DNA of 64,000 nt from Pyropia yezoensis (Eukaryota; Rhodophyta; Bangiophyceae; Bangiales; Bangiaceae), in contig CM020620.1 in NCBI GenBank assembly GCA_009829735.1, positions 18,868,354 to 18,932,353 on the forward strand, read 5' to 3'. Positions 1-64,000 of this stretch are shown one piece after another. Every line of letters begins with the position of its first letter. The stretch's first letter is position 1. Made by a program: the position numbers and the translations under genes. The notes under the pieces are model-generated. The model worked only from the letters and a program-made list of their open reading frames with translations. It did not search any database and was not told the DNA's origin.

Positions 1-2645
1 CCAGTAGTAGTGCCGCCGCATTGAGGCATACATCCGGTTAATGCCAGGATGTCCTGCCTGCGGAGACGAGTATTCCAGGCGGAAGATGTCAGCTCGTAGA
101 CTCCAGGGTACGTAGACTTGAGTTGCCCCATCGAAGGGTGACACCCGTATCAGGAGTCCATCCGTAGACTCGGAGAAGCGACTATTCAGGTTCAGGTCCA
201 TCTGTTGGCGAAGCTCCAAGTACTGAGGGTCCGTAAGCTGTGCCTCCAGCATCCGGTGAATAGTTACCGGTTGATGAGCTTCAGGTGTCTCATACAGGGG
301 AGCATGCCAGCCACGTCAGACATTCGGGAGGATAAAACAAGGCATTTCCTCCTGAAGGGGGCCCGTATCGGCTGCAGGAGTCTCCAACCGGGACATGGTG
401 TCGGCGCAGTGGTGCTCCCTCCCTGCTCTGGTGCACATCTTATGCTTGAATTCCGAGAGGCGTAGACGCCACCGGGCGACCCTTCCTTGGCTGCTGTCCA
501 TGCATAGCAGCCACCTTAGGCTGGCGTGGTCCGTCCGGAAGAGAAACTCTTGTCCTTCTAGATAGGGGCGTAGCAGGAAACAAGCCCCGACGACCGCCAA
601 GCACTCGCGTTCCGTCGTGGAGTAGGTCTTCTCGGCTGGAGTCAGGACGCGAATGTAGTAGCCCACCGGGAGGAAGTGCCCATCAGGTTGTTGCTGGAGT
701 AGAAAGCACCGCACCTGGACGCCACAGGCGTCCGTCTCTAGAACAAACTGGCCCTCCCGCTTGGGTAGCGCCAGTACTGGAGTCGTGGTCAGGCGCTTCT
801 TCAGCCCCTCGAAGGCAGCGGTCTGCTTCTCGTCGAACACCGGGAGGTGTGCGGGGAGCTTCTTGATGGTGAGCTTGGTCAGTGGCCTGGCAATCAGGGC
901 ATAGTCCCGTACAAACCGGCGGTAGACGTTGCACATACCCAGAGAGCTCTTGAGTTCCGTCTGGGTCTTAGGTTGCCGGGCTTGCCGAAGGGCGTTGATA
1001 TTCCTCTCGTTGACCCGAAGCTCCCCCGGACTCAGCAAGTGCCCTAGGTAGTCCACTTCAATCTCAAACAGGTGGCACTTCTTTGCCTTCAGGGTAACTC
1101 CAGCCTTGGAAAGGAGAGCCAGGACCTCTCGGAAGTGCTCTAGGTGTTCCGCCGGGGTCTTGGAGAAGACGATCATGTCGTCCAAATAAATCAGACATGT
1201 CCTCCATCTTTGTCCCGACAGGATGATGTCAATGGCTCTCTGGCAGGTAGCCGGAGCATTGGTGAGGCCAAAAGGAAGATTCTTGCACCGGAATAGCCCC
1301 ATATGGCACGTGAAGGTGGTTTTGTCCTTGTCCTCGTCGGCCAGAGGGATCTGCCAGTAACCGCCATTACAATCCAGCGCTGAAAAGAGGGTGGCACCAC
1401 CGAGGAAGTCGATGCAATCATCCATCCGGGGTATCGGGTATACATCCTTGACCGTCATCTCGTTCAGGTGCCTGTAGTCGACGCAGAAACGGAAGTGACC
1501 GCCAGGTTTCGGGAAGACCACCACCGGGAAGGCCCACTCGCCACCGGAGGGCTCGATAACATCCATCTTGAGCATTTTTTTTAACCTGCTTCTCAATCTC
1601 TTCCCGGCGACGTGGCCCAGCCCGATACGGTCGTAGGTGCACTGGCTTAGCATCCAGCTTGAGTTGAATCCGGTGTAGGGTGGCGTCCATCTAGCCCAGC
1701 TATCCAGACCAAAGGTGCCGATATTCCTGGAGAAGCTTCTCCAGAGCCTCCTTCAGGTCAGGAGGAACATTTTCTTGGTTGATATTCGGCCTCCTGGGTG
1801 ATGCTTGATCGGGTTTCGGGGCAACGCCGACAGCCTGTGCTTGTTCCGGAGGTACGCCTAGGGCGGTTAGGTTGGATGCCAGTTCCTGTTGCATCCTCCT
1901 TTCTCAGAGCACGGGCAGAGCCTCGGTAAGGTTCTGCCGCTCCAACTCGAGTACCCTTGGCGAGAGTTATTGGCTTCCGGCTCACGTTGACGATTAGCAC
2001 AGAGAATGGATTGTGCCTTTCCACTTTCTTGTGATGCCCATTGGCCAAGTATAGCCGGTGTTTCGCCAGATATTCCTTGCGCCCGTAGATCAGGCATTGA
2101 CCCGTTGTCCGGGTAGTCACTTGAACTTTGGTCTCCGAGCGAGGAGAAAGGAGCACTGGTTTGAAGAGTGTCATGGTAGAGGCTGGGATACGGTCCTTCC
2201 TGCTTTTGACTACACGAACCTTGGCGTCCAGATGCTCCAGCACCGGCGACACAAACCCATGGTTGAACTGCACCTTTCCTTCTCCTGGCAGGATACTCTT
2301 GACATGCTGCTTCTGGAAGTCCCAGCCTAGGATGAGGGGGACTGAGAGGGTCTTGACTACGAGAAATGGAAAAATCATTGGTTCGTCGTTGACAAAGATG
2401 GCGACAGGAAGGCGGCCAAGCAGTCGTAAGGTTTGACCCGAAGCGTCTACTATCCGGGTCTTGGTAGGGGCTCTCCAGGCATGTCGACGCCAGTCCGGAG
2501 GTAGCAGGTTTTCTGTGTTGACGCTTGGTCCGGCTCCCGCGTCAACCACAGGAGTAACAGCTTGGGGGAGGCTATCCCCCACACGCATACGAGCGCTAAT
2601 CTTGAGGTTGTCCTTACGCAAGACGAGCAAGGTCCCCTTGAACAA
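1..2645 (-). CDS. pol: A1 pol region: protease, RT, RNase H, integrase N-terminus (fossil)
   Basis: The minus-strand translation shows the pol domains of a Ty3/gypsy element. An aspartic-protease DAGAGPS motif lies near 2,520-2,550. Reverse transcriptase follows, with the catalytic IYLDDMIVFS box near 1,165-1,205 and the LPFGLTNAPATCQ block just upstream in reading direction. RNase H follows with the TDHASLRWLL segment near 490-530. The integrase zinc-binding start (HPGINRMYASMRRHYYW) lies at about 1-60 and is cut by the window edge. The sequence is close to A2 at 34,531-35,862 and more distantly like family B pol. The region is treated as a fossil because it is broken. Confidence 0.88.
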
Positions 2646-4370
2646 GCAGGGTGTCCAGGCGGCTACCAGTTGAGCAGGTAACTGACGTCCTTTCTCCCGG
2701 CACGCAAGGGGAGAACAGGTAGAAGTACCCTGCCGTCGGATATTCGGGAAGACACTTGGGGAAAGCGCCTGCCCTACTCGTTTCCCGAGTCTGAGAATTC
2801 CTTGGAGGTCTCGGTCTCCAGGTCAAAGTCCTTAGGAGCTTTCTTGTCAGAGCCTCGGTGATGCTCTGCAAAGTTGCCACTCGGACCACGTGTACCTGTG
2901 CCTTGTCCGTCTTGGTAGGTGCTCGCCGGTCAGCCCAGTTGACTGCTTTCGCAAACACCAGTCCTTGACGCTTGAGCTTCTCCTGGAGATCCTCGGGGAC
3001 GGTCCGGCACTGGTAATACATATGGTCCTCCTTCGGGAACAGCCAACGAGACATTAAACGCTGGTTCTTGAATTGCTTAGGGGCTACCAAGGAAGGCTGC
3101 TCCTTAGAGACGAAGCCACCCCACCTGTCACCTGACGCCACGGGAGAGGTCTCGCCAACAGCTATTACCGGTACTGGGTTATCAACTCCCTTATACTTGT
3201 CGGGTCCGGGACGAGCTCGCGACAACGGCTTGGGAGTCGACACTATGGGAGCCTGGAGGGCCTTGGCTTGCCTGTACTTGCCCTGGGTGTAGGCGATTAG
3301 CTGCTGGAAGGTATGCCCTTGGTGTTTCTGGTTGTAGTTCTCCGCATCCACTTGGAGATATTCAGGAAGCCCTTCCGAGAAGATCATCTCGAGCCTGTAC
3401 TCAGGGTAAACGTTGCCACAAACCTCGCTCATCGCCCGAACACGGCGGACGAAGGCCTCTGGAGCCTCTTTTCGCTCCATGGTGGCCCGGTTCAACTTTC
3501 CCACCGCCTTGCGCAGAGAGTCCGCGTCCGCGTGGTTGGACAGGAGCCAGTGGACCGCTTCCGGATAGCTCCCAACGGTACGCCCGACGATGTGTCCGGC
3601 TGAGTCTGGAAGAACTTGTGCGAACCGCTGTTCCGCTTCTCCGGTCATGAAGTTGACTTGAAGGTAGAGTGCCTTGCCTTCCGACACATCGTTGTCGTTA
3701 CATGTCTTGACGAATCGGAGCAGGAACGCAAATATGAGCTCCGGCTTCTTCCCAGAAAACTCAGGAAGTCCCCCGAAACTTGGCTGCATACGCCGGTTCA
3801 GGAATGCCATTTTCTTCGCCATCTTCCGGGTGTAACCTTGGTCTTGGTTCTCCAGCCGGTAGTTGCCCCAATACGTGACCTTGTACAGGGAGGCGTCCCC
3901 CACCTGGTGGGCAGGGAAGTCAAACTCGACCAGCCTGCGCCGGGTGGGACCAGGGGATGCGTCCCAGTCGTATCCCTCCTCAGAGCTGGAGGAGCTGGTC
4001 TCGCTGGTGCTCGAGTGACGACGACGACGCCGCCGCCTCCGGCTGCTCCGGATACGGGTCTTGGAGCTTCCTGCCCCATAGGACGCCAGGGGAGGAAAAG
4101 CATGACCGGTCCGAGGAGTCGAGGTCTCAGAGTACCCGTAGAACCAGTCACAGCAGTGCCTCTGGCACTGCCAGCGCGTACAGGAAGAGGAGTATACACC
4201 CAGCTGCCATGTGTAGGTCCAGGAGTAAGCACACCAGGGGGTATCCCTGGAAGTTAAGGAGTAGAACCGACAGGAGGGAGTCATCTGCTTCCAGCGGTCT
4301 CGGACGCCGTTGACCCCGGGGTGGCTCCCACAGGAGGGACAGCCGGAGGAACGGGAGCAGGAGTTATTTG
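2614..4370 (-). CDS. gag: A1 gag region, main part (fossil)
   Basis: This is the gag-like region of family A on the minus strand. It contains a Ser/Glu-rich and Arg-rich stretch (SSSSSEEGYDWD preceded by an Arg run), then a helical capsid-like segment with the motif LPEYLQVDAENYNQ, then a knuckle-like Cys/His region near 3,005-3,060. The same order is seen in A2, where the zinc knuckle reads CX2CX4HX4C. The first ~60 codons of the region lie on the other side of B1, at about 15,082-15,248. Broken copy. Confidence 0.8.
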
Positions 4371-4733
4371 TGTAGCAATATGGTTGGCTGTATTGTGACC
4401 CTAATATTAGGGGGGCTACGTCTAACCCTTAACTTTCAATTTGAGAGTCCGTACTGGTCACGGTATCTATAAGTTACGTATGACCAGAGGGACTTGCATC
4501 TTGGGGTGGAGGGTAGTTAGTAGTGTGTCCGAGGGTTTATAACGAGGGGGCCGGCGGCGAATCCACCGCCGGCCAAGGTAGAACAACAAACCCCTCCCAT
4601 TTGGGCTCCCATCTTGGTCCCGTGGCTTGCGCTCCAAGGACAGCAACCTTGGCCTCCCGGTGACGTTGGTGCCGATCCCCCTTGGTGAGTGTTCCCTGAG
4701 AGTGGGCGTGCAGCGGATTGCAATTGTGCTACA
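4371..4733 (+). repeat. 5' LTR of B1
   Basis: A 363-bp long terminal repeat, 98% identical to 14,719-15,081. A TATA-like TTTATAA lies at 4536-4542. Six bases after it begins a GC-rich inverted repeat with arms GGCCGGCGG (4549-4557) and CCGCCGGCC (4566-4574) around an 8-base loop. The TATA plus stem-loop is conserved in all five family B LTRs and is the likely sense promoter and start of the transcript. Confidence 0.93.
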
Positions 4734-4734
4734 T

Positions 4735-4752
4735 TGGTGGAGCAGCAGGGGA
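4735..4752 (+). other. B1 primer-binding site
   Basis: TGGTGGAGCAGCAGGGG starts 2 bases after the LTR. Its complement ends in CCA, as expected for pairing with a tRNA 3' end. The same string follows the 5' LTRs of B2, B3 and the family A copy A2. The tRNA species was not identified. Confidence 0.75.
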
Positions 4753-4958
4753 CGGGTTTCCGTCACACTTGTGGTGACGCCGTCTTCGGCCCTGGCACGC
4801 GGATAGGGATCCAGTCCGTTTCTTTTACTCGTGGTGCTGCGATCTGTTTGATTGTTTTGAGTGGTTGCGCTTGACTGCGATTTACGGTTACTCTCCCCCA
4901 ACTACCCCCTCGCTCTCTTATTCGTGGTGACTGTTACGTCGGTTGACTGATTGTGACT

Positions 4959-7135
4959 ATGTCTACCCAAGAGACTGGGAACGTTCAAGATGACGGATCG
5001 TTGTCGACGCCGACCCCGGAGCTGAACCCGGGAGCCGGGATCGGTAACCCGATCGACAACATTGAGACGCCGATGCTCTCCGGTGCCGGATCGACGCCTG
5101 GTACGGCACGGACGGCCGGGGGCGGCGGACCGCCGCAACTGTCCTCTGCCGATCTCACGCCGCCGCCACCTTCACCAGGGGACTCCCTGATGGCATCATT
5201 GGCTCGCATCGAGGCCCGGTTCACCGGGCTCGACGCCCGTCAAGAGCGTACGGAGGACGCAATGGCTGTGCTGATGTCAGCACGCCATACGACGGTACCC
5301 CGTCGGGTCCCTCCCACACCGGTACGGTTCGAACCGGTCGGACTACTTTCGGAGTCCACCAGGGTCAACCCCGGTGTTGCTACTCCTGGACAACCCCCGG
5401 ACACGGCAGGTTATGGATCCGACTCGTCGGCTGAGCTGGAACGTAGCCAAACGGAACGCTACGCTCGGAGCACCCAGAGCGGGCTCCGGGGACATGATCC
5501 GGCGGATACTTACGCCGGAACAGAGTCGGCGATGGGGGGAGGCGGTACCGTCTCGCAGTACCCCATCGACGAAGGGAGCCAGGCAACTCGGGTACCCGAG
5601 GCGCCGACGCCGGAAGATCCAGCGTCACTGATGCAAGCGATGACAGCGCAGGTTACTGCGAGCTTACTGAATCGGTTGGAGTCCGATGAGTTCACTCATC
5701 AACTGGCCAAGCGACTGGATATCCAGGACGCGGACACGGAGATTGTCAACGAAGTCTTCAGGTCGGTACTGACTCGTGAACGTTATCGCTTGGAGGACCG
5801 ATCCACTACCGTATCGGAATCGATGCGCACGACCTCACACCGAGCGATCCGCTCTATGCAGACCCTTATGAAGGGAGTCCCTATGTTCGGGGGCCCTAAC
5901 GGACGCCCGTTGGCAGTCATTGGCTTCTTGACTAGCTTCAAGGCAGCCGCGGACAAGGCACTCGTCAACGAGGGGCTGGCGCTGGAGATCCTCCCGTTCT
6001 TCGTTGACGAACGGGTACGAGGTATCCTCCGCCAGGCATCCCCGATGCCGGGAATGAGGGTCGCAGCCACCCCCATGGATGACCGTGGGATACCAAAGGA
6101 GCTGTTTAGCAGCTACCTCAGTGAGGACAAGTGCGAAGACCACTATCGGGCCCTTCGCACTGCCACCGCCCAGTCCTGGGAGGATGAAGAGATGTTTGGA
6201 CGCCGGATCCAAGAGCTCGACTACGAGCTGGGAAGCTCCTCGGTGAAGGGGAACTACCGGCCATCCTGTTCGCAGGAGTACCCAACTATGTGCGGATATC
6301 CGCACGGGGAGCCAATACGGCTCGGACGAACTTCAGTCGACTGATGCATATGTGCAAGTCCCTAGGGGACGCCTACCGGGTTCTACACCCGGAGTGTGCC
6401 TTGGCCCCGAAGCCCAAGGGTAAGGGAGGCAATCCCAGTCTTACCCCGGTACCGAGGCAAGAGAAGGTGGAACGTAAGGCCGCACCAGTGCTGGTGACGA
6501 CCGAACATACCCCTACGGATGAGGATGAACCTCTAGTCGACCAACAGGGCCACCTGTTGCTACCGGCGACGCCGGTGATCGATGAGCATGGGACGGTAGC
6601 GTACATCGCCCCGGCTGGGACCCAGTTCCAGGTTAACGAGGGAGCGGGACAGCGCGTCCCGTATGTGCGGACTACGGGGTATGCCCCGGTTACGGGTAAC
6701 CCTCACCAACCCCTCCCGACATGGGCAGTGCCTACGGAGGCACCTCCGCACATCGCTGGTAGAGCCAACCGGCTGGGGGAGTCCATGTTCCGGTTGGCAC
6801 CGGGACCCTAGGCCTACCAAGGGGCAGGCACTCGGGCGCCCGAGGCAGGCAATCGGACCTATGGAGCCAACCCGACGCGGACGCCCGGGACGGGCGGCAC
6901 GTCCGGATGTATGTTGTGCGGAGACCCCCAACACTGGGTGTCCGCATTCCCGGTCATCCCGGAGGAGTCTCGACGGGCAGCGGCGCAACGCAAGGCATCC
7001 ATTGGTGGGTATCCCGCCAGAGGCCCGCCACCGGGCAGGCAGCAAGCTCCAGGAGGAGTGCTGGCAGTCGAGGAGGCAGCTCCTCTCCCGGATATCCCGG
7101 GAGATAGTACCCAGCCAAGCACGGGAAACGAGTAA
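4959..7135 (+). CDS. gag: B1 gag region (fossil)
   Basis: The gag region of family B starts at the ATG of MSTQETGN. An acidic, Pro/Gly/Thr-rich N-terminus leads into a capsid-like helical part (block LAKRLDIQDADTEIVNEVF), then a Pro-rich linker. It ends in a single CCHC zinc knuckle of the CX2CX4HX4C form (CMLCGDPQHWVSSC in B2 and B3), which in this family binds the element RNA during particle assembly. It is about 730 codons long and matches the regions at 39,790-41,973 and 50,150-52,333. Broken copy. Confidence 0.85.
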
Positions 7136-7142
7136 GAGGAAG

Positions 7143-10100
7143 GACGACACGGGGTCGCTGGGGTAACCCTAGCAGGCCACCTCGGACTGCCGCGGGGAAA
7201 GCCCCACGGAGAGCGCGGTTAAGCCGACGCCGCATCAGCCCCCGGGTACACCTTCCGGCCCCGACGACACGGCGTCAGGGGATTGATGACCAACCACCAA
7301 GGTTGGGAGGAGAGGACGGGAAGCCCCGTCACATGGAACCAGATAAGGGCCCTGTTCAGGATGCCCGAGCTACACCGGATATCGGTGTAGGCCACGTACT
7401 GTTCACCTTGGAGAACTTCAAGGTATCAGCCACACTGGGGGTTGACCCCCAGTCGACCCGATCGTATTACCCTGTACTGGATACAGGGGCTGGACCTAAC
7501 CTGATCCGGAAGGATACCCTCCCGGACAAGTGGCTCCCGCGAGTCAGAGTTGCTCGGGGACCCACGATCAAGGATGCGAATGGTCGTCTCATTCGTACGA
7601 CCGCAGCGATGTCGCTGCGGGTCACTATCGGGGAGCTCACTACGCAAGTTGACTTCCTGGTGTGTGAGACTCTATCTGTGCCCTGCATACTGGGGTGCAC
7701 CTTCATCAAGGTTCACGTTGATGCAATCCGGCCGGGCCGGAGGACCGTCGAGCTGCAAGAGGCCGACGGGAGGAAGAGAGGACAGACAGCTATCGTCAGG
7801 GACCTGACGCTACACGGGAGCCACGTTAATGTGGATGAGGTGTACGCCAGTGTAGAACCGAAGACACTCCGTCTGGCCAAGCGGACTCGCTTTGAGCCGT
7901 TATCGGAGACCGTCCTCCCGGTTAACTGTGACCTCGCAGGCATCTGCCGAGTCCAGTCCAGCCTACGAACCTACAAGCGCCATGGGTTGACCATGGCCAA
8001 CGGTATCGTAGACCTCCCAGCGGGGGGGTCATCACTGCTCGTGATGGCGAACTATCGCCGTAAGGCAGTCACCCTCCCGAAGGGAACTATCCTCGGGATT
8101 GCCGAGCTCTACGAAGGAGATATCCTTACCCCTGACAAGGAAGGTCAAGCGGAACCACTTGAGGTACTGGCGGTCGTCGAGACCACCGAGCGGCAGCAAC
8201 CCGATGACGGGAAGCCTAACCCATCGGCAGCTCCGGCGGACATGCCCCCCAAGGACCAAGAAGCCTTGAAGGCACTGGCCGAGGCTGACCTCGACCACCT
8301 TCCCCCTTCGGTAGCTGAAGGGGTACGACGGATGCTAAGAAAGCATGACGTCATGTGGACCGGCGGGGCGCTGGGTACCATTGGGGCAACCCAACACCGT
8401 ATAGACCTGGTACCAGGTGCTCGACCAGCGCGGTCGCAACCGCATCGCACGGGACCTATGCATCGAGAGATCGTTGATGGAGAAGTGAACAGGATGAGCG
8501 AAGCTAAGGTGATCCGACCTTCGATGTCGGAGTGGGGCGCCGCAGTCGTTATCGTACCGAAGAAGGATCAAACCCCTAGGTTTTGCATCGATTATCGACG
8601 CCTCAACTTGGTTACCAAGAAAGACTCATACCCTTTACCAAGGATGGACGAGTGCATCGACTCGCTGGGGGAGGCCACAGTGTTTACCACTATCGACTGC
8701 AATGCCGGGTACTGGCAGATCCCAGTTGCGGAAGAGGATATCCCCTAGATGGCGTTCGTCTGTCACAGTGGCGTGTACGAGTTCCACAGGATGCCCTTCG
8801 GATTGTCCAACGCCCCCGCCACATTCCAGCGGGACATCGACACTATACTGTCGGGAGTCAAGTGGCGTAACTGCCTGGTGTACTTGGACGACGTCATCGT
8901 CTTCTCGCGTAACATGGATGACCATGTGCAACATGTCGACGAGGTACTCACCCTCTTGCGGAACGCCGGGGTAAACCTGCGCCTCAAGAAGTGCGCCTTC
9001 TTTCAGCAGACCGTCGAGTATCTGGGTCACCAGATCACACCAGGTAAACTGGGAGTGCTCGAAGCTAATACCCGAGCCCTCCGGGATGCGCGATACCCAA
9101 CCACCCAGACACAGCTGAAAAGCTTCCTGGGGATGTGCAACGTATACCGTCGGTTCGTCAAGGACTTCGCTCGTATAGCCAAACCGTTAACGGTTCGGAC
9201 GAGCAGCGCCTTGCCAAAGGTACTCCAACCTCCCTCACCCAGCGAGGGAGAGGCATTCGAGCTGCTCAAGCAAGCTCTGCTAGCCCCACCCGTGCTTGCG
9301 TTGCCGCATAGACGAGGGACCTTCGTCATCGACGGCGATGCCTGCGATACCCAAGTGGGATGCACCCTGTTATAGGGAGAGACTATCATCGGTACCGATA
9401 ATGCTCTCCTGGACCTACATCCGGTAGGGTACTTCAGCCGGACACTCAACCCGGCTGAGCGTAACTATAGTGCCACCGAGCGCGAGTGCCTCGGAGTCAT
9501 ATGGGCAGTGCAACTGCTCCGGCCACACCTGGAAGGCTCCAGGTTAATCGTAAGGTCCGACCACGAACCTTTACGATGGCTGCTCAACCTTGGTGACAAG
9601 GATTCCGACAGCCTCGGTCGGCTAGCCCGGTGGAGGCTGAAGATGGCCGAGCACGACTACCGGACCATATATAAGGCCGGCTCTACCCATCATCTGAGAG
9701 ACGCGCTGTCGCGACTCGATGCACCGAGCGGGGATACCCGACAGGTGGACGAGGACATCCCGGTTGTACCACTTTGCATGGTGGGTAATGCTACCCAAGG
9801 TATGGTTGACCATACCATGGCACACCTTGCGTGCCCATTGACCCTTGCGGACTTCCGCGAGGCACAGGCCAATGACGACGACTGTAAACGGCATCGTGCC
9901 AACCTCCTGGCCGGCACGGTCGACATCTTCTCCGAAAATGAGGATGGCCTCATATACCGGCGGGCACCCGCCGATGGACGACATCAGGTAGTGGTTCCCG
10001 TGTCCTTACGGCAAGCCGTCATGGAACGAGAACACGAGAACCCCACAGCCGGACACCCGGGGGGTTCGCACATGTTCGCAGCAATGCGAAGGTTCTTCTA

Positions 10101-11310
10101 CTGGCCAGCCATGGCCGTCGACGTAATCGACCACGTGCGGGGATGCCACCCGTGTGCACGGAATCGTATGAGTCTTCATAGGCGGGCATCCGCTATGAAA
10201 CTGTTCCCCCCGGATGGGCCCAACGAGAAAGTCGCTATCGACATACTCGGGCCGCTTCCGGTAACGGAAGAAGGGAACAGGTACATCCTGGTCATGTCGG
10301 ACCGCTTTACTAAGCTGTCACGGGCAGTAGCAATCCCGAACGATACGGCCTACACCATCATGAACGCAGTGGTTGACCTCTGGATCAGTGCTTACGGAGT
10401 AATGAAGCAACTCCTCTCCGATAACGGAGCAAACCTCACGTCAGCATTCTGCACTAAGGTCCTGGGCATGTTCGGCATCGAGCCCCGTCGGGCATACGAC
10501 TACCACCCGCAATCCAACGGGCAGGTGGAGCGGTTCATCCGCACCATCGTGAAGATGCTCCAATGCTATGCGGCGGAACACACGAAGACGTGGGACAGGC
10601 TTTTGTCCGTCTTGACCCTGGCATACAACGCCAGGCCCCACCGGAGTACCAGCATTGCCCCACTGGAATGGGTCATGCCAATGGGCGTCGGTAACCTGAC
10701 GCTGCCACCGGGGAAATGCACTCGGTATGACATACCGAAGGGCCGACCGGCCGAACGGATCCACTTAGCTTGGTTGGCCAAGCTATCGTGGATGATTCCG
10801 AAGCGCAAGGGTGCCCTTGACCGTACACAACTTCGATACAAGAAGAACTTTGACGCCCGGCTACGGGTACGCAACGCAGCCCTGGTAACAGGTGACTGGG
10901 TCAATGTCAGACACCAGAAGTTCCGCGGGAACAAGCTTATGCAACCGGTCAAGGGACCGTACCAGATCTTACACAGAGATGATCACTCTGTCATCCTGCA
11001 CTCCGATACGGAGATATAACGCATCAACCTCAATGATGTGACACCTGCTCCGAAGCCGGAACAGCCTCAGCCGGTACCGGCTGGGTTGCTACATGAAGCT
11101 CTTACAACCCAGCGGTCAGATGACCCGGTGGGACCGGATGGGATTCCATACCATGTAGAGAGCGTGGTCGGACACACCGACCCGGACCTACCAGGACCCT
11201 GGTACGTCAAGGTGATGTGGGTCGGATACGACTCACCCACCTGGGAACAGGCGGCGAATATACCCCGCCAACTTCTCATGCCTTACATGAGGCAACGACG
11301 CCTACTGTAA
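7143..11310 (+). CDS. pol: B1 pol region with chromodomain (fossil)
   Basis: The pol region of a chromovirus. Aspartic protease (DTGAGPNLIRKD) lies near 7,480-7,520. RT follows with VYLDDVIVFS near 8,878-8,910, then RNase H. Integrase carries a zinc-binding HHCC part near 10,030-10,165 and the DDE core (AIDILGPLPV, LLSDNGANLTS, NGQVERF). The last ~50 residues (VESVVGHTDPDLP then WYVKVMWVGYDSPTWEQ) have the pattern of a chromodomain, which in chromoviruses tethers integrase to histone marks and steers insertion. It is close to the pol of B2 and B3. Broken. Confidence 0.9.
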
Positions 11311-11357
11311 CAACCCAACCGACACCGACTTCGGCTGTTGGGGGGTGAGGCTTATAC

Positions 11358-11432
11358 CTACTAAGTAGAGTGTCACATGGATTCGGCAAGACTTAGGTTA
11401 ACTAAGTTGGAGCGGACTTAGACAAACTAAGT
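11358..11432 (+). repeat. Small-hairpin spacer between convergent genes, B1
   Basis: The spacer between the end of pol and the end of the antisense gene holds an 11-bp palindrome CTACTAAGTAG (11358-11368). Two hairpins built from ACTTAG/CTAAGT arms follow (11391-11407 and 11416-11432). The equivalent regions of B2 and B3 hold three such hairpins at a regular 24-bp spacing. A role in ending or processing the two convergent transcripts is inferred. Confidence 0.6.
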
Positions 11433-11761
11433 AAGCTACTGACTTTGACAAGTTTACTTGAAGGAGATGACTAACTCCGATAATTTCAAAGTAACCTGAG
11501 GCTTACACCAAGGTAAACCTTCATCCATGGGGCAAGTGACGGACCAAGGAAGGTTGACTTTCATGAGTATTAACCAACCAGGATGGGTTGGGGGGCGCGG
11601 GAAAGAACCGAAGCAGGCCACGGCTAAGTGAGACGGGGTACTCCCCAATGGCAGGCATCGGTAACATGCAAACGCCCCAGCGGGGGATGAGTTTATACTC
11701 ACTACTACCCGGCCACCATAAGGGTCGCCGGGTCCCTCTCCCTCACAAACAATAGCACTCC

Positions 11762-14131
11762 TCAGTGGGTAGACCCACTGCCCGAGGGAGGCCACTCGCG
11801 CGTAAGCGCGTACACCTCCATGCTGCACCGGTCGGCAATCTCACGACGGTCAATCACCCGAGTTACCTCGGTGCATAGCTGGACGAGGGTGCTGCGGCCT
11901 GCCTCCACGTCCACCAGAGCGGACTGGAGGCGGTCCAGCACGCCACCGAAGCAACGCGCGGACCCAACCAGCGCAGCACCTGGAGGGATATCCCCCAAGC
12001 TAACAGAGAGACCCTCCCGCATCGCGCAGGCAATGAGGGCGTCAAATCCCTCATACCATAGACGGGGACCCCCGTCAGGCATGACAGGGGCGGAAGGTGA
12101 CACTGGCGCAGCCAGAGGAGCCACAGGAGCCGACACGGCTACCACCGGAGCCGGTGGCGCCTGATACGAGGCCCGGTAGGACCCTACTCAAGTGGCTCCA
12201 CCGTAAACCCGGCGGGGCTCCGCCCGACGACGGGACACATCACGCTCCCCACCCGCAGAGCCCCACTCTCGGGGACGACGGCCAACCGCCACCGGTATCG
12301 GGTTACCGAACCACGGGGCAAGGACCTTAAGAGGGTCATTGATAACCATGGGAATACCCAGGTCAGGAACAGCCTCGGTGGACGCCCATCCCCGGCAATT
12401 GGGCTCACCCGGCTGAGTACGCCGGATACGCAACGAGTGACGAGGCAAGGGGGAAGCCCCAGCCTGCGGGTCCCGGTACGGGGGAAGGGCCAACACCCCA
12501 GCCCAGTTCACGGCATCGTGAACAGCCAGCAGAGCCTCGAACTCCCGGGCCAACCCGGTCTTGGCAGCGATCATGTCCACAACCAGCTGCCCGATGTGCC
12601 GACGGACACCCGTCGGAAGATGAAACAAGCGCCCCTGCCGGCGGACGGACAGCAAGAAGGAGGAAGCCTGCCCAAGGGTAACCTCAAGGGTGAAGGTCCC
12701 CTGCAACGGATGGACCGGCCGGGAGGCCAACACACTCCCGAAGTATCGGAGACAGGAGCCGGTGTCAAACCGGAAAGCAGGGGCGGGTTCCCACCCCTCC
12801 TGCCACAGAGGCGGGCGCACGGCAGTGTACACCGGCGCACGACCGTTACCGGTCTGCAACGCACACGTTATATCGGTGCGGAACGCATCCGCCACGACAC
12901 CATGGTTGCGTCGCCAACTCGACGCCGACTTCAACCCCGCCATGGGCGGGTACGGAGCTGTCAACGTCAGGTACGGGGATACCCCCGGGAAGTACTCAAA
13001 CCCGGGATACCGGACGGTATCCCCCACCGTCTCCCCAAACGCCACCGGCTCCGCCGCCGCCGCAATCCCCCGAGCTCTAGCCGGGTAGTCAACCTCCCGC
13101 GGCAACGCGGGGGCAATCAAGTCGCATATCCCAAAGGCGGAGTCGAGCTAGACCTCACCCCGCCCCACCCGGGTGCGCCATAGCTGCGCATGCCGGTCGT
13201 CCGGCTGGCTCAGGATCCAATGATGTTCCACCCGGACCGCGTTCGGCTGGTTAACCAGCCGCACCAAGTCCCGCTCGCAACTCGGGTCCACCTTGACGCG
13301 CCGGGAGGTCTCTCCAGGGAGACGCGGCTGGTGGAAGTCCACCCGCATCCGCCCAGCGGAGTCCATCGACTCCTGTACAGTCATGCCTCGAACCCGAGCC
13401 ACCAAGTCGGACATCGAGATGGCGGGATGACCTGCCGCCAAGGCGACGCCGCCACCCAACGGGGCAACCCGGGCAGGACCAGGAAGAATCGGGGGCGCCG
13501 GGGGGAGCCCCACCGGCAGATGGGCCGGCACCGGAGCAGCACGGGGCCGAGGACGAAGAAGAAGGGCAGGCGCCCGCCCGGAGTAACTCCCGGAGTCCAC
13601 TGCCATCGGGGTAGACACTTCTTGACCACCAAGCGTCCGCGGCACCGCGGGCAGAGCATCGCCGCCACCCGGGCCCGACGTGGGCACCACGGGGGCAGCA
13701 GGGGTAGACCCGTTACCCGCCGCCGCGGACACACCAACCGGGCGGGCACCCGCACCGTCTTGACCCGCCGTCCCAGCCGGGGTGCCGCCACGACCGTCCG
13801 ACACGCCGGCGACGCCGTCTTGAGGTAGAACCGCGCCGGCACCGGCGACAGGAGCCATCCGGGCCGCCGGAGGAGTAGGGGTAGAGGCAGCCGCTACACG
13901 CGGTTGCCCGCCACCCGACGGAGCCATCGTGCCGCTCCACATGGACGACAATCCGCCCGGCGTACCTTCCGGGGCCACACGAACGGTCACCCGGTCGCCT
14001 TCGTCCTCCGACGAGCTCTCCAAGAAGCACTCGGCGGTGGTAGCAGAGACGGGAACGTCGTCCACCATCACCTCTTCCCCCTCCTCAAGCAGGAGGTCGT
14101 CCTCGTCCCCGGGTACCTGGGGGTCGGACAT
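11762..14131 (-). CDS. B1 antisense gene (aORF), fossil copy
   Basis: This minus-strand coding region lies between pol and the 3' LTR and is homologous to the whole 826-codon gene of B3. Translation begins at the conserved ATG of MSDPQVPGDEDDLL (14131). The acidic N-terminus, Pro/Ala/Gly-rich linker, conserved core (FDTGSCLRYFGSVLASRP, LEVTLGQASSFLLS, GRLFHLPTGVRRH) and helical tail are all recognisable. It is about 93% like B2 and clearly more distant from B3. Function is unknown and I recognise no family. Broken copy. Confidence 0.75.
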
Positions 14132-14221
14132 GGTGAAACCGGGGTAGCAGGGGCGCCCCGTGCCAAAAAGCCGCAGCCGGCTCGACCCGGTACAAGGAGC
14201 GCTCGCGCGGACGAGCCAGGG

Positions 14222-14245
14222 AAGCGCGGGCACCCGCGCTTATAA
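14222..14245 (-). promoter_or_regulatory. Candidate antisense promoter, B1
   Basis: On the minus strand a TATA-like TTATAA (14240-14245) runs straight into a perfect inverted repeat with 9-bp arms, AAGCGCGGG and CCCGCGCTT, at 14222-14241. The start codon of the antisense gene lies about 90 bases further on. The palindrome and the next ~14 bases are unchanged in all three copies, although the surrounding B3 sequence has diverged. Confidence 0.55.
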
Positions 14246-14477
14246 CCACACAGCTGAGCACGAGCGATACGGCACCGCGGGACGACCCGCGCCATCCGAG
14301 CTACGAGGGCGCTCCACCCAGGCACCTGGATCGGGGCCACGCCCCCCCCACACGGGGTAACCAAGGGGGGTCCCCCCCAACCGCCCCCACGCAACGCGGG
14401 CAGCCCCCGCCACCCACTCAATCGTCCCGCGAGAGGGGCCCCGCTACCACCAGACGTCTGGTGGCGGATCCGCTTGC

Positions 14478-14706
14478 ACCATCCCTCGGAAAGGGGGGTC
14501 GTGAACAGAAACCCGCATCGGGAATTCAACGGTCCGGAAAACGGATCGTTTGACGCCACACAGAGGGGGGCACCCCCCTCTATCAACCCCGAAAAGGGGT
14601 GTCTGTCGCGACAGGTCGCAAAGCCCCACCCGACTGGTAAACGGTCGCGCCACACACTAACATTCGGAAAGCCGAACGCAAATCGACCCGAGGACGGGCC
14701 GAATCT
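14478..14706 (+). other. Stem-loop cluster before the polypurine tract, B1
   Basis: A run of small inverted repeats: GAGGGGGG/CCCCCCTC (14563-14580), ACCCC/GGGGT around GAAAA (14586-14600), the 12-base palindrome CTGTCGCGACAG (14603-14614) and TTCGG/CCGAA around AAAG (14663-14676). B2 and B3 keep several of the stems with different loops, which hints at a structured RNA. Confidence 0.5.
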
Positions 14707-14718
14707 AAGGGGGGGATA
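14707..14718 (+). other. Polypurine tract of B1
   Basis: AAGGGGGGG followed by ATA directly precedes the 3' LTR. This is the usual place and composition of the plus-strand DNA primer in LTR elements. It is identical in B2 and B3. Confidence 0.8.
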
Positions 14719-15081
14719 TGTAGCAATATGGTTGGCCGTATTGTGACCCTCATATTAGGGGGGCTACTTCTAACCCTTAACTTTCAATTTGAGAGTCCGT
14801 ACTGGTCACGGTATCTATAAGTTACGTATGACCAGAGGGACTTGCATCTTGGGGTGGAGGGTAGTTAGTAGTGTGTCCGAGGGTTTATAACGAGGGGGCC
14901 GGCGGCGAATCCACCGCCGGCCAAGGTAGAACAACAAACCCCTCCCATTTGGGCTCCCATCTTGGTCCCGTGGCTTGCGCTCCAAGGACAGCAACCTTGG
15001 CCTCCCGGTGACGTTGGTGCCGATCCCCCCTGGTGAGTGTTCCCTGAGAGTGGACGTGCAGCGGATTCCTATTGTGCCACA
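14719..15081 (+). repeat. 3' LTR of B1
   Basis: A 363-bp copy of the LTR at 4,371-4,733. The TATA-like box is at 14884-14890 and the GC stem-loop at 14897-14922. Family A sequence resumes immediately after it. Confidence 0.93.
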
Positions 15082-16025
15082 ACTTGGCCGCCTGTAGACT
15101 CCAGTCCGCTACCGGGTTTCGCGCCCAGGTCTGCTTCGCCCGTAGGGACAACGCCGGGTTGGGCACCGTCCCCCGCGGTGACCAGGGATGCGTCAAGGGA
15201 CGCGGGGTCTATCCCTTCGGGCACCGTCGTACAAGGGAAGATAGCCATGTTGGTCTCTTGACAGCCACAGTCCAGTTGCCTGCGTGTCCAAAGATCGCCA
15301 GACCACAAGAGAGGGGTTGGGGCGCCAGGAATGGGATTCCCGTGAACAGGTGCAAACAAATCCCGAACCGCACAAGAGGAGAGAACAGGAACAACCCAAC
15401 CGCTGCTCCCAAATGTCTCTCAAAACACTCCAAAATCCTCTGCTGCTCCACCGAATATATGGCATAAAACTCGATCCTCTCAGACGCGTGTCTATATCCC
15501 TCGGGGGAAAGGGAAAGGTAAAACAGAGAAGGGAACTACGAGAGTGGTATGCCTGTTGCCTCACGTGCCTGCTGGCAGAGCGAACAGATACGCCTTGTAG
15601 TGCACACGGGGAAGAGGAAAGCAAACGCGCAGTTGTCTTTTTCCTTGAGGGCGCGGGCTAAGGGCACCTCGCTGTCCCTCTTAAAGTGCATCAGGGGGAG
15701 CCTCGGCACGTTGGCCAGGTAGCCCCCCCCTACCCCCGAGTGGCTCCGACCCGAGTCTAACCTCGTCAGGTCGGGGGCCACTATCACTTCTAATTCTATT
15801 CTCCGTCACTAATCTCACACTCAAGTTCTCTCAAATCAAGTCCCTCGCAAATATGCACCCATCAGAAGTTCCTCGCTCACGTGTGGGTAGCGTAGTCCAC
15901 CGCATCCCAGTGCCGGGCACGGGCCCCGGCCGCCAACCATCCCCACACGATGGGCGTGTCCTGGCACCTGGTGCCCCCTGGTCGCCATCCCGGGTCGGCG
16001 CCAAGTCAGGGCCAGGGATGCTACA
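15082..16025 (-). mobile_element. Ty3/gypsy element A1, 5' portion
   Basis: Reverse-strand sequence matching 31,851-32,790 of A2: the 5' LTR, primer-binding site, leader and first codons of gag (ATG at 15,248, MAI/MAT-type start). Together with 1-4,370 it forms one element interrupted by B1. Broken. Confidence 0.88.
15457..16025 (-). repeat. 5' LTR of A1
   Basis: A ~570-bp LTR read on the minus strand from TGTAGCATCC at 16025. A degenerate primer-binding site, the complement of TGGTGGAGCAGCAG, follows at about 15,436-15,453. It is homologous to 31,851-32,421. The outer edge abuts the Myb/SANT-like gene. Confidence 0.82.
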
Positions 16026-16137
16026 ATTTGCTGCCGGCGCGGCGCGCGTGAGGCGGGGTCGGCGCCTGGACGAGGTGCGTGGCACACCTTCCCGGCCCGA
16101 CCCATCGGCGTTGGGGGGGCCAGCTGGACCGGTGCTG

Positions 16138-17523
16138 ATGACAGATGTTGAGTTGGGCAAAATGATTGACGGGGAAGATGGTGGAGGTTGCGACCACGGG
16201 GAGGTCGATTGTGGGGCCGCACAGGTGGATGCCTCTCGCGGCCCCTCTTTGGACGAGGACGACGCGGATGGCATCACTGTCGTGGCCCGTGGGGACGACG
16301 ATGACGACAACGACGAAATCATGCAGCAGGCTGGCAGCGGCGCGCAGGCTGTCGAGCCTGCGGGGGACGCTGGTTGGAGCCCGGCAGCGGCGTCCGGCCA
16401 GGCGCCCGCGGTGGCCGCGTCGGCAGCACCTGTCGTGGCGGCCGTGGCTGCTCGGGCGCCTGGTGGCAACACCGTAGCAGCGAGTGCCGCTCCCGCGGAC
16501 GAGCCGTCTGGCAGCTGTGGCCGGCGCGGTCTGGCGTGGACGGACGCGGAGCGTCGCACGCTCTGCCAGGCGTACCGCATCATTGCGCAAGACTCCATCG
16601 TCGGGACGGACCAAACGGGCCGGGCGTTTTGGACGGCCGTCGCCACGGAGTGTAGCTGGCGGATGTCGCGGGTGGCGCCACAGTCGAGCGACGGCGTTGT
16701 CGTGCATCGGCCTTACCGCACTACTACTGCGGTCACGAAGGAATTGCGTGACCACATCACCTAGTACGTCCAGCGGTTAGCCTCTTCCCTTGCGGCGGTG
16801 GACCGGGCCAACCTGACGGGCAACATGATGGAGAGCCAGCGTGAGGCGGCCGCCGCGGCGCACTTTGAGAAGAGGAGCATGTACGACGCCGTGCGTGGGG
16901 ACGAGGAGGAGATGAAGGAGGCCGCTGCCCTGCACGTGGACAAGCGTGCCTGCACGCGAATGAGCTCGTGGAGGGTGCTGAAGAGGATGGACAAGTTTAG
17001 TGGTGCAGCCGGGGCGGTCAGTGGCCGCCGTCGCACCGGCCGGAAGGGGCAGCGCACGGCGGCACGCGGGGGGGCAGCAGGCGCTTGCGCCCGTCGCGGA
17101 CAGGCGGCCCCTACGTATGGAGATGGAGTCGTCGAGCACGATGAGGACGAGGATGGCTACCCGGCCGCCTGCCAGGCGCGGCCGTTTGGCACCAAGACCG
17201 CCAAGGTCCGCCGAGCGCCTGAGCTGTCCCTCGCGGGGAAGGCGGACGCCACGCGTGCCACTCTGGACCGTATGGCGGGCGTGGCTGAGCGGCGGGCGGA
17301 CATTGCCTTCTAAGGTGGGCCGGAAGTACGCCGCACACCCGAAGGGGCTGGGTGGCGGAAGCTGGAGATGCGGCGCCTCCTCGAAGCGCTCGGGCAGACG
17401 CACGACGCTGACACGGAGGCCCCGGACACTGGGGCAACCGACGTCGCCACGGCCGACCCGCTTACGCCCTCTGCTTCCCCCCGTGTGCGCACTGAGGGGT
17501 TGAGTGAGCGTGACGACGACTGA
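16138..17523 (+). pseudogene. Myb/SANT-like (NAM-associated type) protein gene, decayed
   Basis: One reading frame from ATG 16138 to TGA 17521-17523 is interrupted by two in-frame stops, TAG at 16762 and TAA at 17311. Residues ~25-130 are acidic then Ala-rich. Residues ~130-175 (LAWTDAERRTLCQAYRIIAQ, then VGTDQTGRAFWTAVATEC) have the Trp spacing of a Myb/SANT-like DNA-binding domain. Past the first stop the helical part (MESQREAAAAAHFEKRSMY, SSWRVLKRMDKFSG, KLEMRRLLEALGQ) resembles the C-terminal segment of plant-type NAM-associated proteins. Such families are multi-copy in algae and oomycetes and some accompany PIF/Harbinger transposons. The A1 LTR ends 113 bp upstream, and the frame is open back to it, so the insertion may have cut the 5' end. 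Two different stop types suggest decay, not recoding. Confidence 0.62.
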
Positions 17524-17529
17524 TTGAAG

Positions 17530-17950
17530 GGCCTCTTGGTGTAGCCGCCAGCGGCTACGCCGGCTTCGCCTGCGGCCGCTGCTGGCGCTTCCGGCGGCGC
17601 CTTGGCCGCGCCTGCGCCGTTGCCTATCTCGCGGACGCGGGCATCCTCGCCAGTGGCTGTGCAGGACGCTGAGTTCTCAGAGGGTGAGTCACCCACCGTG
17701 GTCGTCACCCCCGAGCATCGGGGCGAGGCCGTCCGTCCTTCCAATCCGATCCGCGTCGTGGACGTCACGAATATCGTGGACCTGCTGCAGTCCACCGACG
17801 ACGATGCGATCGAGGTGTGCGAAGCGCGTAACGCCGAGCACGCGGGGTACTTCCAGACGAGCAGGTGGGCATGTCTCCAGCCGCGCGTGCCATGCAGACG
17901 AAGAGCCGTCGCTTCATGGACGGTCAGCGCCAGAATGACGAGCGCATGTG
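17530..17950 (+). pseudogene. Downstream acidic coding remnant
   Basis: The frame of the Myb/SANT-like gene stays largely open after its last stop. It encodes an Ala/Pro-rich part, then an acidic stretch (NIVDLLQSTDDDAIEVCEA). Near 17,860 a different frame continues as a short basic tail (MQTKSRRFMDGQRQNDERM) ending at TGA 17,948-17,950. It may be the former C-terminus of the same gene or a separate small gene. No family recognised. Confidence 0.3.
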
Positions 17951-19079
17951 AAGGTTTCTTTTGTTTGTGTTGTGCCTCCTTTTCTGCTTGTGAGTGCTTT
18001 TGTCGCTTTTGTTGTTCTTGCCCTTTTGTGTTGCGTGGTGCGGCAGAGTGGCAATCTTGTGCTGAGTGTACGCTTTTGTGCTTCTCTCTTGCTTGAGTGC
18101 TTTGAGACGCGTTCTTGTGCTGTGTGTGGTGCGTGGTCGGTCTTTGGATTGTTCTCTTTCACCGGCGCGTTTTCCCCCTCGGACGTGCGCGGGGGGGTTT
18201 CTTCCATACACTTCTATGTTTGTTGTACGCTCTTGTGTCAACATGCACGTGGCCCGTCTGGACGTCGCCTCCAGGTGCCCAGCTGATTCGGAGGGGTCAT
18301 GGCTATGCTGCCTGCCTAATCGCTGGGCTTCTCAGGGAGTCCCGTCTATCTCTCTACTGCCCACACAGCGGCGACGACTATAGAGCCTGCGCGCACGCCC
18401 ACCCACCGGCTCAGCATTTGCGTTTGAGCACTGTGTCCACGGGCAAGCGCTGGACGAGTATGGAGAGTGGCTAGCGTGCGTGGTGGTTTGACGCCTCCAG
18501 CGCAAGGCCACTCCGGAGGCGAGGGAGCGGGGGCAGCGCCAGCAGGCGACGGAAGCGACCTAAAGCGCGTGCGGCTTACGCCGCGGTCTCACTGTCACAA
18601 ACGGTATGGAGTTTAATCACGCAGAGGTAGGCAATGGCTACTCTTTGAGGGAAACAAAAGCCCCATGAGGAGCAAAAAAGAAAGGTTTTACAGCTATGCA
18701 GGTGTATGAACGTTTACAAGTAGGGCGCAAGTGCACGACCCCGGTTCCGCCACACACGGGCAGCGAGGTCATGGCAGAGATTGACGTGGCCAGTGGTGCT
18801 GGTGGCCACAGCCCTCGCCACAAGAGATTGCAGGAACCACGCCTCAGGGGGCGAACCGCCGGGTTCTACGTCCGAGAGTACAACCGCCAGCCAGACGCCG
18901 GCAAATCCCGGACGACGACGCGACGGCAATGACTGTGGCTACCGCCTCATCGGCGGACCCCTCCGACTGCTTCCACGCGGCGTGTGCATCGACTTCATCC
19001 CCGGAGCCGCCGTCGCTGTTGCCCAAGGGTGGTCTCACAGACGGCGCCATGGCCAAGGCCCTGATGCGTGGCCGGCAAG
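17951..19079. other. No recognisable gene
   Basis: The first ~300 bases are T/G-rich on the plus strand (tttgtttgtgttgtg type), like a 3' untranslated region of the preceding gene. The rest shows only short open frames without conserved motifs. Confidence 0.5.
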
Positions 19080-19560
19080 CTGTTGGTGGTTGTGGCTGAC
19101 AGCGCCGCCGTCGTCGTGTCCGTGATGGGAGCCGCGGACTGCGCGGTGAGCGGCCGGCGCAAGCGACACGGGTGCGGCGGTGGGCGTCGACCGCGTCGTG
19201 GTGGCAGGAGAGGCGGTGGCCCCCTCCGTCGTAGTCGTCGTCCGCGGAGGGGCCGCCGTCTGCGCGGTCCGCTGCCGCCGCAAGTGACACGGCTGTGGCG
19301 GTGGGCTTCGACCGCGTGATGGTGCCGGTGGAGGCGGTGCCCACCTCCGTCGTGAAGGTCGTCCAAAGGGGCGGTGGCCGTGGACACCATCTGCAGCAGC
19401 TACGAACGATGCGGGTGTGACAGCAGCGCCGAACGCCGTGGTGGTGGCGGTGCGCTAAGAGGGCTCGGCGGGAGACAGCCACTCCACACACACAGTAGTG
19501 GTGCGATGGGTGCGCCGGTGGCGGGGACGGTGACGGTGACGACGGCGGTGGGCCCGCCAG
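19080..19560 (+). repeat. Degenerate ~120-bp tandem repeat, formerly coding
   Basis: About three to four diverged units. Two clear starts, AGCGACACG (19162) and AGTGACACG (19283), are 121 bases apart. Translated from those points, the units read SDTGAAVGVDRVVVAGEAV and SDTAVAVGFDRVMVPVEAV. The period is not a multiple of three, so the units are in different frames. An earlier unit near 19,100 and a later one near 19,410 are weaker. Confidence 0.5.
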
Positions 19561-20830
19561 GACGTCCGCAGGTCGGTATGGCACGTGCAGTACACCGCGG
19601 GACATGCTCGTCTCACGCGCGTGCATGAGCTTTCCACGGCGACCGCGCCGTGTGCCCCCTACGGCACCCTGGTGTGCAGGAGGCCTTGTCTGGGGCCCCT
19701 GTGGCAGTATTGACCCCCAGGTAGGGGGGGGCAACACGTGCCATGCAAGGGGCGGCAGGCTACTAGCCTGATCCGTTCCTCCCCCTGCATTTGGGTCCAT
19801 ATTCCCTAAGTTTGGGATAGTTAGCTTAGTAGTAAATCCAACTTGGATTTGAGGGTTTTCTGCATTTATCGTCTTGAATTTTCGTGTGGCCCGGTGGGCA
19901 GGTGCTGGGGTGGGAGATTCTGAGTGGCGAGATTCTGAGTGGACCCTGGGGGGATAAGGGGAGGGACAGCGGGGCTTGGCCCTGCGTCCCCGTCCCGACC
20001 AAGAAACTGTTGGACCACACACCATCCTCTTGTTTGTCCGTGGGGGGTTTGCCCCACAACTGGGACAGAGTGTGTGCGACTTGCACTTCTTCCGGTTCCC
20101 CCGACACGGGAGGCAGCCCTAGCACACCGCCCCAACTTGGGTGCCATGTGTGCTTGTGGTTTTTGCCACAGCCCCTTTTTCCACCCGTGCGATCCAGCGA
20201 CGTCATTGGCCAGACCACAGATGGCAGTGGTGGCAGAACGCGTGTCCAAACCGTCGCCTCAACCCTGGACGACCCCCAAGCTGGTGGTGTCGTGCGGGCC
20301 TGGCACTAAAAACGCACATGTTGTTTTTCTGCTTATTTTGCCGCGGGTCTCCCGACCCGCAGCCGCCTCCTGGCCGTTACGCGATCTTTCTCAATGCGCC
20401 ACCCGGACAGACCCTCGCACGAGAGACGCTCATGCTCTGTGCGCGCCACAAGGGATGCCGTCCACGTATCGTGCTGGCCAACATCCGCGTGCTCAAACCC
20501 GCGTCCACACCTCGCGATCCTACACGCAGCCCAGTTCGTCGCATTTTGCAGTATCGTCCAATATTGTGGCGAGCACTCTTGAGTCCGAGGGACCAATCAG
20601 AACGCCGCATTCTCCTCGATTTCACGCGATTGAGTTCGGAGCTTCCGAATTGTGTCCCCATACACGCCCTGTAAGGGGAAATCGAGTCGGAATCCCAACC
20701 TCGTTCCCACGTTTATCCGGTCGAAGACGAATTTACTTACAATATTCTCCAGAGGCGACGACAGCCATCCTTTCCCCTCGATCCCGGTCCCAGACGTTGT
20801 CAGACGCAGTCGTGACGTTCCCACGTTGCC
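19561..20830. other. No recognisable gene
   Basis: Mixed-composition sequence less GC-rich than its surroundings. Open frames up to about 300 codons occur, but their composition (Cys/Arg/Pro/His) and lack of motifs do not support a gene. Confidence 0.45.
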
Positions 20831-23800
20831 CTAAAGATCAACGTCGCACCTAATATCCTTAGTTTCAACAAATATGGTCTCGGAAAGCCTATCGTTGGAC
20901 GCGCCCTTGCCCGGAGCCTGCCTGCAAACGTGCGCCCCGCAAAGTTTTGCATAGGGCCCGCAGCGTTTGCGCAAAAACAGAGAGAAAACGGCGTGACACG
21001 GCCATCCGCAAACCGTCTGTGGACTCGCCTGCGGGTCCATAAACAGGTCAAAAAAGGCTTTTCCTGAACCTCCCTTTAACCACCACTGCGCGGCGCGGCC
21101 CTCCCCCCTGCAAACGCCACTGCTGCCTGCCACGCCTCCGCCAGAAGGGGAGCGCCCAGGGGGGCTGGTGCCCCGCGCCGCCCCCGCCGCCAACGCCGCG
21201 CCCGCCGCTACCGCCCCCACCACCACCGCCACCGCCAGTGGTAGCAGCCGCAGACCGCGGCTGTCGCGCAGCTGCCCGAGCCGTTGCCCCCACCACGGCG
21301 GAGTTTCCTCTCTCGCCGCCGCCGACGCCGCCGCGAGCCGCATCCTGGGCGCCCTCAGTCTCGACGCAGCGGCAGGCCACTCCCACCGCGCTCTGGGCGA
21401 AGACTGGCGGAGCTCGCCGAGTCCGAACCTGCGCGTGAGCGCCTCGGCAGAAGTTCGGTACGCAGGACGGAGACCCGCCAGCGGCACAGGGCCAGGCCGC
21501 GGCGACGTCCGAGCACCTTTCTGGCCGTCCACAGCGGCGACGACCGCGGCCGCCGCCAGCAAAAGGGCCACCAGATCCGCGCGCCGCCGCGCACCAACAC
21601 CAAGGCCGTCGCCATCATGTCCTCCTCAATCCGCTGCGACTCCTCGTCTGAGAAGACGTCAGTCGGGGCCGTCGACGGTGCGAGCAGCGCGTGATCCAAG
21701 GGGGTCAAGCGATCCGCGTTGCGGGCTGTCAGCGACGCACCCCGCTTGAGCAGCACCGCCGCGGCCTCGTGCTTCCGGCTCACCGCCGCCATGTGGAGCG
21801 CCGTGGTGCAGCGCCCGTCCTTGGCATTCACGTCGGCTCCCCGTCATACAAGCAGCTCAATCATCTCAACGTGGCCAAACTCCGCGGCAAGGTGCAGCGG
21901 CGTCTGCTTGCGGCGGTTGACAGCATGGACCGACCCTCCCCCGCAGGGGCTCAGTAGCACTTCGGCCGCCTCGACCTGGCCGCTGCCAGCCGCCAGATGC
22001 AGCGGGGTGTTGCCAATGAAGCACTCTGGCGCACCGTGTAAACCAACTCCAGCAGTACCCGCATCACCGCCCAAAGGCGCGGAAGCGGAGGACGCACCGG
22101 CCGGCGACGACCCCTCCCCACCATCGGCAGACAGGCCGAACAGCTCACGCAACACGTCCGCGTGGCCGAACATTGCAGCCACGTGCAGTATGGTTTGGCC
22201 AAGGGCATTACGCGCCCCCCGCCTGCACCCAGCCGCAAAAAGCACACGCAACGCGCACATCTTCCCGTAAGCAGCAGCGAGCAAAGCAGGCGTCGCGCCA
22301 GTTTTGGAGGTTGCTTCCACGTCTGATCCTTGGTTCACCAGCATCCGCAACACCCCCTCGTGCCCGCCAGCGGCGGCGTAATGCATCGCTGTCGCGCCAT
22401 CCGCGGTCACCACCGTCACATCCGCCCCGTTTTCTACCAGCAATCGAGCCACTTCCACGTGCCCGGCACTAGCGGCCGAGTGTAGCGGGGTGCCGCCATT
22501 CTCGGCCACGGCCGACACATCCACCCCCTTCTCCAGTAGTGTGCGCACCACTCCCTCGTGCCCGTGGAAGGCGGCATCGTGCAACGGCGTCTGGCCGTTC
22601 TTGTCCACTGCCGCCACGTCCCCCACCTCGTCAGCCAGCATCCGCACCACCGCCTCATGTCCACCACAGGCCGCCAGGTACAAAGGCGTCGCGCCACGCT
22701 TATCTCGCATCGTAAGGTCAACACCCTTCTCCATCAACAGTCGTACACACCCCTCGTGCCCGTGGCGGGCGGCGTGGTGCAGTGGCGAGCGGCCACGATT
22801 ATCCACCACCGCCACGTCCGCCCCGATGACTTCCAGCATGCGCAGCACTCCCTCGTGTCCACTACACGCCGCCAGCAGCAGTGGCGTTGCGCCACGCCTC
22901 TCCCGTATCGTCAGGTCGAGGCCCTTGGCGATCAACAGTCGCACCACCCCTTCGTGCCCACCACGGGCGGCCCAGTGCAAAGCCGAGAATCCATTATTGT
23001 CAAGCACCGCCACATCCGCTCCCTTGTCGACCAGCAACTGCATCACCCCGTCGTACCCGCCTTCAGCCGCCAGGTGCAGTGGTGTGACGCCATCCTTATT
23101 CCCCCTCGTCACGACGGCCCCCTTGTCCGCTAGCACACGTACCACCCCTTCGTGTCCGTTGGCGGCGGCATAGTGCAAAGAGATGTACCCCAAGTCGTCC
23201 AGAGACGCCACATCTCCACCCTTGTCAGCCAGTATCAGCACCACCGCCTCATTCCCGCCAACAGCCGCCAGAAAGAAAGGCGTCGCGTCATGCTCATCTC
23301 GCGACGTCAGGTCGACCCCCATAGCCACCAAAAGTCGCACCACCCCCTCGTGCCCGCCGAGGGCGGCAGAGTGTAGTGGCGAGCGGCCACTTTCGTCCAC
23401 CACCGTCGCGTCCGCCCCATTGTCTGCCAGCATTCGCAGCACTCTCTCGCGCCCAAAACAAGCTGCCAGCGTAAGTGGCGTCGCGCCACGTTTGTCCCTC
23501 TTGGACAGGTCAAGACCCTGAGCGATCAACAGTGGCACCATCTTCTCGCGCCCGCAGACGGCGGCACAGTGCAACAGTGTGCGGCCGTTCTTATCCAGCG
23601 CCCTCACGTCAGCCCCTTTGTCCACCAGCAGCCGCGCCACCGCATCATGCCCGCCACAAGCCGCCAGTTGCAGAGGTGTCCTGCCATGCTTGTCCTTCAT
23701 CGTCAGGTCAATGTCCTTGGTCACCAAAAGACCCACGACTCTCGTGTGCCCGCCGGCAGCGGCCCAGTGCAACGGCGTGCGGCCGTTTACGTCCACCGCC

Positions 23801-24992
23801 AAATTCGCCTCCTGGTTGGCTAGGAGCCGAACCACCGCTTCGCGCCCCTCAGCAGCCGCCAGGTGCAGCGGTGTCGCGCCATTCCGATCCCCCTTCGTCA
23901 GGTCCGCACCATTGTCCGCTAGCACCCGCACTGCTCCCTCGTGGCCGTGGCAGGCGGCAAAATGCAATGGTCCCCAACATCGGTCGTCTACCACGGTGAC
24001 ATCAGCTCCCTTGTCGACAAGCATTCGTATGGTTGCCTCGTGTCCGCCACGCGCAGCAAAATGCAGCGGTTGGATGCCCTTTCGAGACACCTGTGCGATA
24101 TCTGCTCCCTTGTCTGCAAGCATTCCCACCACGCCTGCGTGGCCGTGCCTTGCTGCCATTGTCAATGGAGTGTCACTGTCCTCGTCCGCCACTGCCATGT
24201 CCGCCCCCCTTTCAGTCAGCATCCACACAACCTTCTCGTGCCCGCCACGGGCTGCCAGCAGCATCGGTGTCGCGCCACGTTTGTCCCTCTTTGACAGGTC
24301 GATACCGTCTACCATCAGAAACAGCATCGCCCCTGGTGCCCGCCGTCGGCGGCGTAGTGCAACGGAGTGCGGCTGTCATCGTCGACCAACCCCACGTCTG
24401 CCCCCATGTTGAACAGCGCCCGCGCCACAGCAGTTGACCCCCCACTCTGACCGCTTGAGGCTTGGAGCACGCGGCCACACCACGCAGCCAGATGCAGTGG
24501 CGTGCGGCGCTTGCAGTCGGGCGCCGATACGTCTGCTCCCGCTTCCACCAGCAGTGGCACGAGCACCTCGTGGCCGCCCAGCACCGCGACGTGCAGTGGC
24601 GTCCAGTCGAGGCAGTCCGCCGTCACCACGTCCTCGACGCCCTGCACAACGACTGCCGCGTCGCCCACCCACGCCGCTTCGTGCAGAGGAGTCCACATCA
24701 GGTCGCTCGTGTGCGCTCGCACGTCGGCGCCGAGCAGCAACAGTGCGGCTGCGGCGAATGGCTGGCGTGAGCGGATGGCCAGCTGCAGCGGCGTGTCGTC
24801 GTCGGCCGCGTTGCGCGCGTCCACGTCGGCGCCCGCCGCGGCCAGCGCAAAGAGGTCGTCGAGCAGTCCGCCCTTAGCCGCAACGTGCAGCGGCGTATTT
24901 CTACAGGCGTCGAGCGCGCCAGGCGCCGCCGCGGCACCCGCCTCACAAAGCCGGCGCAGGGCAGCAGGGCCGGCCTCCTTTGCCCCCTCCAT
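20831..24992 (-). pseudogene. Giant ankyrin-repeat protein gene (about 32 repeats), disrupted
   Basis: The minus-strand gene starts at ATG 24992 (MEGAKEAGPAALRRLCEAG). About six ankyrin repeats lead to ~24,330, where an extra G in a G run shifts the frame. About 24 more 33-residue repeats follow without interruption to a TGA at 21,844-21,846. The same frame continues with two more repeats to ~21,590. A 2-base shift there leads into a frame with two hydrophobic segments (LVALLLAAAAVVAAV and LLPLAVAVVVGAVAAG), ending at 20,831. The layout would be an ankyrin array followed by membrane segments. Ankyrin arrays act as protein-binding scaffolds, and the partner here is unknown. The middle repeats form a two-repeat superunit. 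With only three interruptions over ~4 kb the gene is either recently inactivated or affected by sequence errors. Confidence 0.72.
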
Positions 24993-25253
24993 AGCCTCGT
25001 TGCACGAGGTCCGTCACGATGCCAGACGGCTCCCCACCTCACCAAGATCTGGGCGGTCCGCCGTTCGAAAGATGGGCAGGCCAGACACACTCGCCCCGCA
25101 GCCCAAGGGGACGGCCTTTCCGGACGCGCTCCCCACCACCGGCCGCCGCAAAAAGGCGCAAGGCCCACCGCTTGGCGGTGGGCTGTGACCACCGCGGCCT
25201 CGCTTCCTTCCTTCCCCACCCGTCGTGGCCACCGTGTCTTGGCTGGCGCTACA
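24993..25253. promoter_or_regulatory. Shared intergenic region of a divergent gene pair
   Basis: Only 261 bp separate the start codons of the ankyrin gene (minus) and the membrane-protein gene (plus). No TATA box is visible. A perfect inverted repeat, GCCCACCGC/GCGGTGGGC with a 3-base loop, lies at 25163-25183 and could be a binding site or a transcript hairpin. A bidirectional promoter is inferred from spacing alone. Confidence 0.4.
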
Positions 25254-26999
25254 ATGGGGTGCTCCGCGTTTCCGAATGAAGTTGGTCTGGTGACTGGCGA
25301 GGTCAACCTGACGCATGTGGAGCTCAATTTGCAGCGGCAGGACCAGCGTGAGTTTCTTGGCTTTGGCATATTTGAGACCACCGCCGTCGTGGTGGCCGTC
25401 TTTGTGGCGGGCTACGTCCTCGTCGGTGACCCGACGGGCACCCAGCACGCGCAAGACGTATCCGAGTACACCGTGTATGCGCAGTGGCGGTGGGCCATGC
25501 TCTTCCTCATTGGCGACTTGGGCTTTATGCTGGCGGTGCTGGCGCACGAGCTCGTGGACTGCTGGCGTGGCAGTGACGTGTCATGGCTGGTGCTGCTGAT
25601 GTTTGCGCCGTGGGCCCCCGTGGCGCGTCAGGTGCGGCTCACGCTGGGGGCGTGGTCGCGCGTGCGCACCATGATGCGCGCTCGCATGGTCTCCAACACG
25701 CTGGCGGCCGTGCTACGGGAGGGTTTCTACCTCGGCTATCCGGGCATCTCCACGGCTGTGGTGGGTGGCTTTGTCTTCCAGACGGGTCCACCCGACGACT
25801 TTGATGTGCCTGACGACCTGACCGATGACAAGTGCGGCACCATCGACCCCGAAGACAACATCCGCACTCAAATCCGGAGGGCGTTGGCACGGAGCAGCGG
25901 GCTGCCGCAGACCAAGTCGGCCCTTCGCCACGGGCCACAGCTGACCGACAGTGCGGGCTTCGGGCTGTGGTGGTTCAAGCACATGCCCTGCCTCGACCCG
26001 TTGGCGATACGGTGGTCTATGGAACCGCTCGTGCCGCTTAAAGACCCCTGCTGCCACCTCTGGCAGGAGCCGACACAGGGCACACCATCACGGTGGACGC
26101 GCATATTGACCTGGCCCCATTTCGCCGCGCGTGCTACCTCCGATGATCAGGCGGAGGCAAGCGGCAGCCACATCCCCTCTGCCCTCCCGTTTAAGCGCGT
26201 CCGCATCCTGGATGTGATTGACCTTTTGCAGCCGGGCGGCACCGTGTCTGAGGCGCGCCTGCAGGTGCTGCATTCCCACGCAGTGTGCGAGCGTTGTATC
26301 ATGGCCGTCCGTGCGGCGGTGGAGGCGTTCCTCGAGTCGAGCAGCCGCCAGCACGCCGGCGCGCGTGTCGCGCGCTGGTTCAAGGGGGTCATTGTCAAGT
26401 GGTACGGCGGCGTCGCGCCCTGCCTCGATATGATGTGGGAGGCGTGCTTTTCGGACAACGGGGGCGTACGCGTCGACGGGGACCCCGGCAGCGAGGGCAG
26501 TGCCAAGCGGCCCCCTGTGAGCAGCACCGCCTTGACCAGCTGGTTCCTCCTCTTTCTCTTTCTCGTGTCGCGATCGCTGCTCCACGAGGCCTGCTCCCTC
26601 TCCCGCGTGGACGCCCTCGTGCGCACGCACCTGCGGCCCGACAGCCTGTGGCCTCTCGTTTGGGACGCGATGCGCGCCAAGCTCGCCCACACGTCCCCCA
26701 CCGTGGGCGCCACCTTCAAGATGCAGTCGGACAAGGCAGTTGAGCTGCGGATGGACGACGCACTCGTCGACACGGTCGACGCGCACGTCGTCGGGGCGGT
26801 CGTCAACGCGCTGTGCGACACGTTGATGGACCCGAGCGACTACCCGTCGAGCAAGGGCGACGTCATGGGCCTCGCGCGCCTCTGCGACGTTGACACGTGC
26901 ATCCTGCACAAGCCCCAGGCGCTGCTCACGTTTAAGAGGACGGCTCGCCCGCCGACTCGGCGCCAACCGGCGTCGGCCACGCCGACGCTGCCCGCCTGA
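25254..26999 (+). CDS. Uncharacterised multi-pass membrane protein
   Basis: An intact single-exon frame of 581 codons starts at ATG 25254 (MGCSAFPNEV) and ends at TGA 26,997-26,999. The first in-frame ATG after the intergenic hairpin was chosen. Hydrophobic segments lie at residues ~36-57 (ETTAVVVAVFVAGYVLVG), ~79-100 (RWAMLFLIGDLGFMLAVLA), ~109-124 (VSWLVLLMFAPWAPVA), possibly ~160-176, and ~428-444 (TSWFLLFLFLVSRSLL). Between the last two is a hydrophilic domain of ~250 residues with an acidic patch (DDFDVPDDLTDDKC) and a CERC pair (345-348). The C-terminus is basic and Pro/Arg-rich. No family is recognised. It diverges from the ankyrin gene, which is itself predicted to end in membrane segments, so a functional link is possible but unproven. 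Confidence 0.75.
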   Translation: MGCSAFPNEVGLVTGEVNLTHVELNLQRQDQREFLGFGIFETTAVVVAVFVAGYVLVGDPTGTQHAQDVSEYTVYAQWRWAMLFLIGDLGFMLAVLAHELVDCWRGSDVSWLVLLMFAPWAPVARQVRLTLGAWSRVRTMMRARMVSNTLAAVLREGFYLGYPGISTAVVGGFVFQTGPPDDFDVPDDLTDDKCGTIDPEDNIRTQIRRALARSSGLPQTKSALRHGPQLTDSAGFGLWWFKHMPCLDPLAIRWSMEPLVPLKDPCCHLWQEPTQGTPSRWTRILTWPHFAARATSDDQAEASGSHIPSALPFKRVRILDVIDLLQPGGTVSEARLQVLHSHAVCERCIMAVRAAVEAFLESSSRQHAGARVARWFKGVIVKWYGGVAPCLDMMWEACFSDNGGVRVDGDPGSEGSAKRPPVSSTALTSWFLLFLFLVSRSLLHEACSLSRVDALVRTHLRPDSLWPLVWDAMRAKLAHTSPTVGATFKMQSDKAVELRMDDALVDTVDAHVVGAVVNALCDTLMDPSDYPSSKGDVMGLARLCDVDTCILHKPQALLTFKRTARPPTRRQPASATPTLPA

Positions 27000-29600
27000 G
27001 GCTGGCTACCCTCCTGCCCGCCTCGCTGCATTGTGACGATCCATTGGACTACCCTTCCGTCCCCCTCCGATGTTTTTTTCTCCTCTTTCTCGGACGAACA
27101 CGTCCTCGTTTGGCGCTGCTTTGCTCTCCTTCCACGATTGGGCGCTGCCTCCTCCCGCGCTCGCACGCGCACACTGCCGCAGGCGCAGCGCGCGCAGCGC
27201 CCCGCCCCCGCCCAGCCTGCCTCCAGCTGCGCCTCGGCGTCTCTTCCGCGTCGGCCGCTCGTCCACCTGCACACCTGCGTGGACGACCGCCCCGACCTTG
27301 CCCGCCTGCCCCGCTGCGGAACGGCAGCGTCCGCGGCGGGGGCGTGCCCCGACGTGTCGGCACGCCTCGCCACACCCCCCCGTTCCGCCGCAGCCGCCAT
27401 GGTAGTCAGCCTCACGCCGCCCGCACCTCCGCTCCCCCCGCGCTCCGCTGCGGCGCACGGCCGCTGCGACACCAGCCATTGCATCCCCCCCACCCCCTCC
27501 GTCCCCACCCACGGCTCCCCTCAGATGGAGCTGGCGGAGGGGAAGCACGGATACTTGGCGGGCAGGGAGGCCTGAAAAAGTCATGTCGGTTCCCCGGCTT
27601 CCTATCTAAATGTTTTTTAGTGGGGCCGCCTATCGGAGGCCAGTCTGTCCTGGCAGTCTTGTTCCAAGTCAGTACCTCAGTACCTCTGCTGGAGCTTGTC
27701 AATTTCATATGGTGCGACTGCGGCCAGGATGCCCGACCAGGTGGCATGCCGCGGTCGTGGCTCTATAGCATAGCCAACGACGACCTTGTCCCCAACGTCG
27801 CCAATTCTAGAACGAAACTGCGACGTGTGCGCGTGTGACTGGCCCGCCCCAAGAGAGCGTGGCCCCCCCCATCCCGCCTCTGAATCGGCGAAAGAGTTGC
27901 AGGGTAAGCCCAGTAGCACGCAGATTGGTGCGGCTTGGGCGATGCAGTGCTCTGGGAAACCTCAAGTGACGTCCTTCGCAGTGCCCATTCACGTTCAAAC
28001 AACACATTGTGTGTTGTCCGGCTCCAGGGGAGATACACGATCTCACCCAAGACAGGCACGCGGTCGAGCCAGACTGAGCGCGATCGAGCTGCTGCCTCGT
28101 GGGCTACAGCGCTGGTTTTGAGGCGACCGTTTGTCGATCATTAGCAGTCGTCCAGACACGTTTCTGCCCGTGCGCTCAAATTTCTCAAAAATTTCTCGAT
28201 CGTCTTACCGCATGCCTTCACAGAGCCCTACCAGCTCAGCACTGATTCTCCAATGAGCGGGACATGGGGGGGGGGGTACTCGACACGTCATTCGTGGCGT
28301 ACAGTCCCAAGCCATGGAATCATGTGATTGTCACAACGTGTCCGCCTCGGCCCGTCGGCGGCCCAACATACATGGCACGGCCGGAAGGCACGATGACCTG
28401 GGGAGCGTGTGAGTGGAAGCGAGGGGATGGCGATGTGATCGACGCCAGATGCCCTCTTTTTTAGAGGGGGTACAGAGAGCTGTGCGGCTGTGGGAGATGA
28501 GGAACAAGCCATCCTGGATGGCCTGTGCGGGGGAGCCGCGGCCCTTCGGGGTAAGATCTTGCAGAGGCGTCCGGCGTGACGGGCGACTCTCAAGGGGTGG
28601 GTGGGGACGCAACAAAACGAGGCCTCTGCATCGAGGCTCGCGTGGCTGAACGTGTGCTCGTGGGGGGGCTTACCACGGCCACGGGAACGCAACCTTCGCC
28701 ACTGGGCGCACAAAACATGAGCGGTCGTGAACGACCGGCATGTCGGGTGAGCTGTGGGAAAGAAAAGAGAGGCGTCCCCGCTCTGTGGACGGGTGCAGCC
28801 GCATACGACCGAGCAGTCGTTTTTCGCGGCAGTCTCTCTCGGACGGGGCGCTTTCCCAGCCGGTTTGGAAACGCTGTGGTGTTAGCAGCCCGGTCATGGG
28901 AGCTTCAGAGCTTCGCAGGGGGTGGGGAGGGTCTTCGGCGGGCGGTGGGTTTAGTGCCGGGTGAGGGGGGTCGGGGAGGGGGGGGGGGGGGGGGTGGGGG
29001 GGCTCGTTGCTGTCATGCGGGCCAAGCGTATTCTTGGTCGGCCCGTGGTGTCGAGTGATCCTCCTTGCTTTTCCCTCCCCCCGCCCCTACGCCTCTGACC
29101 CAATCAGAAATGGACCTTCCTTCGGAATGTAATGTGGAGTCCGCGCTTTCCTCGATTGCACAGCCCGTGTCTCGTCCGTCCCCGACGTCTGTGACTCTGG
29201 TTGGAGAGGTTTCCTGCCCCCGTCGACGCACCCACGTCCGGTTGGCATCCGTTAGTAGCAGTGCGCGCGCGCGACAAAGCTCCGTTACCCATCTCGTGCA
29301 CCCTCCTGCATGTGTCTGGGCAGCAGTAGCTGGTGCTGGTCGCTGCCGCTGGTCTCGCCCGGCCTTTTGCCCGCCTATTTTCCTTCCAACTCTGGTGGGG
29401 TGTCTGTAGCTGCTTGCCGTTGGAAGTTTTGGCGCGGACCGGCCGCGTCGCTCTCCCTCTTCGCGGCTGAAACGGCCATTGTGTGGCTCGCGGCAGCCCG
29501 CGGGCTCCCGCAGCCGTCCACCTCATTTATCGTCGCCATCGCCCCCCAGTTGAGGGGCATGTGGCGCTCGAAGGCCGCGTCTGGCGTGCCGTCAGCCGCG
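27000..29600. other. No recognisable gene
   Basis: After the membrane-protein stop the sequence holds only compositional open frames (Pro/Arg/Ala-rich) and no conserved motif. A near-continuous G tract lies at about 28,978-28,994 and a shorter G run at 28,266-28,276. Part of the first few hundred bases is probably 3' untranslated sequence. Confidence 0.45.
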
Positions 29601-29610
29601 GGCGCTATCG

Positions 29611-31587
29611 GTGCCCTTTGGCGGCGCCAGCCCTGCGCCGCCGTGCTATGAGAGCGCCATGGTACCTCCCCGGCTGCCCATCGTCCGCCCTCGACCACGC
29701 GGGAGTCTTGGGCAGCGTCGTCTGTGCGCTTTGTGCAGGCGTTCTCGTTTGATCGGCCCTGACCATCCCCAGTGCGCACCCACCAGTCCTTGCCCGTGGA
29801 GCGCGACCGCTGAACAGGCCCTGGCTATCCCCGTCGGGCGCCTCGCTGCCGGTGGCGTGGCTGAGGTGGCCACGCTTCCCGGAGCGGGTGCTGGCAACCG
29901 ACAGGAACCATACGAGGTGGCCAACGAGGAAGCAAGCGCAGCAGCGGGCGCGGCCGATGTCAGTGGGGCGTCTGGCCCGCCCGCGAGCGCGGCAATAACG
30001 GCAACGTCCGCTGGGGACGCCAGGACGGAGCCGTCACAAAGCGTCGCCGTACTCGAGCGACGCAAGGTACCACGGCGTCGCAACACGCAGACGGCGCGGG
30101 GCGGGGCTCCGCTGCCAGCAGAGACGACCAAGACGTCCCCAATTCACCCACCTCAAGCAGCGCCGCCGTACGTGTCTTCCGGCGCCGCGTGACCACCCCT
30201 CCTCTTGCCATCCTGTGGGGAGGACGCCCACAGCCATCCAGCGACCACCCCCGTGTTTTTATCACAGGAGCCGGCCCCCGCTTTGACTACATCGCCGTTC
30301 TCCGGGCGTCCATTGCCGGGTCCGTATCGGAACGCAAGGCGCGCGCCCGACAAGCGGCCATCCTGGACCGTCCCTTTGCTCAGCCGCTTGCCGAACCCTT
30401 CCCATCGGACATCGCCGCCGCCGCAGCAGAGCCTCTCCAACTTCACGGGGTCGCAAAGACCTCACCCTGTGCAGCCGCGTGGACACCAAGGCTTGACCGG
30501 TGGGATAAACTTAGGCAACAGCGGCCCGAGGCCCAGAGACGAGTCCAGCCCTCCACGCTTCCACCAGTGTCCACCCTCGTGCGGCCTGCCGCCGCCGGCG
30601 CGCAGCCGCGACGGTTGGGCGCACCGCCCGCGATCCCCGCCCCGGCAGCAGACACGGCAGCAGCCACAGGAGCGCGGCTTTCCGCAGCCACCGCCGCGAG
30701 GCGGCGACGGCTGGCACCATCACCTGCTGTCCCCGCCACGACAGGACGCGCGCTTCTTTCTGATCCCGCAGCGCCCGAACCGAGCGGGGGGATGGCGCGG
30801 TCGCTAGCGGTCTTCTCCGAGGCAGGGGGGGGAAGGCCGGCACCTTGCCAGGGCTTACCGCCGCACGGACCGATCGCGTGGCGCAGTCGCCCACAGTCTC
30901 CACCGCGGCAGCACCAGGCGTACTCCCAGCCGCCCTATAAGCAAGGCCCACCGCCGCCACCGCGCGAAGCGGTGCCCGCGTTGTTCCCATCGCCCCCCGA
31001 GAGGCGCCAGCATCAGCAGCAGTGGATGCCGTCGCCCCTACGGCGCAAGCAGCTGCAGCTGTTGCACCCGCCGCGCCTGGGGCGCGAGCAGCAGCAGCAG
31101 TGGCAGCCGCCGCCCCAGGGCCAAGCGGAAGGAGGTTCTAGAGGCGGGGGAAGCGGCGGAAGCCGTCAGCGACCTGCGACCGCGCCGGGGTGCACATTCT
31201 CCCGCCAGAGACCTATCAGCAGCGACCGCGCGCGGCTGCCGCCCTTGGGAAAGAGAAGGGCAAGCCGCCGCTGTACGGGATCGGCTACGGCCTCAAGTGG
31301 AAGGAGATGAGGACCTGGCCTTGGCGCGGGCCGTCAGTCGCGTTTCTCAAGACTGCGAGCAGAGAACGGACCGGCGGTACAATGAGTACTGGACGGCGGT
31401 GCGCGGGGGCTAGCTGGAGTTTCTGTCGCCGTCTATTCGCAATCTAAGCACTGTAGCCGACCAGGAGGAGGAGCCGGGCTCTGTGGTGACGGGCTTTGGG
31501 ACTGTGACGGCGCTGCAGTGGCGCTTTTCCGTGCTATTTGTGGGCGTTCAAAAGTTCCAGGAGTGCTTTGCGGAGGTGCCTCGGTGA
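29611..31587 (+). pseudogene. Decayed gene of unknown family
   Basis: Coding-like sequence is spread over several frames. From ~29,800 to 30,190 there is an Ala-rich acidic then basic stretch (PYEVANEEASAAAGAADVSG). From ~31,110 to 31,585 one frame reads KRKEVLEAGEAAEAVSDL, ALARAVSRVSQDCEQRTDRR, YNEYWTAVRGG, a TAG at 31,411-31,413, then LEFLSPSIRNLSTVADQ and LQWRFSVLFVGVQKFQECF before TGA at 31,585-31,587. The tail looks like a folded domain, not low complexity. No family recognised. The A2 LTR begins 264 bp downstream. Confidence 0.32.
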
Positions 31588-31850
31588 TCAATGTTCTGCA
31601 ACGTGTAAAAATTCGCTAATGGGGAGCACGTCGTCGGCTGTGCTCCTAACCGCTCGCTTGTGTGCCCACACGCACACACAATCAAGGTCACAAGGCTCCA
31701 GTCCCGGCGGGGCCACCCCCCCCGCCCGGCGAGAGTCGGCGGCTCGCGGCACGGGGCGGCGACGGTGGCGGCAGCCGTGGCGGGCGGCCCTTCCAGCACA
31801 GGCGAGGGCAGCCGACACTACCGCTTCCGCCGCCGCTACCGCCGCGGCGC
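31588..31850. other. Spacer before A2
   Basis: Nothing recognisable. The stretch is Pro/Gly/Arg-biased in translation and ends exactly at the TGTAGCATCC start of the A2 LTR. Confidence 0.5.
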
Positions 31851-32421
31851 TGTAGCATCCCTGGCCCCGACTTGGCGCCGACCCGGGATTGCGACCAGAG
31901 GGCACCTTGTGCCAGGACACGCCCGCCGTGTGGTGATGGCTGACGGCCGTGGCCCGTGCCCGGCACTGGGATGCGGTGGACTACGCTATCCACACGTGGG
32001 AGGGGGATTTCTGATGGGTTTTTGCATATTTTTGAGGGACTTGATTTGAGAGAAATTGAGGGTGAGATTAGTGAGGGAGAATAGAATTAGTAGTGATAGT
32101 CGCCCCCGACCTGACGAGGATAGACTCGGGTCGGGGCCACTCGGGGGTATGGGGGGGCTACCTGGCCAACGTGCCGAGGCTCCCCCAGATGCACGTTAAG
32201 AGGGACAGCGAGGCGCCCTTGGCCCGCGCCCTCAGGAAAAAGACAACTGCGCGTTTGCTTTCCTCTTCCCCGTGTGCACTACAAGGCGTATCTGTTTGCT
32301 CTGCGAGCAGGCCCGTGAGGCAACAGGCATACCACTCTCGTAGTTCCCCTTTCTGTGTTACCTGTCCCTTTCCTCCGAGGGATATTGACACGTGTCTGAG
32401 AGGATCGAGTTTTATGTCACA
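31851..32421 (+). repeat. 5' LTR of A2
   Basis: A ~571-bp LTR from TGTAGCATCC to about ATGTCACA, homologous to the complement of 15,457-16,025. It starts with the same TGTAGCA as family B LTRs but otherwise differs. Confidence 0.82.
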
Positions 32422-32425
32422 TATT

Positions 32426-32442
32426 TGGTGGAGCAGCAGGGG
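32426..32442 (+). other. A2 primer-binding site
   Basis: TGGTGGAGCAGCAGGGG lies 4 bases after the LTR. It is identical to the first 17 bases of the family B primer-binding site, so both families probably use the same tRNA primer. Confidence 0.72.
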
Positions 32443-32630
32443 ATTGGAGTGTTTGAGAAGAGACATTTGGGAGCAGCGGTTGATTTGTTCTTGTTCTGTC
32501 TTTTTCTGTGGTCTGGGAATTACTTGCACCCGTTCACGGGAATCCCATTCCTGGCTCCCCAACCCCTCTCTTGTGGTCTTGCGATCTTTGGACACGCAGG
32601 CAACTGGAATGTGGCTCTCAAGAGACAATC

Positions 32631-34382
32631 ATGGCTACCCTCCCTGGCACGACGGTGCCCGAAGGGGTAGACCCCGCGTCCCTTGACGCATCCCTGGTTA
32701 CCGCGGGGGACGGTGCCCAACCCGGCGTTCTCCCTACGGGGGAAGCAGACCAAGGCGTTACACCCGGTAGCGGACCGGAGTCTACAGGCGACCAATTACC
32801 TCCTGCTCCCGTTTATCCGGCTGTCCCTCCTGTGGGAGCCACCCCAGGGTCGACGGGGTTTGCGTCAGCTCGCAGCAGACGTCTTTCTCCTCTCGGTTCT
32901 ACTCCTGAACGTCCACAAATAGTCCCTGGTGTGCTCACTCCTGGACCTACACATGGCAGCTGGGTGTATACAGCTCTTCCTGTGGGCGCTAGCAGTGCCA
33001 GAGGCACCGCTGTGACTGGTTCTACGGGTCCCCCTGAGACCTCGACTCCTCGGACCGGCCAAGCGTTCCCTCCCCTTGCGTCCTATGGGGCGGGGAGCTC
33101 CAAGACCGGTAACCGGAGGCGGCGGCGTCGTCGTCGTCGCTCGAACACCAGCGAGACCAGTTCCTCCAGCTCTGAGGAGGGATACGACTGGGGCGCATCC
33201 TCTGGTCCCACCCGGCGCAGGCTGGTCGAGTTCGACTTCCCTGCCCACCAAGTGGGGGATGCCACCCTGAACAAGGTCACGTATTGGGGCAACTACCGGC
33301 TGGAAAACTAAGACCACGGTTACACCCGGAAGTTGGCCAAGAAAATGGCATCCTGGAACCGGCGCATGGAGCCGAGCTTCGGGGGACATACTAAGTTTTC
33401 CGGGAAGAGACCGGCGCTTATCTTTGCCTTCCTGCGCCGGTTTGTCAAGGCATGCAACGACAACGATGTGTCCTAGGGCAAGGCACTCTACCTCCTGGTT
33501 AACTTCTTGACCGGAGAGGCGGAACAGCGGCTCGCACAGGTTCTACCAGACTCACCCGGACACATCGTCGGGCGTACCGTTGGGAGCTACCCGGAAGCGG
33601 TCAACTGGCTCCTGTCCAACTACGCTGACGTGGACTCCCTGCGCAAGGCAGTGGGAAAGTTGAACCGGGCAACCATGGAACGACAGGAGACTCCAGAGGC
33701 CTTCGCCCGCCGTGGCCGGGAGATGAGCGAGGCCTGTGGCAACGTTTATGCTGGGGACAGGCTCAAGATAATCTTCTCGGACGGGCTTCCTGAATACCTT
33801 CAAGTGGACGCTGAGAGCTACAACCAGGAACACCAAGGACATACCTTCCAGCAGCTGATGGCCTACACCCAGGGCAAGTAGCGGCAAGCCAAGGCCCTCC
33901 AAGCTCCCATGGTCTCGACTCCCAAGCTGTTGTCGCGAGTTCGTCCCGGACCCGACAAGTGTAAGGGAGGTGACAGCCCTGTACCGGTACTCGCAGTTGG
34001 CGACACCTCACCCGTGGTGTCAGGTGACAAGTGGGGCAGCTTCGTCTCAAAGGAGCAACCTTTCTTGGTCGCCCCCAAGCAGGTCAAGAACCAGCAATTC
34101 CGGTCTTGTTGGCTGTGCCAGAAGGAGAACCACATGTCCTACCAGTGCCCGACCATTCTCAAGGACCTCCAGGAGAAGCTCAAGCGTCAAGGACTGGTGT
34201 TTGCGAAGGCAGTCAGCTGGGCTGACCGGCGAGCACCCTCCAAGATGGACAAGGCACAGGTACACGCAATCCGGGTGGCAACCTTGCAGAGCATCACGGA
34301 GGCTCTGGCCAAGGAAGCTCCTACGGACTTTGAGCAGGAGACCAAGACCTCCAAGGAATCCTCGGACCCGGGAAACGAGTAG
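32631..34382 (+). CDS. gag: A2 gag region (fossil)
   Basis: The gag region starts at ATG 32631 (MATLPGTTVPEGVDPASLDA). A Pro/Thr/Ser-rich N-terminus, an Arg run followed by Ser/Glu (SSSSSEEGYDWG), a helical capsid-like part (LPEYLQVDAESYNQEHQG) and a zinc knuckle CWLCQKENHMSYQC (CX2CX4HX4C) near 34,109-34,150 are visible. This is the best view of family A gag in the window. Broken. Confidence 0.82.
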
Positions 34383-34530
34383 GACAGACGCTCTCTCCAA
34401 GTGTGTTCCCGAGCCTCGGACGGCAGGGTACTTCTACCTGTTCTCCCCTTGCGTGCCGGGAGAAATGACGGCAGTTACCTTCTCAACTGGTAGCCGCCTG
34501 GACACCCTGTTTGTTCAAGGGGTCCTTGCT

Positions 34531-35862
34531 CGTCCTGCGTAAGGACAACCTCAAGATTAGCGCTCGTATGCGTGTGGGGGATAGCCTCCCCCAAGCTGTT
34601 ACTCCGTTGGTTGACACTGGAGCCGGACCAAGCGTCATCACTTAAAACATGCTATCTCCGGGCTGGCGTCGACATGCCTGGAGAGCTCCTACCAAGACCC
34701 GGATTGTAGACGCTTCGGGTCAAACCTTATGACCGCTTGGCCGCCTTTCTGTCGCCATTTATGTCAACAATGAACCAATGCTTTTTCCCTTTCTAGTAGT
34801 CAAGACTCTCTCAGTACACCTCATCCTAGGCTGGGACTTCCAGAAGCAGCATGTCAAGAGTATCCTGCCCGGAGAAGGAAAGGTGCAGTTCAACCATGGG
34901 TTCGTGTCACCGGTGTGGGAACATCTGGACGCCAAGGTTCGTGTAGTCACGAACAAGAAGGATCGCATCCCGCCCTCTACCTTGCCTCTCTTCAAACCGG
35001 CGCTCCTACCTCCTCGCTTGGAGACCAAGGTTTAAGTGACCACCCGGACTACAGGTCAATGCCTGATCTACGGACGTATGGAACTCCTGGCGAAACTCCG
35101 GTGATGCTTGGCCCACGGTCATCACAAGAAGGTGGAGAGGCACACCCCATTCTCGGTGCTAATCGTCAACGTGAGCCGGAAGCCGATAACTCTCGGCAAG
35201 GGCACTTGAGTTGTAACAGCAGGGCCTTACCGACGGACTGCCCGTGCCATGAGCAAGGAGGACCTCTTGAACCTGCAACAAGAACTGGCATCCAACATAA
35301 CGGCCGTCGATGTACCTCCGAAACGGGAGTAGGCTGGCAGCGTTACCCCGAAGCCCGATCAAGCACCATCCGGGATGCCGAATGTCAACCAAGAAAATGT
35401 CCCCCCCAACGTAAAGGAGGTACTGGAGAAGCTTTTAAAGGAATATTGGCACCTGTGGTCTGGAGAGCTGAACAAGATGGACGCCACCCTACACCGGATT
35501 CAACTCAAGCCAGATGCCAAGCCAGTGCACCTGCAGCCGTACCGGGCTGGACCACATCGCCGGGATGAGATTGAGAAGCAGGCTAACCAGATGCTCAAGA
35601 TGGAATGTATCGAGCCGTCTGATGGCGAGTGGGTCTTCCCGGTGGTAGTCGTCCCGAAACCTGGCGGTCACTTCCGGTTCTGCGTTAACTACAGGCGCCT
35701 GAACGAGATGACAGTCAAGGATGTATACCCGATACCCCGGATGGACGATTGCATCGACTTCCTTGGTGATGCAACCCTTTTCTCAACGCTGGATTGTAAT
35801 GCCGGTTACTGGCTGATCCCTCTGGCTGTCGAGGACAAAGACGAGACCACCTTCACGTGCCA
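34531..35862 (+). CDS. pol: A2 pol region: protease and partial RT (fossil)
   Basis: An aspartic-protease motif (LVDTGAGPSV) lies near 34,609-34,640. The RT N-terminal blocks (VFPVVVVPKPGGHFRFCVNY, DVYPIPRMDDCIDFLGDATL, STLDCNAGYW) lie near 35,632-35,820. Similarity to A1 ends shortly after. Broken and partial. Confidence 0.85.
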
Positions 35863-36600
35863 TCGTCGGCCTCCGTGCCCACCCCATCTCAGCCGCATCT
35901 GACATGACCTAGGCTTCATCTCGCAGACCTTGCCATTTTTTCGAGCTCTACATGCTTTTCCAGCAGATGCAGTAAGATGCTGGTCCAGATGTACAGAATT
36001 AATACGAGCACATGTCATCGGTTTAACCGGCAGAGGCGACGGGAAATATAATTTGTTTGGATTATACTCATTTCTTAACTTCTTAAATCAAGCCTCAATG
36101 GCTCGCCAAATCTTGTTCAGCCATCTTCCGGTTACCTTGACATGAAAGAACTTACCGCCACTTGTTGTCGCTTGCGTCAATGTTACGCAGATCGACTAGA
36201 GTCGTCATCCAGGCGGGCCACTCGTACGCCTAACGAGCATTAGCCAGCTGTGTGTTGTGCCCGTGTCGGCCGGACAGACACGGCGTCTCAGACACGGGTC
36301 ACTGTCGTGTCGGGTCACGCTGCCGTGGCCATTGCTGGCCCGCGGTGCTGGGGCTCCGGGCGGGACGGGCGGGGGCGAGTGACGGGCGCGTATCGGCGAA
36401 GGTAGTTCAAATCAGACCGCATTTATCTTTCATCTGGATGCCATCTCAGCCCAGGACAGCCGTGGTCCACCTGCGCTGCGCCCCCGTCATTAAATGACCA
36501 AGCATGCGCAAGCCTCACAGAGCTCTCTTGACGCGCGTGCAAAGAAAAACGTCAGCCGACCGATCATAAACAAACACATGGAACAGACAAAGAAGAGTGC
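35863..36600. other. Unique sequence, lower GC, no gene seen
   Basis: This stretch between A2 and the minisatellite is visibly richer in A/T (for example around 36,040-36,130) than its surroundings. It may be the flank against which A2 was cut. No motif or long frame is convincing. Confidence 0.45.
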
Positions 36601-36879
36601 AGACGACGTGCCAGTACGTGCGACAATGACCGCCATGGCCGCCGCCGTCGGACGTCTGTGTCCGTGTCACTCGGCGCAGCGTCACCGCTGCCGGGCGCGT
36701 CGGCCTCGCTCCCCCCCTCTGACTCTGACGGCGTGGCGGCTGCGCGAAGCGGTGGCGGGCTGTCACCGCCACGCGCCTCCCTTGCCGTCGCCGCCACCGC
36801 CGCCACCGCGTCGGCTGGAGTGACGGGCAGGCTCCGCAGCGCCGGCGCGGCCCCCGAGGAGTGAAGGGGGCGCGTAGGG

Positions 36880-38285
36880 GGGGGGCGGAGATAGCAATTG
36901 GCGAAGCGCGGCCGCGTTTGCGTGGCGTTTGGCGGAGCGCGGCCGTCGCGGCCGCCGCCAGTGCCGCCGCCGCCGAACGCGGCCGTCGCCGCCGCCGCCA
37001 GTGCCGCCGCCACCGGGCGCGGCCGTCGCCGCCGCCGCCCATTTCGCCGCCGCCGGCGCTGCCGCCCGGGGGTTGGAGGCGCGGGGGGGGGGGGGGAGGC
37101 GGCGGTGGCGTTTGGTGTAGCCCAGCCGCCGCCGCCGCCGCCAGTGCCGCCGCGGCCGGGCGCGGCCGACGCAGTGCCCGGCCGTCGCCTCCGCCGCCAA
37201 TGCCGCCGCCGCCGGGCGCGGCCGTCGCCGCCGCCGCCAATGCCGCCGCCGCCGGCGCGGCCGCCCGGGAGTTAAAGGGGGGGGGGGGGGGGGGAGGCGG
37301 CGGTGGCGTATGGCGAAGCCCAGCTGCCGCCGCCGCTGCCAGTGCCGCCGCCGCCAGTGCTGCCGCCGCAGGGCGCAGCCGTCGCCGCTGCCGGCAAAAC
37401 CACCGCCGCCGGGCGCGGCGGTCGCCGCTGCCGCCAGTGCGACGCGCACCGATGGCGTGCTGCCACCGCAACGCGCCTCCGTCGCCACCGCCGCCACCGC
37501 CGCCACCGCGTCGGCGAGGGTGACGGACCGGCTCGGCCGCCGGCGCGGCTGCAGGGGAGTGGGGGGGGCGGGGGGGGGGGGGGGGAGGCAGCGGTGGCGG
37601 TTGGCGGAGAGCGGCCATCGCCGTTGCCGCCAGTGCCGCCGCCGCCGGCGCGGTCGCCGCGGCGTAGAGAAGGCGGCAGGGGGGTGGAGGGGGCGGCGTT
37701 GGCGCCGGGGTGTGGAGGGGACGGGGGGGGGGGAGGATGCGACGGCGGCGGTTGGCGGAGCGCGGCCGTCGCCGTCGCCGCTAGTGGCACCGCCACCAGA
37801 AAGGATGGCGGTGGGCAGCGGGGCGGCCGTCGGCCATACCTTGCCGCCATCCCAGCCGCTAGAGCGCGTCGCCCCGCTCCCATCCTCGCCGGTCGGTGCG
37901 CGCCACCGCGGCGCCCCGCCGTGCTCCTCTGGCCGCAACCCCCCCCCACGGGCGCCTTCACACCAGCGTCGTCGGCCTGCCCCCCCAGCAGCCGGTGCGG
38001 CAAGGTTGGCGAGCGGGGGGGGGGGGGGGGGGGAAAGGGGGGGGGGGGGGGGGGGGGGGGGAAGGTGGGGGAGAAGGAGGAGGGCGGGGCGGGGCACAAG
38101 CGAGCGGAGAGCAAAGAGAGGTGCGAAGGGCAAGAGCGCGGCCGTCGCCGCCGCCGCTAGTGGCACCGCCACGACATAGGATGGCGGTGGGCAGCAGGGC
38201 GGCCGTCGGCCATACCTTGCCGCCATCCCAGCCGCTCGAGCGCGTCGCCCCACTCCCACTCTCGCCGGTCGGTGCGCCAGCCGGA
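36880..38285. repeat. GC-rich minisatellite with embedded G tracts
   Basis: Diverged units contain a long G run followed by aggcggcggtggcg, a ttggcgaagc-like stretch and a GCC-rich segment ending gccagtgccgcc. G-run-plus-box starts occur near 37,082, 37,278, 37,568 and 37,720. A 145-bp block at about 37,759-37,903 recurs at about 38,136-38,279 (offset 377 bp) with few differences. Long open frames in both strands are a by-product of the GCC composition. Confidence 0.7.
38015..38061 (+). repeat. Paired poly-G tracts (19 and 25 G)
   Basis: Nineteen G (38015-38033), AAA, then twenty-five G (38037-38061). These are the longest homopolymers in the window and are strong candidates for G-quadruplex formation, or for length error in the assembly. 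Confidence 0.85.
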
Positions 38286-39202
38286 AAGGCCGCTGCCGCC
38301 CGCCCCTCCCGCCCCGCGACCGGCCGCCGCCGCGCCCCACCCCCCCGGCGGGCCGCTGCCGTCAGTGGGGGGACAGACGTGGGCGGGCCCGGGGGCGAAG
38401 CAGGTGGCCCAGCCGGCAAGGCCACCGCCGCCCGGCCCCGGCCGCCTCCCTGGCCCCCCTGCCCCCCCCCCCCACCGGCCAGTATGGTGCCCCTTGCCGC
38501 CGTCGACACGGGGGCGCCGTTTACGAACTTGCACAGCGGCGCCGCCCCGACCACCGCCGCAACGGTCGCCACCGCAGCCCAGCTGCCGTCGCCACCGCCG
38601 CCACAGCGACTGCGTCCAACACCCTCGCCACAGCCGTCGCCACTGCGTCCTATACCGCCGCCGCCGCTGCCGCCGCCGAACCGGCTGCCGCGGCGGCCTC
38701 CGCCACGCCGCCTCCGACACCGCCGCCTGGACGTCGCGCCTCCCCCCCCCCCTGCCGCGGTAGGCCGCCACGACCGCAACCGCAACCGGCGTGGGCAGCA
38801 GCGTCGGCGGACCCGGCGGATGCAGCGGCAGGACCCGCCGGTACCCCCCCCCCACCCCTACTTCACCCCCTCCCCCCATCGAGCTTGCCCCCCCCCCCCC
38901 GCCCCCCCCCCCCCCCGCCTTCATCACCATCCCAGCCTCTCAACCACGCTACCGACCGTCGACCGCTATTGATCAACAAACTGGGTTCTCCTCAATCACA
39001 TTGTGATCGCATCATGCATCCAAACGACGTCTAATGCAGTCCTTCGCACACTAAATGCAGGACATGCGTACACATCGGTCTTATCTCACCATGCCGGGTG
39101 CGGGCACGAAGCAAGTACAGACCGACGCGAGTCACATGGTGCCCTTGCTGCTCTCGCCCGCGTCGCTCTCTTAAGACTCTCCGTCACCCTCCGTCTCCTC
39201 GC
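38286..39202. other. GC-rich then mixed sequence, no gene seen
   Basis: A Pro/Ala/Arg-biased GC-rich stretch with C runs (38,889-38,917) gives way at ~38,940 to ordinary-composition sequence up to the first LTR of the B2/B3 array. The last 200 bp show no continuation of the transposase gene found on the far side of the array. Confidence 0.5.
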
Positions 39203-39564
39203 TGTAGCAATATGGTTGTCCGTATTGTGACCATAATATTAGGGGGGCTACTTCTAATCCTTAACTTTCAATTGAGAGTCCGTACTGGTCACGGTATCTA
39301 TAAGTTACGTATGACCAGAGGGACTTGCATCTTGGGGTGGAGGGTAGTTAGTAGTGTCTCCGAGGGTTTATAACGAGGGGGCCGGCGGCGAATCCACCGC
39401 CGGCCAAGGTAGAACAACAAACCCCTCCCATTTGGGCTCCCATCTTGGTCCCGTGGCTTGCGCTCCAAGGACAGCAACCTTGGCCTCCCGGTGACGTTGG
39501 TGCCGATCCCTCTTGGTGAGTGTTCCCTGAGAGTGGACGTGCGACGGATTCCTATTGTGCTACA
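39203..39564 (+). repeat. First LTR of the array (5' LTR of B2)
   Basis: 362 bp, TGTAGC...GCTACA. TATA-like TTTATAA at 39367-39373 and GC stem-loop at 39380-39405. Confidence 0.93.
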
Positions 39565-39565
39565 T

Positions 39566-39583
39566 TGGTGGAGCAGCAGGGGA
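39566..39583 (+). other. B2 primer-binding site
   Basis: TGGTGGAGCAGCAGGGGA, 2 bases after the LTR, as in B1. Confidence 0.75.
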
Positions 39584-39789
39584 CGGGTTTCCGTCACCCT
39601 TGTGGTGACGCCGTCTTCGGCCCTGGCACACGGATAGGGATCCGGTCCTTTTCTTGTACTCGTGGTGTTGCGACCTGATCGATTGTGTTGAGCTCTTACC
39701 TGTGACTGTGATCTACTGTTACTCTCCCCAATCTACCCCCTCGCTCTCTTATTCGTGGTGATTGTTACGTCGGTTGACTGATTGTAACC

Positions 39790-41973
39790 ATGTCTACCCA
39801 CGAGACGGGGAACGTTCAAGATGACGGATCGGCGTCGACGCCGACCCCGGATGTGACTACGGGAACCGGGATCGGGAACCCGACCGACAGCATTGAGACG
39901 CCGATGCGCTCCGGTGCCGGATCGACGTTTGGCACGGCTCGGACGGCAGGAGGCGGGGGCCCGCCTCAACTGTCATCGACCGACCTCACTCCGCCGCCTC
40001 CTTCACCAGGGGATTCCCTGATGGCATCATTGGCCCGCATCGAGGCCCGGTTCTCCGGACTCGACGCCCGTCAAGATCGGACGGAGGACGCAATGGCAGT
40101 GTTGATGTCAACACGCCACACGACGGGACCCCGACGTGTTCCTCCCACACCGGTACGGTTCGAACCGGCCGGACTACTTTCGGAGTCCACCAGGGTCAAC
40201 CCCGGTGTTGCTACTCCTGGACAACCCCCGGACACAATGGGGTATGGATCCGACTCGTCGGCAGAGTTGGAACGGAGTCACACGGAGCGATACGCTCGGA
40301 GCACCCGAAGCGGACTCCGCGGACACGACCCGGCGGATACCTACGCCGGTGGAGAGTCGGTTATTGGCGGAGGGGATACCCTCTAACAGTATCCCCACGA
40401 CGAAGGAGGCCAGGCAACTCGGGTTCCCGAGGTGCCGACGCCTGAAGTACCATCTTCAGTGGTGGAAGCTATGACCGCGCAGGTAACTGCGAGCCTACTG
40501 AAGCGGATGGAGTCCGATGAGTTTGCTCATCAACTGGCTAAGCGACTGGATATCCAGGACGCCGACACGGAGATCGTCAACGAAGTCTTCAGGTCGGTAC
40601 TGACTCCCGAACGTTATCGTTTGGAAGACCGATCTACCACCGTATCGGAATCGATGCGTAATACGTCGCACCGAGCGATCCGCTCTATGCAGACCCTTAT
40701 GAAGGGGGTCCCAATGTTCGGGGGCCCCAACGGACGTCCGTTGGCAGTCATCGGCATCTTGACTAGCGTCAAGGCAGCCGCAGACAAGGCGCTCGTCAAC
40801 GAGGGGCTGGCCCTGGAGATCCTCCCGTTCTTTGTTGATGAACGGGTGCGAGGCATTCTTCGCCAGGCATCCCCGATGCCGGGAATGAGGGTCGCGGCCA
40901 CCCCCATGGATTTCCGTGGGATCCTCAAGGAGCTGCTGAGCAGTTACCTCAGTAAGGACAAGTGCGAGGACCACTACCGGGCCCTGCGCACTGCCACCGC
41001 CCAGAGCTGGGAGGATGAGGAGATGATTGGACGCCGGATCCAAGAGCTCGACTACGAGCTGGGGAAGCTCCTCGGAGAAGGGGAACTACGGGCCATCCTG
41101 TTCGCAGGAGTACCCAACTACGTGCGGATATCCGCACGGGGCGCCAACACGGCACGGACGAACTTTAGTCGACTGATGCATATGTGCAAGTCCCTGGGGG
41201 ACGCCTACCGGGTGCTACACCCGGATTGTACCTTGGCCCCGAAGCCCAAGGGTGAGGGACCCAAACCCAGTCTTACCCCGGTACCGAGGCAAGAGAAGGT
41301 GGAACGTAAGGCCGCACCAGTACTGGTGGCGACCGAACATACCCCTATTGGTGAGGATGAACCGCTAGTCGACCAACAGGGCCACCTGTTGCTACCGGCG
41401 ACGCCGGTGATTGATGAACATGGTACGGTAGCGTACATCGCCCCGGCTGGAACCCAGTTCCAGGTCAACGAAGGAACGGGACAGCGCGTCCCGTATGTGC
41501 GGACTACGGGGTACTCCCCGGTGACGGGTAACCCTCACCAACCCTTGCCAACATGGGCGGTGCGCACGGAGGCACCTCCGCAGATTGCGGGCCGACCCAA
41601 CTGGTTGGGGGAGTCCATGTTCCGGTTGACCCAAGGACCCAAGGCCTACCAGGGAGCAGGCACTCGGGCGCCCGAGGGAGGCAACCGCAGCTACGGGGCT
41701 ACCCCGATGCTAACTGAAGGGGGGACCGGCACGTCCGGATGTATGTTGTGCGGGGATCCCCAGCACTGGGTGTCTTCCTGCCCACTTATCCCCGAGGAGT
41801 CTCGGAGGGCAGCGGCGCAACGCAAGGCATCCACAGGGGGGTATCCCGCCAGAGCACCCGGACCCGCACCGGGTAGGCAGCCAGCTCCAGGTGGAGTACT
41901 GGCCGTCGAGGAGGCACCTCCTCAGCCGGATGGCCCGGCGGACAGCACCCCACCAAGGGCGGGAAACGAGTAA
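39790..41973 (+). CDS. gag: B2 gag region (fossil)
   Basis: Starts at ATG 39790 (MSTHETGNVQDDG). The capsid-like helical part and the terminal CCHC zinc knuckle (CMLCGDPQHWVSSC near 41,742-41,785) are clear, and the region ends just before pol. Its first ~750 bases are almost identical to B3, while the middle differs more, a sign of patchy conversion between the two units. Confidence 0.85.
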
Positions 41974-41981
41974 GAGGAAGG

Positions 41982-44900
41982 ATGACCGGGGGGCGCTGGG
42001 GTAACCCAAGCAAGCCACCCCGGAGTACCGCGGGGAAAGCCCCACGGAGAGCGCGGTTGAGCTGACGCCGCATCAACCTCCGGGTACACCTTCCGGCCCC
42101 GACGACACGGCGTCAGGGGATTGATGACCAACCACCAAGGTTGGGAGGAGAGGACGGGAAGCCCCGTCACATGGAACCAGCCAAGGGCCCTGTCCAGGAT
42201 GCCTGAGCTACACCGGATATCGGTGTAGGCCACGTACTGTTTACCTTGGAGAACTTCAAGGTATCAGCCACACTGGGGGTTGACCCCCAGTCGACACGAT
42301 CGTACTACCCTGGACTGGATACAGGGGCTGGACCTAACCTTATCCGGAAGGATACCCTCCCGGACAAGGGGCTTCCGCGAGTCAGACTGACTCGGGGACC
42401 CACCATCAAGGATGCGAATGGTCGTCTCATTCGTACGACCGCAGCGATGTCGCTGCGGGTTACCATCGGGGAACTTACTACTGAAGTTGACTTCCTGGTA
42501 TGTGAGACGCTATCGGTGCCCTGCATACTGAGGTGCACCTTTATCAACGTCCACGTTGATGCAATCCGGCCAGGCCGGAGGACCGTCGAGCTTCAAGAAG
42601 CCGACGGGACGAAGCGAGGACACACGGCTATCGTCAGGGACCTGACGCAACACGGGAGCCACGTTAATGTGGATGAGGTGTACGCCAGTGTAGAACCGAA
42701 GACACTTCGGTTGGCCAAGCGAACTCGCGTTGAGCCGTTGTCGGAGACAGTCCTCCCGGTTAACTGTGACCTCGCAGGCGTCTGCAGAGTCAAGTCCAAC
42801 TTGCGGACGTACAAGCGCCATGGGTTGACCATGGCCAACGGTCTCATAGACCTCGCATCAGGAGGGTCGTCCCTCTTAGTGATGGCGAACTATCGCCGTA
42901 AGGCAGTCACCCTCCCGAAGGGAACTATCCTCGGGATTGCCGAGCTCTACGAAGGAGATATCCTTACCCCTGAAAAGGAAGGTCAAGTGGACCCACTTGA
43001 GGTACTGGCGGTCGCCGAGACCACCGAGCGACAGCAACCCGATGACGGGAAGCCTAGTCGACCATCATTACCGGCGGATATTCCGCCGAAGGACCAAGAA
43101 GCATTGAAGGCACTGGCCGAGGCTGACCTCGACCACCTTCCCCCTTCCGTAGCCGAAGGGGTACGACGGATGCTAAGAAAGCATGACGTCATGTGGACAG
43201 GCGGAGCCCTGGGTACCATTGGGGCAACCCAACATCGTATTGACCTGGTACCAGGCGCACGCCCCGGCCGGTCACAACCGCACCGAGCGGGACCTATGCA
43301 ACGAGAGATCGTTGATGGAGAAGTGAAGAGGATGAGCGAAGCGAAGGTGATACGACCTTCGATGTCGGAATGGGGTGCCCCAGTCGTTATCGTACCGAAG
43401 AAGGATCAAGCCCCTCGGTTTTGCATCGATTATCGACGCCTAAAATTGGTTACCAAGAAAGACTCATACCCTTTACCAAGGATGGATGAATGCATCGACT
43501 CCCTGGGGGAAGCTACGGTGTTTACCACCATCGACTGCAATGCCGGATACTGGCAGATCCTGGTGGCGGACGAGGATATCCCCAAGACGGCATTCGTCTG
43601 TCACAGTGGAGTGTACGAGTTCCTAAGGATGCCCTTCGGATTGTCCAACGCCCCCGCTACATTCCAGCGGGCTATCGACATTATACTGTCGGGGGTGAAG
43701 TGGCGTAACTGCCTAGTGTACATCGATGACGTCATCGTCTTCTCGTGTAACATGGATGACCATGTGCAACATGTTGACGAGGTACTCACCCTCTTGCGGA
43801 ACGCCGGGGTAACCCTGTGTCTGAAGAAGTGCGCCTTCTTCCAACAGACGGTCGAGTATCTGGGCCACCAGATAACCCCTGGTAAACTAGGGGTACTCGA
43901 AGCCAATACCCGGGCACTCCGGGATGCCCGGTTCCCTAACACCCAGACGCAGCTCAAGAGCTTCCTGGGAATGTGCAACGTATACCGACGGTTCGTCAAG
44001 GACTTCGCTCGGATAGCTAAACCGTTAACGGTTCTTACGAGCAGTACCTTACCCAAGGTACTCCAACCCCCTTCGCCTAGCGAAGAGGAGGCATTCGAGT
44101 CGCTGAAGCGAGCCCTACTATCCCCACCCGTCCTTGCGTTACCGCACAGACGGGGTACCTTCGTCATCGATGTCGATGCATGCGATACCCAAGTGGGATG
44201 CACCCTGCTACAGGGGGAGACGTTGATCGGTTCCGATAACGTTATCCCGGACCTACGTCCGGTAGGATACTTCAGCCGGACACTCAACCCGGCTGAGCGT
44301 AACTATAGTGCCACCGAGCGTGAGTGCCTCCGGGTTATATGGGCAGTGCAACTGCTCCGTCCATACCTGGAGGGCTCCAGGTTCATCGTGAGGTCCGACC
44401 ACGAACCCCTACCCTGGCTCCTCAACCTTGGTGACAAGGATTCCGATAGCCATGGAAGGCTAGCCCGATGGAGGCTGAAGATGGCCGAGCACGACTATCG
44501 TACCGTGTATAAGGCTGGGTCAACCCACCACCTCGGAGACGCGCTGTCTCGGCTCGACACCCCGAGCGGGGATACCCGCCCGGTGGACGAGGACATCCCG
44601 GTGGTACCAGTCTGCGTGTTGGGTAACGCCACCCAAGGTATGGTTGACCATACCATGGCACACCGAGCATGCCCACTGACTCCGGCGGACTTCCGCGAGG
44701 CACAAGCCAATGACGACGACTGTAGACGTCATCGCGCTAACCTCCTGGCCGGTACGGCCGGCATCTTCTCCGCGAACGAAGACGGACTCATATACCGGCG
44801 GGCACCCGCCGATGGACGACATCAAGTCGTGGTTCCCGTGTCCTTACGGCAAGCCGTCATGGAACGAGAACACGAGAAACCTACAGCCGGACACCCGGGG

Positions 44901-46148
44901 GGTTCACGTATGTTCGCAGCAATGCGAAGGTTCTTCTACTGGCCAGCAATGGCCGTCGACGTGGTCGACCACGTAAGGGGATGCCACCCCTGTGCACGTA
45001 ACCGCATGAGTCTACATAGGCAGGCGTCTGCCATGAGACTGTTCCCACCTGATGGGCCCAACGAGCAGGTCCCTATCGACATACTCGGGCCACTTCCGGT
45101 AACGGAAGAAGGGAACAGGTACATCCTGGTCATGTCTGACCGATTCACTAAGCTGTCACGAGCGGCAGCCATCCCGAATGATACGGCATACACAATCATG
45201 AACGCAGTGGTTGACCACTGGATCAGTGCATACGGAGTCATGAAGCAACTCCTCTCCGACAACGGAGCAAACCTGACGTCTGCATTCTGCACTATGGTCA
45301 TGGGCATGTTCGGCATCGAACCACGTCGGGCATCCGACTACCACCCGCAAACCAACGGGCAGGTGGAGCGGTTCATCCGCACCATCTTCAAGATGCTACA
45401 GTGCTACGTGGCCGAGCACACGAACACTTGGGACAGGCTTCTGTCCGTACTCACCCTGGCATACAATGCCAGGCCACATCGGAGCACAAACATCGCTCCG
45501 CTGGAGTGGGTCATGCCACTAGGGGTCGGTAACCTGACGCTGCCACCAGGCAGCTGCACTCGGTATGATACACCGAAAGGCCGACCGGCCGAACGTATCC
45601 ACCTAGCTTGGTTGGCCAAGCTATCGTGGATGACTCCTAAGCTCAAGGGTGCCCTTGACGAAACACAACTTCGATATAAGAAGAACTTCGACGCCCGACT
45701 ACGGGTGCGCAACGCTACCCTGATGACAGGCGACTGGGTCTATATCAGACACCAGAAGTTCCGAGGGAACAAGCTCATGCAACCGGTCAAGGGACAGTAC
45801 CAGATCCTCCACAGGGATGACCACTCGGCTATCCTCCAGTCCGATACGGAGATCCAACGCATCAGCGTGAATGATGTCACACCTGCTCCGAAGCCGGAAC
45901 AGCCTCAGCCGGTACCGGCTGGGTTGCTACATGAAGCTCTTACAACCCACCGGTCAGATGACCCGGTGGGACCGGATGGGATTCCATAGCAAGTAGAGAG
46001 CGTGGTCGGACACACCGACCCGGACCTACCAGGACCCTGGTACGTGAAGGTTATGTGGGTCGGATACGACTCACCCACCTGGGAACAGGCGGCAAATTTA
46101 CCCCGCCAACTCCTCATGCCTTACATGAGGCGACGACGCCTACTGTAA
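41982..46148 (+). CDS. pol: B2 pol region with chromodomain (fossil)
   Basis: Protease (DTGAGPNLIRKD near 42,318), RT (VYIDDVIVFS near 43,718-43,748), RNase H, integrase with HHCC and DDE blocks (IDILGPLPV, LLSDNGANLTS, NGQVERF) and a C-terminal chromodomain. Almost the same as B3 pol through RT and integrase. Broken, but with long intact stretches. Confidence 0.9.
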
Positions 46149-46227
46149 CAACCCAACCGACACCGACTTCGGCTGTTGGGGGGTGAGGCTTATACCTACT
46201 AAGTAGGGTGGGACATGGTTACGGCAG

Positions 46228-46420
46228 ACTTAGGTTTCTAAGTCGAACCAAGCTTAGGCAACTAAGTAGAGTCAAGCTTAGGTAACTAAGTAAAACCTGA
46301 ACCTTTATAAGTTAACTTAAAGGTAAAGGCTAACTTCGATAATATCGAAGTAACTAGGGGGCTTACACGGGAGGATGACCTCCCCTAGCCAAGACACAAA
46401 GTGAGGGAGGATGACCTCCC
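46228..46420 (+). repeat. Hairpin array between convergent genes, B2
   Basis: Three hairpins with CTTAG/CTAAG arms and 4-base loops start at 46228, 46252 and 46276 (24-bp spacing). A 17-base palindrome CTTCGATAATATCGAAG follows at 46334-46350, then two identical hairpins GGGAGGATGACCTCCC (46369-46384 and 46405-46420). Confidence 0.62.
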
Positions 46421-46619
46421 CAAGCATGAACCAACCGGAAGAAGTTGGGCGGGAGGCAAGGCACCACTGAGCCAGAAGGGGTACTCCCCAGGGCAGCAAA
46501 CAGAGGCAAGCAATGCCCCCAAAGGGGATGAGTTTATACTCACTACTACCCAGCCACCATAAGGGTCACCGGTGCCCTCTCCCGCACTTACAATAGCGCT
46601 CCTCAGTGGGTAGACCCAC

Positions 46620-48972
46620 TGCCCGAGGGAGGCCACTCACGCGTAATCGCGTATACCTCCGTGCTCTACCGGTCGGCAATCTCACGACGGTCAATCACCC
46701 GAGTTACCTCGGTGCATAGCTGGACGAGGGTGCTGCGGCCAGCCTCCACGTCCTCCAGAGCTTTCTGGAGGCGGTCCAGCACTCCACCGAAGCAACGCGC
46801 TGACCCAACTAGCGCAGCACCTGGGGGGATATCCCCCCAGCTAACAGAGAGACCCTCCCGCATTGCGCGGGCAACAAGGGCGTCAACGCCCTCATACAGG
46901 AGACGGGGACCCCCGTCTTGTATGACAGGGGCGGGAGCGGACACTGGCGCAGCCAGAGGAGCCAGAGGAGCCGACACGGCTACCACCGGAGCCGGTGGCA
47001 CCTGATACGAGGCTCGGTAGGACCCTACCGAGCGGGCTCCACCGTAACCCCGGCGGGGCTCCGCCCGACGACGGGACACCTCACGCTCCCCACCCGCAGA
47101 GCCCCACTCTCGGGGACGACGGCCAACCGCCGCCGGTATCGGGTTACCGAACCACGGGGCAAGGACCTGAAGAGGGTCATGGATAACCATGGGAATACCC
47201 AGGTCAGAAACGGCCTCGGGGGACGCCCACCCATGGCAACTAGGCTCACCCGGCTGAGTACGCCGGATACGCAACGAGTGACGAGGCAAGGGGGTAGCCC
47301 CAGCCTGCGGGTCCCGGTACGGGGGAAGGGCCAACACCCCAGCCCAGTTCACGGCATCGTGAACAGCCAGCAGGGCCTCGAACTCCCGGGCCAACCCGGT
47401 CTTGGCAGCTATCAGGTCCACGCCCAACTGCGCGATGTGCCGACGGACACCCGTCGGAAGATGAAACAGGCGCCCCTGCCGGCGGACGGACAGCAAGAAG
47501 GAGGACGCCTGCCCGAGGGTAACCTCAAGGGTGAAGGTGCCCTGCAACGGGTGGACCGGCCGGGAGGCCAACACACTCCCGAAGTATCGGAGACAGGAGC
47601 CGGTGTCAAACCGGGAAGCAGGGGCGGGTTCCCACCCCTCCTGCCATAGCGGCGGGCGCACGGGAGTGTATACCGGCGCACGACCGTTGCCGGTCTGCAA
47701 CGCACACGTTATATCCGTGCGAAACGCATCCGCCATGACACCATGGTTACGTCGCCAGCTCGACGCCGACTTCAACCCCGCCATAGGCGGGTAGGGAGCC
47801 GTCAACGACAGATACGGGGATACCCCCGGGTAGTAATCAAAGTCGGGATACCGACCGGTACTGCCCACCGTCTCCCCAAACGCAACCGGCTCCGCCGCCG
47901 CCGCAATCCCCCGAGCACTAGCCGGGTAGTCAATCTCCCGCGGCAACGCGGGAGCAATCAGGTCGCATACCCCGAAGGCGGGGTCGAGGTAGACCTCACC
48001 CCGTCCCACCCGAGTACGCCAGAGCTGCGCATGCCGGTCGTCCGGCTAACTCAGGATCCAATGGTGTTCCACTCGCACCGCGTTCGGCTGGTTCACCAGC
48101 CGCATCAACTCCCGCTCCCAATTCGGGTCCACCTTGACGCACCGGGAGGGCTCTCCACGGGGATGGGGCAGGTGGAAGTCCACCCGCATCCGCTCATCGG
48201 ACTCCATTGACTTTTGTACAGTCAGGCCTCGAACCCGAGCCACCAAGTCGAACATCGACATGGCGGGTTGACCCGCCGCCACGGCGACGCCGCCACCCAA
48301 CGGGGCAACCCGGGCAGGACCAGGAAGAATAGGGGGCGCCGGGGGATGCCCCACCGGAAGAGGGGTCGGCGCCGGAGTCGCACGCGGCCGAGGAGGAAGA
48401 AGAAGGGCGGGCGCCCGCCCGGAGTAACTACCGGAGTCCACAGCCATCGGTGTAGACCCACCTTGACCGCCAGACGCCCGCGGCACCGCGGGCAGAGCAA
48501 CGCCGCCACCCGAGCCCGACGGGGGCACCTCGGGGGCAGCAGGGGTAGACCCGCCACCCGCAGCCGCGGATGAGCCACCCGGGCGGGCACCCGCGCCGTC
48601 TTGACCCGCCGTCCCGGTCGGGGTGCCACCATAACCGCCCGACACGCCGGCGACGCCGTCTTGAGGTTGAGCCGCGCCGGCACCGGCGACAGAAGCCATC
48701 CGGGCCGCCGGAGGAGTAGGGGTAGACGCAGCAGCTACCCGCGGTTGCCCGCCACCCGACGGAGCCGTCGTGCCGCTGCACACGGACGAAAAACCGCCCG
48801 GAGCACCGTCCGGGGCCACACGAACGGTCACCCGGTCGTCCTCGTCCTCCGACGAGCTCGCTAGGAAGCACTCGGCGGCAGTGGCGGAGACGGGAACGTC
48901 GTCCACCATCACCTCTTCCCCCTCTTCCGGCAGAAGGTCGTCCTCGCCCCCGGGTACCTGGGGTTCCGACAT
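46620..48972 (-). CDS. B2 antisense gene (aORF), fossil copy
   Basis: Homologue of the B1 and B3 antisense genes, starting at the ATG of MSEPQVPGGEDDLLPEEGEE (48972). It keeps the acidic start, Pro/Gly/Ala-rich linker, conserved core (RNHGVMADAFRTDITCALQT, FDTGSCLRYFGSVLASRP, LEVTLGQASSFLLS) and helical tail. It is close to B1 but only moderately like B3. The end near 46,620 is approximate. Broken. Function unknown. Confidence 0.75.
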
Positions 48973-49062
48973 GGTGCAACCGGGGTGGCAGGGGCGCCCC
49001 TTGCAGAAAAGCCGAGGCCGGCTCGACCCCGTACAGATAACGCTCGCACGGACGAGCCAGGG

Positions 49063-49086
49063 AAGCGCGGGCACCCGCGCTTATAA
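49063..49086 (-). promoter_or_regulatory. Candidate antisense promoter, B2
   Basis: TATA-like TTATAA on the minus strand (49081-49086) overlaps a palindrome with arms AAGCGCGGG/CCCGCGCTT (49063-49082), about 90 bases before the antisense start codon. Same layout as B1. Confidence 0.55.
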
Positions 49087-49320
49087 CCACACAGCTGGGC
49101 ACCAGCGATAGGGAAGCGCGGGACGACCCGCGCCAGCCGACCTACGAGGGCGCTCCCGCCAGGCACCTGGGGCGGGGCCACGCCCCCCCCACACGGGGTA
49201 ATTGAGGGGGGGTCACCCACAACCGCCCCCACGTAACGCGGGCAGCCCCCGCCCCCCACTCAATCGTCCACACGAGAGGGGCCCCCCTACCACCAGGCAC
49301 CCGGTAGCGGATCCGCTTGC

Positions 49321-49550
49321 ACCACCCCTCGGAAAGGGGGGTCGTGAACAGAAACCCGCATCGGGAATCTAACGGTCCGGAAAACGGATCGTGTGTTTAC
49401 CACACAAAGGGGGGCACCCCCCTCAGACAACCTCGAAAAGGGGTGTCTGTCGCGACGGGGCGCAAAGCCCCACCCGACTGGTAAACGGTCACGCGACCCA
49501 CTTACATTCGGTAACCCGAATGCAACTCGACCCGAGGACGGGCCGAATCT
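49321..49550 (+). other. Stem-loop cluster before the polypurine tract, B2
   Basis: Stems GTGTG/CACAC around TTTAC (49391-49405) and ATTCGG/CCGAAT around TAAC (49506-49521), together with G6-7/C6 and other short stems. The last stem is also present in B1, one pair shorter and with a different loop. Confidence 0.5.
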
Positions 49551-49562
49551 AAGGGGGGGATA
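49551..49562 (+). other. Polypurine tract of B2
   Basis: AAGGGGGGG then ATA, directly before the central LTR. Confidence 0.8.
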
Positions 49563-49924
49563 TGTAGCAATATGGTTGTCCGTATTGTGACCCTAATATT
49601 AGGGGGGCTACTTCTAATCCTTAACTTTCAATTGAGAGTCCGTACTGGTCACGGTATCTATAAGTTACGTATGACCAGAGGGACTTGCATCTTGGGGTGG
49701 AGGGTAGTTAGTAGTGACTCCGAGGGTTTATAACGAGGGGGCCGGCGGTGAATCCAACGCCGGCCAAGGCAGAACAACAAACCCCTCCCATTTGGGCTCC
49801 CATCTTGGTCCCGTGGCTTGCGCTCCAAGGACAGCAACCTTGGCCTCCCGGTGACGTTGGTGCCGATCCCCCTTGGTGAGTGTTCCCTAAGAGTGGACGT
49901 GCGACGGATTCCTATTGTGCTACA
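49563..49924 (+). repeat. Central LTR shared by B2 and B3
   Basis: 362 bp. It serves as the 3' LTR of B2 (preceded by a polypurine tract) and the 5' LTR of B3 (followed by a primer-binding site). Differs from the last LTR at one site. Confidence 0.93.
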
Positions 49925-49925
49925 T

Positions 49926-49943
49926 TGGTGGAGCAGCAGGGGA
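49926..49943 (+). other. B3 primer-binding site
   Basis: TGGTGGAGCAGCAGGGGA, 2 bases after the central LTR. Confidence 0.75.
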
Positions 49944-50149
49944 CGGGTTTCCGTCACCCGTGGGGTGACGCCGTCTTCGGCCCTGGCACACGGATAGGGA
50001 TCCGGTCCTTTTCTTGTACTCGTGGTGTTGCGACCTGATCGATTGTGTTGAGCTCTTACCTGTGACTGTGATCTACTGTTACTCTCCCCAATCTACCCCC
50101 TCGCTCTCTTATTCGTGGTGATTGTTACGTCGGTTGACTGATTGTGACT

Positions 50150-52333
50150 ATGTCTACCCAAGAGACTGAGAACGTTCAAGATGACGGATCGGCGTCGACG
50201 CCGACCCCGGAGGTGACTACGGGAACCGGGATCGGGTACCCGATCGACAGCATTGAGACGCCGATGCGCTCCGGTGCCGGATCGACGTTTGGCACGGCTC
50301 GGACGGCAGGAGGCGGGGGCCCGCCTCAACTGTCATCGACCGACCTCACTCCGCCGCCTCCTTCACCAGGGGATTCCCTGATGGCATCATTGGCCCGCAT
50401 CGAGGCCCGGTTCTCCGGACTCGACGCCCGTCAAGATCGGACGGAGGACGCAATGGCAGTGTTGATGTCAACACGCCACACGACGGGACCCCGACGTGTT
50501 CCTCCCACACCGGTACGGTTCGAACCGGCCGGACTACTTTCGGAGTCCACCAGGGTCAACCCCGGTGTTGCTACTCCTGGACAACCCCCGGACACAATGG
50601 GGTATGGATCCGACTCGTCGGCAGAGTTGGAACGGAGTCACACGGAGCGATACGCTCGGAGCACCCGAAGCGGACTCCGCGGACACGACCCGGCGGATAC
50701 CTACGCCGGTGGAGAGTCGGTTATTGGCGGAGGGGATACCCTCTAACAGTATCCCCACGACGAAGGAGGCCAGGCAACTCGGGTTCCCGAGGTGCCGACG
50801 CCTGAAGTACCATCTTCAGTGGTGGAAGCTATGACCGCGCAGGTAACTGCGAGCCTACTGAAGCGGATGGAGTCCGATGAGTTTGCTCATCAACTGGCTA
50901 AGCGACTGGATATCCAGGACGCTGACACGGAGATCGTCAACGAGGTCTTCCGGTCGGTTCTTACTCCGGAACGTTATTGTTTGAAGGACCGCTCTACCAC
51001 CGTATCGGAATCGATGCGTAATACGTCGCATCGGGCGATCCGCTCTATGCAGACCCTTATGAAGGGGGTCCCTATGTTCGGTGGGCCAAACGGACGCCCG
51101 TTGGCAGTCATCGACTTCTTGACTAGCTTCAAGGCAGCCGCGGACAAGGCGCTCGTCAACGAGGGGCTGGCCCTGGAGATCCTCCCGTTCTTTGTTGATG
51201 AACGGGTGCGAGGCATCTTTCGCAAGGCATCCCAGATGCCGGGAATGAGGGTCGCGGCCACCCCCATGGATTACCGTGGGATTCTCAAGGAGCTGCTGAG
51301 CAGTTACCTCAGTAAGGACAAGTGCGAGGACCACTACCGGGCCCTGCGCACTGCCACCGCCCAGAGCTGGGAGGATGAGGAGATGTTCGGACGACGGATC
51401 CAAGAGCTCGACTACGAGCTGGGGAAGCTCCTTGGAGAAGGGGAGCTACGGGCCATCCTGTTCGCAGGAGTACCCAACTACGTGCGGATATCCGCACGGG
51501 GCGCCAACACGGCACGGACGAACTTTAGTCGACTGATGCATATGTGCAAGTCCCTGGGGGACGCCTACCGGGTGCTACACCCGGAATGTGCCTTGGCCCC
51601 GAAGCCCAAGGGTGAGGGAGGCAATCCCAGTCTTACCCCGGTACCGAGGCAAGACAAGATGGAACGGAAGGCCGCACCGGTACTGGTGGCTACCGAGTAC
51701 GCCCCCTCGGGCGAGGAGGAACCACTGGTTGACCAGCAGGGCCACCTGCTGTTACCGGCTACGCCGGTGATTGATGAGCAAGGTACGGTAGCGTACATCG
51801 CTCCGGCGGGGACCCAGTTCCAGGTCAGCGAGGGCACGGGACAGCGCGTCCCGTATGTGCGGACTACGGGGTACTCCCCGGTGACGGGTAACCCTCACCA
51901 ACCCTTGCCAACATGGGCGGTGCGCACGGAGGCACCTCCGCAGATTGCGGGCCGACCCAACCGGTTGGGGGAGTCCATGTTCCGGTTGACCCAAGGACCC
52001 AAGGCCTACCAGGGAGCAGGCACTCGGGCGCCCGAGGGAGGCAACCGCAGCTACGGGGCTACCCCGATGCTAACTGAAGGGGGGACCGGCACGTCCGGAT
52101 GTATGTTGTGTGGGGATCCCCAGCACTGGGTGTCTTCCTGCCCACTTATCCCCGAGGAGTCTCGGAGGGCAGCGGCGCAACGCAAGGCATCCACAGGGGG
52201 GTATCCCGCCAGAGCACCCGGACCCGCACCGGGTAGGCAGCCAGCTCCAGGTGGAGTACTGGCCGTCGAGGAGGCACCTCCTCAGCCGGATGGCCCGGCG
52301 GACAGCACCCCACCAAGGGCGGGAAACGAGTAA
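50150..52333 (+). CDS. gag: B3 gag region
   Basis: Starts at ATG 50150 (MSTQETENVQDDG) and ends 8 bases before the pol frame opens. It holds the acidic N-terminus, capsid-like helices and a terminal zinc knuckle CMLCGDPQHWVSSC near 52,102-52,143. Gag and pol sit in different frames, an arrangement that families of this type bridge by frameshift, reinitiation or splicing. The element's roughly one break and other features are given under the array entry. Confidence 0.86.
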
Positions 52334-52341
52334 GAGGAAGG

Positions 52342-55300
52342 ATGACCGGGGGGCGCTGGGGTAACCCAAGCAAGCCACCCCGGATTACCGCGGGGAAAGC
52401 CCCACGGCGAGCGCGTTTGGGCCGACGCCGCATCAATCCCCGGGTACACCTTCCGGCCCCGACGACACGGAGTCAGGGGAATGATGAGAATCCCCCGATA
52501 ACGGAAGGCGAGGACGGGATGCTCCGTCACGTTGAACCAGCCAAGGGCCCTGTCCAGGATGCCCGAGGAACACCGGATATCGGTGTAGGACATGTGCTGT
52601 TTACCTTGGAGAACTTCAAGGTATCAGCCACACTGGGGGTTGACCCCCAGTCGACACGATCGTACTACCCTGGACTGGATACAGGGGCTGGACCTAACCT
52701 TATCCGGAAGGATACCCTCCCGGACAAGGGGCTCCCGCGAGTCCGAGTTGCTCGGGGACCCACGATCAAGGATGCGAATCGTCGTCTCATTCGTACGACC
52801 GCAGCGATGGCGCTGCAGGTCACCATCGGGGAACTCACTACGGAAGTTGACTTCCTGGTGTGTGAGACCCTATCGGTGCCCTGCATACTGAGGTGCACCT
52901 TTATCAACGTCCACGTTGATGCAATCCGGCCAGGCCGGAGGACCGTCGAGCTTCAAGAAGCCGACGGGACGAAGCGAGGACATACGGCTATCGTCAGGGA
53001 CCTGACGCTACAAGGGAGCCACGTTAACGTGGCTGAGGTGTACGCAAGTGTCGAGCCGAAGACACTTCGGTTGGCCAAGCGAACTCGCTTTGAGCCGTTG
53101 TCGGAGACAGTCCTCCCGGTTAACTGCGACCTCGCAGGCATCTGCAGAGTCCGGTCCAACCTGCGGACGAACAAGCGCCATGGGTTGACCATGGCGAACG
53201 GTCTCATAGACCTCCCAGCAGGAGGGTCGTCCCTCCTAGTGATGGCGAACTATCGCCGTAAGGCAGTCACCCTCCCGAAGGGAACTATCCTCGGGATTGC
53301 CGAGCTCTACGAAGGAGATATCCTTACCCCTGAAAAGGAAGGTCAAGCGGAACCACTTGAGGTACTGGCGGTCGCCGAGACCACCGAGCGGCAGCAACCC
53401 GATGACGGGAAGCCTACCCCATCGGCGCCTTCGGCGGACATGCCGGCAAAGGACCAAGAAGCACTGAAGGCCCTGGCCGAGGCTGACCTCGACCACCTTC
53501 CCCCTTCCGTAGCCGAAGGGGTACGACGGATGCTAAGAAAGCATGACGTCATGTGGACAGGCGGGGCCTTGGGTACCATTGGGGCAACCCAACATCGTAT
53601 AGACCTGGTACCAGGCGCACGCCCCGGCCGGTCACAACCGCACCGAGCGGGACCTATGCAACGAGAGATCGTTGATGGAGAAGTGAAGAGGATGAGCGAA
53701 GCGAAGGTGATACGACCTTCGATGTCGGAATGGGGTGCCCCAGTCGTTATCGTACCGAAGAAGGATCAAACCCCTCGGTTTTGCATCGATTATCGACGCC
53801 TCAACTTGGTTACCAAGAAAGACTCATACCCTTTACCAAGGATGGATGAATGCATCGACTCCCTGGGGGAAGCTACGGTGTTTACCACCATCGACTGCAA
53901 CGCCGGATACTGGCAGATCCTGGTGGCGGACGAGGATATCCCCAAGACGGCATTCGTCTGTCACAGTGGAGTGTACGAGTTCCTAAGGATGCCCTTCGGA
54001 TTGTCCAACGCCCCCGCTACATTCCAGCGGGCTATCGACATTATACTGTCGGGGGTGAAGTGGCGTAACTGCCTAGTGTACATCGATGACGTCATCGTCT
54101 TCTCGTGTAACATGGATGACCATGTGCAACATGTTGACGAGGTACTCACCCTCTTGCGGAACGCCGGGGTAACCCTGTGTCTGAAGAAGTGCGCCTTCTT
54201 CCAACAGACGGTCGAGTATCTGGGCCACCAGATAACCCCTGGTAAACTAGGGGTACTCGAAGCCAATACCCGGGCACTCCGGGATGCCCGGTTCCCTAAC
54301 ACCCAGACGCAGCTCAAAAGCTTCCTGGGAATGTGCAACGTATACCGACGGTTCGTCAAGGACTTCGCTCGGATAGCTAAACCGTTAACGGTTCTTACGA
54401 GCAGTACCTTGCCCAAGGTACTCCAACCCCCTTCGCCTAGCGAAGAGGAGGCATTCGAGTCGCTGAAGCGAGCCCTACTATCCCCACCCGTCCTTGCGTT
54501 ACCGCACAGACGGGGTACCTTCGTCATCGATGTCTATGCATGCGATACACAAGTGGGATGCACCCTGTTACAGGGAGAGACGTTGATCGGTTCCGATAAC
54601 GTTATCCCGGACCTACGTCCGGTAGGGTACTTCAGCCGGACACTCAGCCCGGCTGAGCGTAACTATAGTGCCACCGAGCGTGAGTGCCTCGGGGTTATAT
54701 GGGCAGTGCAACTGCTCCGCCCATACCTGGAGGGCTCCAGGTTCATCGTGAGGTCCGACCACGAACCCCTACCCTGGCTCCTCAACCTTGGTGACAAGGA
54801 TTCCGATAGCCATGGAAGGCTAGCCCGATGGAGGCTGAAGATGGCCGAGCACGACTATCGTACCGTGTATAAGGCTGGGTCAACCCACCACCTCGGAGAC
54901 GCGCTGTCTCGGCTCGACACCCCGAGCGGGGATACCCGCCCGGTGGACGAGGACATCCCGGTGGTACCGGTCTGCGTGTTGGGTAACGCCACCCAAGGTA
55001 TGGTTGACCATACCATGGCACACCGAGCATGCCCACTGACTCCGGCGGACTTCCGCGAGGCACAAGCCACTGACGACGACTGTAGACGCCATCGCGCCAA
55101 CCTCCTGGCCGGTACGGTCGGCATCTTCTCCGAGAATGAAGACGGACTCATATACCGGCGGGCACCCGCCGATGGACGACATCAAGTCGTGGTTCCCGTG
55201 TCCTTACGGCAAGCCGTCATGGAACGAGAACACGAGAAACCTACAGCCGGACACCCGGGGGGTTCACGTATGTTCGCAGCAATGCGAAGGTTCTTCTACT

Positions 55301-56508
55301 GGCCAGCAATGGCCGTCGACGTGGTCGACCACGTAAGGGGATGCCACCCCTGTGCACGTAACCGCATGAGTCTACATAGGCAGGCGTCTGCCATGAGACT
55401 GTTCCCACCTGATGGGCCCAACGAGCAGGTCCCTATCGACATACTCGGGCCACTTCCGGTAACGGGAGAAGGGAACAGGTACATCCTGGTCATGTCTGAC
55501 CGATTCACTAAGCTGTCACGAGCGGCAGCCATCCCGCATGATACGGCATACACAATCATGAACGCAGTGGTTGACCACTGGATCAGTGCATACGGAGTCA
55601 TGAAGCAACTCCTCTCCAACAACGGAGCAAACCTGACGTCTGCATTCTGCACTATGGTCATGGGCATGTTCGGCATCGAACCACGTCGGGCATCCGACTA
55701 CCACCCGCAAACCAACGGGCAAGTGGAGCGGTTTAACCGCACCATCGTTAAGATGCTACAGTGCTACGTGGCCGAGCACACGAACACTTGGGACAGGCTT
55801 CTGTCGGTACTCACCCTGGCATACAATGCCAGGCCACATCGGAGCACACACATCGCCCCACTGGAGTGGGTCATGCCACTAGGGGTCGGTATCCTGACGC
55901 TGCCGCCCGGCAGGTGCACTCGGTATGATACACCGAAAGGCCGACCGGCCGAACGCATCCACCTAGCTTGGTTGGCCAAGCTATCGTGGATGATTCCTAA
56001 GCTCAAGGGTGCCCTTGACAGAACACAACTTCGATACAAGAAGAACTTCGACACCCGACTACGGGTGCGCAACGCTACCCTGATGACAGGCGACTGGGTC
56101 TATATCAGACACCAGAAGTTCCGAGGGAACAAGCTCATGCAACCGGTCAAGGGACAGTACCAGATCCTCCACAGAGATGACCACTCGGCTATCCTCCAGT
56201 CCGATACGGAGATACAACGCAACAGTATGAACGATGTCACACCAGCGCCCAAGCCAGAACATCCTCAGCCGGTACCGGCTGGGTTGCTACATGAGGCGCT
56301 TACCACCCGCCGGTCGGAAGACCCGGTGGGACCGGATGGAATCCCGTACCAAGTGGAGAGCATCGTCGGACATACCGACCCAGACCTACCAGAACCCTGG
56401 TACGTCAAGGTCATGTGGGTCGGTTACGACTCACCCACCTGGGAACAGGCGGCGAATATACCCCGCCAACTACTCATACCGAACATAAGGCGACGCCGCC
56501 TCCTGTAA
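52342..56508 (+). CDS. pol: B3 pol polyprotein with chromodomain
   Basis: One long open frame of 1,388 codons. In order: protease (LDTGAGPNLIRKD, residues ~112-125); RT with GAPVVIVPKK, QILVADED, LRMPFGLSNAPATFQ and the catalytic VYIDDVIVFS (~575); RNase H; integrase with an HHCC zinc-binding part (GHPGGSRMFAAMRRFFYW, CHPCARNR); an integrase core with IDILGPLPV and NGQVERF; and a C-terminal chromodomain (VESIVGHTDPDLP, WYVKVMWVGYDSPTWEQ). Length and order are as in chromoviruses. Identity to B2 pol is very high, far higher than for the neighbouring antisense gene. Treated as a fossil regardless of its open frame. Confidence 0.92.
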   Translation: MTGGRWGNPSKPPRITAGKAPRRARLGRRRINPRVHLPAPTTRSQGNDENPPITEGEDGMLRHVEPAKGPVQDARGTPDIGVGHVLFTLENFKVSATLGVDPQSTRSYYPGLDTGAGPNLIRKDTLPDKGLPRVRVARGPTIKDANRRLIRTTAAMALQVTIGELTTEVDFLVCETLSVPCILRCTFINVHVDAIRPGRRTVELQEADGTKRGHTAIVRDLTLQGSHVNVAEVYASVEPKTLRLAKRTRFEPLSETVLPVNCDLAGICRVRSNLRTNKRHGLTMANGLIDLPAGGSSLLVMANYRRKAVTLPKGTILGIAELYEGDILTPEKEGQAEPLEVLAVAETTERQQPDDGKPTPSAPSADMPAKDQEALKALAEADLDHLPPSVAEGVRRMLRKHDVMWTGGALGTIGATQHRIDLVPGARPGRSQPHRAGPMQREIVDGEVKRMSEAKVIRPSMSEWGAPVVIVPKKDQTPRFCIDYRRLNLVTKKDSYPLPRMDECIDSLGEATVFTTIDCNAGYWQILVADEDIPKTAFVCHSGVYEFLRMPFGLSNAPATFQRAIDIILSGVKWRNCLVYIDDVIVFSCNMDDHVQHVDEVLTLLRNAGVTLCLKKCAFFQQTVEYLGHQITPGKLGVLEANTRALRDARFPNTQTQLKSFLGMCNVYRRFVKDFARIAKPLTVLTSSTLPKVLQPPSPSEEEAFESLKRALLSPPVLALPHRRGTFVIDVYACDTQVGCTLLQGETLIGSDNVIPDLRPVGYFSRTLSPAERNYSATERECLGVIWAVQLLRPYLEGSRFIVRSDHEPLPWLLNLGDKDSDSHGRLARWRLKMAEHDYRTVYKAGSTHHLGDALSRLDTPSGDTRPVDEDIPVVPVCVLGNATQGMVDHTMAHRACPLTPADFREAQATDDDCRRHRANLLAGTVGIFSENEDGLIYRRAPADGRHQVVVPVSLRQAVMEREHEKPTAGHPGGSRMFAAMRRFFYWPAMAVDVVDHVRGCHPCARNRMSLHRQASAMRLFPPDGPNEQVPIDILGPLPVTGEGNRYILVMSDRFTKLSRAAAIPHDTAYTIMNAVVDHWISAYGVMKQLLSNNGANLTSAFCTMVMGMFGIEPRRASDYHPQTNGQVERFNRTIVKMLQCYVAEHTNTWDRLLSVLTLAYNARPHRSTHIAPLEWVMPLGVGILTLPPGRCTRYDTPKGRPAERIHLAWLAKLSWMIPKLKGALDRTQLRYKKNFDTRLRVRNATLMTGDWVYIRHQKFRGNKLMQPVKGQYQILHRDDHSAILQSDTEIQRNSMNDVTPAPKPEHPQPVPAGLLHEALTTRRSEDPVGPDGIPYQVESIVGHTDPDLPEPWYVKVMWVGYDSPTWEQAANIPRQLLIPNIRRRRLL

Positions 56509-56587
56509 CAACCCAGCTGACACCGACTTCGGATGTTGGGGGGTGGGCCTTAGACCTACTAAGTAGGGTGTGACATGGTTATGGCAG

Positions 56588-56785
56588 ACTTAGGTTTCTA
56601 AGTCAAATCGGGCTTGGGTTTCTAAGTCCAGCCAAGCTTAGATAATTAAGTAAAACCTGAACCTTTATAAGTTAACTTAAAGGAAGAGGCTAACTCCGAT
56701 AATATCGAAGTAAATAGGGGGCTTACAAGGGAGGATGACCTCCCCAAGCCAAGACACAAAGTGAGGGAGGATGACCTCCCCAAGC
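56588..56785 (+). repeat. Hairpin array between convergent genes, B3
   Basis: Three hairpins of the CTTAG/CTAAG type start at 56588, 56612 and 56636 (24-bp spacing, the last two with imperfect stems). A palindrome-like stretch (ctccgataatatcgaag) follows, then two GGGAGGATGACCTCCC hairpins near 56,730-56,780. Same design as B2. Confidence 0.6.
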
Positions 56786-57009
56786 ATGAACCAACCGGAA
56801 GAAGTTGGACGGGAGGCAAGGCACCACTGAGCCAGAAGGGGTACTCCCCAGAGCAGCAAACAGAGGCAAGCAATGCCCCCAAAGGGGATGAGTTTATACT
56901 CACTACTACCCGGCCACCATAAGGGTCACTGGGTCCCTCACTCTCACTCCCACAACCATCAGAAGGGGTTACCCCCGCCAGCAGAAGGGGGCCAGTCACG
57001 CGTCGTCGC

Positions 57010-59490
57010 TTACACTTCCGTACTCCAACGGTCGGCTATCTCACGCCGGTTGAGCGCCTGAGCTACCTCAGCGCTAAGATGCACCAGAGTGCTGTCACCA
57101 GCCTCCACAGCATCCAGAGCCATCTGTAGGCGGTTGAGCACCCAACCGAGGCAACGCGCGGTACCGACCAGCGCAGCAGCTGGGGGGATGTCCCCCCAGC
57201 TAACCGGAGGCGCCTCCGTCAACCCACGAGAGAGAAGGGCGTTAACGCCCTTATACCACAAGCGAGGACCCCCGTCGGGCATGACGGGAGCCGGCGATGC
57301 CACCGGAGGAACCGGAGCTACAGCCGGAGGAGTGGACACCGCCACCGCCGGAGGCGGCGGTTGCTGGTAAGGAGCACGGTACGACCGTGAAGGAGGACCA
57401 GACTCCTGGGCAGAACGCCCACCGGGAACCCGGTGGAACTCCCCACGACGACGATACGTCTCGCGGCCCCCACCAGTGGAGTCCCACTCACGGCGACGGC
57501 GACCCGTCCCCATAGGAGTCGGTTTACCGAGCCAGGGGGCTCCCAACTCGAGAGGGTCGGGCAGGACCACGGGAATACCCAGGCCGGGTACCGACTCGGT
57601 GGATGCCCACCCCTGGTAGCCATCCTCACCCGAGATAGCTCGGCGGATACGTAGCGAGTGACGAGGCAACGGGAGCGTTCCCGGTTGCGCGTCGCGGAAC
57701 GGCGGCAAGGTCGCCACCGCCGACCAGTTCACGGCATCGTGAACGGCCACGAGCGCAGTCAGCTCACGGGTTAACCCCGTCCCAGGAGCAATGGCGGTAA
57801 CGCCCAGCTCCCCAAGGTGCCGACGGACACCCGTCGGAAGATGGAAGAGCCGGCCCTGTCGGCGGGCCGACAACAGGAAGGAAGAAACCTGCCCGAGGGT
57901 AACCTCGAGGATGAAGACACCCTGCAGCACATGCGTGGGCCGAGCAGCCAGCACACTGCTGAAGTAGCGCAGGCAAGGACCGGTGTCAAACCGGAAAGCC
58001 GGGGCGGGCTCCCACCCCTCTTGCCACCCAGGCGGGCGCAACAGAGTGTATACGGGCGCACGACCGTTACCGGTCTGCAACGCGCACGTTACATCCGTGC
58101 GGAATGGGTCCGCCATGACACCATGGTTTCGAAGCCAGCCGGACGCCGACTTCAGGCCACCCATGGTCGGGAAGGGCGGCATCAGCCACAGATACGGGGG
58201 ATCCCCCGGGTAGTAATCCAAACCGGGATACCGGTTGGTACCAGGCACGAGCTGCCCGAAGGCCACAGGGGTCTGGGTGGCAGCCACCCCGCGGGCACCC
58301 GCAGGGTAATCCACCTCCCGCGGCAGCGCGGGGGCAACCAAGTCGCACACCCCAAAGGCGGGGTGGTGGGCAGCCTCAGGCCGCCCGACCCGGGCGCGCC
58401 AGAGTTGAGCATGCCGGTCGTCCGGCTGGCTGAGTATCCAATGATGCTCGGCGCGAACCGCGTCAGGCTGGGCAACCAGCCGAGCCAACTCCCGCTCCCA
58501 ACAAGGGTGCAACGGGACCGGACGGGAGGTACCTCCGCGGCGATCCGACGGGTGGAAGTCCACCCGCATCCGACCGCCCGAATCCATGGGCTCTTGCACG
58601 GTCAAGCTGCGCACCCGGGCCACCAGCTCGGAGACCGACAACGGGGGATGTCCCACCGTAGAGGCGTCGCCGCCACTCGCGGAGGCGGTACCGCCAACCG
58701 CAGAGGCGACGCCGCCACCGACCAAGCCAACGCGGCCACCCAACGGGGCAACCCGGGCCGGCCCAGGAAGAAGCGCCGGCGCCGGCGGAAGCCCAACCGG
58801 TAGGTGCACCGGCGCCGGAGCACGGGGACGAGGAGGAAGAAGTAGGGCGGGCACCCGCCCGGAGTAGCTCCCGGTGTCAACCTCCATGGGGGAAGGAGCG
58901 TCTTGACCGCCCGACGCCCGCGGCACCGCGGGTAAGGTACCGGCGCCGGCCCCACCCGTCGACGTCGCCCCCGCCTCGGAAGGGGGAGGCACTTGGACAA
59001 CCTCGGGAGCCTGATCACCAGCCGTGCGGGTACCCGCACTGTCTTGACAGGCCACCCCGGTTGTCGCGCCACCACCACCACCCGTGTCAACGACGGGATC
59101 GCGTTCAGGATGCACCGTCCGGACTCCCGGACCACCTTGCCCAGCCGGAGTCGGCCGGGGATCGCCACTTCCACCGTAGGGCGGGCCATCTTGGGGTAGC
59201 TGCGGCGAGCCGGCACCGGCACCAGGCTCCATCCGGGCAGCCGGGAGAGAGGGGGTAGAAGCCGCCACGAGCGGTAGACCGCCGGGTTGGCCCCCGACCG
59301 ACGGCACCGTCGTGCCACTGCACACGGACGACAGTCCTCCGGCCGCCAGATGGACGGATACCGCTGGCTCGTCGTCTTCAGACGAGCTCGTCCCGTATCG
59401 CGCGGCGGCAGGACCGACAGGCGCGTCGTCCTCCATCTCCTCCCCGATCAGGAGGTCTTCCTCCTCCCCAAGCACCTGGGGATAGGACAT
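57010..59490 (-). CDS. B3 antisense gene (aORF), whole, 826-residue unknown protein
   Basis: A complete minus-strand frame starts at ATG 59490 (MSYPQVLGEEEDLL). This start was chosen because MS[YDE]PQV is the first ATG shared by all three copies. The stop is TAA at 57,010-57,012. Residues ~8-45 are acidic. Residues ~45-280 are a Pro/Gly/Ala/Ser-rich linker. Residues ~284-650 are a conserved core (LVARVRSLTVQEPMDS, AEHHWILSQPDDRHAQLWRA, FRTDVTCALQTGNGRAPVY, FDTGPCLRYFSSVLAARP, LEVTLGQVSSFLLS, GRLFHLPTGVRRH). An Arg-rich stretch follows, and residues ~739-826 form a helical tail (LGWVLNRLQMALDAVEAG). It converges on pol. No family recognised. Antisense ORFs occur in some plant Tat-lineage gypsy elements, but I see no sequence likeness. 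It could bind nucleic acid or act in particle assembly or transport; this is unknown. Confidence 0.78.
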   Translation of the reverse strand: MSYPQVLGEEEDLLIGEEMEDDAPVGPAAARYGTSSSEDDEPAVSVHLAAGGLSSVCSGTTVPSVGGQPGGLPLVAASTPSLPAARMEPGAGAGSPQLPQDGPPYGGSGDPRPTPAGQGGPGVRTVHPERDPVVDTGGGGGATTGVACQDSAGTRTAGDQAPEVVQVPPPSEAGATSTGGAGAGTLPAVPRASGGQDAPSPMEVDTGSYSGRVPALLLPPRPRAPAPVHLPVGLPPAPALLPGPARVAPLGGRVGLVGGGVASAVGGTASASGGDASTVGHPPLSVSELVARVRSLTVQEPMDSGGRMRVDFHPSDRRGGTSRPVPLHPCWERELARLVAQPDAVRAEHHWILSQPDDRHAQLWRARVGRPEAAHHPAFGVCDLVAPALPREVDYPAGARGVAATQTPVAFGQLVPGTNRYPGLDYYPGDPPYLWLMPPFPTMGGLKSASGWLRNHGVMADPFRTDVTCALQTGNGRAPVYTLLRPPGWQEGWEPAPAFRFDTGPCLRYFSSVLAARPTHVLQGVFILEVTLGQVSSFLLSARRQGRLFHLPTGVRRHLGELGVTAIAPGTGLTRELTALVAVHDAVNWSAVATLPPFRDAQPGTLPLPRHSLRIRRAISGEDGYQGWASTESVPGLGIPVVLPDPLELGAPWLGKPTPMGTGRRRREWDSTGGGRETYRRRGEFHRVPGGRSAQESGPPSRSYRAPYQQPPPPAVAVSTPPAVAPVPPVASPAPVMPDGGPRLWYKGVNALLSRGLTEAPPVSWGDIPPAAALVGTARCLGWVLNRLQMALDAVEAGDSTLVHLSAEVAQALNRREIADRWSTEV

Positions 59491-59580
59491 GATAACGGGT
59501 GGCAGAATCCCCCGCGCCCACAAGCCGTTGACGGCTACGACCCGGTACGGGTACGGTGGGACAACCGGGACGAGCCAGGG

Positions 59581-59605
59581 AAGCGCGGGCACCCGCGCTT
59601 ATGAC
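59581..59605 (-). promoter_or_regulatory. Candidate antisense promoter, B3
   Basis: The same 20-bp palindrome (arms AAGCGCGGG/CCCGCGCTT, 59581-59600) lies about 90 bases before the antisense start codon. The TATA-like box reads TCATAA here. The palindrome and the bases after it are preserved even though the flanking cassette has diverged. Confidence 0.5.
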
Positions 59606-59840
59606 CACAAACAGCCACGAGAAGCGCCGCAGGCACGCGGGTCGACCCGCGTCCCACAACGCTACGAACGCGCTCCACCCAGGCACCTGGGCGGGACGGG
59701 GCCACACCCCCGTACGTGGCAACCAAGAGGGGTTCACACCGAAACCGCTCCCGCGAAAAGCGGGAGCGGCCGCCCCCATTCACTCGGTAACACGAGAGAG
59801 GCTCCCCTACCACAAGACACCTGGTGGCGGATCCGTTTGC

Positions 59841-60071
59841 ACCACCCCTCGGAAAGGGGGGGTCGTGAACAGAAACCCGCATCGGGAATTTGACGGTCCG
59901 GAAAACGGATCGTGTGTGTACCACACAAAGGGGGGCACCCCCCTCAGACAACCTCGAAAAGGGGTGTCTGTCGCGACGGGGCGCAAAGCCCCACCCGACT
60001 GGTAAACGGTCACGCGACCCACTTACATTCGGTAACCCGAATGCAACTCGACCCGAGGACGGGCCGAATCT
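59841..60071 (+). other. Stem-loop cluster before the polypurine tract, B3
   Basis: Nearly identical to the B2 cluster at 49,321-49,550, including GTGTG/CACAC and ATTCGG/CCGAAT stems. The sharp return of B2-like sequence here marks the edge of the divergent antisense cassette. Confidence 0.5.
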
Positions 60072-60083
60072 AAGGGGGGGATA
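60072..60083 (+). other. Polypurine tract of B3
   Basis: AAGGGGGGG then ATA, directly before the last LTR. Confidence 0.8.
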
Positions 60084-60445
60084 TGTAGCAATATGGTTGT
60101 CCGTATTGTGACCCTAATATTAGGGGGGCTACTTCTAATCCTTAACTTTCAATTGAGAGTCCGTACTGGTCACGGTATCTATAAGTTACGTATGACCAGA
60201 GGGACTTGCATCTTGGGGTGGAGGGTAGTTAGTAGTGACTCCGAGGGTTTATAACGAGGGGGCCGGCGGTGAATCCAACGCCGGCCAAGGCAGAACAACA
60301 AACCCCTCCCATTTGGGCTCCCATCTTGGTCCCGTGGCTTGCGCTCCAAGGACAGCAACCTTGGCCTCCCGGTGACGTTGGTGCCGATCCCCCTTGGTGA
60401 GTGTTCCCTGAGAGTGGACGTGCGACGGATTCCTATTGTGCTACA
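60084..60445 (+). repeat. Last LTR of the array (3' LTR of B3)
   Basis: 362 bp, one difference from the central LTR. It is followed without a matching target duplication by the transposase gene. Confidence 0.93.
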
Positions 60446-60446
60446 C

Positions 60447-62923
60447 CATGCCTACGGAGCTCAGCGGGCGGACGTCAAGCGCGTGTTTGGGCTGTGCGCA
60501 CAGATGCTTGCACTGGCGCTGTACTCGGATGTGACGGTTGTAACCTCTTCTGGTAATACGTTTTCTCACAGGGATTGATTTTTGTACTGCCACACTGGGT
60601 GTCACTACTGACCGCATCATGACCTCATTTGCTGTCATCAGCACAGCTTGTGCTTTTCCATACGTGTCGTCGTAACTGGTACTGACGGAGCGTGGGAACT
60701 GTTGATTTGGCCATCGCTGTGTCGGCCCATTGTATTTCTTGCAGGTGTGTCTGCGTATCCGCTGCGAATGAGAGTGATGAACATCGTGACCAAGGAACCA
60801 GTATGGGTCGTCGTGGCATACATGCCCCAAGTACGGTCGCGGTACGAGGCAATGTCTTTTTCAAAGGCTGCAGAGGCTCGGGCGGAGATCCCCCAACGCA
60901 CCATCGCGCTGGTCTTTCGAGATACCATGCTCGCCAGTCATTTCGGTGCCGAGATGACGTTGCCGGACGGTGCCGTGGAGAAGATCATTCCGAGACTCAC
61001 ACTCTACGTGTCGGACCAGCCAGAAGAGCGGGACGTCTTGTGCCTCATGCGTCACGGCAGCGCGACGACTGCACGCCATGTATGGCACGCTCCACGTCGA
61101 GCGGGGTGCAGCCTTCCAGGAAGTATTCTCCAAAGAAGCGGAACGTGCTTAAGATTGTCAAGCTGCAGCTCAAGGGAGCGCTCATGCGGGGAATAAGGGG
61201 CAATGGTGTCATTATCAATGCCATTGAGACCGCCAACAGCATCCACTGCGTTGTACCTGCACTGGCCGCCTGGGCTGGACTCGGCTCTGGTCCGCTGCTG
61301 CTGTACCAGATCTTTGGGTTTGACCGACTACACGTACGTTCCATACTCCTGTGTTTCCTTGGTGATTGCCAGATGCTGCTTGCATGACGCTGCCGTACAT
61401 GTCATTGTCACGCATCTGTATTCTATCTTCTCTACATTTCTCTCATGCAAGAGGGCTGGTGGCACGTCACTCTTTCTCCGTAGCACGTACTGACTCGCAC
61501 AATCCTCTGCTTGCGTTCGTTGACGCTCTGTCCCCCACTTACTCCTTCCTTTGCCATTCGCAGGTCATGGACCTCGGCATCTGTAGAACGCTGACAACAG
61601 GTGTACATTCCTTTGCCCATGAGCTGGCCGGTTCGAAGAAGCTTTTGCACGGCACAGCGGGTGAGACTGTGCGTATCGCTAACAAGCGGTTCTTGTTCGC
61701 GATTCGCACGCACCGTGTCCCATCCATCTTCCCGTGGTAAGATTTGCTTGTCTTGAGAGCTTCATCCTTGTGACGCTGCTCCGTGAGATCTGATTGTATC
61801 TTGATGTCGCTACATTCCATTGGAGATGCATGCACTATATCTGACCGTTTTATTTGATCTCTAGTCACCGCCCTGGCTGGTTCTTGCACTTGATTCTCTA
61901 CAAATGCACCTCAGGTACTTCATCAAGAGTGGAGAGAAACACGCTACCTTGAAGGGTAAAGAGCACCGTGAGGCGGTTCACTTCTTGCCTTTCGAAGCTG
62001 CGGGCTTGTTCGGGCGGTCTGGGGCAGGAGGGCAGCATCATCGTCTCCTGACGTGGGTGCTCTGCGAGCTCGCCGCGACATTGAAGAGCGCCTTTGATGT
62101 GCGGCCGAAGACCTGGGCGGAAGCCAAGTCGGTATGTCGTCGTATGAGTCGTTGGATTGAGAACGACTACAAGCCCCTCGTTGGGCCCTCGCACACAACC
62201 AAGCTGCATCGCACAGTGTCGCCTCTACTGGACGAGTTCTTCCTTCGAGGCAACCTCCAGGACGGCAACACGGGCGTGAACGAGGCCCTGCACAAGTTGC
62301 TCAAGCTGGCTTCTACACTCACGAACAAGAGTCGTGATAACGCGGCATTGCAGATGGTGCTCACGGAGCAGATCGAGAGCGTCGTACGACTCTCACGACA
62401 GCGGCAGACATCAAAAGCGACTTCCAAGAAGGCGTCCAAATTGCGTCGTATGCGTGCCCGTGGGGCGCTCAGCTCCGTCTCCGACTTTGCAGCTGCGTCT
62501 GGCTTGGTGACATTGGACGAGGCCCTGCAGTGCGCTTCATCTAACTTCATCACGACGCAGTCCGGGACGTTGTTGCCAGACGCTGATATCCGTCGGGCGC
62601 GCGGCGATCGCATCATGGTCTGGGCCACCCCAGACCTGAAGGGACGCCCTTGGCATGACTGGGCTCGCTACCGGGCAGAAGACGGGACGGTCGGAGTGGG
62701 GCAGGCACGCGCGATTATTGCGGCCCACAACGGCACGCTCAGTCGGACGGTCGTGGTGCACTGTGCTGAGACCGCAAGCTCCGTGCCTGAGTGTCCTTTC
62801 ACGGCATACGGGTGCGAGAGGCTTGAGTGGTGCCACCAGGTTCGGGAGGGTAAGATACGCCCCACCCTTGTGGCCAGTTCTTTGCACAAGATCATTGACG
62901 TTCTCTGCGTGGAGCACGACTGA
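60447..62923 (+). pseudogene. Plavaka/KDZ-like DDE transposase gene, 3' part, spliced
   Basis: Four exon pieces keep phase across GT-AG introns: 60447-60552, 60745-61333, 61564-61736 and 61915-62923 (introns of 192, 230 and 178 bp). The product reads ADVKRVFGLCAQMLALALYS, DVTVVTSSG/VSAYPLRMRVMNIVT, RLTLYVSDQPEERDVLC, DCTPC, then PALAAWAGLGSGPLLLYQIF, GFDRLH/VMDLGICRTL, and a C-terminal block with NTGVNEALHKLLKLASTLTN. The DxPE, CxxC and DRLHVMDLG blocks have the order seen in the Plavaka/KDZ transposases of CACTA-like elements. There the DRLH..D block carries a catalytic Asp. The 5' part is missing because the last B LTR ends 1 base before the first exon piece. The frame shifts once within exon 2 near 61,062, so the gene is probably inactive unless that is a sequence error. 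Family assignment is by motif memory. Confidence 0.65.
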
Positions 62924-64000
62924 GAGGAGTGGGTGAATCGTGTTGGGGTGTGTCGCTTCCCAAAGAGCTTTGCTTCTGATGCATGTGACTGGCGCGACCA
63001 CCGCTTCTTTACCGCTAACTTTGTGTGAGGCACGAAAGAGCCACGCGGCTGCATGATGGTGTGCACACAAGTATCTCGTTGCATCTGACTTATTGTGCTG
63101 CCATTGAATGACATGTCACGCATTGCAAGCCATTGAACGCCGTTTGACCGTCTGGACCGAGAGAGAAAAGAGGGAGAGAGGGGAGAAATAAGAGCGAGAC
63201 AGGAGTGCGAGACACCACGTCCGCCTTGATTTTGACGCTTCGTAGACAAAATCAGTACTATAATCATTGTCGTTGTTTTGACAAACGTGGTCCGAGAGGC
63301 CTATGTGGCCTGTCCCATGACACAGGCGCACAGGCCAAGTCATTTCGGGCTGTGCCTTGGCCGTGAGAGCACACCGAACGAGAATCGCTGTCGCTTCATG
63401 CGCCTCGTGGATTGTAGTGCAGGCATGTGGCTCTCTCTCGTTGCTCCCAGGCGCAGCACCTACCTAGTGCTCATGATAGAGCACAGAATCCAAGAAATCA
63501 CCTGCTATCAGCCCTTCATAGGCTTCAGTTACTCTCTGTAGCCCCCCAGCACGGAGTCAATAAGCGTCCCTGTCGCTTCTCACCAGGCAAGGCAGGGCAT
63601 ATTTGGGCCACTGGGAGCACTGATGTGGACTGAGGCCCCACCCTGGCGCTTGAGATGAATTTGAAATGCTGTCCTCACCAGATCGAGAACTACCCCACCG
63701 AGCATTGATACGGATGGCCGGATGTTCGCCCGCATTTGCCTGCGTTGACTGCCATTCTGGACTGCTTTAAGACAATCTCCGTGGCAAAGTCCTCAGGCTG
63801 CCAGACTTAAAGCAGAACGGTCGCAGGCAACGACGCCTGAGCATGGAAATGACATGTAAGGTCCAAAAGATGCAGCCGAGATGCAGTTGGGTACGTTTTT
63901 ACCAATCCCTACAGCAGTCCTAATGGTGTGCTGGACGTGGAGATGTGACGAGTACAATCAGATGGCATCAAGATACAGGTGGGCGCGGCTGCCGACGATA
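62924..64000. other. Region after the transposase gene, no gene seen
   Basis: Probably 3' untranslated and flanking DNA of the transposase gene. A purine-rich stretch (gagagagaaaagagggagagagggg) lies near 63,160-63,185. Frames up to ~87 codons occur (63,278-63,541) but show no motif. No terminal inverted repeat of the transposon was identified by eye. Confidence 0.45.

Follow-up and report, generated by a model that had tools for sequence, protein, structure and literature searches.

The family B elements of the window

The locus lies in a window of 64,000 nucleotides of the genome of the red alga Pyropia yezoensis (contig CM020620.1), in which one family of LTR elements, here called family B, is present three times: B1 (4,371-15,081), B2 (39,203-49,924) and B3 (49,563-60,445). 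B3 has LTRs, a polypurine tract and the Pfam order RT, RNase H and integrase, which place it among the Ty3/gypsy elements, and it carries, between pol and the 3' LTR, a long gene on the opposite strand, whose end lies tail to tail with that of pol (Table 1).

Table 1. Features of the family B copies, in positions of the window
Feature	Position	Strand	Remark
Antisense gene of B1 (type I)	11,813-14,131	-	two in-frame stops
Antisense gene of B2 (type I)	46,654-48,972	-	two in-frame stops
5' LTR of B3, also the 3' LTR of B2	49,563-49,924	+	
Gag-like ORFs of B3, upstream of pol	50,144-52,333	+	200 and 513 codons
pol of B3: protease-like, RT, RNase H, integrase, chromodomain-like end	52,342-56,508	+	1388 codons
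Part of the spacer between pol and the antisense stop in B3	56,589-56,785		repeated palindrome-like units
Stretch of strong difference between types I and II	56,901-59,620		57-87% identity
Antisense gene of B3 (type II)	57,010-59,490	-	826 codons from the ATG
Polypurine tract preceding the 3' LTR of B3	60,071-60,083	+	by reading
3' LTR of B3, TGTAGC...GCTACA	60,084-60,445	+	

The second of the gag-like ORFs has a weak zinc-knuckle match, which falls below the cut-off. At the C-terminus of the integrase, the chromodomain family PF00385 (cut-off 25.1 bits) scores 14.7 in B3, 16.6 in L051, a locus of a related family considered below, and 23.7 in family A, all below the cut-off, and this chromodomain-like end only suggests that family B is a chromovirus. 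Family A is present in the window as a copy that is interrupted by B1, with an LTR about 1.3 kb past the end of its pol match, and a tblastn comparison found no antisense gene in it (best E 0.21). When the integrases are read by eye, the usual acidic catalytic motif is altered at one position in B3, whose pol is open, and intact in B1, and given this departure B3 may be an inactive copy.

B2 and B3 form a tandem with one common LTR, flanked by CTCGC and CCATG, with no matching target-site duplication. Elsewhere in the genome, three matches to the N-terminal module of the antisense gene (C1:23,856,816, 23,867,569 and 23,878,322) follow one another in steps of 10,753 bases, which suggests other whole-element tandems, and four antisense-gene matches in C2:9,880,067-9,892,399 are set at exact steps of 3,489 bases, far below the whole-element length, and here a part of the element is repeated in tandem. 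Two further ORFs of the window are an 827-codon frame on the minus strand (21,844-24,327), with 33-residue ankyrin-like repeats recognised by eye over 99-base repeats of the underlying DNA, and a 339-codon frame adjoining B3 (61,904-62,923), with no Pfam match above the cut-off.

An antisense gene under protein-level selection

The antisense frame of B3 is open over 57,010-59,592 when counted from a GTG, and the ATG at 59,490 leaves the 826 codons given in an earlier, sequence-only reading of this DNA. The interval has a longest open stretch of 862 codons, whereas none of 1000 dinucleotide shuffles exceeded 606. That reading also placed the gene between pol and the 3' LTR of all three copies, and B1 and B2 do match the B3 protein at the same place (tblastn identity 60% over 836 columns each, 68-70% in the core) and keep the protein blocks it had quoted; its figure of a quarter of the core residues differing in B3, which does stay open, has to be raised to nearer 30%. 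Only the B3 gene is open throughout within the window, because those of B1 and B2 carry two in-frame stops each and are therefore decayed copies: the longest antisense open stretch is 363 codons in B1, inside the shuffle range (maximum 515 in 300 shuffles), and 459 in B2, slightly over the shuffle maximum of 413.

The indels that separate B1 and B2 from B3 are multiples of three in all ten cases inside the ORF, and out of frame in all four cases between 59,490 and 59,592 (4, 1, 1 and 4 bases), so that the start is taken to be the ATG at 59,490. In the antisense frame, dN/dS is 0.33 for B2-B3, 0.36 for B1-B3 and 0.42 for B1-B2, and the substitutions between B2 and B3 are distributed 175/138/299 over the three codon positions, with third positions dominant.

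An open frame might also arise by chance in GC-rich DNA, or as the by-product of some feature of the sense strand, in which case there would be no gene. The GC content of 60-69% in the region does favour long open frames, and one sense frame of the interval stays open for long stretches (360, 278 and 342 codons in the three copies), where the earlier reading had seen no common sense frame; this frame looks unselected, however, because its dN/dS is 1.00-1.36. The sense frame that shares its third positions with the antisense codons has a dN/dS of 0.45-0.50, but holds 16-21 stops, and, this frame excepted, the other frames of the three window copies show values of 1.00-1.54. A better-conserved sense frame is ruled out by these values and stops, as is an antisense dN/dS near 1, among the copies compared here.

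The genomic evidence comes from 40 copies (17 of type I and 23 of type II, the two types being described below), in which single-base codon variants only were counted. The variants common to at least two copies comprise 38 synonymous, 26 non-synonymous and no stop changes in type I, and 105, 78 and none in type II, while the singletons comprise 96, 129 and 3 in type I and 160, 369 and 10 in type II. Stops occur only as singletons, which points to selection during proliferation and to decay after insertion. Module by module, omega lies between 0.16 and 0.53, with bootstrap upper bounds below 1 in all 18 comparisons. Among the matches listed, 11 of the 21 full-length type II matches at 89-100% identity, and 80 of the 94 type I core places, are without a stop; counts of genomic places are lower bounds throughout, except for the two whole-genome marker counts given below.

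Relatives of the protein extend beyond family B. A large protein collection yielded at least 2 relatives with the B3 query and at least 20 with a four-sequence profile, 8 of the 20 being annotated hypothetical proteins of P. vietnamensis, the only named species among the matches listed. Another relative, P0130, matches the P. yezoensis genome at two places with 99% identity, and one of these, L051, represents a related family: its pol end has 82% amino-acid identity, and its antisense protein, with an open stretch of 850 codons, is 50% identical over 656 columns and has the same position and orientation as in family B. Two antisense genes of the related family (C2:9,532,685-9,533,626 and C2:9,542,978-9,543,919) are nearly identical, both open, and lie in opposite orientation about 10 kb apart.

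Judged from these comparisons, protein-level selection on the antisense gene, as the sequence-only reading had proposed, is shown, and the substitutions, the indels, the related family, the second species and the open genomic copies support the view that an LTR retrotransposon here has a genuine protein-coding gene on its antisense strand. The absence of a gene, which would have to accommodate a protein conserved, at about 50% identity, both in a related family and in a second species, is regarded as refuted on the patterns of substitutions, indels and shared variants, and keeps hardly any credibility.

The protein of B3 begins with an acidic segment (13 D/E in the first 50 residues), followed by a proline/glycine-rich N-terminal region, a conserved core at 330-640 (omega 0.16-0.31 in six comparisons), an arginine-rich stretch at 641-700 and a C-terminal helical bundle at about 764-826, which is predicted with confidence; the predicted fold has a mean pLDDT of 40 and is mostly unpredicted. 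No membrane-like segment is present, the highest 19-residue mean hydropathy being 1.5, and the core is probably soluble. An additional env-like ORF of the sense strand was considered and is ruled out by the antisense orientation and by the lack of transmembrane segments. Pfam searches with the B3 protein, at E up to 1 or 10, and with the L051 protein, at E up to 5, gave no family, nor was there an informative fold match for the former.

Types and modules of the gene

Identity between B2 and B3 is 90-100% in the LTR, in gag and in pol as far as about 56,160. It drops to 86-89% in the following part, which reaches to 57,039, and to 67-81% over 57,040-59,705, and is 99-100% at the 3' LTR. Synonymous divergence between the two copies is 0.02-0.12 in gag and pol against 0.70 in the antisense gene. 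Between B1 and B2 the relation is reversed, with 0.27-0.40 in gag and pol against 0.16 in the antisense gene. On these figures, the antisense gene of B3 is of a different type, set in a backbone that mostly resembles B2, and the divergence of B3 is not the simple drift of one gene; the sequence-only reading, which took the divergent but open frame of B3 as a sign of protein-level selection, was right about the selection and missed the two types.

The same contrast is found across the genome, where 12 of 20 type I and 12 of 30 type II loci were compared. Identity between the types is 88-96% up to about 56,890, falls over the stretch listed in Table 1, and returns to 88-97% beyond it. The fixed differences number 391 in the ORF, where those of the N module would drop if chimeras were counted in, and 12 in 59,490-59,620; on the other side there are 4 in 56,890-57,010, 3 in 56,500-56,890 and 9 in 56,150-56,500, and none occurs in 55,513-56,150 or in 59,620-60,080. 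In the 42 loci that have both parts (the gene in 47, the pol end in 45), the median dS between types is 0.79 in the antisense gene against 0.25 in the pol end. Within type II it is 0.10 against 0.22, although the loci L001-L050 were chosen by similarity to the B3 or B2 protein, which biases diversity within a type downwards. Over the whole genome, the type I core marker occurs at 814 places and the type II marker at 67, with reversed controls at 0 for both.

Such an island of divergence might be the trace of one late replacement, in which type II (or type I) was recombined in once from another family and then spread, the difference between types having no function. A related, diverged family with the gene is indeed present in the genome, type II is the rarer type, and a type II gene that is less diverged than its pol end is what a late cassette on varied backbones would leave, a result towards which the similarity-chosen sample is itself biased. 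Against it, type II has deep branches (L024, L030, L053 and L054), no donor family was found, and there are many chimeras in which a type II N module precedes a type I core; a single replacement is somewhat unlikely.

These chimeras become apparent when the protein of B3 is divided into an N module (about codons 1-215) and a core with the C-terminal part (about 216-826). Of the four type I core-marker loci L055-L058, two (L055 and L056) are of type II in their N-terminal part and of type I in the rest, and the crossover lies near codons 208-219. The N module of L056 has a dS of 0.16 to type II and 0.73 to type I, and the rest of its gene a dS of 0.74 to type II and 0.10 to type I. In at least seven further places, 417-426 bases separate a type I core match from a type II N-module match on the same strand; these are candidates, identified by their coordinates. 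The number of such chimeras indicates that exchange went on, and template switching between co-packaged RNAs of different types, in stretches where their sequences agree, would be expected to leave this pattern of modules. The 150 type I N-module matches listed fall into two groups relative to B2, at 90-100% and at 85-88% identity, so that the N module has further sub-types.

On the other hand, exchange has not been free, since the type is partly linked to the pol end. A tree of the pol end (45 rows) requires 2 changes of type, whereas shuffles require 15.3, and the pol end of B3 itself groups with type II; the exceptions are L010, a well-supported case of a type II gene with a B1-like pol end, and L047, which is weakly supported. 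Among the matches listed, 13 of the 40 best RT matches to B3 go with type II genes and 2 with type I, the other 25 being in neither set.

Possible roles and known systems

The reading preferred here, with a probability of roughly one half, is that Ty3/gypsy family B has in the antisense gene an accessory gene that acts in trans and is shuffled by recombination. The gene would be transcribed from its own promoter, located in the stretch of roughly 1 kb that separates the ATG from the outer edge of the 3' LTR, the product would act in trans on the RNA, DNA or particle of the element itself, either regulating it or serving as its cofactor, and template switching between co-packaged RNAs would shuffle the types and modules. 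That its role is an accessory one acting on the element is our best guess, and stays a guess; as a counterpoint, antisense RNA across the 3' end of the genomic RNA could trigger silencing.

The existence of two swapped versions hints at a job in the element that depends on the version of the gene. A single genome contains many copies, with selection evident from the variants that they share, a related family with the gene and another family without it, and natural swaps of type and module; given that these swaps sit on similar backbones, a comparison of type I, type II and chimeric elements can directly test the purpose of the antisense protein. In addition, the red algae would join the hosts in which LTR retrotransposons have antisense coding under selection.

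A more specific role would be self-control with type recognition, in which the antisense protein limits transposition of its own type, and a diverged type or a swapped module escapes, such that both types persist. The two deeply diverged types in one genome and one pool of backbones, which diverge only in the antisense gene and at its margins, and the chimeras of N and C modules are consistent with it. There is also a precedent: canonical Ty1 and Ty1' differ in gag and recombine, and canonical Ty1 tester elements are restricted by canonical gag only, according to the accessible part of the report (PMC7055915). The likeness to family B lies in two subfamilies that differ in one gene and recombine and, on this reading, in a control factor encoded by the element; the Ty1 control factor, as described there, is derived from gag on the sense strand, whereas family B has a separate antisense gene with a putative role. 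The counts show purifying rather than diversifying selection, however, and one late swap could leave the same island of divergence, so that a type-specific, self-encoded system of control or recognition, a retrotransposon counterpart of idiomorphs or incompatibility types, is a doubtful analogy. If it held, a new or rearranged type would escape control by the resident copies, and two ancient types and their chimeras would circulate on one pool of backbones.

The spacer between pol and the antisense stop brings in a further analogy. Its palindrome-like units, present in B3 and in B2 (46,229-46,425), are of the form CTTAG..CTAAG, at 24-base steps, and GGGAGG..CCTCCC, which occurs twice, 36 bases apart; 46 of 50 loci have at least one unit of the former and 43 of 50 at least one of the latter, and neither occurs in the 32 kb of the window outside the B elements. 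They are possible binding sites or hairpins. VANDAL elements are DNA transposons. Their VANC proteins, the targets of which often form tandem repeats (PMC5735166, in its accessible part), resemble the family B product as accessory proteins encoded by an element with repeats in its noncoding DNA. As VANC does for VANDAL elements, the antisense protein might bind the element's noncoding DNA and relieve host silencing, and the presence of units in most loci suits such anti-silencing. Family B elements, though, are LTR retrotransposons, their units are common to types I and II rather than specific to one, and the exact unit patterns are absent from the spacer of L051, which nevertheless has the gene; anti-silencing is accordingly improbable.

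The closest counterparts of the accessory gene preferred here are found in plants and fungi. As in B3, the plant gypsy elements Grande of maize, RIRE2 of rice, Retand of Silene and PvRetro13 carry, in many copies, an antisense ORF between pol and the 3' LTR (PMC7264820, PMC11963269). That of Grande encodes a nuclear protein and has an upstream promoter of its own, from which it is transcribed, and such antisense genes of LTR retrotransposons have, as the accessible text states, been described for years with their function not known (PMC7264820). The antisense proteins of Retand have a TRP28 domain (PF04195), of which Pfam detects none in the B3 protein; the B3 gene further differs from the plant ORFs in its red algal host, and two diverged types on one backbone, as in family B, were not met in the accessible parts of these papers (PMC7264820, PMC11963269). 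Boty-like elements of Botrytis are fungal gypsy elements with an additional antisense gene, brtn (PMC7264820; Zhao 2011 via PMC8365987, both in part), a likeness to the B3 gene drawn by description only.

An earlier survey reported no retrotransposon chromodomains in the red algae examined there (PMC3350952, accessible part), and searches of open-access papers yielded no antisense gene in a red-algal element. Searches of that literature, not aimed exactly at the question, found no description of alternative antisense types on one backbone. Antisense genes themselves are known in plant and fungal elements, and it is the protein family and the swapping of its types that look new.
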